From positions 4,650,001 through 4,714,000 of the forward strand of contig NZ_CP109592.1 of the NCBI RefSeq assembly GCF_036250675.1: a DNA stretch of 64,000 bases. The letters are read 5' to 3'. This DNA comes from Streptomyces sp. NBC_01689 (lineage in GTDB: Bacteria; Actinomycetota; Actinomycetes; Streptomycetales; Streptomycetaceae). Both the position numbers and the translations under genes were made by a program. The notes beneath the pieces are model-generated. The model was not told where the DNA came from. It did no database searches and was given only the letters and a program-made list of their open reading frames with translations. Positions 1-64,000 of this stretch are shown here, piece by piece. Numbering within the stretch: the stretch's first letter is position 1; each line of letters begins with the position of its first letter.

Positions 1-1754
1 CCGCTCCGGGCGGGGCCGTCCGCCGGGGGGAGGGTCGGGGGGAAGTCTGCTGTGCCGGTGGTGTGCACGGCGAGCGTGCGGTCGGGATTCAGCCGTACGA
101 CGATGTGCCGGCGCCAGTCGGTGTCGTCGCGGTCGGCGTGGTCCTCGCGCCAGTGGCAGCCGCGGGTCTCCTCGCGCCTGAGGGCCGCTTCGACCAGGAC
201 CCGCGCCACGCACAGGAGGTTGGTGGCCTCCCAGGTGTCGACGCCGGGCTCGGAGGTCTTGCCGTTCTCGTCGAGGGCGTCCCGGGCGTCGGTGTGCAGC
301 CGCTGGAGTCGGTCGGCCGCCTGGGCCAGGGACCGGGCGGAGCGCAGGACGCCGGCGCCGTCCGTCATGATCCGCTGGATGGCGAAGCGGGACTCGGGCG
401 CGAGCAGCGGGTGGGCGGGCCGGTCGGGGTGCGGGACCGGCTCGGGCACGCGCGCGTGGAGGCCGTCCTCGGCACGGCGGTGCGCGATGTCGGCCGCGAT
501 GCGCTCGGCGTAGACCAGTCCCTCCAGGAGGGAGTTGGAGGCGAGCCGGTTGGCGCCGTGCACGCCGGTGCACGCGACCTCGCCGCAGGCGTACAGGCCG
601 GGCACCGTGGTGCGGCCCCGGGCGTCGGTGCGGACACCGCCGGAGGCGTAGTGGGCGGCCGGGGCGACCGGGACGGGCTCGGTCACCGGGTCGATGCCGT
701 GCGCGCGGCAGGCGGCGAGGATGGTCGGGAAGCGGTGCTCCCACATCTCCGCGCCGAAGTGCCGGGCGTCGAGGTACATGTGCTCGGCGTCCTGCTCCTG
801 CATGCGGCGCATGATGCCCTTGGCGACGATGTCCCGGGGCGCCAGCTCGGCCAGTTCGTGCCGGCCGAGCATGAAGCGCACGCCGTCCGCGTCGACCAGG
901 TGGGCGCCCTCGCCGCGGACCGCCTCCGACACCAGGGGCTGCTGGCCCTCCGCGTCCGGGCCGAGGAACAGCACGGTCGGGTGGAACTGGACGAATTCGA
1001 GATCGGAGACCTCGGCGCCCGCCCGCAGCGCGAGGGCCACCCCGTCGCCGGTGGAGACGGAGGGGTTGGTGGTCGCGGAGAAGACCTGGCCCATGCCGCC
1101 GGTGGCGAGGACCACGGCGGGGGCGTGCACGGCTCCCACGCCGTCGTGCTGGCCCTCCCCCATGACGTGCAGGGTCACACCCGCGGTGCGGCCGGCGGCG
1201 TCCGTCAGGAGGTCCAGGACGAGCGCGTTCTCCACCGTGCGCAGGCCGCGCGCGCGGACCGCCTCGACGAGCGCCCGGGAGATCTCGGCGCCCGTCGCGT
1301 CGCCGCCCGCGTGCGCGATGCGGCGGCGGTGGTGGCCGCCCTCGCGGGTGAGTTCCAGGTCGCCCTCGGAGGACTCGTCGAAGTGCGCTCCGGTCGCGAT
1401 GAGGCGGCGTACGGCGTCGGGGCCCTCGGTGACGAGGATGCGTACCGCGTCCTCGTCGCACAGTCCCGCGCCCGCGACCAGGGTGTCGTCGAGGTGCTGC
1501 TCGGGGGTGTCGCCCTCGCCGAGGGCCGCGGCGATGCCGCCCTGGGCCCATCGGGTGGAGCCGTCGTCCAGGCGGGCCTTGGTGACGACGACGGTCGTCA
1601 GGCCGGCTGCCTCGCAGCGCAGGGCGGCGGTCAGGCCGGCGACGCCGGACCCGACGACGACCACGTCGGCGGTGAGGGCCCAGCCGGGGGCGGGCGCGTG
1701 CAGTCGTATGCCAGTACCTGTGCCTTTACCGGTACCTGTGCCTTTGCCGGTCAC
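1..1754 (-). CDS. nadB: L-aspartate oxidase NadB (3' end cut by window edge)
   Basis: Oxidises L-aspartate to iminoaspartate with FAD, the first step of de novo NAD synthesis with quinolinate synthase; cytosolic. The frame runs from a GTG at 1754 to the window edge (about 584 codons), so probably only the last few residues and the stop are missing. Near the N-terminus is the FAD motif [15 protein letters not shown], followed by [27 protein letters not shown] and [22 protein letters not shown], all typical of the succinate dehydrogenase/NadB flavoprotein family. The start overlaps the panC stop by 4 bp (GTGA), so it is translationally coupled behind panC. Residues 3-16 form a glycine/threonine/lysine repeat ([13 protein letters not shown]) encoded by an 18-bp DNA duplication, an unusual addition before the FAD domain. 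Confidence 0.93.
1716..1751. repeat. Two tandem 18-bp units inside the nadB start region
   Basis: The unit ACCTGTGCCTTTACCGGT (1716-1733) is repeated at 1734-1751 with one mismatch. It is read in the nadB frame as KGTGTG repeats directly after the start codon, and it covers the panC stop. Replication slippage is the likely origin. Confidence 0.8.
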
Positions 1755-2740
1755 GAGGCGGCTCCGAAGGTGAGGGGGATGTTGTCGATCAGGCGGGTCG
1801 TCCCGACCCGGGCGGCGACGGCGAGGACCGCCTCGCCGGTGAAGTCGTCCTGGATCTCGGTGAAGTCGGACGGATCGACCAGTGCCAGGTAGTCCAGCGC
1901 CAGCGGCGGCCGGAGGCGGGCCGCCTCGTCCAGGACGAGGCGGGCGGCGGCGCGGACACCGGACGGGCCGCCGGGCGCGGCCTTGGCCACGGCGTGCGCG
2001 TCGGCGGCGGCGCGGGACTCGCCGATCGCGCTGAGCGCCTCGGCACGCGCGCGGGTGGCGGGCACCTCGCGGGCCCGTGCGCGCAGGGCCTCCTGCGCGG
2101 CGTGCCGGTCGCGGCCGGCGAAGAGCGCCTGGGAGAGGGCGAGGGCGGTGCGCCGCTCGTCGGGGGCCAGGAAGCGGTTGCGGCTGGAGAGGGCGAGCCC
2201 GTCCTCCTCGCGCACGGTGGGCACGCCGACGATCTCCATGCCGAAGTTCAGGTCGCGGACCATACGGCGGATCAGGGCGAGCTGCTGGGCGTCCTTCTGC
2301 CCGAACAGGGCCGTGTCGGGCCGGGTGAGGTGCAGCAGCTTGGCGACGACGGTGAGCATGCCGTCGAAGTGGCCGGGGCGCGCGGCGCCCTCCAGCCGTT
2401 CGCCCATCGGCCCGGCGGAGAGCCGGACCTGGGGTTCGCCGCCCGGGTAGACCTCGTCCACCGAGGGGGCGAACACGGCGTCCGCGCCGGCCCGCCCGGC
2501 GATCTCGAGGTCGGAGTCGAGGGTGCGCGGGTAGCGGTCCAGGTCCTCGCCGGCGCCGAACTGGAGCGGGTTCACGAAGACCGTGACGACGACGTCGCCG
2601 CCCGGGCCCGCGATCCCGCGTGCCGTGCGGATCAGGGTGGCGTGGCCCTCGTGCAGGGCCCCCATGGTCATCACGACGACCCGGCGGTCGCCGCGTCCGC
2701 GCGCGTGCAGGTCGTCGGAGGTGCGCAGCAGGGCGGTCAT
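1751..2740 (-). CDS. panC: Pantoate-beta-alanine ligase (pantothenate synthetase) PanC
   Basis: Joins pantoate and beta-alanine using ATP to make pantothenate, the precursor of coenzyme A and of the phosphopantetheine arms of the NRPS/PKS carriers nearby. The 329-residue protein has the nucleotidyl-transferase motifs TMGALHEGH (HIGH-like), [50 protein letters not shown] and the C-terminal [10 protein letters not shown]. The ATG at 2740 overlaps the stop of the upstream Rossmann gene (ATGA), and its own stop overlaps nadB, making a three-gene coupled operon. A longer frame continues upstream but has no family similarity before residue [10 protein letters not shown]. Length is slightly above the usual 280-300 because of an Ala/Arg-rich insert near residues 235-265. 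Confidence 0.95.
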
Positions 2741-3669
2741 CGGTCGCTCCCGTCGTCGGGCAGGGACGCGCCGTCGGCGAGCACGCCGAGGAGGTCCTCG
2801 GCGAGCTCCGGCTTCAGCAGTCCGTGGGCGAGGGCGCGGTCGGCGGTCGCGCGCGCCATCGCGAGATACCCGGCGACGGTCTCCGGGGCGTGCGCGCGCA
2901 ACTCGGCGACGTGGGCCGCGACCGTGCCCGCGTCCCCGCGCGCGACGGGTCCGGTGAGGGCCGCGTCGCCGGATCTGAGGGCGTTGTCGAGGGCGGCGCC
3001 GAGGAGCGGGCCGAGCATCCGGTCGGGTGCCTCGACGCCCGCGGTGCGCAGCAGGTCCATGGACTCGGCGACCAGGGTCACCAGGTGGTTGGCGCCGAGC
3101 GCGAGGGCCGCGTGGTAGAGCGGCCGGGACTCCTCGGAGATCCACTCGGGCTCGCCGCCCATCTCGATCACGAGGGCCTCGGCGGCGAGGCGCAGCTCCT
3201 CGGGCGCGGTGACCCCGAAGGAGCATCCGGCCAGCCGCTGCACGTCCACCGGGGTGCCGGTGAAGGTCATGGCGGGGTGCAGCGCGAGCGGCAGGGCGCC
3301 GGCCCGGAGCGCGGGGTCGAGCACGCGTGCGCCGTACCGCCCGGAGGTGTGCACGAGCAGTTGGCCGGGCCGGACCGCGCCGGTCTCGGCGAGCCCCTCG
3401 ACGAGGCCGGGCAGGGTGTCGTCCGGGACGGTCAGCAGGACCAGGTCGGAGCGCTCCAGGACCTCGGCCGGGGACATCATCGGCACGTCGGGCAGGAGCG
3501 CCGCGGCCCGTCGCCTGGAGGCGTCGGAGACCCCGGACACGGCCACCGGGTGGTGTCCGGCGAGCTGGAGGGCCGCCGCGAGGGCGGGGCCGACCCGGCC
3601 CGCGCCGACGACCCCGACGGCGAGGCGCGCGGGGCGGTCCTTCGGTTCCGGCTGTTGGAATGTACTCAC
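2737..3669 (-). CDS. Rossmann-fold, DUF2520-containing protein of the pan operon
   Basis: A 310-residue protein with an N-terminal NAD(P)-binding Rossmann domain ([17 protein letters not shown], about residues 17-33) resembling pyrroline-carboxylate or ketopantoate reductases, and a C-terminal helical DUF2520 domain ([21 protein letters not shown], about 170-190). The exact reaction is not known. Its place immediately upstream of panC in actinomycetes suggests a reductase role linked to pantothenate synthesis, perhaps standing in for PanE; this is inference from position. The start is GTG (3669-3667) and the 3' end overlaps panC by 4 bp. The roughly 100 bp upstream, before the NRPS gene end at 3774, must hold the operon promoter; no clear -35/-10 pair is visible. 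Confidence 0.88.
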
Positions 3670-3773
3670 TCGACGGAGGCCTTCCCGTTCCAGTCCGCGC
3701 GGGGTACCGGACGATTTCTCGTCATGTTAACGCGATTGGGGTCGGGGGCGATTTGGGAAGGCCGGACCGTCGT

Positions 3774-6557
3774 TCAGCGCGAGGTGGTGAGAGCCCGGAT
3801 CGTGGGCGCCCGGTAGAGGTCGCGCAGCGGCGGGGAGGGCAGGCCGCGGGCGCGCAGGGCGGCGCCGATGCGGACCGCGAACAGGGAGTTCCCGCCGAGT
3901 TCGAAGAAGTCGTCGTCGAGGCCCACGGGGGTGCCGAGGACCGTCTCCCAGATCTCCAGGAGCGCGGTGGTGAGACCGGTGTCACCCTCGCCGTCGCGGC
4001 GCTCGGGGGCGGCGCCCGGTCCGGAAGGCCCGGAAGGTCCCGGTCCGGGCCGTGCGGGCGCCGCCGCGCGGGCCGGGGCGGGCAGCCGTGCCGGATCGAG
4101 TTTGCCGTTGGTGGTCAGCGGGAGGGCGTCGAGAGCGGTGACCGTGGCCGGGACCATGTGCTCGGGCAGGATGCCGGCGGCACGCCGTCGGACGCCGTGC
4201 GGGTCGGGGGCGCAGCCGCCGTCGGACGGCACCACGTAGGCGTCGAGTCGGGCCGCGGCCGGATCGGCGGGGTCGTCACGGCGCACCACGACGGCCGCGG
4301 CGGCGACGGCCGGGTCCTCCAGGAGCACGGAGCGGATCTCGTCGAGTTCGATGCGGAAGCCCCGGATCTTGACCTGGCTGTCGATCCGGCCGAGGTGTTC
4401 CAGTCTCCCGTCGGGACGCAGCCGTCCCAGGTCTCCGCTGCGGTACATCCGCGCCGACGGCTCGTGGACGTAGGGGTCGGGAACGAAGCGCCGGGCGGTC
4501 AGCTCGGGCCGGTCGAGGTAGCCGGCGGCGACGCCCGCGCCGCCCACGCAGATCTCGCCGGTGACGCCCGGGGGCACGAGACGGCCCCGTTCGTCGGTGA
4601 CGTACAGGTGCCAGCCCGGCAGGGCGGGGCCCACGGACCGGGAGCCGGCGAGGGCGAGCGCGCGGGTCACGGTCTGCGCGGTGACGTGCACGGTCGTCTC
4701 GGTGATGCCGAACATGTTGACCGCGCGGCAGGTGCTCTCGGGGTGCCGGTCGAACCAGGGCAGCAGCATGCGGCTGTCCAGGGGCTCGCCGCCGAACACG
4801 ACGAGCCGGACCGGCAGCGGTGCGTGGTCGGCCTGGAGGAGCTGGGAGAACGCGGACGGGGTCTGGCTGAGCACGGTGACCCGGCGGGCGAGGAGCAGGT
4901 CGCGGAAGTCGTCCGGGTCGCGGGCGACGAAGTACGGCACGACGACGAGGCGTCCGCCGGTCAGCAGGCAGCCCCAGATCTCCCAGACGGAGAAGTCGAA
5001 GGCGGCCGAGTGGAAGAGCGTCCAGGTGTCGTCGGCGCCGAGCCGGTACTCGTCCCGGGTGGCGTCGATCAGGGAGACGACGTTGCGGTGCGGTACGAGC
5101 ACGCCCTTGGGCCGGCCGGTGGAACCGGAGGTGTAGATGACGTACGCCGGATCGTCGGGGGCCGCGGCGGGGAGGCCGGCCGGGTCGGCGGGAGCGGTGT
5201 CGGCGAGTTCGTCGGGGGTGAGCGGCAGGACCCCGCCGTCGCGGGGGAACGTGTCGAGCCGGGTCACCACGAGACGCAGCCCCGCGTCGGTCACGGTGTG
5301 CGCGAGGCGGTCGGCGGGGTAGGCCGGGTCGGTGGGGACGTACGCGGCTCCGGCCCTGACCACGGCGAGCAGGGTGACGACCAGTTCGGCGGTGCGTTCG
5401 AGGCAGACGCCCACGCGGTCGCCGCGGCGCACTCCGCGGGCCCACAGCCCCGCCGCGACGCGGGCCGAGCGCTCGTCCAGTTCCCGGTAGGTGAGTTCCG
5501 TTTCGCCGTCGCAGAGGGCCACGGCGTCGGGCGTGGCGGCCGCCACCCGCGCGAACGCCTCGGGCAGCGTGCGTGGTTCGGACGCGAGGGTGGTGCCGGG
5601 CCGCCCGACCCGCGCCACCCGTCGCCGCTCCTCGTCGTCCAGCAGTTCCACGTCCGCGACGGCGGTCTCCGGTGCGAGCGCCGACTGCCGGTACACGTGG
5701 CCGAGATGCCGGGTGAACCCCTCGGCCACCTCCGTCGAGACATGGCTGAGCCGGAAGAAGCAGGAGAGCCGGGTGCCGCCGCCGGGCAGGGGTGAGAAGG
5801 CGAAGGTGAGGGGGAAGGGCGGGGCGAGGCAGGGCAGCCACTCCCGCGGCCCGGCGCGGTCCGGGGCGGGCGCCGGGTCCTCCGGCGGCGGTCCGGGCAC
5901 GCCTTCCGTGTCCTCGGCGACGCCCGCGAGCACGCCCCGGGGCACCGTCGCCGGTGCCGCGCCGGCCAGCTCCGCCAGGGTGGCCGTCGGGGGCACCGCG
6001 TACTCCAGCGCTCCCGCGCGGTCGCCTGCGACCGTCGCCGTACCGGTCGCGCCGTGGCCGTCGTAGCGGGCGAGGGTCACCGCCAGCGCGGGCAGACGGA
6101 GTGCGGCGGGAGTGGTGGCGTACGGGACGGGCAGGTCCAGGTGGTGCACGCCCTGCCCCGTGGCGGCCGGATCACCGCGGCCCCACTCCGGGGCGGCGGC
6201 CGGCGGCGGGCAGGCCCGGCGCGCGGCGGGCGGCGGGCAGGGCGACGGCGGGCGCTCCCCGGTCAGCACCTCCGTCAGACGGCGCAGGCCGGGCCCGTCC
6301 AGACAGGTCCGGTGCGCCACGACGACGAGGTCCGCCGTGCCGTCGGCGTAGCCGAGGCGGACGCACCGCACGCCCCCGGTCAGTGGACGCCTCAGTTCCG
6401 CCTCGCGACGGCGTACGGCGAGCGGGTCGTCCGGCGCGGCCGGCACGTCGTCCGGCCACAGCCGCCAGGGGCCGGCGGCGCTCAGCCGGGCCTCCAGTCG
6501 CCGCGCGTCGAGCCCGGTCACCGCGACGCGGACCGCATGGCACTCTGCACCCAGCAC
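3774..6557 (-). CDS. Stand-alone NRPS: degenerate C - A (Thr-like) - T
   Basis: A 927-residue synthetase, last gene of the minus-strand cluster operon. Residues 1-330 look like a shortened condensation domain: the active motif HHxxxDG is replaced by AHRTCLDG (81-88) and proline/alanine-rich stretches interrupt it, so it is probably inactive. The adenylation domain (about 331-830) has YTSGSTGRPKGV, FDFSVWEIWG, NMFGITETTVHVT, YRSGDLGR and NGKLD. Hand alignment to GrsA gives the specificity code DFWSVGMVHK, close to known threonine codes. A thiolation domain follows (DDDFFELGGNSL). There is no thioesterase or epimerase. The GTG at 6557 is preceded by GGGAGGG six bases upstream; a longer upstream frame is spurious. 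It probably loads Thr on its own carrier for tailoring or for trans transfer to the A-less carriers of the other NRPS proteins. No MbtH protein was found nearby. Confidence 0.88.
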   Translation of the reverse strand: MLGAECHAVRVAVTGLDARRLEARLSAAGPWRLWPDDVPAAPDDPLAVRRREAELRRPLTGGVRCVRLGYADGTADLVVVAHRTCLDGPGLRRLTEVLTGERPPSPCPPPAARRACPPPAAAPEWGRGDPAATGQGVHHLDLPVPYATTPAALRLPALAVTLARYDGHGATGTATVAGDRAGALEYAVPPTATLAELAGAAPATVPRGVLAGVAEDTEGVPGPPPEDPAPAPDRAGPREWLPCLAPPFPLTFAFSPLPGGGTRLSCFFRLSHVSTEVAEGFTRHLGHVYRQSALAPETAVADVELLDDEERRRVARVGRPGTTLASEPRTLPEAFARVAAATPDAVALCDGETELTYRELDERSARVAAGLWARGVRRGDRVGVCLERTAELVVTLLAVVRAGAAYVPTDPAYPADRLAHTVTDAGLRLVVTRLDTFPRDGGVLPLTPDELADTAPADPAGLPAAAPDDPAYVIYTSGSTGRPKGVLVPHRNVVSLIDATRDEYRLGADDTWTLFHSAAFDFSVWEIWGCLLTGGRLVVVPYFVARDPDDFRDLLLARRVTVLSQTPSAFSQLLQADHAPLPVRLVVFGGEPLDSRMLLPWFDRHPESTCRAVNMFGITETTVHVTAQTVTRALALAGSRSVGPALPGWHLYVTDERGRLVPPGVTGEICVGGAGVAAGYLDRPELTARRFVPDPYVHEPSARMYRSGDLGRLRPDGRLEHLGRIDSQVKIRGFRIELDEIRSVLLEDPAVAAAAVVVRRDDPADPAAARLDAYVVPSDGGCAPDPHGVRRRAAGILPEHMVPATVTALDALPLTTNGKLDPARLPAPARAAAPARPGPGPSGPSGPGAAPERRDGEGDTGLTTALLEIWETVLGTPVGLDDDFFELGGNSLFAVRIGAALRARGLPSPPLRDLYRAPTIRALTTSR

Positions 6558-6790
6558 GGGTGTCCCTCCCCTGTTCCGGCCGTCCGGCCCTGTCTGGTCC
6601 TGCCTGCTCGTCCTGGCCCGCATGGGCCCGCGTGGGCCTGCCTGGTCCTGTCCGGGCGCCCGGGTCCGCCACGCCCCGCCCGGCCGGGCGCTCCGCCTCA
6701 CCCCGCCGTACGGGCCCGCCCGGCCGGCCGCGATCGGACACGGCGGGTCGGCACCCGGTAACCGGTACGGCCAGACGTCCGCGGAGGTGC
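6558..6790. other. 233-bp spacer inside the NRPS operon with degenerate repeats
   Basis: Between the SDR and the C-A-T NRPS lies the longest gap of an otherwise tightly packed operon. It holds imperfect repeats built on TGGTCCTGCCTG, TGGCCCGCATGG and GGGCCTGCC (about 6580-6660). No gene is seen; it may be a remnant of a lost coding stretch or carry a secondary promoter for the last gene. Confidence 0.5.
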
Positions 6791-7615
6791 TCAGCGGGCC
6801 GTGAACCCGCCGTCCACGGTCAGCGTCGACCCCGTCACCTGCCGGGCGTCGTCCGACAGCAGGTAGACCACCGCCGACGCCACGTCCTCCGGCTCGATCA
6901 GGGCGTTCATCGGCTGCGCCGCGACGAACGTCTCCTCGTGCTCGCTCACCGGCACGTCGAGGGCCCGCGCGATCTCGGCGAGCATGCGGCCCTCGGCGGT
7001 CGCGGTGTCCCGGACCGAGCCGGGACAGACGGCGTTGACCCGCACCTTCCTGGGCGCGTAGTCGAGCGCCGCCGCCTTGGTGAGTCCGATCAGCCCGTGT
7101 TTCGCGGCGACGTACCCGGCGAAGTGCCGGTAGCCCACCAGGCCCGCCGTGGAGGCGATGTTGACGATGCTGCCCGAGCGGCGGGCGCTCATCGCCTTGC
7201 CGACGGTACGGATCATCCGCCACGCCCCGGAGAGGTCGACGTCGATCATCAGCGCCCACTCCTCCTCGCCGATCTCGTGCGCGGGCCGGCCCGAGGGCGC
7301 CGCGATCCCCGCGTTGTTGACCACACCGTCGAGCGGGCCGAAGCGGTCCTCGGCGAGCGCGACGGCCTCCTCGACGGAACGCAGGTCGCGCACGTCGCAG
7401 CGGGCCGTCAGCACCGCTGCCCCGGACGCGCGGCACAGCGCCGCGGTGTGCTCCAGCTGGCTCGTGGTGCCCAGCGGATACGGCACCCCCGGCAGGTCCT
7501 CGCAGAGGTCGAACAGCGCCAGGTCGGCGCCCTCGGCCGCGCAGGCGGCGGCCGTGGCCCGGCCCAGGCCGCGGGACGCCCCGGTGACGACGACCACCTT
7601 CCCCGTCAAGCGCAT
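6791..7615 (-). CDS. Short-chain dehydrogenase/reductase of the mycofactocin-associated type
   Basis: A 274-residue SDR. It has the cofactor motif TGASRGLG (11-18), NNAG (100-103), catalytic Ser155 (NIASTAG) and the Tyr168-x3-Lys172 pair (GYVAAKHG). After the second beta strand it carries the insertion DLPGVPYPLGTTSQLEHT (about 40-57), a hallmark of SDRs that hold NAD tightly and pass electrons to mycofactocin in mycobacteria. It lies between the type II thioesterase and the Thr-type C-A-T NRPS, so an obvious substrate is a hydroxyl or ketone on a carrier-bound amino acid (for example the Thr beta-hydroxyl), or the beta-ketone made by the PKS. No mycofactocin genes are in the window, so it may use NAD(P)H normally. 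Confidence 0.88.
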   Translation of the reverse strand: MRLTGKVVVVTGASRGLGRATAAACAAEGADLALFDLCEDLPGVPYPLGTTSQLEHTAALCRASGAAVLTARCDVRDLRSVEEAVALAEDRFGPLDGVVNNAGIAAPSGRPAHEIGEEEWALMIDVDLSGAWRMIRTVGKAMSARRSGSIVNIASTAGLVGYRHFAGYVAAKHGLIGLTKAAALDYAPRKVRVNAVCPGSVRDTATAEGRMLAEIARALDVPVSEHEETFVAAQPMNALIEPEDVASAVVYLLSDDARQVTGSTLTVDGGFTAR

Positions 7616-7649
7616 GACTCGCTCCCCCCTTCTCCGGGCCGTTCCCGGC

Positions 7650-8417
7650 TCAGCCGAGACCCAGATCGGCGCGGACGACGGCGAGCAGCGCCCCCGCGGA
7701 CCCGGTCAGATACATGTGGCCGCCGGGCAGTTCGACGGTGCGGAAGTCCCCGCCCGCGGTCTTGGCCCAGGCGGCCGCCTCGTCCCGCCGGACCAGTTCG
7801 TCGTGGCTGCCGCGCAGCACGGTGAGCGGTACGGGCAGCGCCAGGTCGGTGGAAGGCGCGTAGCTCTCGTGCATCTCCACGTCGGCGCGGAGCGTGGGCA
7901 GGATCAGCTCGCGCATCTCCGGGTCGTCGAGCGCCTCGTGGGTGTAGCCGGCGAACTCGTTGACCCGGGCGAGGAACGCGTCGTCGGGCAGACCGGTGGC
8001 GCGGCGGGTCCGCTGTTCCGCGGGGTGCGGGGAGCCGCTGACGAAGAGGTGTACGAGGTCGGTCCCGTCCGGTTCCGCGGCCAGCCGGTGGGCCAGTTCG
8101 TAGGCGAGGACGGCACCCAGGCTGTGGCCGAACAGGGCGATCCTGCGGGGCTGTCCGGGGTCCGCGCCGAGTGCGGCGCGCAGGTCGCCGAGCAGTCCGT
8201 CGGTGGCCGTGCGGGCGTCCGTGTACGGGTCCTCGTCGATCCGGCGTTCACGGCCGGGAAGGCCGAGCGGCAGGATCGTGAGGTGTTCGCCCGCCATGCG
8301 CTGCCAGGGCCGGAAGAAGGAGGCGCCCGCTCCCGCGAAGGGCAGGCAGACCAGGGTCGTGGTGGTGCCGGCGGCCGTCGCCCCGGTGCTCCCGTCCCGT
8401 GTCGTGGTCGTCGTCAT
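7650..8417 (-). CDS. Type II thioesterase (editing or release) of the NRPS-PKS cluster
   Basis: A 255-residue alpha/beta hydrolase of the GrsT/RifR kind. Ser99 lies in GHSLG (97-101), and the catalytic His is in GGHMYL near residue 233, with an Asp in the loop before it (GSHDE). Such enzymes hydrolyse wrong acyl groups from carrier-protein arms, and in some pathways release a tailored amino acid from a dedicated carrier. The N-terminus is Thr/Ala rich. It starts one base after the P450 stop and ends 34 bp before the SDR, so it is part of the P450-TE-SDR-NRPS set. A second enzyme of the same type is encoded at 22896-23672. Confidence 0.9.
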   Translation of the reverse strand: MTTTTTRDGSTGATAAGTTTTLVCLPFAGAGASFFRPWQRMAGEHLTILPLGLPGRERRIDEDPYTDARTATDGLLGDLRAALGADPGQPRRIALFGHSLGAVLAYELAHRLAAEPDGTDLVHLFVSGSPHPAEQRTRRATGLPDDAFLARVNEFAGYTHEALDDPEMRELILPTLRADVEMHESYAPSTDLALPVPLTVLRGSHDELVRRDEAAAWAKTAGGDFRTVELPGGHMYLTGSAGALLAVVRADLGLG

Positions 8418-8418
8418 C

Positions 8419-9774
8419 TCAGTGCGCCTCCTGCGCGTCGGCGGCGAGCCGGGCCTCGTAGCGCACCGGCAGCTTCTTCAGGCCGCGGCTGGTGGAGTTG
8501 TCGAAGACCCACTCCAACCGGTCGTGCGGGACCGCGAGTTCGAGCCCGGCGAGGCGGCGCAGCAGGGTCGGGAAGGCGACCTGGCCCTCGACGCGGGAGA
8601 GCGGGGCGCCGACGCAGAAGTGCGCGCCCTGGCCGAAGGCGAGGTGGCGGTTGGCGTCGCGGGTGATGTCGAGGCGGTCCGGGTCCTCGAAGGCCTCCGG
8701 GTCCCGGTTCGCGGCGTCCATGAGGATGTGGACGAAGCTCTCGCGGGGTATGGGGCAGCCGCCCAGCTCCATGTCCTCGGTGGCCACCCGGAGGGTGCCC
8801 CGGTAGACGGGCGGCTCGAAGCGCAGGAACTCCTCGACCGCCGACTCCACCAACTCCGGTTTTGAGGAGAGGAGTTCGAACTGGTCGGGGTGGCTGAACA
8901 GTGCCTGCATGCCGTTGCCTATGAGGTTCGCGGTGGTCTTGTGACCGGCGATGATCAGCAGGACGAGGGTGGAGACCAGCTCGTCGTTGGTGAAGACGTC
9001 CTCCTCGTCGGCGGCCCGCAGCAGGAGGGAGACCAGGTCCTCGCCGACCCCCTCGGCGCGGCGCCGGTCGAGCAGCCCGACGAGGTACCTCTCGATGCTG
9101 TCGCTGGCCTCCTTCAGCCTGCGGTTGGACTCCTCGTCCGCGAACGGCGCGCCGCTCAGCCAGTACCCCCAGGCGTGCAGCTCGGGACGGTCCTCGATCG
9201 GGACGCCGAGGAACTCGCAGATGACCCGCATGGGCAGGGTGAAGGCGAACTCCATCAGGTCGATCTCGCCCGACTCGGGGAGCGCGTCGATGAGTTCGTC
9301 GGTGATCTCCTGGATGCGCGGGCGCAGCAGCGCCATCCGGCGCGGTACGAAGGCGCGGCTGACCAGGCGGCGGAGCCGGGTGTGATCGGGCGCGTCCGCG
9401 GTGATCATGTTGCGGATGAGGACCGGGCTGCTGTCCTTGAGCAGGTCGCGGAACCACGCGGGCGCGTTGTCGACGGACTTGGACAGCCGGGGGTCGGCGA
9501 ACCCCTTGAGCGCGGTCTCGTAGTCGGAGACCACGTAGGCCTCGCCGCCGGGCGGGTAGTTGATGGGGTGCACGGGGCAGCCGGTCGCGCGCAGCCGGGC
9601 GTTGGCGGCGTGGGTGGCGCCGGCCGCCGGATCGGGATCGGTGAAGAACTCCGGCGGCAGCCGGTCCCCGTCGCCCGTCGCCGCGGCCAGGGCCGTGACG
9701 GCGGGGTCCGCCGGGGCGGGCGCGGCGGGGCGGGCGGTGGCGGAAGTCTGCCGTGCGGTGTCGGCGGCCATCAC
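8419..9774 (-). CDS. Cytochrome P450 (cluster P450 A)
   Basis: A 451-residue soluble bacterial P450. The I-helix motif is IIAGHKTTANLI, where the usual acidic residue before Thr-Thr is Lys; the ExxR motif is present (EEFLR); and the haem loop is FGQGAHFCVGAPLSR with Cys near residue 387. It needs a ferredoxin and reductase encoded elsewhere. It begins with ATGA overlap to the MFS gene and is followed by the thioesterase one base later. The order P450, thioesterase, SDR, A-T resembles cassettes that hydroxylate or oxidise a carrier-bound amino acid (as in novobiocin or nikkomycin pathways), but substrate and position of oxidation cannot be told from sequence. Confidence 0.92.
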   Translation of the reverse strand: MMAADTARQTSATARPAAPAPADPAVTALAAATGDGDRLPPEFFTDPDPAAGATHAANARLRATGCPVHPINYPPGGEAYVVSDYETALKGFADPRLSKSVDNAPAWFRDLLKDSSPVLIRNMITADAPDHTRLRRLVSRAFVPRRMALLRPRIQEITDELIDALPESGEIDLMEFAFTLPMRVICEFLGVPIEDRPELHAWGYWLSGAPFADEESNRRLKEASDSIERYLVGLLDRRRAEGVGEDLVSLLLRAADEEDVFTNDELVSTLVLLIIAGHKTTANLIGNGMQALFSHPDQFELLSSKPELVESAVEEFLRFEPPVYRGTLRVATEDMELGGCPIPRESFVHILMDAANRDPEAFEDPDRLDITRDANRHLAFGQGAHFCVGAPLSRVEGQVAFPTLLRRLAGLELAVPHDRLEWVFDNSTSRGLKKLPVRYEARLAADAQEAH

Positions 9775-11138
9775 GTCTCCTTGGAGGTCGGGTCCCCGGA
9801 CGGGTCCGCCGTGGCGACGGCGTACTCCTCCGGCGGGGCGAGCTTGCGGATACGGGGGCTGAGCGTGGGCAGGGCGGCCAGGCCCGAGGCGATGGCCATG
9901 GCCGTGAACACCCAGGTGGACCCGGCCAGGTCGAAGAGGGCGCCGACGCCGAACACGCCGATCGGGGCGGCGATCATCGACATGAACATCACGGCGCCGA
10001 GCACCCGGCCCTGCACCTTGTCCGGTGCCATGGCCGCCAGGTACGCGAGGAACAGCGCGCTGGTGATCGGCCCGCGCAGGAAGACGCAGGCGACGATGAT
10101 GCCGAGCGGGACGAGCCCGGAGACGTTCGCGAGCAGCACGGCGGCGACCGGGCCGATCCAGGCGGCGGTGAGGAACAGCACCGGCGGCTTCACCCGCTTG
10201 ATGATCGGGCTCGCGAGGAGCGAGCCGACCACACCGCCGATCCCGGCGATCGACAGGAGCAGGCCGGTGAAGGCGGGTGAGGCGCCCCGGCTCTCGGCGG
10301 TGGCGATCAGCGCGAGGAAGACGCCGGAGTGGGTGAACGCCATGTTCGAGCCCATGATCCAGATGATCAGCAGGCGCAGTACGGGCTGGCGGGCCAGGAA
10401 ACGGAAACCCTCGGCGGCGTTGCGCTTCTCGCCGGGCGCCGCGTTCTCCACCTTCAGCGGCTTGCGGATGAACAGCAGCAGCACGGAGGAGACCAGGAAG
10501 GCGAGGGCCGCGCTCAGGAAGGGGAAGGCGCGCGCGACGGCGAACAGCGAGCCGCCGGCGGGCGGTCCGCCCATGGTCGCCGCGAAGTAGCGGACCTGGT
10601 TCTGCGCGGTGGCCTGGGTCAGCTGCGAGGGCGGGACCAGCTGCTTGATGACCGCGAGGCCGGTCGGGTTGGAGATGCCGAGGCAGACGGCCGAGCCGAC
10701 GGCGACGGTGAAGATGACCGCCGGGTCGGTGTGCCCGGTGGAGATGAGCAGCGCGAACAGGCCGAGCAGCACGACCCGGACCATGTTGCAGACGATGAGC
10801 AGCAGCCGTCGGTCGACCCGGTCGGCGAGGGTGCCGCCGGGTATCGACATCACGCTGGCGGCGACCAGTTGGGCGGAGCCGACGGCACCGGCGTAGAACG
10901 CGCTGCCGTGGGTGGCGAGGATCAGCAGCGGATAGGCGACCTCGGCGGTCTCCTTGGCGAGCGCGGCGAACGCCTCACTGGTCCACAGTGCCTGGAAGTC
11001 GCCGTTGCGCAGGAGGGGTTTGGGCTCCTCGGGGCGCGCCGGTGCCGGTTCGGTGGCCGTACCGACCGCCTCGCTCACCGGAGACGCTCCCGGCCCCGCC
11101 ACCAGATCCGTGTCGGGTGGATTCTCCGCCATGGTCAT
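9771..11138 (-). CDS. MFS transporter, probable product exporter
   Basis: A 455-residue membrane protein with about a dozen hydrophobic segments and the MFS loop signature GGTLADRVDRRLLL between helices 2 and 3. The first 45 residues are a Pro/Ala-rich cytoplasmic tail. It resembles the EntS/MFS_3 group of drug and siderophore exporters. It sits in the middle of the NRPS-PKS operon, overlapping the PKS stop by 4 bp at its start and the P450 start at its end, so export of, and self-resistance to, the cluster product is the natural role. The start ATG at 11138 has a purine-rich stretch upstream (AACGAGAAAGGGA). Confidence 0.9.
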   Translation of the reverse strand: MTMAENPPDTDLVAGPGASPVSEAVGTATEPAPARPEEPKPLLRNGDFQALWTSEAFAALAKETAEVAYPLLILATHGSAFYAGAVGSAQLVAASVMSIPGGTLADRVDRRLLLIVCNMVRVVLLGLFALLISTGHTDPAVIFTVAVGSAVCLGISNPTGLAVIKQLVPPSQLTQATAQNQVRYFAATMGGPPAGGSLFAVARAFPFLSAALAFLVSSVLLLFIRKPLKVENAAPGEKRNAAEGFRFLARQPVLRLLIIWIMGSNMAFTHSGVFLALIATAESRGASPAFTGLLLSIAGIGGVVGSLLASPIIKRVKPPVLFLTAAWIGPVAAVLLANVSGLVPLGIIVACVFLRGPITSALFLAYLAAMAPDKVQGRVLGAVMFMSMIAAPIGVFGVGALFDLAGSTWVFTAMAIASGLAALPTLSPRIRKLAPPEEYAVATADPSGDPTSKET

Positions 11139-14100
11139 TCCCTTTCTCGTTCCTGTCGAACAGTGCGGCCGTCTCCCCGGGGGCGCGACGCGTCGACCGC
11201 GTCCAGCACGTCGAGGAGCCTGCTCGCCAGTGGCCGCGCGTGGGGGGAGGCGAGCATGGACCAGTGGTCACCGGGGACGGACTCGACGCGCAGCCCGCCC
11301 GCGTAGAGGCCGGTCGGGCGGGCGCGCGGTCGGTCCGTGCCGGTGGGCCCGCCGGTGTCCGCCGGCCCGCCGGACGCCTTGAAGAGGACAGCGGGGCAGG
11401 GCAGCGGCGACGGCCGGTAGCGCAGCAGCCCTGCCTGGCGGGACGTGAACCGCCGCCGCAGCGCCGGGTCCCGGCGCAGCCGCCGGGCGAGCGGGCCGGC
11501 ACCGAGGGCCGCCTCGGCCTGGGCCCGCAGGCCGGCGCGCAGGAACTCGGGGGCGACGCCGACCGGCAGTCCCCCGGTGTCGGGCACGAATCCGTCCAGG
11601 CACACGAGCAGGTCGACGCGCTCGCCGCGCCGGGTCAGCAGCCGGGCCAGCTCGTGGGCGACGACCGCGCCGTAGGACCAGCCGCCGAGCGTGTACGGGC
11701 CTTCGGGCTGCGCCCTCAGCAGTGCCCCGAGGCGGGCCGCGGCCACGGCGCCGACCGTGCGGGGGGTGCCCCGGGCGTCGTCCACGTCCTCCAGCGCGAG
11801 CACCGGTCTGCCGCCCGCGGCACCCAGTTCGTCGCCGAGTTCCCGGTAGGGCAGCGCGTTGCCGACCGCGTCGCTGACGAGGAACAGCGGCCGCCGCCCC
11901 GGGCGCCCCTCGGCGAGGGTCGCCAGGCCGGGGACCGGCGGCGGCGCACCGCCGGATTCCGGCAGCCCGCCGGTCACGGCTTCCACCAGGTCCCCGAAGG
12001 CGGGACGCCGTGAGAAGTCGGTGACGGACAGCGCGCACCCGGTGCGCTCCCTGACCGCGGACGTCAGGGTGACGGCCATCAGGGACTCGCCGCCCAGGGC
12101 GAAGAAGTCGTCGTCGTCGCGGGCGGCGGCCACACCGAGCGTGCGGCACCACAGCTCTTCGAGCACGGCCCGGACGTCCGCGGGCCCGAGGACGCCGCGG
12201 GGCGCGGTGCGTGCCGGTGCCGGCGGGCTCGGCCGTGCGGGGCTCGGGTCACCGGCCGGGAGACCGCGCGGGTCCCGGTCCGCGGGGAGCTCCCGCGGGT
12301 CCTCGCCCAGGAACCGGTAGCCGGGCAGTGAGCAGCGCGCGGTCCCCTCCCCGGCGGGCTCCAGCACATCGAGGACGGCACGGTCGGCGCCTCGTTCCCA
12401 CAGCGTGCCGAGCGCCGTCAGAAGGGCGTCGTCGGCGGGTTCCGCCGGCCGGCCGGTCAGCCGTACGGCGGTGAACGCGGCGTCCCAGCCGGGGCTGCGG
12501 CGCAGTCCGCCGAGCATCGAGCTGCCCGGGCCCAGTTCGACGAAGGTCGTGCAGCCCGAGGCCAGCAGTGTCTCCATGGCGCGGGCGAGCAGTACGGGGC
12601 TGCGCAGCTGGGTGGCCCAGTAGCCGGGGCGCGCCACCTGCGCGGGGTCCGCCCACTCGCCGGTGGCGTTGGAGACGAGCGGCAGCCGAGGCGGGCGCGC
12701 GGGCACCGACGACAGGGACGCGCGCACCTCCTCGGCTGCCCGTTCCATGGCCTTCGAGTGGAAGGCGCGCCGGGTGTGCACCGGCGTGATCGGCAGGCCC
12801 GCCAGCGCGTCGCCCGACAGGAGGTCCGCGACGGCCGCCTCGGGTCCGGACAGGACGACGGTTCCGGGGCCCTCGACGGCGACGCCGACCTCGCCGCCCG
12901 CGGGCAGCCGTGCGGTGACCTCGCGGACGTCGGCGGCCACACTCACCATACGGCCGGGTTCGGTGTCCCACATGGCGCGGGCCCGGCGGCACACCAGACC
13001 GGCGGCGTCCTGGGGCGACCAGACCCCGGCGACGGCGGCGGCCGCGTACTCGCCGACGCTGTTGCCGAGCAGCGCGGCGGGCCGCACGCGCCAGTCCCTG
13101 AGCTGGCTGCCGAAGGCGTATCCGAGGGCGAACAGGGCGAGTTGCTGGTGCACGGTGTCGGCGAACCAGTCCTCGGACGCGCCGTCCTTCTCGTCGACGA
13201 CGGGGCTCAGGTCGATCGCGTGGCCGTCGAGGACGGTCTCGCGGATCATGTCGAACGCCGCCCGGAACCCGGGGAGCCGGCGGTGGGCCGCGGCACCCGC
13301 GGCGTGCCGCAGGGTGCCCTGCCCCGGGAAGACGAAGGCGACCTTGCCGAGCCCGCGCGGCCCGGCGAGGGCCTCCCCGGCACCTTCCCGCTCGGCCCGC
13401 TCGGCGAGCGCGCGCAGCGACCGGGCGGCCTGTTCCGTGTCGTGCGCCACGACGGCCGCCCGGTGACGGTGGACACGCCGCCCGGCGAGCGTGCGGGAGA
13501 CCTCGGCCAGCGGCGGCGCGGGCCGCTCCGCGGTGAGGTGGTCGGCGAGCGCCCGGGCCATCCGGCCGAGCGCCTCGGGCCCGGCGGCGGACACCAGCAA
13601 CGGCCGTGGGCCGCCGCGGTCCGGGAGCGGGGCGCGGCGGGGCGCGGACTCCAGGAGCACGTGGGCGTTGGTGCCGCCGACTCCGAAGGAGCTGACGGCG
13701 GCGACCCGGGGCCCGTCGCCCCGGCGGGGCTCCCAAGGCTCGCAGCGCCCGACGATCCGGAACGGTGAACTGTCCAGTTCCAGGAGGGGGTTGGGCCGGG
13801 TGAAGTGGGCCGTGGGCACGAGCAGGCCGCGTTCCAGCATCAGCGCGGTCTTGATCAGCCCGGCGACACCGGAGGCGACACCGGTGTGCCCGATGTTCCC
13901 CTTCACGGCGCCGAGCGCGCACCGGTCCCGGGCCGACGCGGAGCCCCCGAAGACGTCGGCGAGCGCCTGTACCTCCACCGGGTCGCCGAGCCGGGTCGCG
14001 GTGCCGTGCGCCTCGACATGGTCGACGTCGGCCGGGTCCACCCCGGCGACGCGCTGTGCGGCGCGGATCACCTCGCTCTGCCCGGTCAGGGACGGTGCGG

Positions 14101-14941
14101 TGTACGCCATCTTGTCGGAGCCGTCGTTGTTGACGGCGGTACCGGTGATCACGGCGGCGATCCGGTCGCCGTCGCGCAGGGCGTCCGCCAGCCGCTTGAG
14201 CACGACGACGGCGACGCCCTCGCTGGGCACGGTGCCCGCCGCGTCCTCGTCGAAGGGCCGGCAGCGGCCGTCGGGCGAGAGGATGCCGCCCGGCTCGTGG
14301 AGATAGCCCCACTCCCCGTCGGGCATGACGGTGACGCCGCCGGCGAGGGCCGCGTCGCACTCGCCGCCGACGAGGGCGCGGACCGCGAGATGAGTGGCGG
14401 TCAGCGAGGTGGAGCAGGCGGTCTGCACGGTGAGCGCGGGGCCGCGCAGCCCCAGCTTGTAGGCCGCGCGGGTGGCGAGGAAGTCCTTCTCCTGCCCGAT
14501 GTAGCGCGCGAGTTCGCCGATGTCGTCCTGGCCGGGACCGGAGCGGGTGCCGACCCGGTCGGCGCCCGCGTAGACCCCGATCCGGCCCCGGAAGCGGGTC
14601 GGGTCGAGTCCCGCGTCGTCGAACGCGGTGACCGCGCACTCCAGGAACACCCGCTGCTGCGGGTCCGTCGCGGCGGCCTCGGCCCGGCTGTAGCCGAAGT
14701 ACGCCCGGTCGAAGCGGCGCGATCCGGCGATGACGCCCATGGCCGGGACGAAGTTCTCCCGGCGTACGTAGTCCGGGTCGGCGCCCAGGGCGACGAGCCG
14801 CTCGGGATCGAAGCGGCTGATGCCGTCCCGGCCCGCCGTCAGCGCCGCCCAGTATTGGTCCAGGTCGTCGGCCCCGGGCAGCCTGCAGGCCATGCCCACG
14901 ACGGCCACGGCACCGTCCGCGCGATCCCCTGCGCTCGGCAC
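11135..14941 (-). CDS. Type I PKS module KS-AT-ACP-TE (chain-terminating)
   Basis: A 1268-residue single-module polyketide synthase. The ketosynthase (about 10-430) has the complete triad: Cys in TACSTSL, His in HGTATRLGDP and His in NIGHTGVASG. The acyltransferase (about 500-830) has GNSVGEY in place of the usual GHSVGE and RAFHS where malonyl-specific enzymes have HAFHS, so malonyl-CoA is the likely extender. A carrier domain follows (DDDFFALGGESL, about 955) and then a thioesterase (GWSYG, catalytic His in GDHWSML). There is no KR, DH, ER or methyltransferase, so the unit adds two carbons and leaves a beta-ketone, and the TE then hydrolyses or cyclises. It starts at GTG 14941, one base after the P450 stop, and overlaps the MFS gene. 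It probably accepts the peptidyl chain from the T-C-A-T NRPS. Confidence 0.92.
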   Translation of the reverse strand: MPSAGDRADGAVAVVGMACRLPGADDLDQYWAALTAGRDGISRFDPERLVALGADPDYVRRENFVPAMGVIAGSRRFDRAYFGYSRAEAAATDPQQRVFLECAVTAFDDAGLDPTRFRGRIGVYAGADRVGTRSGPGQDDIGELARYIGQEKDFLATRAAYKLGLRGPALTVQTACSTSLTATHLAVRALVGGECDAALAGGVTVMPDGEWGYLHEPGGILSPDGRCRPFDEDAAGTVPSEGVAVVVLKRLADALRDGDRIAAVITGTAVNNDGSDKMAYTAPSLTGQSEVIRAAQRVAGVDPADVDHVEAHGTATRLGDPVEVQALADVFGGSASARDRCALGAVKGNIGHTGVASGVAGLIKTALMLERGLLVPTAHFTRPNPLLELDSSPFRIVGRCEPWEPRRGDGPRVAAVSSFGVGGTNAHVLLESAPRRAPLPDRGGPRPLLVSAAGPEALGRMARALADHLTAERPAPPLAEVSRTLAGRRVHRHRAAVVAHDTEQAARSLRALAERAEREGAGEALAGPRGLGKVAFVFPGQGTLRHAAGAAAHRRLPGFRAAFDMIRETVLDGHAIDLSPVVDEKDGASEDWFADTVHQQLALFALGYAFGSQLRDWRVRPAALLGNSVGEYAAAAVAGVWSPQDAAGLVCRRARAMWDTEPGRMVSVAADVREVTARLPAGGEVGVAVEGPGTVVLSGPEAAVADLLSGDALAGLPITPVHTRRAFHSKAMERAAEEVRASLSSVPARPPRLPLVSNATGEWADPAQVARPGYWATQLRSPVLLARAMETLLASGCTTFVELGPGSSMLGGLRRSPGWDAAFTAVRLTGRPAEPADDALLTALGTLWERGADRAVLDVLEPAGEGTARCSLPGYRFLGEDPRELPADRDPRGLPAGDPSPARPSPPAPARTAPRGVLGPADVRAVLEELWCRTLGVAAARDDDDFFALGGESLMAVTLTSAVRERTGCALSVTDFSRRPAFGDLVEAVTGGLPESGGAPPPVPGLATLAEGRPGRRPLFLVSDAVGNALPYRELGDELGAAGGRPVLALEDVDDARGTPRTVGAVAAARLGALLRAQPEGPYTLGGWSYGAVVAHELARLLTRRGERVDLLVCLDGFVPDTGGLPVGVAPEFLRAGLRAQAEAALGAGPLARRLRRDPALRRRFTSRQAGLLRYRPSPLPCPAVLFKASGGPADTGGPTGTDRPRARPTGLYAGGLRVESVPGDHWSMLASPHARPLASRLLDVLDAVDASRPRGDGRTVRQERERE

Positions 14942-14942
14942 G

Positions 14943-16069
14943 TCACACCCCCAGGTCGACGTAGAGGTGGTCGAGGCCCACGTACGAGAGGTTGGGGCCC
15001 CACTCCGGGGCCTCGCCGGCGAGCCGCGCGTCCGGGAAGCGCGCGGCGAACCTGCGCAGCAGCACGGCCGCCTCCAGCCGCGCGAGCGGTGCGCCGACGC
15101 AGTAGTGCGGCCCGAATCCGAAGACGAGGTGCTGCTCGGACCCGCCGGTGTCGTCCGTCGCGCCGGTGACCGGACAGGCCGCGGGCGGGCCGGCCGGTGC
15201 GGCGGGGTCGGCGAGCGGGTTCTCGCCGGTGAGGCTGACGAGGACGAGGTCGCCCCGCGTCATCCGTTCCCCGGCGAGTTCCTGGTCGTGGGCGACGACC
15301 CGGCCCAGGTGCCGCAGCGGCGGGCGGCGTTGCAGCACCCTCTCCACGAACTCCTCGGCGGCACCCGGGCGTTGTTCGCGTACGGCGTCCCAGACCGGTG
15401 GTTCGCCCAGGACGTCCAGGACCGTCGAGGCCAGCAGCGACGAGGTCGTCTCCAGCCCGCCGAAGAGGTTCATCGCCCAGGTCGCGGCGGTGCGCGCCCG
15501 GTCCTCGGGGCTCTCCTGCGGGAAGGCCTTCGGTGCGGTGGCCCGGGACAGCGCCTCGGTCATCTCCACCATGGTGCGGTGGGCGTGCTCGGCGTGGTCC
15601 CGGCGGTACATCGCGCCGATGAACAGCGACAGGGTGCGTGCCCAGCGGTGCAGCACCTCGGGCGGTTCGGCGACGCCGACGACGTGGGCCATCACCTTGC
15701 CGGAGATCCCGTCGGCGACGGCGGGCACGATGTCGTGCGGCGTGCCCGCGGCCAGCGCGTCGAGGCACTCCTCGGTGAACTCCTCGACCCGCGGGGCGAG
15801 GGAGCGCACGTACGAGGCGGACATCACGCGCTGCACCGGGCGGCGCAGTGCCGTGTGCTCGGGAGCGTCGGCCTGCACGAACCACAGCCTCAGGAACTCG
15901 GTGAGCTCCCGGTACTCCTCGCGCGCGGCCTCGGTCATGTAGAGCTGGAAGGAGCGCTCGAAGGTCCCGGAGGTGAAGCCGGGATGGTTGAGGACCTGCC
16001 GGGCGAGTCGCGGATCGGCGACGACCCAGCATTCGAGGCCCTCGTCCCACGCGAGCGGGGGCGTACCGT

Positions 16070-16073
<4 letters not shown>
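14943..16073 (-). CDS. Cytochrome P450 without an ExxR motif (cluster P450 B)
   Basis: A 376-residue P450-fold protein, short at the N-terminus. The haem loop is normal (FGFGPHYCVGAPLAR, Cys near 325) and the I-helix reads NLFGGLETTSSLL. The K-helix, where nearly all P450s have ExxR, reads EEFVERVLQRRPPL: aligned on the PP that follows, the Glu and Arg positions are Arg and Gln. The start is a GTG at 16073 overlapping the NRPS stop (GTGA), which supports the short N-terminus. The missing motif could mean a modified core, a non-oxidative role, or an enzyme on a carrier-bound substrate. The gene sits between the NRPS and PKS genes, so the intermediate passing between them is a candidate substrate. 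Confidence 0.9.
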
Positions 16074-19578
<3,505 letters not shown>

Positions 19579-19579
<1 letters not shown>

Positions 19580-21174
19580 CAGACGGCCCCGGCGGGGGCC
19601 GTGAGCAGTTCGGCCTGGCCGCTGACGGTGGTGGAGCGGAACAGGTCGACGGTGCGCAGGGCCCGCCCGGAGGCCTGGCTGAGGCGCTCGACCAGGACCA
19701 CGAGGAGCAGCGAGTCGCCGCCCGACTCGAAGAAACTGACGTCGTCGTCGACGTCGTCGGTGCCCAGTACCTCGCGCCAGAGGGTCCGTACGAGTTCGAG
19801 CCGCTCCTCGGGGTCGTCCAGGTCGATCGTCTCGACGGGCTGTTCGAGCACGGGTTCCTCCGGTGAAGTGGCCATGTCCGCGGCGCTGCGCCGCAGATCC
19901 GTCAGGAGTACGGAGAGGGCGGAGTGGTCGGTGACGTCCGTCGGGTAGTCGAGGGACAGCTCCAGCTGCCGGCCGTCGGCGGCGTCGACGGTCCGGACGA
20001 ACGCGGCGAGGTCGTACTTGACGTAGAGCGGGTCGAGCGGGCGGAGCCGGCCGGTGACGCCGGGGGCGAGTTCCGGGGTGTGGGGCGCGTCGTCGAGGTT
20101 GAGCAGGACCGGGGTGAGCGGCGGCCAGAGCCGGGTCCGGTCGGGGTTGAGCCGCGCGGCGAGCGCGTCCAGCGGTACGTCGGCGTCCATGAACGCCTCC
20201 ATGCTGCCGAGCCGGGCGGCACGCAGCAGTTCCCGCCAGCTGGTGTCCGTCTCCAGGGAGACGCGCAGCACCACCGTGGTGATGAACATGCCGATGACGT
20301 CGGCCGCGTCCGGGTGGTCGCGGCCCGGCCAGGCGAAGGCGATGAGGAAGTCCCGCTGGCCGCTGCCGCGGGCGAGTGTGCCCGCGAGCAGCGCGACGCC
20401 GAGCATGAAGGTGGTGCAGCCCTCCTCGGCGGCCACCGCCAGGGCCTTCGCGGTGTGTTCCGGATCGAGCCGGCCGGTGACGGTGGCGCCCAGCCGGGCG
20501 GCCTCCAGGTCGTCGCCGGCGCCGCGCTCGAAGGGCAGACGCACGTCGACGGGGGCCCCGCGCAGACGCTCGACGACCTCGTCGACCTGCGCGGTCACCT
20601 CTTCGGGAGCGCGGTCGGCGACGACCGAGGCGGGGTGGGGCGGGCTGCTCAGTTCCGGCTCCGTGCCGGCGAGCCCGGCCCGGTAGACGGTGAAGATCTC
20701 CTCCAGGAGCATCGTGCGCGACAGCCCGTCGACCACGATGTGGTGCGAGACGAGGACCAGCAGGGTGCGGCGGCTGTCGAGCCGGACGACGACGGCCCGG
20801 GCCGGGGCGTCGACGGCCAGGTCGAACGGGGTGCCGCACAGCTCCCGCACGAACGCGTCGACCTCGGACTCCGTGAGCCCCTCGGCCTCGGCGTCCCGGA
20901 ACACGGCCGTGCCGGGCTCGCCGTGGGTCGCGTACTCGACCCGGCGGCGCTTGGTGTCGTACCGGAAACGGGCCCGGAGCGAAGGGTGCCGGGCGATGGT
21001 CAGCCGGGCGGCGTCGAGGAGCCGCTCGTGGTGCACCTCGCCGGTGAACTCCACCACGGACGGGACGAGCTGGGTGGGTCTCTGGAGTTCGTCACGATCG
21101 AGGACCCACAGGCCCTGTTGCATCCGGGTGGCCGGATACCACAGAGCCTCTTCTAACGACGAATCGGACAGCAC
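19579..21174 (-). CDS. NRPS C-T, first gene of the operon, with a TTA codon
   Basis: A 531-residue protein with a condensation domain (about 15-430; intact SHHIVVDG at 143-150) and a carrier domain (FFESGGDSLLL, Ser near 488), but no adenylation domain. As the first protein of the line it may be a starter condensation domain joining an acyl group to an amino acid, or it may take an aminoacyl group from the stand-alone C-A-T protein. Its carrier must be charged in trans. The start is GTG (21174-21172) behind GGGGGA. Codon 7 is TTA (21156-21154), the rare leucine codon read in Streptomyces by the bldA tRNA, so translation of the whole coupled operon may depend on bldA. It ends inside the ATG of the next NRPS gene. 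Confidence 0.9.
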
Positions 21175-21611
21175 GAGAGAATCCCCCGAATCTCATTTGA
21201 CCAATGGAGCCGCGAACACGAACGACAGAGCCGAGAAAAACAAACCCCCCGCGCCGCGTATTCACCGCGGCGAGCTGAGAGGGATGACAATCGGGGCCGG
21301 ACGGTCGCCATCGACAATGGCTGGATGACCCTAGGTCGCCGCAGATCAGCGTGTCAAGGGTCACTGGAGACCGGCTGGAATCACCCCCCGGACCTGCGGA
21401 CGGGTCCCTGCCTATTGATTTTGGCCACGTGGCCCAAATCTGTTCAGGCCAACGGAACGTGTCCAATTCATTGCGTACTCGTGGTCACCCGGGGACACAT
21501 GGTCTAATCATTCGGATTCACGCCGCAGCGATCCTGTACGTTGACTCGCGGCCTCCTCCGTCCCGCCGAACTCGAGAGGAGGGCCCGCTCCCGGACGAAA
21601 GGACAACCGCC
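21175..21611. promoter_or_regulatory. Divergent promoter region of the NRPS-PKS cluster
   Basis: This 437-bp stretch separates the minus-strand NRPS operon from the plus-strand P450-thioesterase-AKR genes and must hold promoters for both. It is clearly less G+C rich than its surroundings. It contains a perfect 12-bp palindrome GGCCACGTGGCC at 21423-21434 flanked by T-rich and A-rich bases, and several direct CAATGG/CATTGT-like words. No convincing -35/-10 pair could be assigned on either strand. Confidence 0.7.
21423..21434. promoter_or_regulatory. Perfect 12-bp palindrome GGCCACGTGGCC, candidate operator
   Basis: The palindrome is centred on CACGTG and extends imperfectly to TTGG/CCAA on each side. 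It lies about 180 bp before the plus-strand P450 start and 250 bp before the NRPS operon start. CACGTG-centred dyads are common binding sites, but no regulator gene is adjacent, so the partner is unknown. Confidence 0.45.
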
Positions 21612-22889
21612 TTGAAAGTCCATGACGCCGCGACACCCAGCGCTGCAATTCCCGGATGCCCCGTGCACCGGGGAACGACGACGGATCTCGTCGACCCCAG
21701 GCTGTACAGCGGCGGCGACGCGCACGCCGTGTGGCGGGAGATGCGGAAACAGGACACCCTGACGCGCCAGGAGGTGGACGAGAAGCCCGGGTTCTGGAAC
21801 ATCGTCGGATTCGACGACGCGGAACAGGTCCTGCGCGACACCGAGGCCTTCACCTCGGAACGCGGCACCATGCTCGACCTCCTCGGCACCGACGACCCCG
21901 CGGGCGGCAAGCAGCTGGCCGTCACCGACCCCCCGCGCCACACCGAGATGCAGACGCGTCTGAAAAAGGCCCTCGCGGTGAAGGCCGTCGAGCGGCAGAA
22001 GGACATGATCAGGCCATTGGTGGTCGACCTGATCTCACCGCTCGGGGACGGCGGAACCTTCGACTTCGCCGAGGCCATGCTGGCGATGCCGATGTCCGTG
22101 ACGGGCACGATGATGGGTCTGCCCGAGGCGGACTGGCCCTGGCTCAGCCGCCTGACGACCATCTGCATCGCCGCGGACGACCCGGAGTACCAGGACCCGG
22201 GAGGCAAGGCCGCCACCCTGGAACGCGCGCACCGCGACCTGTTCGCCTACTTCCAGGACCTGATGCGCTTCCGCCGTCAGAACCTCGGCGACGACCTGCT
22301 GAGCGTCCTGATCTCCACCGAGTTCGAGGGCCGCCACATGGACCCCGGCGAGATCGTGGCGAACTGCTACAGCCTGCTGCTCGGCGCGAACGTCACCACC
22401 CCGCACTCCCCCAACTACGTGATGGCGGAGTTCATCGACAAGGGCGTGCTGGAGGACTGGGCCGCGCACCCGGAGGTCAACACCACGGCCACCGAGGAGG
22501 CGCTGCGCTGGGCCTCGCCCGTCAACCACTTCCTGCGCTACGCGACCCGTGACGTGACGGTCAGGAACACCGAGGTCGCCGCGGGCGACGCGGTGGTCGT
22601 CTGGCTCGGTTCGGCCAACCGCGACGAGGCCGCCTTCACCGACGCGGGGACCTTCGACATCCGCCGCCGGCCCAACAAGCACGTGGCCTTCGGCATCGGC
22701 CCGCACTACTGCATCGGTCACAGCGTCGCCCGGATCACCCTGCGCATCCTCTTCGAGGAACTCCTCACCCGCTTCGAGGACTTCAGACCGGCCGGCCGGC
22801 CCGAGCGCCTCGCCTCGAACTTCGTCTCCGGCTGGAAGCACGTGCCCATCACGGCACGGCCGCGCGCCGGCGCCCCCGGGGCCGGGTGA
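21612..22889 (+). CDS. Cytochrome P450 (cluster P450 C)
   Basis: A P450 of 425 residues counted from a TTG start at 21612 (MKVHDAATPSAAIPGCPVHRG), which has GAAAGGA a short distance upstream. A longer open frame upstream runs through the promoter region and has no P450 similarity. ExxR is present (TEEALRW) and the haem loop is FGIGPHYCIGHSVAR (Cys near 367). The I-helix reads LLLGANVTTPHS, so the usual acidic residue before Thr is Val. It is the first gene of the divergent arm of the cluster and is followed 6 bp later by a type II thioesterase, repeating the P450-thioesterase pairing seen on the other strand. Confidence 0.9.
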   Translation: MKVHDAATPSAAIPGCPVHRGTTTDLVDPRLYSGGDAHAVWREMRKQDTLTRQEVDEKPGFWNIVGFDDAEQVLRDTEAFTSERGTMLDLLGTDDPAGGKQLAVTDPPRHTEMQTRLKKALAVKAVERQKDMIRPLVVDLISPLGDGGTFDFAEAMLAMPMSVTGTMMGLPEADWPWLSRLTTICIAADDPEYQDPGGKAATLERAHRDLFAYFQDLMRFRRQNLGDDLLSVLISTEFEGRHMDPGEIVANCYSLLLGANVTTPHSPNYVMAEFIDKGVLEDWAAHPEVNTTATEEALRWASPVNHFLRYATRDVTVRNTEVAAGDAVVVWLGSANRDEAAFTDAGTFDIRRRPNKHVAFGIGPHYCIGHSVARITLRILFEELLTRFEDFRPAGRPERLASNFVSGWKHVPITARPRAGAPGAG

Positions 22890-22895
22890 CGGACG

Positions 22896-23672
22896 GTGCC
22901 CACCGACGCCCCGTCCACCCCGTGGCTGCGCCGCTTCCACACCGCGGAGAGCGGCGCCCTGCGGCTGTTCTGCTTCCCGCACGCGGGCGGCAACGCCTCC
23001 TTCTTCCACCCGTTCTCCGCGCGGCTGACCCCGCGGACCGAGGTGCTGGCCGTGCAGTACCCGGGCCGCCAGGAGCGGTTCGACGAACCCCGCGTCGAGG
23101 ACCTGCACGAGCTGGCCGACCTCGTCGCCGCCGAACTCGCCGCATGGGCCGAGGAGCCGTTCGCCCTGTTCGGACACAGCATGGGGGCCACGCTCGCCTT
23201 CGAGGTGGGCAGCCGGCTGCACGCCCGCGGCGCCCGGCCGACCGCCCTGTTCGTCTCCGGACGGCGCGCCCCCTCCGTACCCGCGCCCGGCTCGGTGCAC
23301 CTGGCGAGCGACGAGAAGCTGATCGCCGACATGCGGCTCCTGGGCGGCACGGACAACCGCATGCTGGACAACCTCGAGCTGCTGGCGGTGATCCTGCCCG
23401 CGGTGCGCAGCGACTACGTCGCCACGGAGACCTACCGCTACCGGGGCGCGCCCCCGCTCGACTGCCCGGTCACCGCCTTCATCGGGGACGCCGATCCGCG
23501 CGTGGACGCTCCCATGGCCCGGGCCTGGGCCGCGCACACGACGGAAAAGTTCCTCCTGCACGTGTTCGAGGGCGGCCACTTCTTTCTCGTTCCGCATCTC
23601 GATGCCATGGTGGACACCGTGACCGCGACCCTGAACGCGACAGGGGACCGGCAGCTATTCACCCGGAATTAA
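22896..23672 (+). CDS. Second type II thioesterase of the cluster
   Basis: A 258-residue alpha/beta hydrolase with Ser95 in GHSMG (93-97) and a C-terminal catalytic His in EGGHFFLV. It has the family landmarks CFPHAGGNASFFHPF and VQYPGRQERF. It starts at GTG 22896, six bases after the P450 stop, so the two are probably translated together. It differs clearly in sequence from the minus-strand thioesterase, so this is not a recent duplication. Its likely role is clearing stalled or misprimed carrier arms, or releasing a particular intermediate. Confidence 0.9.
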   Translation: MPTDAPSTPWLRRFHTAESGALRLFCFPHAGGNASFFHPFSARLTPRTEVLAVQYPGRQERFDEPRVEDLHELADLVAAELAAWAEEPFALFGHSMGATLAFEVGSRLHARGARPTALFVSGRRAPSVPAPGSVHLASDEKLIADMRLLGGTDNRMLDNLELLAVILPAVRSDYVATETYRYRGAPPLDCPVTAFIGDADPRVDAPMARAWAAHTTEKFLLHVFEGGHFFLVPHLDAMVDTVTATLNATGDRQLFTRN

Positions 23673-23721
23673 TTGTTCCGGTCTCACCCGTGTACTCACG
23701 AAGCCCTGAAGAGGACTCTCC

Positions 23722-24708
23722 ATGAAATACCGCGTCATCGGCAGCGACCCGGCCACCCGCCGCGAGGTGAGTGTTCTGAGCCTCGGCTCCATGCTCTTCG
23801 GGACGGTGACCGACGAAGCGACGTCCTTCGCCATTCTCGACCGTTTCGTCGAAGCCGGCGGAACCTTCATCGACTCGTCCAACAATTACGCGTTCTGGGT
23901 CAACGGCACACAGGGCGGGGAAAGCGAAGAACTGCTCGGCCGCTGGATCCGCAACCGCGGGATCGGCGACGAGATCACCATCGCCACCAAACTCGGCGCC
24001 CGCCCGAACGCCCCGGCAACGGGATTCAGCCGAGATGTGGAGGGACTTTCGGCCAAATCGATCCGGGAATCCGCCGAGCGCAGCCGGGAACGGCTCGGCA
24101 TCGAGCGCATTCATCTCCTCTACGCGCACATCATGGACGAGAACACGCCGCTGGAGGAGACCGTCACCGGCTTCGCCGACGTCGTGGCCGACGGTGTCGC
24201 GGGTCTGCTCGGCGCGAGCAACCACTGGGCCTGGCGGGTGGAGGCCGCCCGCAACCTGGCCAGGGCCGCCGGACTGCCCGGCTACGAGGTCCTCCAGCAC
24301 CACCACAGCTACCTGCGCCAGCGCACCGACATCCCGAGCCTGCGCTCGCCCGACGGCAACCAGGGCCTGGTCAGCGCCGACCTGCTCAGCTACGTGCGGG
24401 CCAATCCGTCCCTCACCCAGGTCGCCTACTCGCCGCTGCTGTCCGGCGCCTACGTGCGCGACGACAAGCCGCTCGGACCGGGCTTCGAGCACGCGGCCAC
24501 GCCCGCCCGCCTCCAGGCCGTGCGCGAGGTCGCCACGGAGACCGGCGCGAGCGTCAACCAGGTGGTCCTGTCCTGGCTGATGGGCGGCGACATCCCGGTC
24601 CTGCCGCTGGTCGGCGCGTCCTCCGTGGCGCAGCTCGACGACAGCCTGGCCGCCGTCGACCTCACGCTGACCCCGGAGCAGCGCGCCAAGCTCGACGGCG
24701 TGAACTGA
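23722..24708 (+). CDS. Aldo/keto reductase of the cluster
   Basis: A 328-residue TIM-barrel oxidoreductase with the aldo/keto reductase tetrad Asp51 and Tyr56 (FIDSSNNY), Lys90 (IATKLGA) and His136 (LLYAHIMDE). It is NADPH dependent by family and reduces aldehydes or ketones. The ATG at 23722 follows GAAGAGGA. It lies 49 bp after the thioesterase gene on the same strand, the last gene of the divergent arm. The beta-ketone left by the KR-less PKS module is a plausible substrate, giving a statine-like hydroxyl; this is inference. An alternative is detoxification unrelated to the cluster. Confidence 0.88.
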   Translation: MKYRVIGSDPATRREVSVLSLGSMLFGTVTDEATSFAILDRFVEAGGTFIDSSNNYAFWVNGTQGGESEELLGRWIRNRGIGDEITIATKLGARPNAPATGFSRDVEGLSAKSIRESAERSRERLGIERIHLLYAHIMDENTPLEETVTGFADVVADGVAGLLGASNHWAWRVEAARNLARAAGLPGYEVLQHHHSYLRQRTDIPSLRSPDGNQGLVSADLLSYVRANPSLTQVAYSPLLSGAYVRDDKPLGPGFEHAATPARLQAVREVATETGASVNQVVLSWLMGGDIPVLPLVGASSVAQLDDSLAAVDLTLTPEQRAKLDGVN

Positions 24709-24726
24709 GCCCTCCCCCGCGACGGC

Positions 24727-24963
24727 TCACCGCGCCGCGGACCGCCGGGCCGCGGTGTGCCGTCCGCGCCGCGGCCCCCGGTCCAGGAGGAACCCGCGGA
24801 TCCGGCCCCTGGCCGGGCGCCCGGCCAGGACGGCCAGGAACCGCCGGCGCTCGCGCAGCCCGCGGACGACCCGCAGGTCGTGCCGCCCGGGCGCGGGAGG
24901 AACCGGTTCGCCGTGCTGACAGGCCCGGTGGACGTCGAGAAGGTACTGCTGCGTGACGGTCAT
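24727..24963 (-). CDS. Small Arg-rich protein of unknown function
   Basis: A 78-residue basic protein starting MTVTQQYLLDVHRACQHGEP. The ATG at 24963 has a good GAGAGG ribosome site six bases upstream. The first 45 residues look like an ordered segment with a PPAPGRHDLR turn; the last 35 are Arg/Gly/Ala rich. It resembles short hypothetical proteins common in Streptomyces, but no function is known. It is convergent with the aldo/keto reductase and divergent from the ArsR-type regulator, whose operator may serve both promoters. It could mark the right border of the biosynthetic cluster. Confidence 0.55.
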   Translation of the reverse strand: MTVTQQYLLDVHRACQHGEPVPPAPGRHDLRVVRGLRERRRFLAVLAGRPARGRIRGFLLDRGPRRGRHTAARRSAAR

Positions 24964-25071
24964 GACGGATCGCCTCTCGGGGAGGTTCGGGACGGGCGGG
25001 GAGGACCCGCGGGCCCTGTACGGTCCGCCCCGGTGCTCTCCCCAGCCTGCGTCCGCGTCCGGCGTACGTCG

Positions 25072-25100
25072 CCCCGATTGACGTGCGCCGTCAATCGGGG
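25072..25100. promoter_or_regulatory. Perfect 12-bp inverted repeat, likely operator of the ArsR-type regulator
   Basis: CCCCGATTGACG (25072-25083) and its exact complement CGTCAATCGGGG (25089-25100) are separated by TGCGC. The dyad lies 35 bp before the ATG of the DUF5937/ArsR regulator at 25136 and about 110 bp before the start of the small minus-strand gene. Its size and position fit an autoregulatory winged-helix dimer site covering the promoter. Confidence 0.65.
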
Positions 25101-25135
25101 ACGGCGTTGTCGGTGCCGGGGTGCACCATGAGGTC

Positions 25136-26242
25136 ATGAGCGTGCGCATCGATGTCACCGGGCTGCGGCCGGAGCGGGTCGCCGTCGTGCCCTCGCCGCT
25201 GGCCGAGCTCGGGATGGCGCTGCACGCGCTGGCCGAGCCGGGGCACCACCCCGGGCTGCAGGGCTGGGCGACGGGCGTGACCCCCCGGCTGGACCCGCAC
25301 CTCGCCGACCGGATGAGCGAGGCCGACTTCCTGTGGCGGTCGACCTTCTCCGACCTGTTCCTGCCGTACGCGGGCCTGCCCGGCCGCGGCGCGCTCCCGG
25401 GTGCCACGCTCGCGGAGGAGCTGGCCCAGCTCGACAAGCTGTCGGACGAGCAGTTCGTGGACGCCGCGCTGGAGTTCACCTGCGCGCTCCCGTACGAGGA
25501 GCCCGGCCCGCACACGCTCTCCGACCCGCTGCTGCAGCACCGCGCGCTGGAGCTGGCCGCCGCGCGCGGCCCCCAGCAGGTGCGCTTCAGCAAGCGGCTG
25601 CTGGACGACCCCCCGCAGATCCGGGCCTGGCTGCGGCAGTTCCTGGAGGACTGCGACGAGGCGTTCTTCGCGGAGACCTGGTCCCGGCTGCGCCACCAGC
25701 TCGCGGCGGACGCCCGGCACAAGACCGACCTCCTGCGCCGCAAGGGCCTGGCCGAGGCCGTGGCCTCGGTCTCCCCCGCGCTGGCGCTCGACGCGGGCAC
25801 CCGGACGATCACGGTCGACAAGCTGGGCCACGGCCGGACGGCCACCGGGGACGGCGGCCTCCTCCTGGTGCCGACGAGTCTCGGCTGGCCGCACCTGATG
25901 GTGCTGCACCGGTACGGCTGGCAGCCGGTGCTGCACTACCCGGTCGGCTCGCCCGAGCTGTCCGCCCCGTCCTCCCTGGAGCAGCTGACCCTGCGGATGA
26001 CCGCCCTGTCGCATCCGGTCCGGATGCGCATCTGCCGCAGCCTGGCCCGCAGCGCGTTCACCACGGGCGAGCTCGCCCAGGTGAACGGGATGACGGCACC
26101 CGAGATATCCCGGCACCTGGGGGTGCTCAAGAAGGCGGGCCTGATCACCACGCGCCGCCGCGGCCGTTACGTGCTGCACCAGCTGGACGTGTCGGTCGTG
26201 GCCCGGCTCGGCAGCGACTTCCTGGAGGGCATCCTGCGCTGA
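25136..26242 (+). CDS. DUF5937/ArsR-family transcriptional regulator
   Basis: A 368-residue regulator. The N-terminal 270 residues match the actinobacterial DUF5937 type (MSVRIDVTGLRPERVAVVPSP, LAELGMALHAL). The last 80 residues form an ArsR winged helix (LSHPVRMRICRSLARSAFTTGELAQ, then MTAPEISRHLGVLKKAGLI and RRGRYVLHQL). The ligand is unknown; no ArsR metal-binding CxC motif is seen. The ATG at 25136 gives the usual family N-terminus; a GTG at 25121 in the same frame would add five residues. A perfect dyad just upstream suggests self-repression. Lying next to the NRPS-PKS cluster it could control it, but it may simply be core DNA. Confidence 0.86.
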   Translation: MSVRIDVTGLRPERVAVVPSPLAELGMALHALAEPGHHPGLQGWATGVTPRLDPHLADRMSEADFLWRSTFSDLFLPYAGLPGRGALPGATLAEELAQLDKLSDEQFVDAALEFTCALPYEEPGPHTLSDPLLQHRALELAAARGPQQVRFSKRLLDDPPQIRAWLRQFLEDCDEAFFAETWSRLRHQLAADARHKTDLLRRKGLAEAVASVSPALALDAGTRTITVDKLGHGRTATGDGGLLLVPTSLGWPHLMVLHRYGWQPVLHYPVGSPELSAPSSLEQLTLRMTALSHPVRMRICRSLARSAFTTGELAQVNGMTAPEISRHLGVLKKAGLITTRRRGRYVLHQLDVSVVARLGSDFLEGILR

Positions 26243-26300
26243 GCCGCGCCGAGCGGCCCCGGGCGGCCCCGGCGGAAGCGTGCGGAGGGGCCGGGGCCTG

Positions 26301-26345
26301 CCCGGCCCGCCCGGCCCGCCCGGCCCGCCCGGCCCGCCCGGCCCG
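26301..26345. repeat. Five tandem 9-bp repeats CCCGGCCCG between convergent genes
   Basis: Five exact copies of CCCGGCCCG fill the space between the ArsR-type regulator and the convergent response regulator gene. They sit where a terminator is expected. They could form G+C-rich secondary structure, and their copy number is probably variable between strains. Confidence 0.85.
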
Positions 26346-26356
26346 CCGCCGGAGGA

Positions 26357-27028
26357 TCAGCGGTGCCCGCCCGCCCGGACCAGCCCGGTCTCGTAGGCGA
26401 GGACCACCACCTGCACCCGGTCCCGCAGCCCCAGCTTCGTCAGGATGCGGCCCACATGGGTCTTCACCGTCGCCTCGGAGAGCACGAGACGGGCGGCGAT
26501 CTCACCGTTCGACAGACCCTGCGCGACCAGGATCATCACCTCGCGCTCGCGGTCGGTCAGCCGCTCCAGCCCCTTGTGCCGGGGCTCCTTGCCGGCGTTG
26601 GGCAGCATCGGCGCGAAGCGGTCGAGCAGGCGCCGGGTGGTGGACGGCGCGACCACCGCGTCCCCGCTGTGCACGGAGCGGATCGCGGTGAGCAGCTCGC
26701 CGGGCGGCACGTCCTTGAGCATGAAGCCCGAGGCACCCGCCTTCAGCCCGGAGAAGGCGTACTCGTCCAGGTCGAAGGTGGTGAGGATCAGCACCTTCGG
26801 CGGGTCCGGCTCCGAGCAGATCCGGCGGGTGGTCTCCACCCCGTCCAGCTTCGGCATGCGGACGTCCATCAGCACCACGTCGACGGCCGTCGCCCGCAGC
26901 ACCTGGAGGGCCTCGACCCCGTCGCCCGCCTCGGCCACGACCTCCATGTCCGGCTGGGCGGCGAGCACCATCCGGAAACCGGTGCGCAGCAGCACCTGGT
27001 CGTCGACGAGCATCACGCGGATCGCCAT
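26357..27028 (-). CDS. NarL/LuxR-family response regulator
   Basis: A 223-residue two-component response regulator. The receiver domain (about 3-120) has the acidic pocket VDD (8-10), the phosphoacceptor Asp55 (VVLMDVRMP) and the conserved Lys in FMLKD. A GerE/LuxR helix-turn-helix follows (about 155-220; LTDREREVMILVAQGLSNGEIAARL and VKTHVGRILTKL). The histidine kinase gene lies 83 bp upstream on the same strand, so the pair is an operon. Upstream of its ATG is a short direct repeat of AGTGAAGTG-type words (27034-27062) ending in a GAAGGGA ribosome site. The stimulus is unknown. Confidence 0.95.
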   Translation of the reverse strand: MAIRVMLVDDQVLLRTGFRMVLAAQPDMEVVAEAGDGVEALQVLRATAVDVVLMDVRMPKLDGVETTRRICSEPDPPKVLILTTFDLDEYAFSGLKAGASGFMLKDVPPGELLTAIRSVHSGDAVVAPSTTRRLLDRFAPMLPNAGKEPRHKGLERLTDREREVMILVAQGLSNGEIAARLVLSEATVKTHVGRILTKLGLRDRVQVVVLAYETGLVRAGGHR

Positions 27029-27033
27029 CGGAG

Positions 27034-27062
27034 TCCCTTCACTTCACTCACTTCACTCACTT
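27034..27062. repeat. Short direct repeats before the response regulator gene
   Basis: TCACTTCAC-type words recur three times in the kinase-regulator spacer (plus strand TTCACTTCACTCACTTCAC and on). On the coding strand they read GTGAAGTG repeats and include the ribosome-binding purines. Confidence 0.6.
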
Positions 27063-27111
27063 GACTTGCCTACGGATCGGACGTGCCCGCGGTTCGGCAC
27101 GTGTACAGGTG

Positions 27112-28317
27112 TCAGTGCGCGGGCTTGAGCGGCAGCAGGGCGCTGATGCGGAAGCCTCCACCGGGGCGCGGTCCCGCGTCCAGGGTGCCGCCCACCATCC
27201 CGACCCGCTCACGCATCCCGATCAGACCGTGCCCCTGCCCGTCGGCGCCCCCCTCCTCGTACAGCTCGTGGGGCGCGCCCTTGCCGTCGTCCTCGACGAG
27301 CAGGCCGAGGCCGTCGTCGAAGTAGACCAGCCGCACGCTCGCGCCGGTGTTCGGGCCCCCGTGCTTGCGCGTGTTGGTGAGCGCCTCCTGCACGATGCGG
27401 TACGCGGTGAGCTCCACGCCGCTGGGCAGGGGGCGCGGTGTGCCCTCGACCTTGAAGTCGACGGGCAGCCCCGAGGTGCGGCACTGCTCGATGAGGTCGT
27501 CGAGCTGCTCCACGTCGGGCTGCGGCACGTACTCGCCGACCTCCTGGTGTTCGCCGGTGCGCAGGACGCCGAGCAGGCGGCGCATCTCGGCGAGCGCCTG
27601 CCGGCCGGTCCCGGAGATGGTCTCCAGGGCCTTCCTCGCCTGCTCGGGGGCGGTGTCCATGACGTAGGCGGCGCCGTCGGCCTGGACCACCATCACCGAC
27701 ACGTTGTGCGCGACCACGTCGTGCAGCTCGCGGGCGATCCGGGCGCGCTCGGCGGCGACGGCGACCTTGGCCTGTGCCTCGCGCTCCTTCTCCAGCCGGG
27801 CGGCGCGCTCCTCCAGTTGGGCGAGATAGGCCCGGCGGGTGCGGATGGAGTCGCCGAGGACCCAGGCGAGCGCGAACGGCACCGTCTGGAAGACGGCTAT
27901 CAGGACGTTGCCCAGCGAGCTGGAGTCCGTCTGGGGCCAGCGGATCTGGGAGAGGGTCGCCGCGCACAGACCGCCGGCCAGCGCGAAGCGGGAGGCCCAG
28001 CGGGCGCCGTCCGCGGCGACGGTGTAGATGATCACCAGCATCGCGAAGTCGGCGGGCACCACCTCGACGTCCAGGATCAGCTGCGCGAGGCCCATCGCGG
28101 CCGCCAGGACGAGCATCTTCTCGGGCATGCGGCGGCGCAGCGCCACGACGAGGCTCAGGATCACGGCGATCGGGAGGGCCGTCGCACGCGACCCGTGGTG
28201 GCTCGCAGCGCCGTTGACATTGGTGAGGCTCACGGCGGAGATCCCGAACAGGACGACGGCCCAGAAGCCGTCGACCCACGTCGGGTGTCTGCGGAGGAAG
28301 TCATAAAGGCGCTGCAC
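27112..28317 (-). CDS. Histidine kinase of the HisKA_3 (NarX/DesK) type
   Basis: A 401-residue membrane sensor kinase. It has about five hydrophobic segments in residues 17-155 with little extracellular sequence, so the signal is probably sensed in the membrane. A coiled linker (162-192) is followed by the dimerisation/phosphoacceptor helix with His199 (ARELHDVVAHNVSVM) and a HATPase domain (EALTNTRKHG, VEDDGKG, GHGLIGMRERV). It pairs with the response regulator directly downstream. The start is GTG at 28317. A -10-like TACTCT ends 7 bp before it and there is no ribosome site, so the mRNA may be leaderless. Confidence 0.94.
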   Translation of the reverse strand: MQRLYDFLRRHPTWVDGFWAVVLFGISAVSLTNVNGAASHHGSRATALPIAVILSLVVALRRRMPEKMLVLAAAMGLAQLILDVEVVPADFAMLVIIYTVAADGARWASRFALAGGLCAATLSQIRWPQTDSSSLGNVLIAVFQTVPFALAWVLGDSIRTRRAYLAQLEERAARLEKEREAQAKVAVAAERARIARELHDVVAHNVSVMVVQADGAAYVMDTAPEQARKALETISGTGRQALAEMRRLLGVLRTGEHQEVGEYVPQPDVEQLDDLIEQCRTSGLPVDFKVEGTPRPLPSGVELTAYRIVQEALTNTRKHGGPNTGASVRLVYFDDGLGLLVEDDGKGAPHELYEEGGADGQGHGLIGMRERVGMVGGTLDAGPRPGGGFRISALLPLKPAH

Positions 28318-28324
28318 GTAACCC

Positions 28325-28330
28325 AGAGTA
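28325..28330 (-). promoter_or_regulatory. Candidate -10 (TACTCT) for a leaderless kinase mRNA
   Basis: TACTCT on the minus strand ends 7 bp before the GTG of the histidine kinase. This spacing places transcription start at or next to the start codon. No Shine-Dalgarno sequence lies in between. The -35 is not clear. Confidence 0.45.
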
Positions 28331-28423
28331 GGGAAGCGTGCAGTGTGCAGGGGTCAACCGGAGGGCCGATCCGGGAGCGGTGCTCGTACTCCCCAAGGTG
28401 GAGGCTCCCCCGTTCCCGGCGCC

Positions 28424-28429
28424 TAGTCT
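28424..28429 (+). promoter_or_regulatory. Candidate -10 (TAGTCT) for a leaderless methyltransferase mRNA
   Basis: TAGTCT ends 6 bp before the GTG at 28436, with no ribosome site between, so transcription would begin at the start codon. It is divergent from the kinase promoter within the same 118-bp region. Confidence 0.45.
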
Positions 28430-28435
28430 GAGCCG

Positions 28436-29476
28436 GTGACCCAAGAGACGGCGGGCGAGTGGCGGGGCTGGCGCGAGGCGACGCGGGAGGCGCTGTACGG
28501 CCCGGCGGGCTTCTACCGCGGGCCCGAGGGGCCGGCGGGCCACTTCCGGACGTCGGTGCACGCGTCCCCGCTCTTCGCGGCGGCCGTGGCGCGGCTGCTG
28601 TGCCGGGTCGACGAGGCCCTCGGCCGACCCGCCGCGCTCGGCTTCGTCGACATGGGGGCCGGTCACGGCGAACTCGTGACGGGTGTCCTCGCCGCCCTCC
28701 CCGCCGACGTGGCCGCCCGCACCCGCGGGTACGCCGTCGAACACGCCGGCCGCCCCGCCGGACTCGGCCCCGGCATCGAGTGGCTGGCGGAGCCCCCGCG
28801 CGGGATCACCGGGCTGCTCTTCGCCAACGAGTGGCTGGACAACGTGCCGGTGGACGTGGCGGAGGTGGACCCCGAGGGCGTACGGCGGCTGGTCCTCGTA
28901 CGGGCCGAGGACGGCTCCGAGCGGCTCGGGGAGCCCGTCACCGGGCCCGGGGCGCGCTGGCTGCGGGACTGGTGGCCGGCGTCCGGCGAGGGGACCCGCG
29001 CCGAGATCGGGCTCCCCAGGGACACCGCCTGGGCCGGGGCCGTGGCCACCCTCGACCGCGGTCTGGCCGTCGCCGCCGACTACGCCCACCCCGCCGCCGC
29101 CCGGCCGCCCTTCGGGACGCTCACGGGCTTCCGGGAGGGCCGGGAGACGCGCCCGGTGCCCGACGGGTCGTGCGACATCACGGCGCACGTCGCCCTCGAC
29201 GCGTGTCTGCTGCCCGGGGGGCGGGTGGTGACCCAGCGGGCCGCGCTGCGCGCGCTGGGCGTGAGCGGAGCCCGGCCGCCGCTCGCGCTGGCCTCCGGCG
29301 ATCCCGCCGCCTACGTGCGCGCCCTCGCGAGCGCCGGGGAGGCCGCCGAGCTCACCGCGCCCGGCGGCCTGGGCGACTTCGGCTGGCTGCTCCAGCCGGT
29401 GGGGGCGGACCGGCCCGGCGACCGCGCCCGGTTCGACGCCCTACTTGTCGATGTCGCCGACCACGAAGAACAGTGA
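28436..29476 (+). CDS. SAM-dependent methyltransferase, NDUFAF7/MidA-like (DUF185)
   Basis: A 346-residue protein with the family features [19 protein letters not shown] (substrate end), the SAM loop [10 protein letters not shown] (about 69-78) and the [10 protein letters not shown] motif (about 128-137). In eukaryotes NDUFAF7 methylates an arginine of NDUFS2, the NuoD homologue of respiratory complex I. Here the gene ends 36 bp inside the 3' end of a convergent nuoD, which suggests that the same enzyme-substrate pair exists in this bacterium. That link is inference from family and position. The GTG start fits a leaderless transcript. Some annotators call this family only a SAM-dependent methyltransferase. 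Confidence 0.85.
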
Positions 29477-30592
29477 TCCGAGGATCGCCACCATGTCCGC
29501 GACCAGCGTGCCGGGCAGCAGCTCGGTCAGCGCCTGGATGTTGTTGTACGAGGCCGAGCGCAGCTTCAGCCGGTACGGGGTCTTCTCGCCCTTGCTGACC
29601 AGGTAGTAGCCGTTGATCCCGAGGGGGTTCTCGGTCCACGCGTACGTGTGGCCCTCGGGCGCCTTGAGGACCTTGGGGAGGCGCTGGTTGACCGGCCCGG
29701 GCGGCAGCTCGGCCAGCCGGTCGAGACAGGCGTCCGCGAGGTCGAGCGCGTTGTGCGTCTGCTCCAGGAGGCACTCGAAGCGCGCCAGGCAGTCGCCCTC
29801 CTGCCGTGTGACGACCTTCAGGGTGTCCTGGAGCTCCCCGTACGCGAGATACGGCTCGTCCCGGCGCAGGTCGAAGTCGACCCCCGAGGCGCGCGCGATG
29901 GGTCCGCTCACGCCGTACGCGTGCACGGCCGCCGGCGCGAGGACGCCGACGTCCCGCGTGCGCCCCCGGAAGATCTCGTTGCCGAGCACCAGGTCGTCGT
30001 ACACGCCCATCCGCGAGCGCAGGGCGGTGACGGCGCCGCGCGCGCGGGTGGTCCAGCCGGCGGGGAGGTCCTCCTTGAGGCCCCCGACCCGGTTGAACAT
30101 GTAGTGCATGCGCCCGCCGGAGATCTCCTCCATCACGTGCTGGAGCTCCTCGCGCTCGGTGAACGCGTAGAAGATCGGCGTGATCCCGCCCAGCTCCAGG
30201 GGGTAGGAGCCCAGGAACATCAGATGGTTGAGGACGCGGTTGAGCTCCGCGAGCAGCGTGCGCAGCCACACCGCGCGCTCGGGGACCTCCATGCCGAGCA
30301 TCCGCTCCACGGCGAGCACCACGCCCAGCTCGTTCGAGAACGCCGAGAGCCAGTCGTGGCGGTTGGCGAGCATGACGATCTGGCGGTAGTCGCGTGCCTC
30401 GAACAGCTTCTCCGCGCCGCGGTGCATATAGCCGATCACCGGCTCCGCGTGCTGGATGCGTTCGCCGTCGAGCACGAGCCGCAGCCGCAGCACGCCGTGT
30501 GTCGACGGGTGCTGGGGCCCGATGTTGAGCACCATGTCGGTGCTTTCCGCGGCGCCGCCGATACCGATGGTGGTCTCCGTCTTGGGAGTCAT
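29441..30592 (-). CDS. nuoD2: Orphan NADH-quinone oxidoreductase subunit D (NuoD2-type)
   Basis: A 383-residue 49-kDa-type complex I subunit. It has the quinone-site strand [15 protein letters not shown], then [34 protein letters not shown] and the C-terminal [30 protein letters not shown] ending in GDIDK. All other nuo genes are absent here, so this is a second, isolated NuoD rather than part of the main nuo operon. It might substitute for NuoD under some condition or belong to a smaller complex. The ATG at 30592 gives the normal length. Its 3' end overlaps the methyltransferase gene on the other strand by 36 bp. The gene starts 31 bp from the divergent PH-domain gene. Confidence 0.92.
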
Positions 30593-30611
30593 GCACACAG
30601 TCTGGCGTACG

Positions 30612-30617
30612 TACCCT
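30612..30617 (+). promoter_or_regulatory. Candidate -10 (TACCCT) for a leaderless PH-domain mRNA
   Basis: TACCCT ends 6 bp before the ATG at 30624 with no ribosome site in between, the spacing of leaderless Streptomyces promoters. The region also overlaps the upstream side of nuoD2. Confidence 0.4.
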
Positions 30618-30623
30618 TGCGGC

Positions 30624-31127
30624 ATGGAAAAGCGGAGCACGGAAGCCGCGCCCGACACCGCCGCGGAGCCGGTCTGGACCGGGCTCCCGCCGGGCCTGCT
30701 GCGGATGCGCCGGCTGTTGCTGGTGGTGTGGCTGGGGCTGCTGACGGTCGCCGTCGCCCTCCTGCCGGGGCTGCTCGCGGGGCCGGTCTGGGCGCTCTTC
30801 GCCCTGCTCCCGCTCGCCCTGACGGCGTGGGGATGGCGGATGCTGGGCCGCAACTGGCGCTCCTGGCGGTACGCCGAGCGCGCGGACGACCTGCTCATCA
30901 GCCGCGGGGTGCTGTTCCGCGAGGAGACCGTGGTGCCGTACGGCCGGATGCAGCTGGTCGAGGTGACCTCCGGACCCGTCGAGCGGCACTTCGGGCTCGC
31001 GAGCGTGCAGCTGCACACGGCGGCCGCCGCGACGGACGCCCGCATCCCGGGCCTGCACCCGGCCGAGGCCGAGCGGCTGCGCGACCGGCTGACCGAACTG
31101 GGCGAGGCCCGATCGGCGGGACTGTGA
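30624..31127 (+). CDS. Bacterial PH-domain membrane protein (YdbS-like)
   Basis: A 167-residue protein with two adjacent hydrophobic segments (about 27-65) and a C-terminal bacterial PH domain ([46 protein letters not shown]). This is the YdbS/bPH2 family, often encoded beside a larger YdbT protein as it is here. In Bacillus the pair is linked to resistance to some peptide antibiotics; the biochemical role is unknown. The stop overlaps the next start (GTGA), so the two are coupled and probably form one membrane complex. Confidence 0.88.
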
Positions 31128-32566
31128 CCACGCCGGCGCCGGACCCCCGGGACCTCGTCCGGGAGGAGAGGCCGCTGGTCGAGCGGCGGCTGCATCCCGT
31201 GACGCCGTTCCGGCGGGCCTGGGCGCCCGTCGCCGTGATAGCCGGGTGGGCCGTGCACGACCCCGACCAGGCGCAGGAGCAGCTGACCCGGCTGACGACG
31301 ACGGCCCTGCTCATCGGGCTCGCCGTGATCGTCCCGGCGGCCGCCCTCTACGGCTTTCTCAGCTGGTGGTTCACCCACTTCGCGGTGACCGAGACCGAAC
31401 TGCGCATCCGCACCGGCCTGTTCTTCCGGCGGACCGCGCACATCCGGCTCGACCGCCTGCAGGCCGTCGACGTCACCCAGCCGCTGCTGGCCCGCGTGGC
31501 GGGCGTCACCAAACTCAAACTCGACGTCGTCGGCGCCCACAAGAAGGACGAGCTCGCCTTCCTCGGCGAGGACGACGCCCGCGCCCTGCGCGCCGAACTC
31601 CTCGCCCGCGCGGCCGGCTTCGCCCCCGGGACGGCGCGCGAGGTCGGCGAGGCCCCGGTGCGCCGGCTGCTGCACGTCCCGCCGGGCGTCCTGGCCGTCT
31701 CGCTGGTCCTCACCGGCGCGACCTGGGGCTCCCTGGCCGCCGCGCTCGTCGTGCCGCCGGTGCTCTGGTTCGCCACCCACAGCGTGTGGTCGGTCCTCGC
31801 CACCGGGGTGCCGCTGCTCGGCGCCGCGGGCGCGAGCAGCGTGGGCCGGTTCGTCGGCGAGTACGACTGGACGGTCGGCGACTCCCCCGACGGCCTGCGC
31901 ATCGACCACGGCCTGCTCGACCGCACCCATGAGACGGTGCCGCCGGGGCGCGTGCAGACCGTACGGATCATCGAGCCGCTGCTGTGGCGGCGGCGCGGGT
32001 GGGTACGGGTCGAGCTGGACGTGGCCGGGTCGTCCAACTCCGTCCTGGTGCCGGTCGCCCCGCGCGAGGTCGCCGAGTCCGTGATCGCGGGCGTCCTGCC
32101 GGGGGTGACGGTGCCGCCCGCCCCGGCCCGGCCGCCGCGCCGTGCCGGATGGCGCGTGCCGTTCTGGTGGCGGGGGTACGGACTCGCCGTCACCGACACG
32201 GTGTTCGCCGCGCGCCACGGCCTGCTGCGCCGCAACCTCTCCCTCGTACCGCATGCGAAGGTCCAGAGCATCCGCCTGACGCAGGGGCCCTGGAAGCGCC
32301 TCCACGGCCTCGCCGACGTGCATGTGGACACGGGGGCCGACGAGACGGTGACAGCGCGCCTGCGTGGCGCCCAGGAGGCCACGGAGCTGCTCCGGGCGCA
32401 GGCGGACCGGTCACGGACGGGGCGCCGGGAGGCCCGCCCGGACCGCTGGATGGCGGCAGCCGCGGAGGGCGATGCGGTGGGCGATGCCGAGGGCGCCGTG
32501 AAGGACGACGCGGGAGGTGCCGTGGAGGGCGCGGACGGCCTCGACGGGGTGACGGACGAGGTCTGA
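31124..32566 (+). CDS. Bacterial PH-domain membrane protein (YdbT-like)
   Basis: A 480-residue membrane protein with repeated PH-type domains. The first follows a hydrophobic segment ([37 protein letters not shown], about 87-125), the second is near 255-310 ([27 protein letters not shown]) and a third near 355-415 ([31 protein letters not shown]). About four hydrophobic segments lie between them. The last 55 residues are an Ala/Gly/Asp-rich tail. The GTG at 31124 overlaps the upstream PH gene. A YdbS-YdbT pair is conserved in many Gram-positive bacteria. Confidence 0.87.
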
Positions 32567-32721
32567 CGCGGAGGTCCGGCGCGGGAGGTGCCGTGGAGGG
32601 CCTGGACGGGCGTGGCGCGCGAGGTCGGCGCGGGGGCTGGTGTGGTCACCCGGTGCGCGCGGCTGGTGCGTCCGGTGCGTACGGCCCGGGTGCCGCCGGG
32701 GCGCACGGCCGGTGACGGCGT

Positions 32722-32752
32722 CGAGGGCAGTGGCGCGCCGCCACTGCCCTCG
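32722..32752. terminator. Bidirectional hairpin between convergent genes
   Basis: CGAGGGCAGTGGC (32722-32734) pairs perfectly with GCCACTGCCCTCG (32740-32752) around a 5-base loop. It lies between the YdbT-like gene and the convergent coiled-coil gene, so it can stop transcription from both sides. There is no U-tract, as usual in Streptomyces. Confidence 0.8.
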
Positions 32753-32794
32753 GGGTCACGGACGCCCGGCGTTCCGGGCGGGGGGGAGCCGCGG

Positions 32795-34441
32795 TCAGGA
32801 GACCGCGCTCCGCAGCACACCGACGTCGATGTGCTCGGTCTCGTCGTGCGCCGTCAGGTCGATCACCTGGCCGACCCCGCGGGACCCCTCGTCGACGGGC
32901 TTGAATCCGGCCTCGGCCTCGGCCTTGTGCAGGGCGAGCGCCTCCTGGCCGACCACGTCCGCGAGGTCCTCGTTCTGCACCGACTCCATCGCGTCGGACG
33001 ACGTCTCCTGCTGCGTGCCGAAGAAGTCGAACCCGCCCTCGACGGACGGCCGCCGCGCGGGCGCGGTCGGCACGACGGCGACCGCGGTCGGCACGGTGAA
33101 GTGCCCGGAGGGACGCATCGGCTTGGCGGGCTTCACCGGCAGGGCCGCCTCCTCGGCCGCCGGAGACGCCTTCGCGTGGACCGGGGAGGGAGCGGGCGTC
33201 TGCGCGGGGATCCGCGACGGCGCGGTGTCGGTGCGCGTGTGCTCACCGGCCGCCTCGGACGCCGTGGACGGACCGGTCCCGGCCGCCTGCTCGTCGGAGC
33301 CGTCCGCGGACGGGGCGGCGTCGGTGGCGTCGGCGCGCGCGGGCTGCTGGTCCGAGGGGTTCAGGGGCGCGGCGGGCGCGTCGTGCGCGGACCCGTCCGC
33401 CCGGGAGTCGCCGGGCCCGGCACCCGCGGAGGCGCCGGGTTCGTCGTCCTGCGGGACGGACTCGGCCTCCGGGTCGGGGTCCGGCTCGGGGTCGGACTCC
33501 GCGCTCGGTCCGGTGCCGGCGTCCGCCTCGGACTCCGTGCCGACGGCCGTGTCGGACTCCGCGTCGGCGTCCGCGTGAGCGTCGCCGTCGGCCTCGGTGG
33601 CTTCGGGGGTTTCGGTGGAGTCGGCGCCCGGGGAAGCGGCGTGGTCGTCATGGTCGTCGCGCGCGTCGCCGTCCGCGCCGGCCTCCGCGGCACCGCCCGT
33701 GATCCGGCTGAGCGCGGCGTCGGCGCGCAGGAAGAGCGACGAGCCGGCCGGGGAGAAGGCTTCGGCGGCCTCGGCAGACGCCGCGGCCTCGGACACCGGC
33801 TCCTCGCCGGCCTCCTCGTCCGCGGTCACCTCGGCGTCCGTCTCCTCGCCCGCGACGGCCACGTCCTCGGGTGTCCGCGCCGGGTCGGCCGTCCCGGCGG
33901 TCTCCGGCTCCGCGGAGCCCTCGGCGTCCACGGAGCCCTCGGAGTCCGCGGGTTCCCCCGCCGCGGGCAGCTCGGGCACCGGAGCCGAGCTCTCTATCTC
34001 GAGCAGCCGCCGGCCCTCCAGCGCGCTGGCCCGCTCGGTCTCCGCCGTGGCGTACCGGCGCAGCAGCGCCGCGTGCTCGTTGCGCAGACCCGCCAGCTCC
34101 GCCCGCCTGGCCCGCAGCGTGCGTTCGAGCTTGGCGCGCAGCTCGCGCGACTCGTCGAGGTCCGTCTCCAGTTCGGCGACGCGCTCCTCGTGACGCCACT
34201 CGTCGCTCGCCCGCGCGCGCGTGAGATCCGCGACGCGCTTGCCCGCCGCCGTGTCCCAGCTGCGCATGACGACGGCACCGGCGACAGCGGTCACCGCGGC
34301 GCCCGCCGCCAGCATGCGGAGCACACCTGGCTCCGTGAACAGCCAGGGCCCCACGGCGCAGACGAGCGAGACGCCCGCGATCGCCGAGGGAGGCAGCAGC
34401 CTGTGCAGAGGCGGGGAATGGCGATGACGTCCACGTGGCAT
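32795..34441 (-). CDS. Membrane-anchored coiled-coil protein with long acidic tail
   Basis: A 548-residue protein of unknown function. After a basic start (MPRGRHRHSPPLHRL) there are two hydrophobic segments (about 18-58), then a charged coiled coil (about 70-150; AELETDLDESRELRAKLERTLRARRAEL). Residues 160-440 are low-complexity and strongly acidic, rich in Ala, Glu, Asp, Ser, Thr and Pro. A better-ordered C-terminus follows (GGFDFFGTQQETSSDAMESVQNEDLADVVGQEALALHKAEAEAG). Start ATG at 34441 is chosen because it gives the basic N-terminus before the membrane helices; a longer frame upstream is unlikely. It resembles conserved Streptomyces membrane proteins without a known role. Confidence 0.8.
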   Translation of the reverse strand: MPRGRHRHSPPLHRLLPPSAIAGVSLVCAVGPWLFTEPGVLRMLAAGAAVTAVAGAVVMRSWDTAAGKRVADLTRARASDEWRHEERVAELETDLDESRELRAKLERTLRARRAELAGLRNEHAALLRRYATAETERASALEGRRLLEIESSAPVPELPAAGEPADSEGSVDAEGSAEPETAGTADPARTPEDVAVAGEETDAEVTADEEAGEEPVSEAAASAEAAEAFSPAGSSLFLRADAALSRITGGAAEAGADGDARDDHDDHAASPGADSTETPEATEADGDAHADADAESDTAVGTESEADAGTGPSAESDPEPDPDPEAESVPQDDEPGASAGAGPGDSRADGSAHDAPAAPLNPSDQQPARADATDAAPSADGSDEQAAGTGPSTASEAAGEHTRTDTAPSRIPAQTPAPSPVHAKASPAAEEAALPVKPAKPMRPSGHFTVPTAVAVVPTAPARRPSVEGGFDFFGTQQETSSDAMESVQNEDLADVVGQEALALHKAEAEAGFKPVDEGSRGVGQVIDLTAHDETEHIDVGVLRSAVS

Positions 34442-34901
34442 GGCCAGAAACTTACCGCGCGTAGGCGAATCGTGGAGCCCCGCCCGGTAAAAACACAGCC
34501 ACCCCGAAACCTTCATGACACCCCGGCGGCCCCGGAGGAGATCACTCACCCCGGAAGGACCACCGCGTACCCACCGGAGGCGGGTGCCCCGGGGGCCCGC
34601 GGCCCTTCGCGGCTGCTGATCAGCCGCTACGTCCCGGCCCCCTGGTCCGGACCGGCCGTCCGCACCGGCCGTCCTGACGGGCCGTCCGGACGCGCGTCAT
34701 TCCGAAAGGCCCTTCCGGATCGCGTTTCTCCTCGAATGGACGGCGTAAGGGCCGCGGAACGTGGCGCGAAACGGTCGACGGGAATTCTCCTGATCTTCTC
34801 CGCGGTTCCGGTCCCCCGCTCGGCGGGAGCCGTCGGCACGGCCCCCGGGAGACCGTCGGCAGCCCTCCGGGAGCGCCCCGCCGGCGCTCCCGGACGGAAC
34901 G
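34442..34901. other. 460-bp stretch without a gene
   Basis: It lies between the esterase 3' end and the start of the coiled-coil gene, both on the minus strand. It must contain the promoter of the latter and holds a strong hairpin near the esterase end. Long frames on both strands here lack normal codon bias and family similarity. Confidence 0.6.
34866..34894 (-). terminator. Hairpin terminator after the esterase gene
   Basis: TCCGGGAGCGCC (34866-34877) pairs perfectly with GGCGCTCCCGGA (34883-34894) around loop CCGCC. It begins 8 bp after the stop of the minus-strand esterase gene. Confidence 0.8.
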
Positions 34902-36029
34902 TCAGCGGTCGCTGAGCATCCCGCTGATCCACTGCAGCGTCCCCGGGATCTCCCTCCGCCACGTGTTGAAGTTGTGACCGCCGCTGTCGAGGATGATCGA
35001 CGCGATCCCGGTCCGCCCCGTGGCCTTCACCTGGTCGATGAACCGCAGCGTGTCCCGGTAGTTGTGCTCGCCCACCTTGCTGCTGGTGACCAGCAACGAC
35101 GTGGTGGGCGCCGGGTTGTGCCGCAGGTACCAGCGCAGGTCGGCCGCGTTGCGCAGCAGGCGGTTCCCGTGGAAGAGGTCGCCCGTCGTCGGGTCGATCG
35201 GCGCCCTGTAGTAAGGCGACAGGCCCGCCGCGGCGGCGTACGTCCCGGGGTGGTGCACGGCCAGCTTCAGCGCGCAGTACCCGCCCGTGGAGTCGCCGAT
35301 GATCCCCCAGCTCCCGGGCTTCTTGCCCACCCTGTAGTGGGCCGCGACCACCTCGGGAAGGTCCCGCGCGAAGAAGGACTCGGTCTGGGGTCCGCCCGGG
35401 ATGTCGACGCACTCGGTGTCCCGCGGCGGCGCGACCGTGGGCCGCATCATGACCAGGATCATCGGCTGCATCCTGCCGTCCTTGGCCAGTTCATGGGCCG
35501 TCTGCGGGTAGTGCAGCCCCTTGATGAGCGCTTCCGCGGTGCCCGGGTACCCGGTGAGGACCACGGCCGCCGGGAAGGTGCGGGTGCGGTAGCGCGACTG
35601 GAAGTACTCGGGGGGCAGGTACACGTAGGCGGGGGTCGCGATGCGGCTCGTACGGCCGACGATGTCGACCTTCTGGATCTGCCCGCCGACCTGTGGCCGG
35701 GCACCGCCCGACACGTTGACCTGCCGGGTGTCGACCACCTGGAGGGGACCGCCGGCCCCCTCCCGGCCCGAGTGGTCGACCACCACGCCCTGACCGCTCT
35801 CCTGGCCGAAGAGGTCGGCCCAGGTCGCGTAGAACCCGAAGGCCTGGTTGGCGAACAGCCCGAGGGAGACGAAGACGGCCAGCTGGGTGACCAGGAGCAT
35901 GCCGATCCGTCCGCCGACGGCCCGCCAGCCGCGCCGCGCCAGCCGTGGCCACCACCACACCGTGCCGACGAACAGCAGCACGGCGAACAAGATCGCCAGC
36001 ACCAGCACCTTGTTGCTTGTGAGACCCAT
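34902..36029 (-). CDS. Membrane-anchored esterase of the antigen 85/FrmB type
   Basis: A 375-residue alpha/beta hydrolase behind two N-terminal hydrophobic segments (about 7-27 and 42-62), so the catalytic domain is likely outside the cell. The nucleophile motif is GDSTGGY, the His motif SGGHNFNTW, and the entry strand FPAAVVLTGYPG. Family members include mycolyl esterases and S-formylglutathione hydrolase; the substrate here is unknown. The ATG at 36029 follows GGAACAG; the open frame extends 58 codons upstream but without membrane or enzyme features. It is divergent from the MprF-like gene, whose product also acts at the cell envelope. Confidence 0.86.
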   Translation of the reverse strand: MGLTSNKVLVLAILFAVLLFVGTVWWWPRLARRGWRAVGGRIGMLLVTQLAVFVSLGLFANQAFGFYATWADLFGQESGQGVVVDHSGREGAGGPLQVVDTRQVNVSGGARPQVGGQIQKVDIVGRTSRIATPAYVYLPPEYFQSRYRTRTFPAAVVLTGYPGTAEALIKGLHYPQTAHELAKDGRMQPMILVMMRPTVAPPRDTECVDIPGGPQTESFFARDLPEVVAAHYRVGKKPGSWGIIGDSTGGYCALKLAVHHPGTYAAAAGLSPYYRAPIDPTTGDLFHGNRLLRNAADLRWYLRHNPAPTTSLLVTSSKVGEHNYRDTLRFIDQVKATGRTGIASIILDSGGHNFNTWRREIPGTLQWISGMLSDR

Positions 36030-36229
36030 GGGCTGTTCCGCCTGCGCTTCCCGTCCCGGGCCCGCTCCGCGCCTTCGCAGGAGCTTGCCCCGGACTTTCC
36101 TTGCCTTTTGAACCGGCTTTCCGATGGGGAGTGAACCTGACCCCCCAAGACACCGTCCTAGAGGGCGCAATGTCGCCGGATGCCGGAATGGGACCGGAAT
36201 CAAGGTCTCTCGCAGAACTACGGGATGCG

Positions 36230-38059
36230 ATGTCTGTCAGGATAGATGGGGAAATGTCGGGTGGGGTTCCAGACCGAACAGGTGGGACGCGGCGCATAGT
36301 CCGTGGTCCCCGCCCTGAGGCCGTCCCCGCCCTCGTCGCCAGGGCCTGCACACTCGTAGGGGTCCTGGACATCGCCGCCGGCGTCTTCCCGCGCTTCCGG
36401 CGCAGCCGTATGCACGCCCTGGCCGAGGTGCTGCCGGGCTCGTTCGGCCCCTTCGCCGCGGCGCTGTCGCTCAGCGCGGGCGTGCTCCTCCTGCTCCTCG
36501 CCCACGGACTGCGGCGCCGCAAGCGCCGGGCGTGGCGCGCCGCCGTCGTCCTGCTGCCGGCCGGCGCCGTCGCGCAGTTCGCGTACCGCCATTCGCTCAT
36601 CGGCGTCGTCATCTCGCTCGCGCTGCTGGCACCCCTGCTGCGCCACCGGAGCGAGTTCGAGGCGCTGCCCGACCCGCGCAGCCGCTGGCGGGCGCTCGCG
36701 AACTTCGTCCTCATGGGCGCCGGTTCCCTCGTCCTCGGACTGGTCATCGTCAGCGTCCACGAGGACCGCATGGTCGGCGATCCGAGTCTGGCCGACCGCA
36801 TCGCCCATGTGCTCTACGGCCTGATCGGCTTCGAGGGCCCCGTCGACTACGCCGGACCCACCTCCTGGACGGTCGCGTTCTCGCTCGGCGCCCTCGGCTG
36901 GCTGACCGCCGTCACGACGATCTATCTGGCCTTCCGTCCCGAACACCCCGCCGCCCGCCTCACGGAGGACGACGAGACGCGGCTGCGGAGCCTGCTCGAC
37001 AAGCACGGCGGACGCGACTCGCTCGGTCACTTCGCGCTCCGCCGGGACAAGGCCGTCGTGTTCTCGCCCAGCGGCAAGGCGGCCGTCACCTACCGCGTCG
37101 TCTCCGGGGTCATGCTGGCCAGCGGCGACCCCATCGGGGACGTCGAGGCCTGGCCCGGCGCCATCGAGCGCTTCATGGACGAGGCCAAGGCCCACTCCTG
37201 GACCCCGGCGGTGATGGGCTGCTCCGAGACGGGCGGTGAGGTGTGGACCCGCGAGACCGGCCTGGACGCCCTCGAACTGGGCGACGAGGCGGTGGTGGAC
37301 GTCGCGGATTTCTCCCTGTCCGGGCGCGCGATGCGCAACGTGCGCCAGATGGTCAAACGCATCGAACGGGCCGGCTACGAGACCCGGGTGCGGCGCATCC
37401 GTGACCTGAGCGAGGGCGAACTGGACCGGATACGCCGCGCCTCGGAGGCCTGGCGCGGCACGGACACCGAACGCGGCTTCTCCATGGCGCTCGGCCGCAT
37501 CGGCGACCCGTCCGACGGCGACTGCCTGATCGCCACCGCTCACAAGGCCGACGACGTCCCCGGCCCTTACGGCGACCTGAAGGCCGTCCTCCACTTCGTC
37601 CCGTGGGGCACCGACGGGGTCTCCCTGGACCTCATGCGACGCGACCGCGCCGCCGACCCCGGCATGAACGAGCTCCTCATCGTGGCCGCCCTGGAGGCCT
37701 CCCCCCGGCTCGGCGTCGCGCGGATCTCGCTCAACTTCGCCATGTTCCGCTCCGCGCTGGCACGCGGCGAGAAGATCGGCGCGGGGCCCGTGCTGCGCGC
37801 CTGGCGAGGACTGCTGGTCTTCCTCTCCCGCTGGTTCCAGATCGAGTCCCTGTACAAGTTCAACGCCAAGTTCCGCCCGCGCTGGGAGCCCCGCTTCGTC
37901 GTCTACGGCTCCTCCCGCGACCTTCCCCGCATCGGCTTCGCCGCCATGCAGGCGGAGGGCTTCCTGAACCTGGCCCTGCCCGGTCTGCTCCGCCGCCGCG
38001 TCCGGGCCCCGCGCCCCTGCGCGCACGGGGTGACGGAGCGCGGGGTCAGAGCCGCCTGA
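36230..38059 (+). CDS. MprF-like lysylphosphatidylglycerol synthase domain protein
   Basis: A protein of about 609 residues with six or so hydrophobic segments in the N-terminal 240 residues and a C-terminal DUF2156 (GNAT-like) domain (about 255-580; DKAVVFSPSGKAAVTYRVVSGVMLASGDPIGD, then MKRIERAGYETRVRR, ISLNFAMFRSALARGEKIG, FNAKFRPRWEPRFVVY). MprF proteins add an amino acid, usually Lys, from tRNA to phosphatidylglycerol and lower surface charge, protecting against cationic peptides. Two in-frame ATGs, 36230 and 36254, are possible starts; the former has GGGA four bases upstream. The transferred amino acid cannot be told from sequence. Confidence 0.86.
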   Translation: MSVRIDGEMSGGVPDRTGGTRRIVRGPRPEAVPALVARACTLVGVLDIAAGVFPRFRRSRMHALAEVLPGSFGPFAAALSLSAGVLLLLLAHGLRRRKRRAWRAAVVLLPAGAVAQFAYRHSLIGVVISLALLAPLLRHRSEFEALPDPRSRWRALANFVLMGAGSLVLGLVIVSVHEDRMVGDPSLADRIAHVLYGLIGFEGPVDYAGPTSWTVAFSLGALGWLTAVTTIYLAFRPEHPAARLTEDDETRLRSLLDKHGGRDSLGHFALRRDKAVVFSPSGKAAVTYRVVSGVMLASGDPIGDVEAWPGAIERFMDEAKAHSWTPAVMGCSETGGEVWTRETGLDALELGDEAVVDVADFSLSGRAMRNVRQMVKRIERAGYETRVRRIRDLSEGELDRIRRASEAWRGTDTERGFSMALGRIGDPSDGDCLIATAHKADDVPGPYGDLKAVLHFVPWGTDGVSLDLMRRDRAADPGMNELLIVAALEASPRLGVARISLNFAMFRSALARGEKIGAGPVLRAWRGLLVFLSRWFQIESLYKFNAKFRPRWEPRFVVYGSSRDLPRIGFAAMQAEGFLNLALPGLLRRRVRAPRPCAHGVTERGVRAA

Positions 38060-38078
38060 CCGCCGGTCCGGACGCGCA

Positions 38079-38111
38079 CGAGGGCCCCTCCCGCCGGCCA
38101 GGGGGCCCTCG
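38079..38111 (+). terminator. Hairpin terminator after the MprF-like gene
   Basis: CGAGGGCCCC (38079-38088) pairs with GGGGCCCTCG (38102-38111) around a 13-base loop, 20 bp after the stop codon. Confidence 0.7.
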
Positions 38112-38235
38112 CCCGCACCGCCGCGGGCCCGCACGCCGGGGAGGGCCCGCAGAAGCGGCCCGTACCCGCCGCGCGACCGTCCGTCGCCCCCGGCCGGGGG
38201 CGACCCGCAGAGGATTCCGGCCCGCACCGGAGGCC

Positions 38236-38241
38236 TAGGCT
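38236..38241 (+). promoter_or_regulatory. Candidate -10 (TAGGCT) for a leaderless folP mRNA
   Basis: TAGGCT, a good Streptomyces -10, ends 6 bp before the folP ATG with no ribosome site between. The -35 is not obvious. Confidence 0.5.
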
Positions 38242-38247
38242 GGTCGT

Positions 38248-39108
38248 ATGAGCACTGAGCGCCGGCGCGGCCACGTCGCGGGACTGCCGACCTGGGACCG
38301 CTGCGCGGTCATGGGAGTCGTCAACGTCACGCCCGATTCCTTCTCGGACGGCGGACGCTGGTTCGACACGACGGCCGCCGTCAAACACGGCCTCCACCTG
38401 GTCACCGAGGGCGCCGACCTGGTGGACGTCGGCGGCGAGTCCACCCGCCCCGGCGCGTCCCGCGTCGACGAGGCGGAGGAGCTCAAGCGAGTCGTCCCGG
38501 TCGTGCGGGGCCTGGCCTCCGAGGGCGTCACCGTCTCCGTGGACACGATGCGCGCCAGCGTCGCCGAGCAGGCGCTCGCCGCCGGGGCCGCCCTGGTCAA
38601 CGACGTCAGCGGCGGTCTCGCGGACCCCGCGATGATCTCCGCCGTGGCCGCGGCGGGAGCCCCCTTCGTGGTCATGCACTGGCGGGGCTTCCTGGAGGGC
38701 GGCAACGTCAGGGGCACCTACGCGGACGTCGTCTCCGAAGTCGTCGACGAGCTGCACGCACGCGTGGAGGCCGTTCTGGCCGGAGGTGTCCGCCCCGACC
38801 GGATCGTCGTCGACCCGGGCCTCGGCTTCTCCAAGGACTCCGCACACGACCTGGCCCTCCTCGCCCACCTCGACCGGCTGGCCGGCCTCGGCCGTCCACT
38901 CCTGGTCGCCGCGTCGCGCAAACGGTTCCTCGGCCATGTCCTCGCGGGTCCCGAGGGCGCCCCGCCGCCGGCCCGCGAACGGGACGCAGCCACCGCCGCC
39001 GTCTCCGCGCTCGCCGCCCACCAGGGCGCGTGGGCGGTCCGTGTCCACGAGGTACGGGCCACCGCCGACGCGGTACGCGTCGCCCGGGCCGTCGAGGGAG
39101 CCCAGTGA
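38248..39108 (+). CDS. folP: Dihydropteroate synthase
   Basis: Condenses 4-aminobenzoate with hydroxymethyl-dihydropterin pyrophosphate in folate synthesis; target of sulfonamides. The 286-residue protein has the family motifs GVVNVTPDSFSDGG (23-36), DVGGESTRPGA (about 61-71), VSVDTM, LVNDVSGG, VVMHWRG (where most enzymes have MHMRG), DPGLGFSK and ASRKRFLG. It is the first gene of the plus-strand folate group and overlaps the next gene by 4 bp (GTGA). The sequence upstream suggests a leaderless message. Confidence 0.95.
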   Translation: MSTERRRGHVAGLPTWDRCAVMGVVNVTPDSFSDGGRWFDTTAAVKHGLHLVTEGADLVDVGGESTRPGASRVDEAEELKRVVPVVRGLASEGVTVSVDTMRASVAEQALAAGAALVNDVSGGLADPAMISAVAAAGAPFVVMHWRGFLEGGNVRGTYADVVSEVVDELHARVEAVLAGGVRPDRIVVDPGLGFSKDSAHDLALLAHLDRLAGLGRPLLVAASRKRFLGHVLAGPEGAPPPARERDAATAAVSALAAHQGAWAVRVHEVRATADAVRVARAVEGAQ

Positions 39109-39620
39109 GCGCACCGCGCACCGACGTCGAGCAGGTCGAACGCGCCAACACCGCGTTCTACGAGGCGCTGGAGACCGGCGACTTCGAAGGGCTGTCGTCC
39201 CTGTGGCTGGCCCCTCTCGACACGGTCGGCGACAACGACAACGACACCGGGGATGGGGTCGAGGGCGAGGAGGCGCGGATCTCCTGCGTCCATCCCGGCT
39301 GGCCGGTCCTGAACGGCCGCGGCGAGGTCCTGCGCTCGTACGCGCTGATCATGGCGAACACCGAGTACATCCAGTTCTTCCTCACGGACGTGCACGTCTC
39401 CGTGGCCGGCGACACCGCGCTGGTCACCTGCACCGAGAACATCCTCAGCGGCGGCCCCGCACCCGACGACAGCGACGAGCTCGGCCCGCTGGTGGGCCAG
39501 CTGGTCGTCGCCACGAACGTCTTCCGGCGCACCGACGACGGCTGGAAGCTCTGGTCGCACCACGCCTCCCCCGTCCTCGCCGAGTCCGGCGAGGACGAGG
39601 ACGAGGAGACACCCGGTTGA
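39105..39620 (+). CDS. NTF2-like (SnoaL_3) protein in the folate operon
   Basis: A 171-residue protein with a nuclear transport factor 2 fold (NTAFYEALETGDFEGLSSLWL, then RGEVLRSYALIMANTEYIQFFLTDVHVSVAGDTALVTCTENI, and TNVFRRTDDGWKLWSHHASPV). A short acidic Asn/Asp insert (GDNDNDTGDGVEGEE) sits near residues 42-56 and the C-terminus is acidic. NTF2 folds serve as isomerases, dehydratases or binding proteins; no catalytic set is clear. It is coupled to folP by a GTGA overlap. Streptomyces folate operons commonly carry this gene, but its role is not established. Confidence 0.85.
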   Translation: MSAPRTDVEQVERANTAFYEALETGDFEGLSSLWLAPLDTVGDNDNDTGDGVEGEEARISCVHPGWPVLNGRGEVLRSYALIMANTEYIQFFLTDVHVSVAGDTALVTCTENILSGGPAPDDSDELGPLVGQLVVATNVFRRTDDGWKLWSHHASPVLAESGEDEDEETPG

Positions 39621-39651
39621 GTGGGCCGGCCCCCCGGCGGGACCAAGAAGT

Positions 39652-39677
39652 GGTTGGAATCACGAACCGCCGGGTAT
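39652..39677 (+). promoter_or_regulatory. Possible SigB-type stress promoter upstream of folB
   Basis: GGTT (39652-39655), 16 bases, then GGGTAT (39672-39677) matches the streptomycete general-stress SigB consensus GNNT-N14-16-GGGTAY. It lies in the 249-bp gap between the NTF2-like gene and folB. Confidence 0.35.
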
Positions 39678-39726
39678 GGGCCGCTCCCGACCCGTGAGCC
39701 GCCGCGTTCCCCAGGGGAAACACCCG

Positions 39727-39864
39727 ATGAAACCTCGTGACCGTCATGTGGGGGCCCGCCCCCGCGGGCCGACACTGTCAGTGCCCGCAGGTAGATTCGA
39801 CCGCAGGCCGGTGTGCCGACCGCACGCGGTGCACGACGGGCCCTACCGACGATTGCAGGAGTGA
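39727..39864 (+). CDS. Possible 45-codon leader ORF just before folB
   Basis: ATG at 39727 preceded by AGGGGAAA opens a 45-residue Arg/Pro-rich frame (MKPRDRHVGARPRGPTLSVP at its start) ending TGA at 39864, six bases before the folB start and overlapping its ribosome-binding sequence. It may be a leader peptide coupling translation to folB, or chance. It has no recognisable family. Confidence 0.25.
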   Translation: MKPRDRHVGARPRGPTLSVPAGRFDRRPVCRPHAVHDGPYRRLQE

Positions 39865-39869
39865 TTCGC

Positions 39870-40229
39870 GTGGATCGTGTCGCGCTGCGCGGCCTCAAGG
39901 CTCGCGGACACCACGGTGTCTTCCAGAAGGAACGCGAGGAGGGACAGCCCTTCATCGTGGACCTGTCGCTGGGCCTGGACACCCGGCCGGCCGCTGCCGA
40001 CGACGACCTGACGAAGACCGTGCACTACGGCGTCGTCGCCGAGGAGGTCGTGGCCATCGTCGAGGGCGAGCCCGTCGACCTCATCGAGACGCTCGCCGAG
40101 CGCATCGCCCAGGCCTGCCTGAAGCACGACGGGGTAAGGGAGGTCGAAGTCTGCGTCCACAAGCCGGACGCGCCGATCACGGTCCCCTTCGACGACGTGA
40201 CCGTCACCATCACCCGGAGCCGAGTATGA
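39870..40229 (+). CDS. folB: Dihydroneopterin aldolase
   Basis: Cleaves dihydroneopterin to hydroxymethyl-dihydropterin and glycolaldehyde. The 119-residue protein has VDRVALRGLKARGHHGVF, then FIVDLSLGLD, TVHYGVVAEEVV, LIETLAERIAQACL and VCVHKPDAPI, covering the whole family. The GTG at 39870 is placed eight bases after AGGAG; another GTG at 39861 is too close to that site. The stop overlaps folK (ATGA). Confidence 0.94.
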   Translation: MDRVALRGLKARGHHGVFQKEREEGQPFIVDLSLGLDTRPAAADDDLTKTVHYGVVAEEVVAIVEGEPVDLIETLAERIAQACLKHDGVREVEVCVHKPDAPITVPFDDVTVTITRSRV

Positions 40230-40837
40230 CTGCGTCCTACACCGAAGGCCAGAGCGACCCGACGGTCCAGCCGGTGCCCGCCTCCGTGGTGGAGCGCGTG
40301 GACGCGGCCGACACGACCCTGCAGAACCCGAAGCGGGCGGTCCTCTCGCTCGGCTCGAACCTGGGCAACCGGCTGGAGACCCTCCAGGGCGCCGTCGACG
40401 CCCTGGAGGACACCCCCGGCGTGCGCGTCAAAGCGGTCTCGCCCGTCTACGAGACGGAGCCGTGGGGCGTCGAGCCCGGCAGCCAGCCCTCGTACCTCAA
40501 CGCGGTCGTGGTGCTCAGGACCACCCTCCCCCCGTCCTCGCTCCTGGAGCGGGCGCACGCGGTAGAGGAGGCCTTCGACCGGGTCCGCGACGAACGCTGG
40601 GGCGCGCGCACCATCGACGTGGACATCGTCGCGTACGGCGACGTCGTCTCGGACGACCCGGTCCTGACGCTCCCTCACCCGCACGCTCATGAGCGGGCCT
40701 TCGTCCTCGCCCCCTGGCACGACGTCGATCCCGAGGCCCAGCTGCCCGGCCGCGGCCCGGTGGGGCAGCTCCTCGCCGGCGTCGGCCGCGAGGATGTCGC
40801 GCCCCGCGCCGACCTGGAACTCCGGCTGCCCGAGTAG
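40226..40837 (+). CDS. folK: Hydroxymethyl-dihydropterin pyrophosphokinase
   Basis: Transfers pyrophosphate from ATP to hydroxymethyl-dihydropterin, giving the FolP substrate. The 203-residue protein has a 36-residue N-terminal extension before the core AVLSLGSNLGNRLETLQGAV, then SPVYETEPWG, YLNAVVVLRTTL, the magnesium-binding ERWGARTIDVDIVAYGD and LPHPHAHERAFVL. Start overlaps folB. Together FolB and FolK act in sequence, in line with the coupling. Confidence 0.95.
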   Translation: MTASYTEGQSDPTVQPVPASVVERVDAADTTLQNPKRAVLSLGSNLGNRLETLQGAVDALEDTPGVRVKAVSPVYETEPWGVEPGSQPSYLNAVVVLRTTLPPSSLLERAHAVEEAFDRVRDERWGARTIDVDIVAYGDVVSDDPVLTLPHPHAHERAFVLAPWHDVDPEAQLPGRGPVGQLLAGVGREDVAPRADLELRLPE

Positions 40838-40901
40838 TCGTTAAGGTCAGGACGACCAGAGGCCGGACGACCGTCCGGGGGCGGGTGACAGAAGGGGCAA
40901 A

Positions 40902-41390
40902 GTGAAAGAGCTGCGGATCAGGACGCTGGCCGCCGTGTTCGTCGTGGCGGGGGTGCTGTGCTGGGCGGGCGCCCGCCTGTGGAACGCGGTGGGGACACTG
41001 CCCCGCGTCCCGCTGGCCGCCCCCATCGTGCTGGCCCTGATCGCCGTCGTGCTGCTGTCCACGGCGCTCTCGCTGCGCGCCCGGCTCAAGGCCCAGCGCG
41101 AGCGGCGTCCCGGCGCCAAGGGCGTCGACCCGCTGATGGCGGCCCGCGCGGTCGTCTTCGGCCAGGCGAGCGCCCTGGTCGCCGCCCTGGTGGCGGGCAT
41201 GTACGGCGGCGCGGGCGCGTTCCTGCTCGAGTCCCTGGACGTCCCGGCCCGCCGCGACCAGGCCATCTACGCCGGTTTCTCGGTCCTGGCCGGCATCGCG
41301 GTCATAGCGGCCGCCTTCTTCCTGGAGCGCGTCTGCAAGCTCCCGGAGGACGACGACAACGAACACGGCGGCCCCGCCCCGGCCGCCTGA
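40902..41390 (+). CDS. DUF3180 membrane protein
   Basis: A 162-residue protein with four hydrophobic segments (about 9-28, 35-55, 82-103 and 120-140), a basic loop after the second (RARLKAQRERRPGAKG) and a short acidic C-terminus. It is the DUF3180 family, found next to folK across actinobacteria; the function is unknown. The GTG at 40902 has GAAGGGGC upstream. The gene follows folK by 64 bp and is convergent with folE. Confidence 0.88.
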   Translation: MKELRIRTLAAVFVVAGVLCWAGARLWNAVGTLPRVPLAAPIVLALIAVVLLSTALSLRARLKAQRERRPGAKGVDPLMAARAVVFGQASALVAALVAGMYGGAGAFLLESLDVPARRDQAIYAGFSVLAGIAVIAAAFFLERVCKLPEDDDNEHGGPAPAA

Positions 41391-41508
41391 CACCCGCACG
41401 ACGCGGGCGGCGGCCCGACGCGCTCCGTCCCCGGCGCGGGGCCCCGGCCGGCACGCCGGCGGGGCGCACCAGGGCACACCCGGTGGGGACGGTGCGGCCC
41501 CGGCCGGC

Positions 41509-42114
41509 TCAGCGCGCCATGATGAGGCTCATCGCCTCGTTGCGGGTGGCGGGGTCCCTCATCTGGCCGCGCACCGCCGAGGTGATGGTCTTCGCGCCGG
41601 GCTTGCGGACACCGCGCATCGACATGCACATGTGCTCGCACTCCACGACGACGATCACGCCGCGCGGCTCCAGGATCTCCATCAGGGAGTCGGCGATCTG
41701 CGTGGTGAGCCGCTCCTGCACCTGCGGCCGGCGGGCGTAGACGTCCACGAGCCGGGCCAGCTTCGACAGCCCCGTGATCTTGCCGTCCGCGGACGGGATG
41801 TACCCCACGTGGGCCACCCCGACGAACGGGACCAGATGGTGCTCACAGCTGCTCAGCACTTCGATGTCCTTCACGAGCACCATCTCGTCGTGCCCGAGGT
41901 CGAACGTGGTCGTCAGCACGTCCTCGGGCCGCTGCCACAGCCCGGCGAATATCTCCTTGTACGCCCTGGCCACGCGGCCCGGGGTCTCCCGCAGGCCCTC
42001 ACGCTCCGGGTCCTCGCCGACCGCGATGAGAAGCTCTCGTACGGCGTTCTCGGCGCGCTTCTCGTCGAACTCGCCGATCGAGCCCTCGCCGTCCAGCGTC
42101 ACGGGGTCGGTCAT
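41509..42114 (-). CDS. folE: GTP cyclohydrolase I
   Basis: Converts GTP to dihydroneopterin triphosphate, the first step of folate synthesis. The 201-residue protein has the zinc site Cys-Glu-His-His ([20 protein letters not shown]) and the second Cys in [16 protein letters not shown], with [23 protein letters not shown] between. It follows ftsH on the minus strand, separated by a hairpin, and converges on the plus-strand folate group, so folate synthesis is split between two operons that meet here. Confidence 0.96.
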
Positions 42115-42180
42115 GTGGTCCTCGTTCCTGTGCCTCCCGGCGCGTGCGGTTCGACGCGCCGACGTGCGGACATACCGAAA

Positions 42181-42218
42181 TGCCGCGCCCCCCAGGCTAA
42201 AACCTGGGAAACGCGGCA
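42181..42218 (-). terminator. Two-part hairpin between ftsH and folE
   Basis: TGCCGCG (42181-42187) pairs with CGCGGCA (42212-42218), and inside it CCCAGG (42191-42196) pairs with CCTGGG (42203-42208) around CTAAAA. On the minus strand it lies 40 bp past the ftsH stop and 67 bp before folE. It may end ftsH mRNA or act as a folE leader structure. Confidence 0.65.
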
Positions 42219-42258
42219 GTCATTCCGGGCCTGCAGAGGCCTTCGGGAGCCGAGCGGA

Positions 42259-44319
42259 TCAGCTCTCGGTGCGGTCCTCGGGAGCCGCTTCCTTCGCCGG
42301 GACGGACTCCGTCTTGGCGATGGAAGGCGTCGCGCCGTTCGCCCCGTTCGTCAGTGACAGCTCCTTGGGGGAGAGCACCGGCGGGCGGGTCGACGGCGTG
42401 CGCCGGGAGGAGCCGGTCCACGCGGGGCGGGCCGGGCGCTTCACGATGGGAGCGAAGACCTCGGCGATCTGCTCCTTGCTCAGCGTCTCCTTCTCCAGAA
42501 GCTGGAGCACCAGCGCGTCCAGAACGTCGCGGTTCTCGACCAGGATCTCCCAGGCCTCGTTGTGCGCGTTCTCGATGAGCTTCTTGACCTCTTCGTCGAC
42601 GAGCGCGGCGACCTCTTCCGAGTAGTCGCGCGGGTGCGACATCTCCCGGCCGAGGAACGGCTCGGTGTTGTCGCCGCCGAACTTGATCGCGCCGAGACGC
42701 TCGGTCATGCCGTACTGCGTGACCATCGCGCGGGCCGTCGCCGTGGCCTTCTCGATGTCGTTCGCGGCACCCGTGGTCGGGTCGTGGAAGACGAGCTCCT
42801 CGGCCGCGCGGCCGCCCAGCATGTAGGCCAGCTGGTCCAGCATCTCGTTGCGCGTCGTGGAGTACTTGTCCTCGTCCGGCAGGACCATCGTGTAACCGAG
42901 GGCCCGGCCGCGCGACAGGATCGTGATCTTGTGGACCGGGTCGGAGTTCGGAGACGCCGCCGCGACCAGGGCGTGGCCGCCCTCGTGGTACGCGGTGATC
43001 TTCTTCTCCTTGTCCGACATGATCCGGGTCCGCTTCTGCGGGCCCGCGACCACACGGTCGATCGCCTCGTCGAGCATGTTGTTGTCGACGAGCTTCTGGT
43101 TGCTGCGTGCCGTGAGGAGCGCGGCCTCGTTCAGCACGTTCGCCAGGTCGGCACCCGTGAAACCGGGGGTGCGGCGGGCGACGGCGGAGAGGTCGACGTC
43201 CGGGGCGACCGGCTTGCCCTTCTGGTGGACCTTGAGGATCTCCAGACGGCCCTGCATGTCCGGGCGGTCGACCGCGATCTGGCGGTCGAAGCGGCCGGGG
43301 CGCAGGAGTGCCGGGTCGAGGATGTCGGGCCGGTTCGTGGCGGCGATGAGGATCACACCGCCCTTGACGTCGAAGCCGTCCATCTCGACGAGCAGCTGGT
43401 TCAGCGTCTGCTCGCGCTCGTCGTGACCACCGCCGAGGCCGGCGCCGCGGTGACGGCCGACCGCGTCGATCTCGTCGACGAAGACGATCGCCGGGGCGTT
43501 CGCCTTGGCCTGCTCGAAGAGGTCACGGACCCGGGAGGCACCGACACCGACGAACATCTCGACGAAGTCGGAACCCGAGATCGAGTAGAAGGGAACGCCC
43601 GCCTCACCCGCGACGGCGCGCGCGAGCAGCGTCTTGCCCGTACCGGGAGGCCCGTAGAGGAGCACACCCTTGGGGATCTTCGCCCCGACGGCCTGGAACT
43701 TCGCCGGCTCCTGCAGGAACTCCTTGATCTCCTGGAGCTCCTCCACCGCCTCGTCCGAGCCCGCGACGTCCGAGAACGTCGTCTTCGGGGTGTCCTTGGT
43801 GATGAGCTTCGCCTTGGACTTCCCGAAGTTCATGACCCGGGAGCCGCCGCCCTGCATCTGGTTCATCAGGAACAGGAAGACGACGACGATGAGGACGAAG
43901 GGAAGCAGCGACAGCAGGATGCCCAGGAAGGGGTTCTGCTTGGACGGCGAGACGGTGTAGCCGTCCGGGATCTGCTTGTTCTGGTACTTGTCCTGCAGGG
44001 TGTTGGCCAGGGCCACGCCCTGGTCGCCGATGTAGCTCGACTGGATCTTCGAGCTGCCATCGACCTTCTCGCCGTCCTTCAGCGAGACCTTGATGACCTG
44101 CTCGTCGCCAGTGGTGATCTTGGCCGACTCGACCTTGTTGTCATTGATCGCCTGGACGACCTGGCCGGTGTCCACTGTCTTGTAGCCGCCGGACGAGCCG
44201 ACGACCTGCATCAACACGACCACGGCAAGGACGGCCAGCACGATCCACATGACCGGCCCACGGAAGTATCGCTTCACGTCCATCCATACGGAGCGGAGCC
44301 GCCCCGTCCCTCCTGCCAT
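42259..44319 (-). CDS. ftsH: ATP-dependent membrane zinc protease FtsH
   Basis: A 686-residue AAA+ protease that removes misassembled membrane proteins and regulators. It has two membrane segments (about 20-41 and 132-155) with an extracytoplasmic domain between, Walker A GPPGTGKT, Walker B VFVDEID, the second region of homology ([21 protein letters not shown]) and the zinc motif HEGGH. The C-terminal tail (about 625-686) is Pro/Thr-rich and probably unstructured. Start ATG 44319 gives [21 protein letters not shown]; an in-frame ATG at 44283 (MDVKRYFRG) would match many homologues and is an alternative. It belongs to the tilS-hpt-ftsH group. Confidence 0.96.
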
Positions 44320-44481
44320 AGTGAGTTTGATAAAGACTTAGAAAGACTGTTCTTCGGACGGTACCCCAGCATTGTCACCCGAAGCCGCAGGGGACGACTG
44401 ACAATCCCGCCCACGCATGCTCCAACGGCGCGAAACCCGCTGGGGTTCCCGATCGTCTTACGAAGACCGGGACCCGGCCGT

Positions 44482-45042
44482 TCAGCCGCCGTAGACGTGG
44501 GGCGCGAGCGTACCGACGAACGGGAGGTTGCGGTACTTCTCGGCGTAGTCCAGGCCGTACCCGACGACGAACTCGTTCGGGATGTCGAAGCCGACCCACT
44601 CCACGTCGATCGCGACCTTGGCCGCCTCCGGCTTGCGCAGCAGCGTGCACACCTTGAGGGAGGCGGGCTCGCGGGAGCCGAGGTTGGAGATCAGCCAGGA
44701 CAGCGTCAGCCCGGAGTCGATGATGTCCTCGACGATCAGGACGTGCTTGCCCTTGATGTCGGTGTCGAGGTCCTTGAGGATCCGCACCACGCCCGAGGAC
44801 TGGGTGCCCGCGCCGTACGAGGAGACGGCCATCCAGTCCATGGTGACGGGGGTGGACAGCGCACGCGCGAGGTCCGCCATGACCATGACGGCGCCCTTGA
44901 GCACCCCCACGATCAGCAGGTCCTTGCCCGCGTACTCCGCGTCGACCTTCGCGGCCAGCTCGGCCAGCTTGGCGTCGATCTCTTCCTTGGTGATGAGCAC
45001 CGACTTGAGGTCGGTGCCCATGTCTTTCGCGTCCACCCGCAT
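44482..45042 (-). CDS. hpt: Hypoxanthine phosphoribosyltransferase
   Basis: Salvages hypoxanthine and guanine with PRPP. The 186-residue protein has the PRPP loop [14 protein letters not shown], the base-binding [10 protein letters not shown] and the C-terminal [31 protein letters not shown]. The ATG at 45042 ([12 protein letters not shown]) is preferred; the second Met seven codons later is possible. It lies between tilS and ftsH on the same strand, the order common in Gram-positive bacteria. Confidence 0.96.
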
Positions 45043-45095
45043 CACTTTCGGTCGTCCCACCGGCCGTCCCGGCCCTCCCCGGAGGGGGGCGCGGT

Positions 45096-46121
45096 TCAGC
45101 TTTGCCGGATCACCAGTCTGCCACCCTGCCGCTGCGCGACGACTTTGCCCGGGAGATTGATGACTCCCTGACCGCGCCAGCCGGTGATCAGCCGGTCGAC
45201 TTCCTCGATGTGGCGGGCGAACAGCGAACCGGCCGGGGCACCCGCCTCGATGGCGGCCCGGCGCAGGATGCGGCGGCGGACGGCGGGCGGCAGGGCGTAG
45301 AGCTTGGCGCACTCCAGCAGGCCCGCGGTGTCCCGTACGGAGGCCTCGGCCTGACGGGCCCAGGCGTCGAGGGCGTCGGCGTCGTCGCGGGAGAGCTGGG
45401 CGGTGCGGGCGAGGGCCCCGACCACCCCTTTGCCCAGCGCCTTCTCCAGGGCGGGCAGACCCTCGTGGCGCAGCCGCGAGCGGGTGTAGGCCGGGTCGGC
45501 GTTGTGCGGGTCGTCCCAGACGGGCAGCGACTGGGCCATGCAGGCCTTGCGCGCGGTCTGCCGGTCGAGGTGCAGGAACGGGCGCCGGTAACGGCCGCCG
45601 GCCCCCGAGACCTCGGCCATTCCGGACAGGGAGCGGATGCCCGAGCCACGGGCGAGGCCCAGCAGGACCGTCTCCGCCTGGTCGTCGCGCGTGTGTCCGA
45701 GGAGGATCGCGGCGGCGCCGTGGCGCTCGGCGGCGGCGTCCAGGGCGGCGTACCGGGCGTCGCGGGCGGCGGCCTCGGGGCCGCCGTCGCGGCCCACGGT
45801 CACGGCGAGGGACTCGACGGGCGCCATGCCCAGCTCGACGAGGCGCGCGACCACTTCGTCGGCGCGCAGATCGGAGCCGGTCTGCAGGCCGTGGTCCACG
45901 GTGATGCCACCGGCGCGGATGCCGAGTTTGGGGGCTTCGAAGGCGAGCGCGGAGGCGAGCGCCATGGAGTCGGCTCCGCCGGAGCAGGCCACGAGAACGA
46001 GCGGGCCGAGCGGGGCGTACGGGGTGGGCGCGCCGAGGGGGCGCGTGTGGTCGGTGAGGATGTCGTGGAGTACGCGGCGGACCGCCAGGCGTATCGCCGC
46101 GACCGCAGGATGGGGACCCAT
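45096..46121 (-). CDS. tilS: tRNA(Ile)-lysidine synthetase
   Basis: Adds lysine to C34 of the tRNA-Ile CAU anticodon, so that AUA is read as Ile; essential. The 341-residue protein has the ATP loop [16 protein letters not shown] (about 48-63), [28 protein letters not shown] and [12 protein letters not shown]. It has the short C-terminal region typical of actinobacterial TilS. The ATG at 46121 follows AAGGGAACC. It is 53 bp upstream of hpt. Confidence 0.95.
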
Positions 46122-46314
46122 GTCCGGTTCCCTTCATGAAGTTTTCGGGGGGTGAGCCCGAGTTTCGGTCACTCAGAGTGTGTAGATGGTGACAGAAACA
46201 GGCCGTTCCCCGAGCATTGCACGCCTACGCATGGCCCACGGTCCCTCGGACGGGTGATTGGAGGGGCGTTCCCCTGCCGTCGGCCGGTTTCGTCTCACGG
46301 CCTTGCCGTAGGGT

Positions 46315-47448
46315 TCACGACTCCGCCTTGCGGTGCACCCGCGCGACCCAGTCCGCCGGTTTGGCGATCTCCGTCTTGGTCGGCAGCGTGTTCGGGGAAG
46401 TCCACACACGGTTGAACCCGTCCATGCCCACCTGCTCGACGACCGCGCGCACGAACCGTTCGCCGTCCCTGTACTGCTTCAGTTTGGCGTCCAGACCCAG
46501 CAGCTTGCGCAGGGCGAGGTCCAGGCGGGAGGCGCCCTTGGCCCGGCGCTGCTGGAACTTCTCGCGGATCTCCCCGACGGAGGCGACCACTTCCGGGCCC
46601 ACGCCGTCCATGACGAAGTCCGCGTGCCCCTCCAGGAGCGACATCACGGCCGTCAGCCGGGCCAGGATCTCCCGCTGGGCGGGCGTCTGCACGATCTCGA
46701 CCAGCGAGCGGCCCTCGTCGTCCTCCTCGCCCTCGGGACGCCCGCCCGCGAGGGACTGCGCCGCCTCCCTGATGCGCTCCAGGACCGTCATGGGGTCGAC
46801 CTCGGTCTCCGCCAAGAACGACTGGATTTCGCCCTCCAGGTGGTCCCGCAGCCAGGGCACGGCCGAGAACTGGGTGCGGTGGGTCTCCTCGTGCAGACAG
46901 ACCCACAGGCGGAAGTCGTGGGGATCCACGTCGAGTTCGCGCTCCACGTGGACGATGTTCGGCGCGACCAGGAGGAGCCTGCCGCCGCCGTTCTCACCGG
47001 CGGGCAGTTCGCGGGTCGCGGGGGCGAAGGTCTCGTACTGGCCGAGGACGCGCGACGACAGGAACGACAGCAGCATGCCCAGTTCGACGCCGGTCACCTT
47101 GCCGCCGACGGCGCCGAGGACGGCTCCGCCCGGACCGTTCCCCCGGCGCTCCTGCATCTTGTCCAGCAGGGGCTTGAGGACCTCGCGGAACCCGGCGACG
47201 TTCGCCCGGACCCAGCCGGGGCGGTCGACCACGAGCACGGGGGTGTCGTGGATGTCCTCCGTGCCCATCCGCGTGAAGCCGCGGACGTGCGCCTCGGAGG
47301 CCTTGGCGTGCCGGCGCAGCTCCGCGACGACCTCCCGGGCCTCGTCGCGGCTCACGTCGGGGCCGGGCCGCACGAGCCGTGTCGCGGTCGCCACCGCGAG
47401 GTTCCAGTCGACCATCCCAGCAGATGCGGCACCACCGATGCTCGTCAT
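46315..47448 (-). CDS. Zinc-dependent metalloprotease-like protein (DUF2342)
   Basis: A 377-residue cytosolic protein with the zinc motif HEETH (LHEETHRTQF, about 186-195) and conserved surroundings (APNIVHVERELDVDPHDFRLWV, LLEGHADFVMDGVG, KLKQYRDGERFVRAVVEQVGMDGFNRVW). This is the family annotated as zinc-dependent metalloprotease or coenzyme F420 biosynthesis-associated protein; a substrate has not been shown. Its upstream position next to dac and tilS is conserved in actinobacteria. No ribosome site precedes the ATG at 47448; TACGGT ending six bases before it suggests a leaderless mRNA. Confidence 0.88.
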   Translation of the reverse strand: MTSIGGAASAGMVDWNLAVATATRLVRPGPDVSRDEAREVVAELRRHAKASEAHVRGFTRMGTEDIHDTPVLVVDRPGWVRANVAGFREVLKPLLDKMQERRGNGPGGAVLGAVGGKVTGVELGMLLSFLSSRVLGQYETFAPATRELPAGENGGGRLLLVAPNIVHVERELDVDPHDFRLWVCLHEETHRTQFSAVPWLRDHLEGEIQSFLAETEVDPMTVLERIREAAQSLAGGRPEGEEDDEGRSLVEIVQTPAQREILARLTAVMSLLEGHADFVMDGVGPEVVASVGEIREKFQQRRAKGASRLDLALRKLLGLDAKLKQYRDGERFVRAVVEQVGMDGFNRVWTSPNTLPTKTEIAKPADWVARVHRKAES

Positions 47449-47854
47449 GCGTCAACCGTACGTGAGGGGGTCCGCCCGCGGTGAGGGGTAAGGCGCCGGA
47501 TGAGCCCTCCGGCCGGGGCTGACGGGGCTCGTGCGACAGCCGGGGCGCAGGGCTCCTCGGCGCGTCCGGCGGCGGGGCCCGGTCCGCGCCCGCCCGGACT
47601 CCGAACGGCCCGGTTCCGTCCGGTCCGGGCCCGTCCGGTCCGGCCGTCCACGACGGGCGGACGGAGGGTCGCCGCATCCGGGCGGTCCGAGGGCCCGGGG
47701 GCGTGCGGGCCGTGCCGACAGCGCGGGAACGTCCGGGCGGTGACGACGGCACCGGATCGTCCGGACCGTCACGACGGCCCGGAAGCGTCCGAGCCGCGCC
47801 GGTGGCGGGGGCGCGCGTCCGCCGGGCCCGGCTCCCGCCGTGGGGCACCGTCCC
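47449..47854. other. 406-bp stretch without a gene
   Basis: It lies between the dac stop and the metalloprotease start on the minus strand. It holds short G+C-rich repeats of GTCCGG/CCGGTCC type (about 47580-47660) and the probable promoter for the metalloprotease. The open frames across it have no recognisable products. Confidence 0.6.
47455..47460 (-). promoter_or_regulatory. Candidate -10 (TACGGT) for a leaderless metalloprotease mRNA
   Basis: On the minus strand TACGGT ends 6 bp before the ATG of the DUF2342 gene, with no ribosome site between. Confidence 0.4.
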
Positions 47855-49498
47855 TCAGTGCCCGCCCGATCCTGACGACACCGGCCGGCCGCAGCCGCAG
47901 CCCGCCAGCGCCGAGGCCGCGCCGTCCAGGGCCGACTGGGCGGCCATCGGGTCGGACGTGCCGGAGGCCAGGAAGGCGAAGGCCAGCAGCCGTCCGTCCG
48001 CGTCGACGACCGTGCCCGCGAGGGTGTTCACCCCGGTCAGGGTGCCGGTCTTGGCGCGTACGACGCCGGGGCCCGCGGAGTCGCCGCTGTAGCGGTCGGT
48101 GAGGGTGCCCGTGAAGCCCGCGACCGGCAGACCGGTCAGGACCGGGCGGAGTTCGGGGCGGGCGGGATCGCCGGCCTTCACCAGGAGCGCGGTGAGCAGG
48201 TCGGCCGTCAGCCGGTCGTCGCGGTTCAGGCCGCTGCCGTCCGTGAAGTGCGCCCCGGCCAGCGGGAGTCCGAGCTTGCGCAGCTGCGCGTCGATCGCCG
48301 CGGCGCCGCCCCCGAAGCTCGCCTTCCGTCCCGTGGCGACGGCGACCTGGCGCGCCATGGCCTCCGCGATGTCGTTGTCACTGTTCGTCAGCATCCGCTC
48401 CACCAGGGCCGACAGGGGCGGCGAGGAGACCGAGGCGAGGGCCTGCGCGCCACCGGTCGCCTTCGACGGTCCGGGGGAGGAGGCGTCGATGCCCTTGGCC
48501 CGCAGCAGGTCCGCGAAGGTGGCGGCGGCGTCACCCGCGGGGTCCGCGGTGCGGTCGGCCGGGCCGCTGGTGGAGGCGTCGGTGCGGCCCTCGTCGGCCG
48601 TCAGGGCGCTGACCGGTGCGAGGTTGGGGTTGGGCCCGATGGGGTGCACGGCGGGACCGGAGTAGAGCGAGGTGTCGTACGAGAGCGTCACCTCGTCCAG
48701 GTGGCGGGCCTTCAGCGCCTTCGCCGTGCCGTCGGCGAGGGTGCGCAGGCTCGCCCATTCCCCGGCGTCCTTGCGGGCGGTCAGTGTCGGGTCGCCGGCG
48801 CCGACGAGGACGACCTCCTTGGTGCCGGGTTCCAGCACCGTGCGGGTGGTGAGCCGGTGGTCGGCGCCCGCGGCGGAGAGCACGGCGACCGCGGTGGCGA
48901 TCTTGGTGGTGGAAGCGGGGGTCTGCGCCCCGCCGGCGTCCTTGCCGTAGAGCCGCCCGCCGGTCGCCACGTCGACGACCACGGCCGTGCGCCGGGTGCC
49001 GAGCGAGGGCACGCCCAGGAGCCGGTCGAGGGTGGCCGCGAGGGCCTTGCCGTCGGGTGCGGGCGCCGCGGACGTGGCGCTGCCGAGGCCGGTGAGGACG
49101 GACGCGGCGCTCGGCGCGGGCCGCGGCGACACCGCGGACGTACCGGCGTCCCGCCCGTGATCTGCGCCACCCTCCCGGTCCCGCGATGCGGCCCAGTCAC
49201 GCTCGGCCGTACGCTGACCGGTGGAGTCCCAGGGACCGGCCACGGTCACCGCCCCGACCGCGAGCGCCAGACCCGCGGTGGCGGCCAAGGCCGTGAGCTG
49301 GGGGGTCGTGATCCTCCCGGAGCGCGGCCGCACGGCTCGAGCGACCCGCACCAGCTGCGGCCGAACGGACTGCGCAGCCCGCCTCACCGGCGGTCGCGCC
49401 GCCCGCGCGACCCGCGTCACGCGCGGCTGAACGGCCCGCGCGACCCGCAGCACATGCGGTCTCGCGGCCCGCCAGGCCCTCAGCTCAGGCACGACCAC
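47855..49498 (-). CDS. dac: D-alanyl-D-alanine carboxypeptidase/endopeptidase (S13, DacB-like)
   Basis: A 547-residue penicillin-binding protein of peptidase family S13 that trims peptidoglycan side chains. The active motifs are SxxK (ASTTKIAT), SDN (TNSDNDIAEAM) and KTG (RAKTGTLTG). A single membrane helix (about 68-88) anchors the enzyme with its catalytic part outside. The cytoplasmic N-terminus is unusual: four consecutive 11-residue Pro/Val/Arg/Ala repeats (residues 14-57, for example PRVTRVARAAR) give a strongly basic tail. The GTG at 49498 is the first possible start; a second GTG two codons later is as likely. It is divergent from ppa. Confidence 0.92.
   Translation of the reverse strand: MVVPELRAWRAARPHVLRVARAVQPRVTRVARAARPPVRRAAQSVRPQLVRVARAVRPRSGRITTPQLTALAATAGLALAVGAVTVAGPWDSTGQRTAERDWAASRDREGGADHGRDAGTSAVSPRPAPSAASVLTGLGSATSAAPAPDGKALAATLDRLLGVPSLGTRRTAVVVDVATGGRLYGKDAGGAQTPASTTKIATAVAVLSAAGADHRLTTRTVLEPGTKEVVLVGAGDPTLTARKDAGEWASLRTLADGTAKALKARHLDEVTLSYDTSLYSGPAVHPIGPNPNLAPVSALTADEGRTDASTSGPADRTADPAGDAAATFADLLRAKGIDASSPGPSKATGGAQALASVSSPPLSALVERMLTNSDNDIAEAMARQVAVATGRKASFGGGAAAIDAQLRKLGLPLAGAHFTDGSGLNRDDRLTADLLTALLVKAGDPARPELRPVLTGLPVAGFTGTLTDRYSGDSAGPGVVRAKTGTLTGVNTLAGTVVDADGRLLAFAFLASGTSDPMAAQSALDGAASALAGCGCGRPVSSGSGGH
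49328..49459 (-). repeat. Four 33-bp repeats encoding the basic tail of the carboxypeptidase
   Basis: Residues 14-57 fall into four 11-residue units that each begin with Pro and carry Arg and Ala at fixed places: PHVLRVARAVQ, PRVTRVARAAR, PPVRRAAQSVR, PQLVRVARAVR. The corresponding DNA is an imperfect 33-bp tandem repeat. Confidence 0.75.
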
Positions 49499-49577
49499 CA
49501 GCCCCTTTCGCGATCACCCACCTGCGTGAGGGACACTTAATCACCAGAACTATGTGTTGATCATGGAGGAGCCACCG

Positions 49578-50069
49578 GTGGAGTTCGACGTCACGATCGA
49601 GATTCCGAAGGGTTCGCGGAACAAGTACGAGGTGGACCACGAGACCGGTCGGATCCGCCTGGACCGTCGACTCTTCACCTCGACCAGCTACCCGGCCGAC
49701 TACGGCTTCGTCGAGAACACCCTCGGCGAGGACGGCGACCCGCTGGACGCGCTGGTCATCCTGGACGAGCCGACCTTCCCGGGCTGCCTCATCCAGTGCC
49801 GCACGATCGGCATGTTCCGCATGACGGACGAGGCCGGCGGCGACGACAAGCTGCTGTGCGTCCCGGCGCACGACCCGCGCGTGGAGCACCTGCGCGACAT
49901 CCACCACGTGTCGGAGTTCGACCGCCTGGAGATCCAGCACTTCTTCGAGGTCTACAAGGACCTGGAGCCCGGCAAGTCCGTCGAGGGCGCCAACTGGGTG
50001 GGCCGCACGGAGGCCGAGGCCGAGATCGAGCGCTCCTACAAGCGGTTCAAGGAGCAGGGCGGTCACTGA
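49578..50069 (+). CDS. ppa: Inorganic pyrophosphatase
   Basis: Hydrolyses pyrophosphate and so drives biosynthesis, including adenylation reactions such as those of NRPS enzymes. The 163-residue family I enzyme has [43 protein letters not shown] (metal-binding Asp cluster) and the Lys/Tyr-rich end ([13 protein letters not shown]). The GTG at 49578, 8 bases after GGAGGAG, gives the standard length; an upstream ATG in frame is less likely. Confidence 0.96.
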
Positions 50070-50086
50070 TCCCTCCTGAGACCACC

Positions 50087-50120
50087 GGGCCGCGCCACCC
50101 CTGCCGGGGTGGCGCGGCCC
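50087..50120 (+). terminator. Strong hairpin terminator after ppa
   Basis: GGGCCGCGCCACCCC (50087-50101) pairs perfectly with GGGGTGGCGCGGCCC (50106-50120) around TGCC, 17 bp after the ppa stop. Confidence 0.85.
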
Positions 50121-50178
50121 GTTCGTGTATCAGTGCGCATACTGGGGCGTACTGGACCTGAGCAGTCGGGAGCAGTGG

Positions 50179-51819
50179 GTGACGGACGCGGAGGACCGCA
50201 AACCGCAGTCGGACGAGGCGAGGAGCGCCTTCGTCCAGCCGGACGGCGTGGCGCAGGCCGGCGAGGGCGAGTCGGGGACCACGTCGGAGTTCGCGATCCC
50301 CAAGGGGCTGGTGCCCCCGGAGCCGGCCGGCACCGATGCCGAGGGGTCCGCCTTCAGCACGCCGCGCACCTACAGCGCGCGGCACGCCCCGCCGGCCTTC
50401 ACCCCGGCGACCGGCGTCCCCGTGGTCAGTCTGACCAAGGACGTGCCCTGGCAGGACCGGATGCGCACGATGCTGCGCATGCCCGTGGCCGAGCGCCCGG
50501 CGCCCGAGCTCGTGCACAAGGAGGACGACACGGGGCCCGCCGTGCCGCGCGTGCTCGACCTGACGCTGCGCATCGGCGAGCTGCTGCTCGCGGGCGGCGA
50601 GGGCGCCGAGGACGTGGAGGCGGCCATGTTCGCCGTCTGCCGCTCCTACGGCCTCGACCGCTGCGAGCCGAACGTCACGTTCACCCTGCTGTCGATCTCG
50701 CACCAGCCGTCCCTGGTGGACGACCCGGTGACGGCTTCGCGCACGGTCCGGCGCCGGGGCACCGACTACACCCGCCTGGCGGCCGTCTACCGGCTCGTCG
50801 ACGACCTGAGCGACCCCGAGACCGGCATCTCCCTGGAGGACGCCTACCGGCGGCTCGCCGAGATGCGGCGCAACCGGCACCCGTATCCCGGCTGGGTGCT
50901 GACCGGCTCCAGCGGGCTGCTCGCGGGCGCGGCCTCGGTGCTCGTCGGCGGTGACGCCGTGGTGTTCGTCGCGGCGGCGCTGGGCGCGATGCTCGGCGAC
51001 CGGCTCGCGTGGCTGTGCGCCGGACGCGGACTGCCGGAGTTCTACCAGTTCACGGTGGCCGCGATGCCGCCGGCCGCGATCGGGGTCGCGCTGCAGCTCG
51101 CGCACGTCGACGTGAAGGCGTCCGCGGTGATCACCGGTGGGCTCTTCGCGCTGCTGCCGGGACGGGCGCTCGTCGCCGGTGTGCAGGACGGGCTGACCGG
51201 CTTCTACATCACCGCGTCCGCGCGGCTGCTGGAGGTCATGTACCTCTTCGTCGGCATCGTCGTCGGGGTCCTGGTGGTCCTGTACTTCGGCGTGAAGTTC
51301 GACGCCCAGCTCAACCCCGACCAGGCGCTGAGCATCTCCGAGCGCCCGCTGGTGCAGATCGCCGCGTCCATGCTGCTGTCGCTGACCTTCGCGGTGCTGC
51401 TCCAGCAGGAACGGTCCACCGTCCTCGCGGTGACCCTCAACGGCGGGGTGGCCTGGTCGGTGTACGGGGCGATGCACTACCCGGGCGGCATCTCACCGGT
51501 CGCCTCGACGGCCGTCGCGGCGGGCCTGGTGGGCCTCTTCGGGCAGCTGCTGTCCCGCTACCGCTTCGCCTCCGCGCTGCCGTACACGACCGCCGCGATC
51601 GGGCCCCTGCTGCCGGGTTCGGCCACCTACTTCGGGCTGCTGTCCATCGCCCAGAACAACGTCGACAAGGGGCTGGTGTCCCTCACCAAGGCCGCCGCGC
51701 TCGCGATGGCCATCGCGATCGGGGTGAACCTCGGGTCGGAGATCTCGCGCCTCTTCCTGCGGCTGCCCGGCGGCTCCGCCGCGGGGCGGCGCGCCGCCAA
51801 GCGGACCAGGGGCTTCTGA
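50179..51819 (+). CDS. ThrE-family threonine/serine exporter
   Basis: A 546-residue membrane protein with the soluble ThrE domain first (about 110-260; LDLTLRIGELLLAGGEGAEDVEAAMFAVCRSYGL) and ten or so hydrophobic segments after it. The first 100 residues are a variable hydrophilic tail. Corynebacterium ThrE exports threonine and serine by proton exchange. The GTG at 50179 has GGGAG six bases upstream, so the earlier ATG in the terminator region is rejected. The gene is convergent with dedA. Whether it influences the threonine supply of the NRPS cluster is unknown. Confidence 0.87.
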   Translation: MTDAEDRKPQSDEARSAFVQPDGVAQAGEGESGTTSEFAIPKGLVPPEPAGTDAEGSAFSTPRTYSARHAPPAFTPATGVPVVSLTKDVPWQDRMRTMLRMPVAERPAPELVHKEDDTGPAVPRVLDLTLRIGELLLAGGEGAEDVEAAMFAVCRSYGLDRCEPNVTFTLLSISHQPSLVDDPVTASRTVRRRGTDYTRLAAVYRLVDDLSDPETGISLEDAYRRLAEMRRNRHPYPGWVLTGSSGLLAGAASVLVGGDAVVFVAAALGAMLGDRLAWLCAGRGLPEFYQFTVAAMPPAAIGVALQLAHVDVKASAVITGGLFALLPGRALVAGVQDGLTGFYITASARLLEVMYLFVGIVVGVLVVLYFGVKFDAQLNPDQALSISERPLVQIAASMLLSLTFAVLLQQERSTVLAVTLNGGVAWSVYGAMHYPGGISPVASTAVAAGLVGLFGQLLSRYRFASALPYTTAAIGPLLPGSATYFGLLSIAQNNVDKGLVSLTKAAALAMAIAIGVNLGSEISRLFLRLPGGSAAGRRAAKRTRGF

Positions 51820-51822
51820 GAC

Positions 51823-51849
51823 GGGCCGCGCCCCTCGGGGGCGCGGCCC
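51823..51849. terminator. Bidirectional hairpin between thrE-like and dedA genes
   Basis: GGGCCGCGCCCC (51823-51834) pairs perfectly with GGGGCGCGGCCC (51838-51849) around a 3-base loop, in the 37 bp between the two convergent stops. Confidence 0.85.
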
Positions 51850-51856
51850 GCCGGGT

Positions 51857-53062
51857 TCAGCCGCGGGGGCGGCTCTGGCGATACGGGTCCTGCTGCGCGT
51901 CGTACGGCTGCTGGGGGTAACCCTGCGGGTACTGCTGGGGCGGGTGGGCCTGACCCTGGCCGTCCTCGCCGCCGTGCTGTCCGTGGTCCGGCGCGCCGTG
52001 GCCCTGGTGGTTCTGGCCGTGCCCCTGGTGGTAGCCCTGGTCCTGGCCACCGTAGGGCTGCTGCGGCTGCGGCGGCTGCTGGTACCCCTGGCCCTGGGAG
52101 TACGGGGCCTGCTGCTGCGGATACCCCTGGCCGTACGGGTCCTGCGGGTGGCTGCCCGGCTGCCGGCTGCCCTGCCGGTACTGGTCCTGCCCGTACTGAT
52201 CCTGCCCGTACCGGTCCTGCCCGTACTGAACCTGCTCGTGCCGGTCCTGCCCGTACTGGTCCTGCTGGTACGCGCCCGGCTGGTACGCACCCTGCTGGTA
52301 GGGGTCCTGGTGGTACGGGTCCTGGCCCTGCTGCGGCTGGTGCATGCGCAGCGGGCGCGTGGCGTCGTCCATCACGGGGGCCGTCGGCTGCTGCTGATAC
52401 GCGGCCGGACCCTGGGGGGCCTCCGGCTCCTGCGGGTTCTTCCGGGCCTTGGAGCGCGCCCGCAGGAACTCGATGGCGATCGGGACCACCGAGACGAGGA
52501 CGATCAGGATCAGGATCGCCTCGATGTTGTTCTTCACGACGGTGATGTTGCCGAGCCAGGAGCCGAGCAGCGTGACGCCCGCGCCCCACAGGACGCCACC
52601 GATGACGTTGAACGTGATGAAGGAGCGGTACCGCATGCCGCTGACGCCCGCGATGATCGGCGTGAACGTCCGCACGATCGGCACGAAGCGGGCCAGGACC
52701 AGGGACTTGGGCCCGTACTTCTCGAAGAACTCGTGCGCCTTGACCACGTTCTCCTGCTTGAAGAGGCGGGAGTCCGGGCGGGTGAAGAGCGAGGGGCCGA
52801 CCTTCTTGCCGAAGAGGTAACCCGCCTGGTCGCCCAGGATCGCCGCGACGCAGATCAGGGCGACGGCACCCCACAGCGGGAAGTCCAGTCTGTTCGACGT
52901 GATCAGCAGACCGCAGGTGAACAGCAGCGAGTCGCCCGGCAGGAAGAACCCGATGAGCAGGCCGGACTCCGCGAAGACGATGAGCAGCAGGCCCCAGATG
53001 CCGAAGTTCTCCAGGAGCGTGTTCGGATCCAGCCAGCTTGGACCGAGGGCAAACGTCGTCAC
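51857..53062 (-). CDS. DedA-family membrane protein with a long Gln/Tyr/Gly tail
   Basis: A 401-residue protein. Residues 1-200 are a standard DedA/SNARE-associated membrane domain (ESGLLIGFFLPGDSLLF, GDQAGYLFGKKVG, FFEKYGPKSLVLARFVPIVRTFTPIIAG, with the conserved Arg). DedA proteins act as lipid (undecaprenyl phosphate or phospholipid) flippases. Residues 205-401 form a low-complexity cytoplasmic tail rich in Gln, Tyr, Gly, Pro and His, with repeats such as QYGQDRYGQDQYGQDQY and QGHGQNHQGHG. Such tails resemble prion-like regions and are not needed for the family function. The ATG at 53062 is preceded by a GGAG-containing stretch. Confidence 0.9.
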   Translation of the reverse strand: MTTFALGPSWLDPNTLLENFGIWGLLLIVFAESGLLIGFFLPGDSLLFTCGLLITSNRLDFPLWGAVALICVAAILGDQAGYLFGKKVGPSLFTRPDSRLFKQENVVKAHEFFEKYGPKSLVLARFVPIVRTFTPIIAGVSGMRYRSFITFNVIGGVLWGAGVTLLGSWLGNITVVKNNIEAILILIVLVSVVPIAIEFLRARSKARKNPQEPEAPQGPAAYQQQPTAPVMDDATRPLRMHQPQQGQDPYHQDPYQQGAYQPGAYQQDQYGQDRHEQVQYGQDRYGQDQYGQDQYRQGSRQPGSHPQDPYGQGYPQQQAPYSQGQGYQQPPQPQQPYGGQDQGYHQGHGQNHQGHGAPDHGQHGGEDGQGQAHPPQQYPQGYPQQPYDAQQDPYRQSRPRG

Positions 53063-53317
53063 GGTTCCGGGCTCCTGAGGGGTGAAGGAAGAGGAGGCGT
53101 CCTGGTACGGCGGCCAAAACTATCAACGCGTGGTGTCCACGCCAGGTTCCACCGATGCCCCCAGCATGCACTGTGGTCCCCCTGGCACAAAGCCGTGAGC
53201 CGCGGGGTACCGGACGATACGGCCGCGGCCGTGCGCCCCGTCGCCCCGCGGCCTCGTTCTCCCGTCCCCCGAAGGACGGCCCCGCTCGGTCCGCCCCGCC
53301 GCGCGGGAGCGCCGCCG

Positions 53318-53752
53318 TCAGCCTCCGTGCCGCGCGGCGTTCGCCGCGATCGCCTCCTTCAGGTGTCCGGCCAGGCCCGGCCGCATGGACTCGTAGAACT
53401 CCTTGAACCGCTCGTCGGCCACGTACATCTCGCCGAGACCCCGGTGCATCTCGTACGAGCAGGCGTAGAACCACCGGGTGATGTGGAGCCGGTGTTCCTC
53501 GGCCATGTCCATGGCGCGCTCGCCGTCCGGGGTCTCACCGGCCTCCATGAGGGCGTCGTAACGCTCGCCCCAGGAGGCCACCTCGGCCTGCATGCGCTTC
53601 CAGTCGTCCTTGGTGTAGCGGGCGGCGCGGCGCTGCGACTCGGCGTACGCCTCGGTGCCTCCCCAGCGCCGCTCGGCCTCCTCGGCGTGTGCCTCGGGGT
53701 CCTTGTCCCCGAAGACCTCGAACTTCTCCTCGGGCGTGAGATCGATGCCCAT
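53318..53752 (-). CDS. tipAS: Internal start product TipAS (144 residues)
   Basis: Met110 of the TipAL frame is preceded on the minus strand by GGAGG with eight bases between, a good ribosome site, and opens a 144-residue protein consisting only of the ligand-binding domain. In S. lividans the same internal start makes the abundant TipAS, which sequesters thiopeptides. That the position and length match exactly supports use of the internal start here; expression is inferred. Confidence 0.7.
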   Translation of the reverse strand: MGIDLTPEEKFEVFGDKDPEAHAEEAERRWGGTEAYAESQRRAARYTKDDWKRMQAEVASWGERYDALMEAGETPDGERAMDMAEEHRLHITRWFYACSYEMHRGLGEMYVADERFKEFYESMRPGLAGHLKEAIAANAARHGG

Positions 53753-54079
53753 CGTGCGTGCCTCCATGGCGTGTTCCACGGCCGCGGCCATCTTCTGCAG
53801 TTTGCCGATCCGGGCGGTCAGCAGGTCGTGCTGCCGGCGCAGATGCGCGCGGGGGTCCGCCTCCGGGTCGTCGAGCAGGGCGGCGACCTCGTCCAGCGGA
53901 AAGCCGAGCTCCCGGTAGAACAGGATCTGCTGCAGCCGGTCGAGGTCGGTGTCGCCGTAGCGCCGGTGCCCCGCGTGACTGCGCCCGCCCGGCACGAGCA
54001 GGCCGATCTCGTCGTAGTGGTGCAGGGTGCGCACCGTGACCCCGGCGAAACCGGCGACCTGGCCCACCGAATAGCTCAC
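53318..54079 (-). CDS. tipA: TipAL-type MerR regulator with thiopeptide-binding domain
   Basis: A 253-residue regulator of the same length as S. lividans TipAL. Residues 1-105 are a MerR helix-turn-helix and coiled coil (SVGQVAGFAGVTVRTLHHYDEIGLL, RRYGDTDLDRLQQILFYRELGF). Residues 110-253 are the TipAS drug-binding domain (MGIDLTPEEKFEVFGDKDPE, YTKDDWKRMQ, CSYEMHRGLGEMYVADERF). In TipA, Cys214 forms a covalent bond to thiostrepton; here position 214 is Gly while Cys207 is kept, so recognition should be non-covalent. The GTG at 54079 follows GGAAGGAG. The promoter has the MerR layout with a 19-bp spacer. Confidence 0.92.
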   Translation of the reverse strand: MSYSVGQVAGFAGVTVRTLHHYDEIGLLVPGGRSHAGHRRYGDTDLDRLQQILFYRELGFPLDEVAALLDDPEADPRAHLRRQHDLLTARIGKLQKMAAAVEHAMEARTMGIDLTPEEKFEVFGDKDPEAHAEEAERRWGGTEAYAESQRRAARYTKDDWKRMQAEVASWGERYDALMEAGETPDGERAMDMAEEHRLHITRWFYACSYEMHRGLGEMYVADERFKEFYESMRPGLAGHLKEAIAANAARHGG

Positions 54080-54107
54080 TTCCCGCTCCTTCCTCCGTAC
54101 GCCCTTC

Positions 54108-54138
54108 AGCCTGGCCCCTGACGTCACGTGAGGTGCAA
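54108..54138 (-). promoter_or_regulatory. MerR-type tipA promoter with operator dyad
   Basis: On the minus strand TTGCAC (54138-54133) and CAGGCT (54113-54108) are separated by 19 bp, the overlong spacer typical of MerR-activated promoters. Within it lies the near-palindrome CCTCACGT-G-ACGTCAGG (54117-54133 in plus numbering), 8-bp arms with one mismatch. The -10 ends 28 bp before the tipA GTG. Confidence 0.75.
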
Positions 54139-54189
54139 GCGCGGATCGGGGGCCGCCCCACTCCGGATGTGCTGTCCGGTTTGCCCGCT

Positions 54190-54195
54190 TAGGGT
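54190..54195 (+). promoter_or_regulatory. Candidate -10 (TAGGGT) for a leaderless channel mRNA
   Basis: TAGGGT ends 6 bp before the GTG at 54202 with no ribosome site between; divergent from the tipA promoter 52 bp away. Confidence 0.45.
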
Positions 54196-54201
54196 GACCG
54201 C

Positions 54202-55488
54202 GTGACCCACGACGCGGCCCGGCAGGCACCCGCCTCCGTCCCGGCGGCCCCCGCGCGGGCGCTGCTGCCGGTGATCGTCCCGGCACTCGTCGTCGGCGTC
54301 GCGGCCAGCCTCCTGTACCTGGCGGTGAGCTCGCTCGCGGAGAGACTGCAGGAGGTGCTCTGGAACGGGCTGCCCGCGTCGCTGGGGATCGGCCGGTACT
54401 CCGTCCTCTGGATGCTCGTCGTCCTCACCTCGACCGGTGTCCTGGTCGGACTGGTGGTGTGGAAGGCCCCGGGCCACGCGGGCCCCGACCCGGCGACCAT
54501 CGGTCTCTCGGCGCCCCCGATGCGGCTCGCCCTGCTGCCGGGCCTGCTGGTGGCGACCGCCCTGATGCTGGCCGGCGGTCCGAGTCTGGGGCCGGAGAAC
54601 CCGATCATCGCCACCAACGTGGCGCTGGCGTTCTGCCTCGGCCGCAGACTCGCGCCCCGGCTGCCCGGCGGTCTGTGGGCGGAACTGGCCGAGGCGGCGA
54701 CGATCGGCGCGCTGTTCGGGACGCCGGTCGCGGCGGCGCTGGTCATCTCCGAGGCGCTCGCCGGACAGCCGCTGGAGGGCAGGTTGTGGGACCACCTGTT
54801 CGGGCCGCTGACGGCCGCCGCGACGGGTGCCACGACGACCGCCCTGGTGTCCCGTCCGGCCTTCGACCTCCGGCTGCCCCCGCTCGGGCCGCTCAGCGGG
54901 AGCCACGTCCTGGTCGCGCTCGTGATCGCCTCCGCGGCCGCGCTGCTCGGCATGGCGGCGGTCTACGCCTTCCCGTACGTCCACGGCGCCTTCTCCCGAC
55001 TCGGGCACCCCATGCTGGCGCTCCCGCTCGGCGGGCTCGTCCTCGGCCTGCTGGGCGCTCTGGGAGGGCATCTGACGCTCTTCAAGGGGCTGGACGAGGT
55101 CGCCGAGCTGGCGAAGAACCCCGAGGGCTGGTCGGCCGGACAGTTCGCCACGATGACGGTGGTCAAGCTCGCCGCGCTGCTGGTCGCCGCGTCCTGCGGC
55201 TTCCGGGGCGGGCGGATCTTCCCGGCCGTCTTCATCGGCTCCGCCTTCGGCCTGTTCGCCCACGCGCTCGTCCCGGCGGTCCCGCCCGCTCTCGGCGTGT
55301 CCGCGGGCGTGCTGGGCATGCTCCTCGCGGTCACCCGGCAGGGCTGGCTGAGCCTGTTCACGGCGGCCGTCCTGGTCGCCTCCCCCACGATCCTCGCGCT
55401 GCTCTGCATCGCGAGCCTGCCGGCCTGGCTCCTGGTGACCGGCAGACCGCAGATGCAGCTCCACCAGGACGGAACCGCCGTTCGCTGA
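54202..55488 (+). CDS. CLC-like chloride/ion channel protein (YfeO type)
   Basis: A 428-residue membrane protein with 10-11 hydrophobic segments. Conserved CLC segments appear in altered form: GPSLGPENPII (where ClcA has GREGP), GALFGTPVAAALVISE and the selectivity loop GFRGGRIFPAVFIG. These match the YfeO/ion channel protein group. The glutamate decarboxylase gene follows after 85 bp on the same strand. In E. coli a CLC antiporter supports glutamate-dependent acid resistance, so this pair may form an acid-stress unit; that is inference. Confidence 0.84.
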   Translation: MTHDAARQAPASVPAAPARALLPVIVPALVVGVAASLLYLAVSSLAERLQEVLWNGLPASLGIGRYSVLWMLVVLTSTGVLVGLVVWKAPGHAGPDPATIGLSAPPMRLALLPGLLVATALMLAGGPSLGPENPIIATNVALAFCLGRRLAPRLPGGLWAELAEAATIGALFGTPVAAALVISEALAGQPLEGRLWDHLFGPLTAAATGATTTALVSRPAFDLRLPPLGPLSGSHVLVALVIASAAALLGMAAVYAFPYVHGAFSRLGHPMLALPLGGLVLGLLGALGGHLTLFKGLDEVAELAKNPEGWSAGQFATMTVVKLAALLVAASCGFRGGRIFPAVFIGSAFGLFAHALVPAVPPALGVSAGVLGMLLAVTRQGWLSLFTAAVLVASPTILALLCIASLPAWLLVTGRPQMQLHQDGTAVR

Positions 55489-55529
55489 CCCACCGACCCC
55501 GGCCCCACGGCCCCGCCCGGACCCGCCCA

Positions 55530-55558
55530 CCGACCCTCCGACCCTCCGACCCTCCGAC
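55530..55558. repeat. Tandem 8-bp repeats CCGACCCT before gadB
   Basis: Three full copies of CCGACCCT and part of a fourth lie in the 85-bp gap between the channel and decarboxylase genes, ending 15 bp before the chosen start. Confidence 0.8.
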
Positions 55559-55573
55559 GCGATGGGAGAGCAC

Positions 55574-56980
55574 ATGCCGCTCCACCGAGGTCCCGAGAAG
55601 CCCGACGAGCGACCGATGTCCGTCAACCCCTTCTTCGGTGACGCGAATCCGCTCGGTGACATGACCGAGGCCCCGCCCAAGCACCGGCTCCCGGACCGGC
55701 CGCTGACCCCCACGATCGCCTACCAGCTGGTCCACGACGAACTGATGCTGGACGGCAACGCGCGGCTGAACCTCGCCACCTTCGTCACCACCTGGATGGA
55801 GCCCCAGGCCGGGGTGCTGATGGGGGAGTGCCTCGACAAGAACATGATCGACAAGGACGAGTACCCGCGCACCGCCGAGCTGGAACGGCGCTGCGTGGCG
55901 ATGCTCGCGGACCTGTGGAACGCGCCCGATCCCGGGGCCGCCGTGGGCTGTTCCACGACCGGTTCCAGCGAGGCGTGCATGCTCGCGGGGATGGCGCTGA
56001 AGCGGCGCTGGTCGAAGCGGAACGCGGACCGCTACCCGGGGGCCCGGCCCAACCTCGTCATGGGGATCAACGTCCAGGTCTGCTGGGAGAAGTTCTGCAA
56101 CTTCTGGGAGGTCGAGGCGCGTCAGGTGCCCATGGAGGGCGACCGGTTCCACCTCGACCCGCAGGCCGCGGCCGAGCTGTGCGACGAGAACACCATCGGG
56201 GTGGTGGGAATCCTCGGCTCCACCTTCGACGGGTCCTACGAGCCGATCGCCGACCTCTGCGCGGCGCTCGACCGGCTCCAGGAACGGACGGGCCTGGACA
56301 TCCCGGTCCACGTGGACGGCGCGTCCGGCGGCATGATCGCCCCCTTCCTCGACCCGGACCTGGTCTGGGACTTCCGGCTGCCGCGGGTCTCGTCGATCAA
56401 CACCTCGGGGCACAAGTACGGGCTCGTCTACCCGGGTGTCGGCTGGGCGCTGTGGCGGTCACCGGCGGAGCTGCCGGAGGAGCTCGTCTTCCGGGTCAAC
56501 TACCTGGGTGGCGACATGCCGACCTTCGCGCTCAACTTCTCCCGGCCCGGCGCGCAGGTCGTGGCGCAGTACTACACCTTCCTGCGGCTGGGCCGGGAGG
56601 GCTTCCGGGCCGTCCAGCAGACGACCCGGGACCTGGCCCGCGGGCTCGCCGGACGGATCGAGGCGCTGGAGGACTTCCGTCTGATCACCCGGGGCGACCA
56701 GCTGCCGGTGTTCGCCTTCACGACGGCGCCCCACGTCACCGCGTACGACGTCTTCGACGTGTCCCGGCGGATGCGGGAGCACGGCTGGCTGGTGCCCGCG
56801 TACACCTTCCCGGCGAACCGGGAGGACCTGTCCGTGCTGCGGGTCGTCTGCCGCAACGGGTTCTCGGCCGACCTCGCCGACCTCTTCATGGAGGACCTGA
56901 CCCGGCTGGTGCCCCAGCTGCGCCGCCAGCCGCACCCGTGGACCCAGGACAGGCAGCGGGCCACGGGCTTCCACCACTGA
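55574..56980 (+). CDS. gadB: Glutamate decarboxylase (PLP-dependent)
   Basis: Converts glutamate to GABA while using up a proton. The 468-residue protein has the PLP lysine in NTSGHKYGLVYPGVGW, the HVDGASGG motif with its cofactor-binding Asp, and NLATFVTTWMEPQ, CSTTGSSEACMLAGMALK and VNYLGGDMPTFALNFSRP, all typical of GadA/GadB. ATG 55574 follows GGGAG by five bases; ATG 55562 in the same frame overlaps that site and is less likely. Following the channel gene on the same strand, it may be co-transcribed for acid stress. Confidence 0.94.
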   Translation: MPLHRGPEKPDERPMSVNPFFGDANPLGDMTEAPPKHRLPDRPLTPTIAYQLVHDELMLDGNARLNLATFVTTWMEPQAGVLMGECLDKNMIDKDEYPRTAELERRCVAMLADLWNAPDPGAAVGCSTTGSSEACMLAGMALKRRWSKRNADRYPGARPNLVMGINVQVCWEKFCNFWEVEARQVPMEGDRFHLDPQAAAELCDENTIGVVGILGSTFDGSYEPIADLCAALDRLQERTGLDIPVHVDGASGGMIAPFLDPDLVWDFRLPRVSSINTSGHKYGLVYPGVGWALWRSPAELPEELVFRVNYLGGDMPTFALNFSRPGAQVVAQYYTFLRLGREGFRAVQQTTRDLARGLAGRIEALEDFRLITRGDQLPVFAFTTAPHVTAYDVFDVSRRMREHGWLVPAYTFPANREDLSVLRVVCRNGFSADLADLFMEDLTRLVPQLRRQPHPWTQDRQRATGFHH

Positions 56981-56998
56981 GCGGCCAGGACCCCCGTA

Positions 56999-57034
56999 CC
57001 CCCGCCGGAGGACGCCGGAGGACGCCGGCGGGGG
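56999..57034. terminator. Hairpin between gadB and the PadR gene
   Basis: CCCCCGCCGG (56999-57008) pairs with CCGGCGGGGG (57025-57034) around a 16-base loop containing repeats of GGAGGACGCC. It lies between convergent genes. Confidence 0.7.
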
Positions 57035-57057
57035 CCCAGGAGGCGGTCCAGGGGGCG

Positions 57058-57699
57058 CTACGTGCGGTCCGAGGGGTGCGCCACCCCCGTCGCGTACGGG
57101 TTCTCCTCCCCGTCCGCCAGCACCCCGACGAAGGGCGCCCCCTCCCCCGCGAACGTGTACGCCCCGCCCTCGATCCGCTCGACGAGCCCCCGCGTCCACT
57201 CCGCTCCGCAGTCCGCCGAGTGGACCCAGAAGTTCATGATCTCGCCGATGTGCCCGAGCTGCCCGGGACCGCCCTCCGGGGTGTAGTACCCGGTGACGGA
57301 CGCCCGCCACTCCTCGATGGCACGCACCCGCTCCCGCAGCAGCCCGAGGACCTCCGCCCGGCCGAGGTCGACCATGAGGCCGAGCGCGGCCGAGAGGACG
57401 TCGGGCTTCTGGTCGCGGGCGGTCAACGACCGGCGCAGCAGAGCCAGGTACTCCTCCGTGCCCGTGTCCGTGATCTCGTACTCGGTGCGCGGAGGCCCGC
57501 CCGCGGTGGACGGCGCGGTCTCGTGGGCGCGCAGCAGGCCCTGCTTCGCCATCTGCTTGAGCGCGTGGTAGATCGAACCGGGCTTGGCGTTCGACCACTC
57601 GTGCGCGCCCCAGTACTCGAGGTCGTTGCGCACCTGGTACCCGTGGGCCCGCCCGTGCTGGCGCACGGCCCCCAGCACCAGCAGACGGATCGTTGACAT
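57058..57699 (-). CDS. PadR-family transcriptional regulator
   Basis: A 213-residue regulator. The N-terminal winged helix (about 1-90) has RLLVLGAVRQHGRAHGYQVRNDLEYWG, SNAKPGSIYHALKQMAKQGLLRA and RTEYEITDTG, as in PadR; the C-terminal domain is helical (dimerisation). A leaderless promoter (TAACCT, 7 bp before ATG) is possible. It lies 36 bp from the DinB gene stop on the same strand; neither the ligand nor the target can be told. Confidence 0.9.
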   Translation of the reverse strand: MSTIRLLVLGAVRQHGRAHGYQVRNDLEYWGAHEWSNAKPGSIYHALKQMAKQGLLRAHETAPSTAGGPPRTEYEITDTGTEEYLALLRRSLTARDQKPDVLSAALGLMVDLGRAEVLGLLRERVRAIEEWRASVTGYYTPEGGPGQLGHIGEIMNFWVHSADCGAEWTRGLVERIEGGAYTFAGEGAPFVGVLADGEENPYATGVAHPSDRT

Positions 57700-57706
57700 G
57701 GGCCCA

Positions 57707-57712
57707 AGGTTA
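57707..57712 (-). promoter_or_regulatory. Candidate -10 (TAACCT) for a leaderless padR mRNA
   Basis: On the minus strand TAACCT ends 7 bp before the ATG at 57699; the sequence between is GC-rich without a ribosome site. Confidence 0.4.
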
Positions 57713-57735
57713 TGGCCGGCCGCCCGGACCGCCGG

Positions 57736-58293
57736 TCAGCGGGCCGCCTGCTCCCGCGCCTCCCGTTCCCGCGCCACCAGACCGAACGCGGTCGCCCCGT
57801 CCAGGGACTCGCGGATGATGTCGGCGTGGCCGGCGTGCCGGGCCGTCTCCGAGATCAGCCGCAGCAGCACCCAGCGCATCGACACCCGCTCGTCCGGCGG
57901 GAACCAGGGCGCGTCCGGCAGCGGAAAGGTGTCGTCGAGGCTCGGCACCGAGCGGATGAACGCCTCCGTGCCGGCCGCGACCTTCTCCCACAGCGCGAGC
58001 TGCTGCTCCACGGTCTCGTCGCCGACGAGCACGAAGCACTCGTGCCAGTTGGACTCGTCCCGCTCCACCGCGGGCGGCTCCTGCCCGGCGCGGGCGATCC
58101 AGCTCTGCTCGACCTCGCAGACGTGCTTGAGCAGGCCCGCCAGGGACAGTTCGCTCGCGCTCGGGCGGCTCGTGGCCTGCTCCGTCGTCAGACCGGTCAG
58201 CGCGCGGCGGATGCCGCCGCGCTCGCCCTCCAGGAAGGAGAGCAGCGCTCCGCGCTCGTCACCGGGGGTCTCGGCCGAAACGTGCGTCACCAT
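57736..58293 (-). CDS. DinB-family (DUF664) protein
   Basis: A 185-residue four-helix protein of the DinB/DUF664 group with the three metal-ligand histidines in the usual places (LAGLLKHVCEVEQSW, and ISETARHAGHADIIRESLDGA). Relatives include mycothiol- and bacillithiol-dependent transferases, so a thiol-transfer role is possible in this mycothiol-producing genus. The ATG at 58293 follows AAAGGCGGA. Located between aldehyde dehydrogenase and PadR genes on the same strand, with a hairpin on its upstream side. Confidence 0.88.
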   Translation of the reverse strand: MVTHVSAETPGDERGALLSFLEGERGGIRRALTGLTTEQATSRPSASELSLAGLLKHVCEVEQSWIARAGQEPPAVERDESNWHECFVLVGDETVEQQLALWEKVAAGTEAFIRSVPSLDDTFPLPDAPWFPPDERVSMRWVLLRLISETARHAGHADIIRESLDGATAFGLVAREREAREQAAR

Positions 58294-58342
58294 GGTCCGC
58301 CGCCTTTCATCGGGTCGTCCTGTCTGACACCGACGAAGCTAC

Positions 58343-58377
58343 GGGCCCTTGCGGTCAGCTTCTGTCCGCAAGGGCCC
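58343..58377 (-). terminator. Hairpin terminator after the aldehyde dehydrogenase gene
   Basis: GGGCCCTTGCGG (58343-58354) pairs perfectly with CCGCAAGGGCCC (58366-58377) around an 11-base loop, about 90 bp after the minus-strand aldehyde dehydrogenase stop and 50 bp before the DinB gene. Confidence 0.8.
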
Positions 58378-58467
58378 GGCGTGACCTGGCGATTCCCGGC
58401 GCCGTGTCCGCGCGTGCGGCGAGGGCCCCGCCCGCCTCCCGGCCGGACGAGACCCTCGCCCCGCGTT

Positions 58468-59928
58468 CTAGAACGGGAAGAAGCTCCGCCCGTGCTGCAC
58501 CGAGATCCACTTCTGGGTGGTGAACGCCTCGACCGTCGCCTCGCCGTTGAGGCGGCCGATGCCCGAGTGCTTCTCGCCGCCGAAGGCGACCGGCGGCTCG
58601 TCGTGCACGGTGCCGTCGTTGACGTGGAACATGCCGGTGTCGATCTGCTTGGCGAACGACACCCCGCGCTCCACGTCGGCGGTGTGGACGGCGCCGCTGA
58701 GCCCGTAGGGGGTGTCGTTGACGAGGCGTACGGCCTCCTCCTCGCCGTCGAAGAGGACGAGGAGCGCGACCGGGCCGAAGATCTCCTGCCGGAGGATGCC
58801 GGAGTCGGCGGGCAGGTCCGTCAGGACGGTGGGCTCGACCAGGTTGTCGGTGGTGGCGCCGTGGACGAGGGCGGTGGCGCCCTCGGCGATCGCCTGGTCC
58901 ACGGCGGCCGTGATCGCGTCCGCCTGGGAGGAGTTGATGACCGGGCCGATGATCGTCCGCGGGTCGCTCGGGTCGCCCACCTTCAGCGTCCTGACCTTGG
59001 CGACGAACTTCTCGGTGAACTCGTCCGCGACCGAGCGGTCCACCAGGACGCGGTTGGCGGCCATGCAGACCTGGCCCTGGTGGACGTACCGGCTGAAGAC
59101 GGCCGCGTCCACGGCGTAGTCGATGTCGGCGTCGTCCAGGACCACCAGCGCGCTGTTCCCGCCGAGTTCGAGGACCGCGCTCTTGAAGTGCGAGGCGCAG
59201 ACGGTGGCGACGTGCCGGCCGACCTTGTCGGAACCGGTGAAGGAGATGACCTTCGGCACGGGGTGCTCGATGAAGGCGTCGCCGATCTCCGCGATGTCGG
59301 TGATCACGACGTTGAGCAGGCCGCCGGGGAGGCCCGCGTCCTCGAAGATCTTCGCGACGAGCGAGCCGCCGACGATCGGGGTGTTCTGGTGCGGCTTCAG
59401 GACCACGCCGTTGCCCAGCGCCAGGGCCGGCGCGACGGACTTCAGGGAGAGCAGGAAGGGGAAGTTGAAGGGGCTGATCACGCCGACGACACCGACGGGC
59501 ACCCGGTAGACGCGGTTCTCCTTGCCGTCGATCGGCGAGGGCAGGATCCGGCCCTCGGGCCGCAGCGCCAGCTGGATCGACTCGCGCAGGAACTCCTTGG
59601 CGAGATGGAGCTCGAACCCGGCCTTGAGGTGGGTGCCGCCCAGCTCGGCGACGATGACCTCGGTGATCTCCGCCTCGCGCTCCTCGACGAGACGCAGGGC
59701 CTTCTCGAAGACGGCGCGGCGGGCGTACGGGTTGACCGCGGCCCACTCCTTCTGGGCACGCTCGGCCGCGCGGTAGGCCTCGTCGACCTCGTCCACCGTG
59801 GCTATGGTGATCGACGCCAGCTTCTCACCGTCGTACGGGTTGAAGTCGATGATGTCCCAGGATCCGGTGCCCGGGCGCCACTCCCCGCCGATGTACTGCC
59901 GGGCCAGGTCGGTGAAGTAGGACGACAT
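58468..59928 (-). CDS. Aldehyde dehydrogenase (vanillin/benzaldehyde dehydrogenase-like)
   Basis: A 486-residue NAD(P)-dependent enzyme that oxidises aldehydes to acids. The catalytic Glu is in VLELGGNSALVV and the catalytic Cys in HQGQVCMAANRV; VISPFNFPFLLSLKSVAPALALGNGVVLKPH and EIFGPVALL are typical. The best family fit is the aromatic aldehyde group (vanillin dehydrogenase). The ATG at 59928 follows GAGGGAG by two to three bases; a longer frame adds 12 residues without support. A perfect 16-bp palindrome lies 67 bp upstream, suggesting regulation by an aromatic or aldehyde-responsive repressor not encoded next to it. Confidence 0.92.
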   Translation of the reverse strand: MSSYFTDLARQYIGGEWRPGTGSWDIIDFNPYDGEKLASITIATVDEVDEAYRAAERAQKEWAAVNPYARRAVFEKALRLVEEREAEITEVIVAELGGTHLKAGFELHLAKEFLRESIQLALRPEGRILPSPIDGKENRVYRVPVGVVGVISPFNFPFLLSLKSVAPALALGNGVVLKPHQNTPIVGGSLVAKIFEDAGLPGGLLNVVITDIAEIGDAFIEHPVPKVISFTGSDKVGRHVATVCASHFKSAVLELGGNSALVVLDDADIDYAVDAAVFSRYVHQGQVCMAANRVLVDRSVADEFTEKFVAKVRTLKVGDPSDPRTIIGPVINSSQADAITAAVDQAIAEGATALVHGATTDNLVEPTVLTDLPADSGILRQEIFGPVALLVLFDGEEEAVRLVNDTPYGLSGAVHTADVERGVSFAKQIDTGMFHVNDGTVHDEPPVAFGGEKHSGIGRLNGEATVEAFTTQKWISVQHGRSFFPF

Positions 59929-59994
59929 GTGCTCCCTCGATCCCCTTGCTGCCGAGGCAGACATTTCGAGTCTGAGTCAGCAGACATCCGATCA

Positions 59995-60010
59995 ACGTCT
60001 GATCAGACGT
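59995..60010. promoter_or_regulatory. Perfect 16-bp palindrome upstream of the aldehyde dehydrogenase gene
   Basis: ACGTCTGATCAGACGT is fully self-complementary and lies 67 bp before the ATG. Around it the word ATGTCTGC or its complement occurs twice more (59955-59985). This is a likely repressor or activator site. Confidence 0.6.
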
Positions 60011-60113
60011 CATCGTACTTGTGACCAAAGGGAGTTGGAGTGCACCTCGGGACAGTCCGTGCAGACTTCCCGGGGAGGCCGGGGAAGCGTCCGGCGGGCG
60101 CCGGCCCGGGGGG

Positions 60114-60977
60114 TCAGGACAGCTGCAGCAGTCCGCGCAGCAGATCCCGGCTCTCGGACGGTCCGGGGCTGTCCTGCTGCAGCTGCTTCAGCGCGCTCTC
60201 GTACTGGGTGACGTCCTCGCGTTTGTCCAGGTAGAGCGCGCTGGTGAGCTGCTCCAGGTAGACGACGTCCGAGAGGTCGGACTCGGGGAAGCTCAGGATC
60301 GTGAAGGAGCCGCTCTCGCCGGAGTGGCCGCCGAAGCTGAACGGCATGACCTGGAGGCGCACGTTCGGGCGCTCCGACACGTCGATCAGATGCTGGAGCT
60401 GCTCCCGCATCACCTCACGGTCCCCGTAGGGGCGGCGCAGCGCGGCCTCGTCGAGGACGATGTGGAACTCGGGGGCCTTCTCGGAGACGAGGTACTTCTG
60501 CCGCTCCAGGCGCAGCGCCACCCGTCGCTCCACGTCGGCCGCGCTCGCGCCCTTCATCCCGCGGGAGACGACCGCGTGGGCGTAGGCCTCGGTCTGCAAC
60601 AGGCCGTGCACGAACTGGACTTCGTAGGACCGGATCAGATGCGCCGCGCCCTCCAGGCCCACATAGGTCGGGAACCAGCTGGGCAGCACGTCCGAGTAAC
60701 TGTGCCACCAGCCCGCGACGTTGGCCTCCTTGGCCAGGGAGACCAGGGACGTGCGCTCGGCCTCGTCCGTGATGCCGTACAGCGTCAGCAGGTCCTCGAC
60801 GTCGCGCGTCTTGAAGCTCACCCGTCCCAACTCCATGCGGCTGATCTTCGATTCGGAGGCACGGATCGAATAGCCGGCCGCTTCCCTGGTGATTCCGCGC
60901 GCCTCCCGCAGGCGCCGCAGATGTGACCCGAGCAGCATGCGCCGCACCACAGAGCCGCTCGACTCACCAGCGCTCAC
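60114..60977 (-). CDS. XRE-family regulator with DUF5753 domain (Scr1-like)
   Basis: A 287-residue protein with an N-terminal helix-turn-helix (LGSHLRRLREARGITREAAGYSIRASESKISRMELGRVSFKTRDVEDLL, about 16-65) and the DUF5753 domain (LIRSYEVQFVHGLLQTEAYAHAVV, RQKYLVSEKAPEFHIVLDEAALRRPYG, LQVMPFSFGGHSGESGSFTIL). These regulators are usually encoded near a DUF397 protein, as here, with a RsbW-like ATPase; the three form the whiJ/abaA-like sets that affect development and antibiotics in Streptomyces. GTG at 60977 has GGGGAGG nine bases upstream; a TTG six codons earlier is the alternative. Confidence 0.9.
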   Translation of the reverse strand: MSAGESSGSVVRRMLLGSHLRRLREARGITREAAGYSIRASESKISRMELGRVSFKTRDVEDLLTLYGITDEAERTSLVSLAKEANVAGWWHSYSDVLPSWFPTYVGLEGAAHLIRSYEVQFVHGLLQTEAYAHAVVSRGMKGASAADVERRVALRLERQKYLVSEKAPEFHIVLDEAALRRPYGDREVMREQLQHLIDVSERPNVRLQVMPFSFGGHSGESGSFTILSFPESDLSDVVYLEQLTSALYLDKREDVTQYESALKQLQQDSPGPSESRDLLRGLLQLS

Positions 60978-61173
60978 GTTCGTCCGCCTCCCCAACCGTC
61001 TTCAGACGCCGAAGTCTGCCACTAAAACACTCCAAGCAGTACTCGTTCGATTACAGAAACGGGAAGCTTGCGAAGCCCTCGCGCAGCGACGGATCACGCG
61101 GGGGCCAACAAGAGGGAAGAAGGTGACAGAAGAAGTCACCGGAAAGGGGGGCAAGACTCTTCAATCCCGGCGC

Positions 61174-61201
61174 GTGCACGTGCATCTGCCCTTGCATCTG
61201 C
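61174..61201 (+). promoter_or_regulatory. Shared 28-bp element upstream of the RsbW-like gene
   Basis: GTGCACGTGCATCTGC, three bases (CCT), then TGCATCTGC. The same element, 26 of 28 bases identical, is present in opposite orientation before the DUF397 gene at 62251-62278. Here it ends 74 bp before the ATG at 61276. It contains the palindrome GTGCAC and a TGCATCTGC direct repeat with a 12-bp period, close to one helical turn. Confidence 0.75.
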
Positions 61202-61275
61202 TGTACGCATTCGGAACCATGGTCCCCGCGCCACCGCTGCATCGCAACGACCGCGAACACCCGGGAGTGCCTCGC

Positions 61276-61794
61276 ATGGGGACGAATGGATCGACCATGC
61301 TCGAGCCCTTACGGCAGGGACTTCCGCCGCTCGATCCCGCGGCCGTGTCCGACGCCGCTTCCTGTGCCCTGCCCGCACGGTACGAAGCGGTGCGCGACGC
61401 CCGGCAGTTCACCCGCAGGACCCTGGACCAGTGGGACATCGGCGACCGTTTCGACGACGTCTGCCTGGTCGTCTCCGAGCTCGTCACCAACGCCCTGCGG
61501 CACGCACTGCCCTCGGACACGCCCCGCGCGGACGACCAGGGCGCGCCCGTGCGGCTGCACTTGATGCGATGGACCTCACGCCTGGTGTGCGCGGTGCGCG
61601 ACCCCAGTCACGACAGTCCGGTGGCCGGCGACTCGGACAACTTCTCGGCCGAGTCGGGACGGGGTCTGTTCCTGGTCGACTCGTTCGCCGACAGCTGGGG
61701 CTGGCACCCGCTCGCGGGCACCCTCAGCGGCAAGGTCGTCTGGGCGCTGTTCCGGCTCCCGCCGCACGGCCCCGCGCCGGCTCCGGCCGAATGA
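61276..61794 (+). CDS. RsbW/SpoIIAB-like ATP-binding regulatory protein
   Basis: A 172-residue GHKL-fold protein (HATPase_c_2) with the N box ELVTNALRHAL (about 70-80), a VRDPSHDSP segment and the G-like box SGRGLFLVDSFADSWGW. These are single-domain anti-sigma-factor kinases, very numerous in Streptomyces, and many act with DUF397 and XRE-DUF5753 partners. ATG at 61276 has GGGAG nine bases upstream. It is divergent from the XRE gene and convergent with the DUF397 gene. Confidence 0.88.
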   Translation: MGTNGSTMLEPLRQGLPPLDPAAVSDAASCALPARYEAVRDARQFTRRTLDQWDIGDRFDDVCLVVSELVTNALRHALPSDTPRADDQGAPVRLHLMRWTSRLVCAVRDPSHDSPVAGDSDNFSAESGRGLFLVDSFADSWGWHPLAGTLSGKVVWALFRLPPHGPAPAPAE

Positions 61795-61826
61795 AGAACC
61801 GCGGCGCTTCTCGGCGCCGCGGTTCT
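61795..61826. terminator. Hairpin between RsbW-like and DUF397 genes
   Basis: AGAACCGCGGCGC (61795-61807) pairs perfectly with GCGCCGCGGTTCT (61814-61826) around TTCTCG, directly after the stop of the RsbW-like gene and between convergent genes. Confidence 0.85.
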
Positions 61827-61908
61827 ACGCGCGTCACGCTATGCGACGTGACGGCTGCGCCGCGTTCACGGAGCGGATGCCCGCCGTCCGTCCGCCGCCA
61901 CCCCGGGC

Positions 61909-62169
61909 TCAGCCCGCGATCAGGTGGTCGAACTCGCCGTCCTTGACACCCAGGAGCATCGCCTCGATCTCGGCGCGGGTGTAGACGAGCGCCGGCCCGT
62001 CGGGGAACCGCGAATTCCGCATCGCCACGTCACCCCCCGGCAGCCTCGCGAACTCCACGCAGGATCCCTGCGAGTTGCTGTGCCTGCTCTTCTGCCAGGC
62101 CACCCCGGTCAGCTCGGTCGCCGCCATGCCGTTGTACACAACATCCACGTCGCACACGTCGTGGTCCAC
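61909..62169 (-). CDS. DUF397 protein, partner of the XRE regulator
   Basis: An 86-residue acidic protein with the DUF397 core (WQKSRHSNSQGSCVEFARLPGGDVAMRNSRFPDGPALVYTRAEIEAML). Small DUF397 proteins pair with XRE-DUF5753 regulators and alter their activity, in some cases behaving as a toxin-antitoxin-like couple (Scr1-Scr2). ATG at 62169 is preceded by GGAGCGACC. Its upstream region carries the 28-bp element shared with the RsbW-like gene and a TGCAGTGGCC word that occurs twice. Confidence 0.88.
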   Translation of the reverse strand: MDHDVCDVDVVYNGMAATELTGVAWQKSRHSNSQGSCVEFARLPGGDVAMRNSRFPDGPALVYTRAEIEAMLLGVKDGEFDHLIAG

Positions 62170-62185
62170 AGGTCGCTCCCCGGTC

Positions 62186-62219
62186 GTGCAGTGGCCGATG
62201 TGGCCATTGATGCAGTGGC
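62186..62219. repeat. TGCAGTGGCC direct repeats in the DUF397 leader
   Basis: TGCAGTGGCC occurs twice about 24 bp apart between the DUF397 ATG and the 28-bp element. The repeats may belong to the same control region. Confidence 0.55.
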
Positions 62220-62250
62220 CAACTGCCCCGGATCATAGCTCTGTTCATGT

Positions 62251-62278
62251 GCAGATGCATGAGCAGATGCACGTGCAC
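62251..62278 (-). promoter_or_regulatory. Shared 28-bp element upstream of the DUF397 gene
   Basis: Read on the minus strand: GTGCACGTGCATCTGC, TCA, TGCATCTGC. It ends 81 bp before the DUF397 ATG, nearly the same distance as its copy before the RsbW-like gene at 61174-61201. A common regulator, perhaps the XRE protein between them, would fit. Confidence 0.75.
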
Positions 62279-63644
62279 GGGGGGTGGTCCCACGGTTACA
62301 GCTTTTACCGGCCTTTGACTACTGCCTGCTGCGCGCTTGACTACGGCCTGCTGCCCGGCGGACCGTCACCGGCCCGCCGTCTTCCCCGGGAAGCGCCCGA
62401 CACGCGCCTCCCGGCCCCCGTGCATGCTCGTCCGCCCCGGTATCCGTAAGGGTTCGTCCGGGTCGAATCCCTGTGTATGAGGAACAGACGCACGGCGGGC
62501 CCTTCGAGTTTCAACGTTCGGCTTCAACGTCCGGTTCTCAACCTCCGGCCCGGGAACCGGGCGGTGGCCGGTACGGCGGTGCGGCGCCGGCGGCCGGGCC
62601 TCCACGTTCCCGCTCGCACACACCACCATCCCCTACCGCCCCTGACGTCACACGGCCGCCCCCGGTGTCGCGCGCCCTCCCGCCACCGTGGAGGAGCCCG
62701 CGCGGCAGGTCGGCGGCCTCCCGGCCGGGTCGGCCCGGCCCGTTCGTCGTACGCGACCTTGCCGCGGTCCCGCACGTCGGGGCGGGGTGCGGCCGGGCCC
62801 GCACGTCCGAAGCCGCGGCGCAGGGGCCGGATCTCCGGTGCGGGATCGCGGTCGCGCCGGGGCACTTCCCGGCCATCGGCTCCGCCGGATCCGGGGGCGC
62901 ACCCGACAGCACCGCGGACCCCGCCGTCGCGAACACCGCGAACACCGGGCATCCGCCGCGGACACCGGAAGCCGCCTCCTCTCCCCCCCAGCCGACACGC
63001 GCGGACCGCGGGCGACCACCCGGGGGTGAAGGCAGGGAAGGGCGGGTGCGCACCGGAGGACGGAGAGGGGGCCCGGGGGGTGGGGTCGGCGCCGGGGCCG
63101 GGGTCGGCGCCGGGGCCGGGGTCGGCGCCGGGGTCGGGGTCGGCCCGGGGGCCGGGGTCGGAGCCGGGGTAGGGGTCGGAGCCGGGGTAGGGGTCGAGGT
63201 CGGGGCCAGGGCCGGGCCTAGAACCGGGCCCCGAGCAGGCGCCGAAGCCGGGGTTTGGGCTGCGGCCGAAGCCGGCGCCAGGATCTGGGCCGGAGCGGGG
63301 CCGGGGCCTGGTTCTGGCCCGGACGGGGGCCGGGCCGGAACCAGGGCCGGGACCCGAGCCGAGACCGGAACCCGGGCCAGGGCCGGGACTCCGGCCAGGG
63401 CCGGGACCGGGTCTGGCCTGGAGCCGAAGCCGAAGCCGAAGCCGGAGCCGAAGCTCGGGACCGGAGCCGAAGCCGAAGCCCAAGGCCTGGGCCGGGGCCG
63501 AGGCCCGGGCGCGGGGCGGAGGCGAGGCCGGTCGTGCCCCGCGGGGCATCCGCATGACGCGCCCGAGGCACCCCCGCACGCTCCTGGTAGCTTGCTGCGG
63601 TCGTTCCGGCGACCCCAGCGACACCACCACCCTTGGGGGTTTCA
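62279..63644. other. 1.37-kb stretch without a convincing gene
   Basis: Long overlapping frames on both strands translate to Arg/Pro/Gly-rich low-complexity sequence without a conserved domain. From about 63080 on, the DNA is built of short G+C-rich repeats. The last 150 bp must contain the promoter of the lipoprotein gene at 63645. Confidence 0.6.
63082..63500. repeat. G+C-rich hexamer-based repeat array
   Basis: Starts as 18-bp units GGGGTCGGCGCCGGGGCC (63082-63099, 63100-63117), changes to GGGGTCGGAGCC and GGGGTAGGGGTCGG forms to about 63215, then becomes irregular GCCGAAGCCG and GGGCCGGGRCC words to about 63500. All are built on 6-bp steps, so they look like codon-pair repeats in any frame. 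Either a decayed coding region or slippage-prone spacer. Confidence 0.7.
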
Positions 63645-64000
63645 GTGACATCGGCGACTTCGGCGATCCTCCCGCGTCGGCGGGTTCGGACCGCGGCCAC
63701 CGCCATGCTCGTGGTCGCGGGTCTGGCGGGCGCGCTCACACTGACCGGCTGCAGCGGCGGCGACTCCGGCTCCGCCCCGCCCGGTGCGGACTCCACCGGG
63801 ACCACCGCGTCCTCCGGCGGGTCCGGGACCGGCGGCACCGGGAGCACGTCGCCCTCCGCGAGCAGCGGCCTGGAGGGCAGCTGGCTGGCGACCACGGGCG
63901 GCAAGGCGGTGGCGCTGGTGATCACCGGGAAGCAGGCCGGGCTCTTCGCGACCGGCGGCACCGTGTGCAGCGGTACGGCCGGGGAGGAGGCGGGCATGCG
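63645..64000 (+). CDS. Lipoprotein, N-terminal part only (runs off the window)
   Basis: The first 118 codons of a secreted lipoprotein. The signal has a basic start (RRRVR at 11-15), a hydrophobic stretch (MLVVAGLAGALTL) and the lipobox LTGC with Cys36, followed by a Ser/Gly/Thr-rich linker (about 37-75) and the beginning of a folded domain (LEGSWLATTGGKAVALVITGKQAGLFATGG). GTG at 63645 follows GGGGG by six bases. The mature function cannot be told from this part. Confidence 0.8.
   Translation, partial: MTSATSAILPRRRVRTAATAMLVVAGLAGALTLTGCSGGDSGSAPPGADSTGTTASSGGSGTGGTGSTSPSASSGLEGSWLATTGGKAVALVITGKQAGLFATGGTVCSGTAGEEAGM

What the first reader, a model, noticed from the sequence alone, without database searches (positions are those of the whole stretch)
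3774..21174. Hybrid NRPS-PKS operon with unusual division of domains
Seen: four megasynthase genes in one tightly coupled operon encode C-T, T-C-A-T, KS-AT-ACP-TE and a detached degenerate-C-A-T. Two carriers (end of the first protein, start of the second) have no adenylation domain, and the only spare A domain is in the detached protein. Inference: that A domain, Thr-like by its code, may load carriers in trans, and the Val-like unit is extended by malonate and released by the TE, giving an acyl/peptidyl-Val beta-keto acid, methyl ketone, tetramate or, after reduction, a statine-like unit. I cannot match this order to a characterised pathway.
Basis: partly seen in the sequence, partly recalled or inferred. 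Interest (0 to 1): 0.78.

Follow-up and report, generated by a model that had tools for sequence, protein, structure and literature searches.

The report
Trans-loaded threonine in hybrid peptide-polyketide cluster
A Streptomyces gene cluster for an unknown small peptide-polyketide appears to use a known three-gene kit that prepares threonine (probably as allo-threonine) on a separate carrier protein and hands it to carrier domains that cannot load themselves, so the odd division of labour is real but has precedents.

Summary
Observation confirmed. Four megasynthases lie in one minus-strand operon: C-T, T-C-A(Val)-T, KS-AT-ACP-TE and degenerate-C-A(Thr)-T. The cluster has 12 genes (3774-24708), including a divergent P450-TEII-AKR arm; of seven orthologous loci found, five keep all 12 in the same order. 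The missed feature is that the detached A-T closes a TEII-SDR-A-T trio. Of 11 other loci with this A-T type that I read, 8 have the full trio, and 4 of those show an A-less C-T nearby. One has the gene content of the rotihibin cluster; its SDR, TEII and A-T are 80, 65 and 60% identical to the window's. This is the cassette described for globomycin, WS9326A and rotihibin: Thr is loaded on the A-T, thought to be inverted to L-allo-Thr by the SDR, and moved by the TEII to an A-less carrier. In-trans loading is therefore well supported and not new in kind. Its combination with a split C-T/T-C-A-T and a one-round terminal PKS matched no pathway in the papers I saw. Product and module order are unresolved. 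Most novel open reading: a nine-membered lactone-lactam, an aza-relative of antimycin. Interest moderate.

The parts
19579..21174 (-). CT: C1 (19849-21138) and T1 (19603-19794); A-less C-T didomain
   Evidence: Pfam; motifs 6 of 6; homologue list; domain coordinates
16070..19579 (-). TCAT: T2 (19364-19567), C2 (17975-19321), A with Val-like code (16469-17920), T3 (16091-16291)
   Evidence: Pfam; solved LgrA T-C-A-T 593 bits; code; start overlaps CT stop
14943..16073 (-). P450_a, unusual P450 without ExxR
   Evidence: Pfam; 97 of the 110 listed homologues aligned: ExxR in 0 of 97, haem Cys in 97 of 97
11135..14941 (-). PKS: KS (13646-14911), AT (12497-13336), ACP (11975-12166), TE (11207-11893)
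   Evidence: Pfam; catalytic residues 6 of 6
9771..11138 (-). MFS exporter
   Evidence: Pfam
8419..9771 (-). P450_b; best solved relative CxnD (423 bits, next 294)
7650..8417 (-). TEII_a, type II thioesterase of the RthD/GlobC kind, proposed Thr shuttle
   Evidence: Pfam; 65% to the TEII of the rotihibin-like locus; GHSLG 6 of 6
6791..7615 (-). SDR of the RthC/GlobD kind, proposed inversion of the Thr beta carbon
   Evidence: Pfam; 80% to the SDR of the rotihibin-like locus
3774..6623 (-). Detached A-T: degenerate C (5589-6545), A with Thr-like code (4101-5555), T4 (3786-3965)
   Evidence: Pfam; profile match; code; 60% to the A-T of the rotihibin-like locus
21663..22889 (+). P450_c; solved relatives include 4l0e (recalled as P450sky) and 3mgx (recalled as OxyD)
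   Evidence: Pfam; fusion of this P450 type with the CT-type C domain in P0112
22896..23672 (+). TEII_b, second type II thioesterase
   Evidence: Pfam; GHSMG
23722..24708 (+). AKR, aldo/keto reductase; last conserved gene of the divergent arm
   Evidence: Pfam; conserved with the cluster

Best explanation
This is an uncharacterised 12-gene NRPS-PKS cluster built around a known trans-loading cassette. Inferred steps: (1) the detached A-T activates L-Thr on T4; (2) the SDR inverts its beta-hydroxyl through a beta-keto intermediate, giving L-allo-Thr (a hypothesis of PMC9943842); (3) TEII_a moves the aminoacyl group to the A-less carrier(s), T1 and/or T2; (4) C1 joins it to an acyl or peptidyl donor and C2 to Val loaded in cis on T3; (5) KS-AT-ACP adds one malonyl unit; (6) the TE releases by hydrolysis or lactonisation; (7) P450_c probably acts on a carrier-bound residue at the C-T, and P450_a, P450_b and the AKR tailor further; (8) the MFS protein exports. 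Favoured order is the gene order, acyl - (allo)Thr - Val - malonyl, a split version of the C-T-C-A-T layout reported for LgnD and WS19. Shown by sequence: domains, catalytic residues, codes, cassette homology, conservation. Inferred: every chemical step, the allo configuration, the order and the product.
For: Intact domains and conserved codes. Conserved limits AKR to A-T, also where the flanking genes differ. N-extension of the A-T in 13 of 101 Streptomyces genomes, own included. Of 12 non-orthologous loci among these I read 11: SDR adjacent in 10, SDR and TEII in 8. An A-less C-T is visible in 4 of those 8 (G006, G086b, G019, G091), in G018 (SDR but no adjacent TEII), and as a split C//T-C-A-T in G080 (no SDR or TEII). 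The G091 locus has the rth gene content in order (A-T, SDR, TEII, luciferase-like, two ABC genes, AMP-binding, two acyl-CoA dehydrogenases, ACP, NRPS; against Table 1 of PMC8552735 seen); identities to the window SDR 80%, TEII 65%, A-T 60%. Passages: inactivation of rthB abolishes rotihibin (PMC8552735); deletion of endD abolishes enduracidin (PMC13320435); LgnA moves Thr between T domains in vitro (PMC8748450). P0112 fuses a P450_c homologue (70%) to a CT-type C domain (51%).
Against: C1 is outside the clade that holds the first C domain of the rotihibin-like NRPS and groups (100/100) with the C of C-T units that follow an A-T and directly precede a KS protein in three distant clusters; that favours TCAT, then CT, then PKS. 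No acyl-activating gene is among the 12. Globomycin has the cassette but no A-less module (PMC9943842), so the cassette alone does not prove in-trans loading. In 4 of 8 full-trio loci, and in 5 of all 11, no A-less unit was seen in the stretch read; I counted no control set of NRPS loci without the cassette. The G080 C domain has no HHxxxDG match. In PMC10956176 transfer from a WS23-like A-T did not need the local TEII.
Confidence: 0.72

Rival explanations
1. Same cassette, other order: T2 carries the starter, C2 adds Val, then C1-T1 adds trans-loaded (allo)Thr, and the PKS extends Thr, giving X-Val-Thr-malonyl; the Thr hydroxyl could then close a six-membered pyran-2,4-dione.
For: C1 groups 100/100 with the C of C-T units of G366, G086 and G173, which follow an A-T and are followed at once by a KS protein. 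In two cassette loci the A-less unit is the last one, C-T-TE (G006, G086b).
Against: Gene order and overlap put CT before TCAT. T-C-A-T with its own N-terminal T behind a separate C also occurs in G080. 19 of 120 listed CT homologues have no T domain by Pfam (21 by motif), some perhaps fragments, and the four partner PKSs that I paired by equal contig length and printed begin with KS, so there the residue must sit on another carrier.
Confidence: 0.35
2. The A-T is only a tailoring platform: TEII_a hydrolyses the modified amino acid, which is then activated as a free acid elsewhere.
For: Proposed as an alternative for GlobC (PMC9943842).
Against: The only other A domain of the cluster has a Val code and two carriers lack any A domain; several homologous cassettes occur with A-less units.
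Confidence: 0.12
3. The Val A domain loads T1 and/or T2 as well, giving a Val-Val unit, by the kind of iterative loading proposed for pepstatin.
For: Pepstatin proposal of one A domain loading several carriers, with a Thr-predicted stand-alone A thought to load Val (PMC12081711).
Against: The detached A-T carries a Thr-type code identical at the read positions to that of the G006 cassette and a conserved SDR that needs a hydroxyl substrate if the published hypothesis holds.
Confidence: 0.08
4. The cluster is decayed and makes nothing.
For: Relatives G290 and G224 look broken; in G290 the five genes from MFS to A-T were not found.
Against: The reading frames and catalytic residues examined are intact in the window and 5 orthologues.
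Confidence: 0.03

Closest known systems
Rotihibin rthB-rthC-rthD with the A-less module 2 of RthA (PMC8552735, passages)
   Same: A-T, SDR, TEII adjacent; Thr code; A-less C-T partner; 60/80/65% identity to the corresponding genes of a locus with rth gene content
   Different: Rotihibin is a lipopeptide made by a pentamodular NRPS ending in a reductase; Table 1 lists no PKS and no P450
Globomycin globC-globD-globE (PMC9943842, passages)
   Same: Same gene trio; source of the SDR inversion hypothesis
   Different: All globomycin NRPS modules have A domains; its polyketide part uses a ketoreductase
WS9326A WS20/WS21/WS22 with WS19 C-T-C-A-T (as described in PMC8748450, PMC9943842, PMC13320435; original paper not read)
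   Same: Trans A-T, TEII shuttle, A-less C-T before C-A-T
   Different: Window splits the unit over two proteins, has an extra T, and ends in a PKS
Legonmycin/legonindolizidine LgnA-LgnB-LgnD (PMC8748450, passages)
   Same: TEII moves Thr from a separate A-T to the T1 of C1-T1-C2; C1 uses isovaleryl-CoA
   Different: No SDR or PKS in the passages read; LgnA is reported under 30% identical to RthD
Coralinone CorA A-T-C-A-T-KS-AT-ACP-TE (PMC10979478, passages)
   Same: Peptidyl unit extended once by malonate and released by TE
   Different: One protein, no trans A-T, no extra C-T
Antimycin AntC/AntD (PMC3869250, passages)
   Same: Thr module, second module, then KS-AT-ACP-TE; discrete ketoreductase; TE lactonises
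   Different: A domain for Thr in cis; pyruvate with KR in place of Val; 3-aminosalicylate starter genes absent here
Pepstatin pep cluster (PMC12081711, two sections)
   Same: Discrete NRPS and KS-AT-ACP parts, stand-alone Thr-predicted A domain
   Different: No F420-dependent reductase, C-PCP-C or stand-alone PCP here

Membership tests
TEII-SDR-A-T (allo-)Thr trans-loading cassette | Three genes adjacent on one strand | tested here: met
   7650-8417, 6791-7615, 3774-6623, all minus; same in the 5 orthologous loci that keep all 12 genes
TEII-SDR-A-T (allo-)Thr trans-loading cassette | A-T with Thr-type code and N-terminal extension of about 300 aa | tested here: met
   an extension of that length is described for ramoplanin/enduracidin A-T in PMC8949500, not compared by sequence
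TEII-SDR-A-T (allo-)Thr trans-loading cassette | Sequence kinship with a published cassette | tested here: met
   80, 65, 60% to a locus whose genes match rth Table 1; the accessioned S. scabies sequence itself was not compared
TEII-SDR-A-T (allo-)Thr trans-loading cassette | A-less carrier partner in the same cluster | tested here: met
   T1 and T2 have no A domain
TEII-SDR-A-T (allo-)Thr trans-loading cassette | Aminoacyl transfer by the TEII; allo-Thr in the product | not testable with these tools
   Needs biochemistry
LgnD/WS19-type C-T-C-A-T unit | A-less C-T followed by C-A-T in one protein | tested here: not met
   Split in two proteins with an extra T; similar logic remains possible
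Antimycin-type | KS-AT-ACP-TE terminal module | tested here: met
   sequence kinship with AntD not tested
Antimycin-type | Pyruvate A-KR module and 3-aminosalicylate starter genes | tested here: not met
   No such genes among the 12
Pepstatin-type statine pathway | F420-dependent oxidoreductase (PepI) in the cluster | tested here: not met
   No luciferase-like (PF00296) match among the 12 cluster genes
Coralinone-type pyrazinone pathway | Dipeptide with free amine extended once by malonate | tested here: inconclusive
   Domains would allow it only if C1 is not used for acylation
Acyl-initiation (starter) C domain for C1 | Groups with acyl-initiating C domains | tested here: not met
   Outside the 100/100 clade that holds the first C of the rotihibin-like NRPS; few labelled references, deep forks open

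The most novel reading that the evidence does not exclude
The assembly line makes acyl-(allo)Thr-Val-malonyl and the TE closes the Thr oxygen onto the malonyl carbonyl, giving a nine-membered lactone-lactam: a lactam relative of the antimycin dilactone whose Thr is delivered in trans, with a carrier-bound residue oxidised by P450_c and the ketone reduced by the AKR.
Probability: 0.13. Interest if true: 0.65.

Novelty: new variant of a known kind. Interest (0 to 1): 0.42.

Why it matters
It turns an apparently broken assembly line into a readable one, and shows the TEII-SDR-A-T trio recurring beside diverse Streptomyces NRPS genes. It offers a compact system in which the origin of L-allo-Thr, called unresolved in PMC9943842, could be tested with three small genes. 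The N-terminal extension of these A-T proteins, of a length described in PMC8949500 as without substantial homology for ramoplanin and enduracidin, appears in this family to be a degenerate condensation domain, which would give its reported role in trans-complementation a structural starting point.

Tried and rejected
Pepstatin-type logic was my first lead and failed for lack of the F420 reductase. Detoxin/rimosamide kinship was considered from memory; only the listing was seen and no domain comparison was made. Mycofactocin dependence of the SDR: it scores 285 bits against a cut-off of 300 for the mycofactocin-coupled SDR model, but the genome has no MftC match over the cut-off, so I dropped it. 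A single-sequence structure model of the N-extension was unusable (mean pLDDT 40.4) and no fold search was made. The ACP-TE search was meant to find antimycin-like relatives; I identified no AntD, so TE kinship is untested. The first profile test of the N-extension was negative and was superseded by a broader one. Plasmid records gave no close relative of CT or PKS (all under 60% identity). Paper searches were made; no described cluster with this gene order appeared in their listings or in the passages read, but no search was made by producer strain, most subscription papers are missing, and MIBiG/antiSMASH were not available.
Full report
Anatomy. The minus-strand operon reads, in order of transcription, CT (21174-19579), TCAT (19579-16070), P450_a (16073-14943), PKS (14941-11135), MFS (11138-9771), P450_b (9771-8419), TEII_a (8417-7650), SDR (7615-6791) and the detached A-T (6623-3774); divergently on the plus strand lie P450_c, TEII_b and AKR to 24708. 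Downstream lie a DUF2520 protein, panC and a flavoprotein. Catalytic motifs are conserved in the window and 5 orthologues.

Cluster limits. A scan of 84,980 species genomes with the CT protein gave 4 loci (records of the window's own genome may be left out). A sample of 392 Streptomyces genomes gave 8 at E 1e-100 or better: 5, own included, with 64-100% identity and 3 distant ones with 43-45%. G072 is the same contig as L004 by length. Of the 7 distinct orthologous loci, 5 keep all 12 genes in the same order (in G293 the AKR is cut by the fetched edge), G224 shows matches to all 12 but several genes in broken pieces, and in G290 the five genes from MFS to A-T were not found and TCAT and PKS have gaps. 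In L001 and L002 the flanking genes are those of the window; in L003 and L004, whose flanks were partly read, none of them matched, which sets the limits at AKR and A-T.

Wider family. The CT search returned 123 proteins at E 1e-60 or better (120 listed), among them Streptomyces, Kitasatospora, Amycolatopsis, Saccharothrix, Lentzea and Kibdelosporangium. P450_a and the PKS have similarly spread homologues. Matching by equal contig length, an indirect test on truncated lists, pairs 36 of 114 CT entries with a PKS entry, 15 with a P450_a entry and 10 with both.

The decisive comparison. The N-terminal extension of the detached A-T was found in 13 of 101 Streptomyces genomes, own included. Apart from the window and its orthologue G072 these hold 12 loci; I read 11 (G039, a short match, was not fetched). 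An SDR lies beside the extension-bearing gene in 10 of 11, and a TEII as well in 8. Exceptions: G080 has neither; G018 has no adjacent TEII; G088 has no TEII and its frame shows the extension without an A domain; in G086b the TEII is split over two frames. Identities to the window where aligned are 56-80% for the SDR (10 loci), 49-65% for the adjacent TEII (8) and 46-60% for the A-T (10). An A-less unit is visible in 6 of 11: C-T-TE in G006 and G086b, C-T at the start of an NRPS in G018 and G019, C-T-C in G091, and a separate C, without a HHxxxDG match, before T-C-A-T in G080. Counting full trios only, it is 4 of 8. In the other 5 loci none was seen; several NRPS genes run off the fetched stretch, and G088 shows no NRPS. 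I made no control count on loci without the cassette. G006 shows no KS in the 26 kb annotated, so its SDR does not serve a PKS there.

What the cassette is. The G091 locus carries, in order, A-T, SDR, TEII, luciferase-like oxidoreductase, two ABC genes, an AMP-binding protein, two acyl-CoA dehydrogenases, an ACP and an NRPS with an A-less C-T as second condensing module: the gene content of Table 1 of the rotihibin paper (PMC8552735). There RthB is proposed to supply Thr to the A-less module with RthD as shuttle, and inactivation of rthB abolishes rotihibin. The globomycin paper (PMC9943842) relates globD/globE to HmtG/HmtF and WS21/WS22 and proposes oxidation and re-reduction of the Thr hydroxyl to give L-allo-Thr; globC is the TEII. 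The enduracidin paper (PMC13320435) reports loss of product on deletion of endD. LgnA was shown in vitro to move Thr between T domains (PMC8748450). The Thr-like code of the window is listed among Thr codes in PMC12283262, apparently for gamma-chloro-Thr.

Order of modules. For the gene order: overlap of CT and TCAT, the LgnD and WS19 layouts, the G080 split C//T-C-A-T, and CT relatives without T (19 of 120 by Pfam; 21 by motif; some may be fragments). For the reverse order: three distant clusters in which a homologous C-T follows an A-T and directly precedes a KS protein. G366 was read in full as C-A-T-C-T; G173 looks alike, and in G086 the first C is a separate frame. The C-domain tree also favours it: C1 stands with those C domains and apart from the clade of the rotihibin-like first C domain. 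I give the gene order about 0.6.

Tailoring. P450_c resembles 4l0e (237 bits) and 3mgx (191 bits), which I recall as P450sky and OxyD, hydroxylases of carrier-bound amino acids; those labels come from memory, and an ancestral CYP125 scores as high (238 bits). A natural protein, P0112, joins a P450_c homologue (70%) to a CT-type C domain (51%), so the two probably meet on one substrate. P450_b is closest to CxnD. The AKR is distant from its best solved relative (117 bits). No MbtH gene was found in the cluster; three matches lie elsewhere in the genome.

Verdict. What is unmatched in the papers I could search is its use with a split C-T/T-C-A-T unit, three P450s and a terminal one-round PKS. 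The product is unknown. The most novel reading that survives is a nine-membered lactone-lactam: the Thr oxygen, two malonyl carbons, the former Val carbonyl carbon, the Val alpha carbon, the Val nitrogen, and the Thr carbonyl, alpha and beta carbons make nine ring atoms, the size of the antimycin dilactone (PMC3869250).

Noticed in passing
14943-16073 (P450_a): P450 family without the ExxR motif: in 97 aligned of 110 listed homologues the Glu is absent in all 97 and the Arg present in 6, while the haem Cys (97 of 97) and a GGLETT I-helix motif are kept.
   Followed up: partly
21663-22889 (P450_c): The I-helix reads GANVTT, lacking the usual acidic residue before Thr (usual motif recalled); the fused relative P0112 has the same letters.
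   Followed up: no
P0081 (homologue of CT): A 792-aa protein fuses a C-T didomain to LuxR/sigma-70 region 4-type DNA-binding domains.
   Followed up: no
3774-6623, N-terminal 345 aa: The extension of this family of stand-alone Thr A-T proteins is a degenerate condensation domain by profile comparison.
   Followed up: yes
L034-L035 (G290): Partly lost copy of the cluster: TCAT with an internal gap, PKS truncated, MFS to A-T not found.
   Followed up: partly
L036-L041 (G366, G086, G173): Three related clusters; G366 reads A-T, C-A-T-C-T, KS-carrier protein, stand-alone A domain. MFS, luciferase-like and discrete acyltransferase-like neighbours were judged from their first residues only; function unknown.
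   Followed up: partly
G000:C1 near 247-249 kb and 9.660-9.662 Mb: Equal-scoring C-domain and MbtH matches on opposite strands at these two places suggest an NRPS gene in inverted terminal repeats.
   Followed up: no
1751-3669: panC and a DUF2520 protein flank the cluster in the window and in L042 and L043; pantothenate supply next to a carrier-rich cluster may be coincidence.
   Followed up: no
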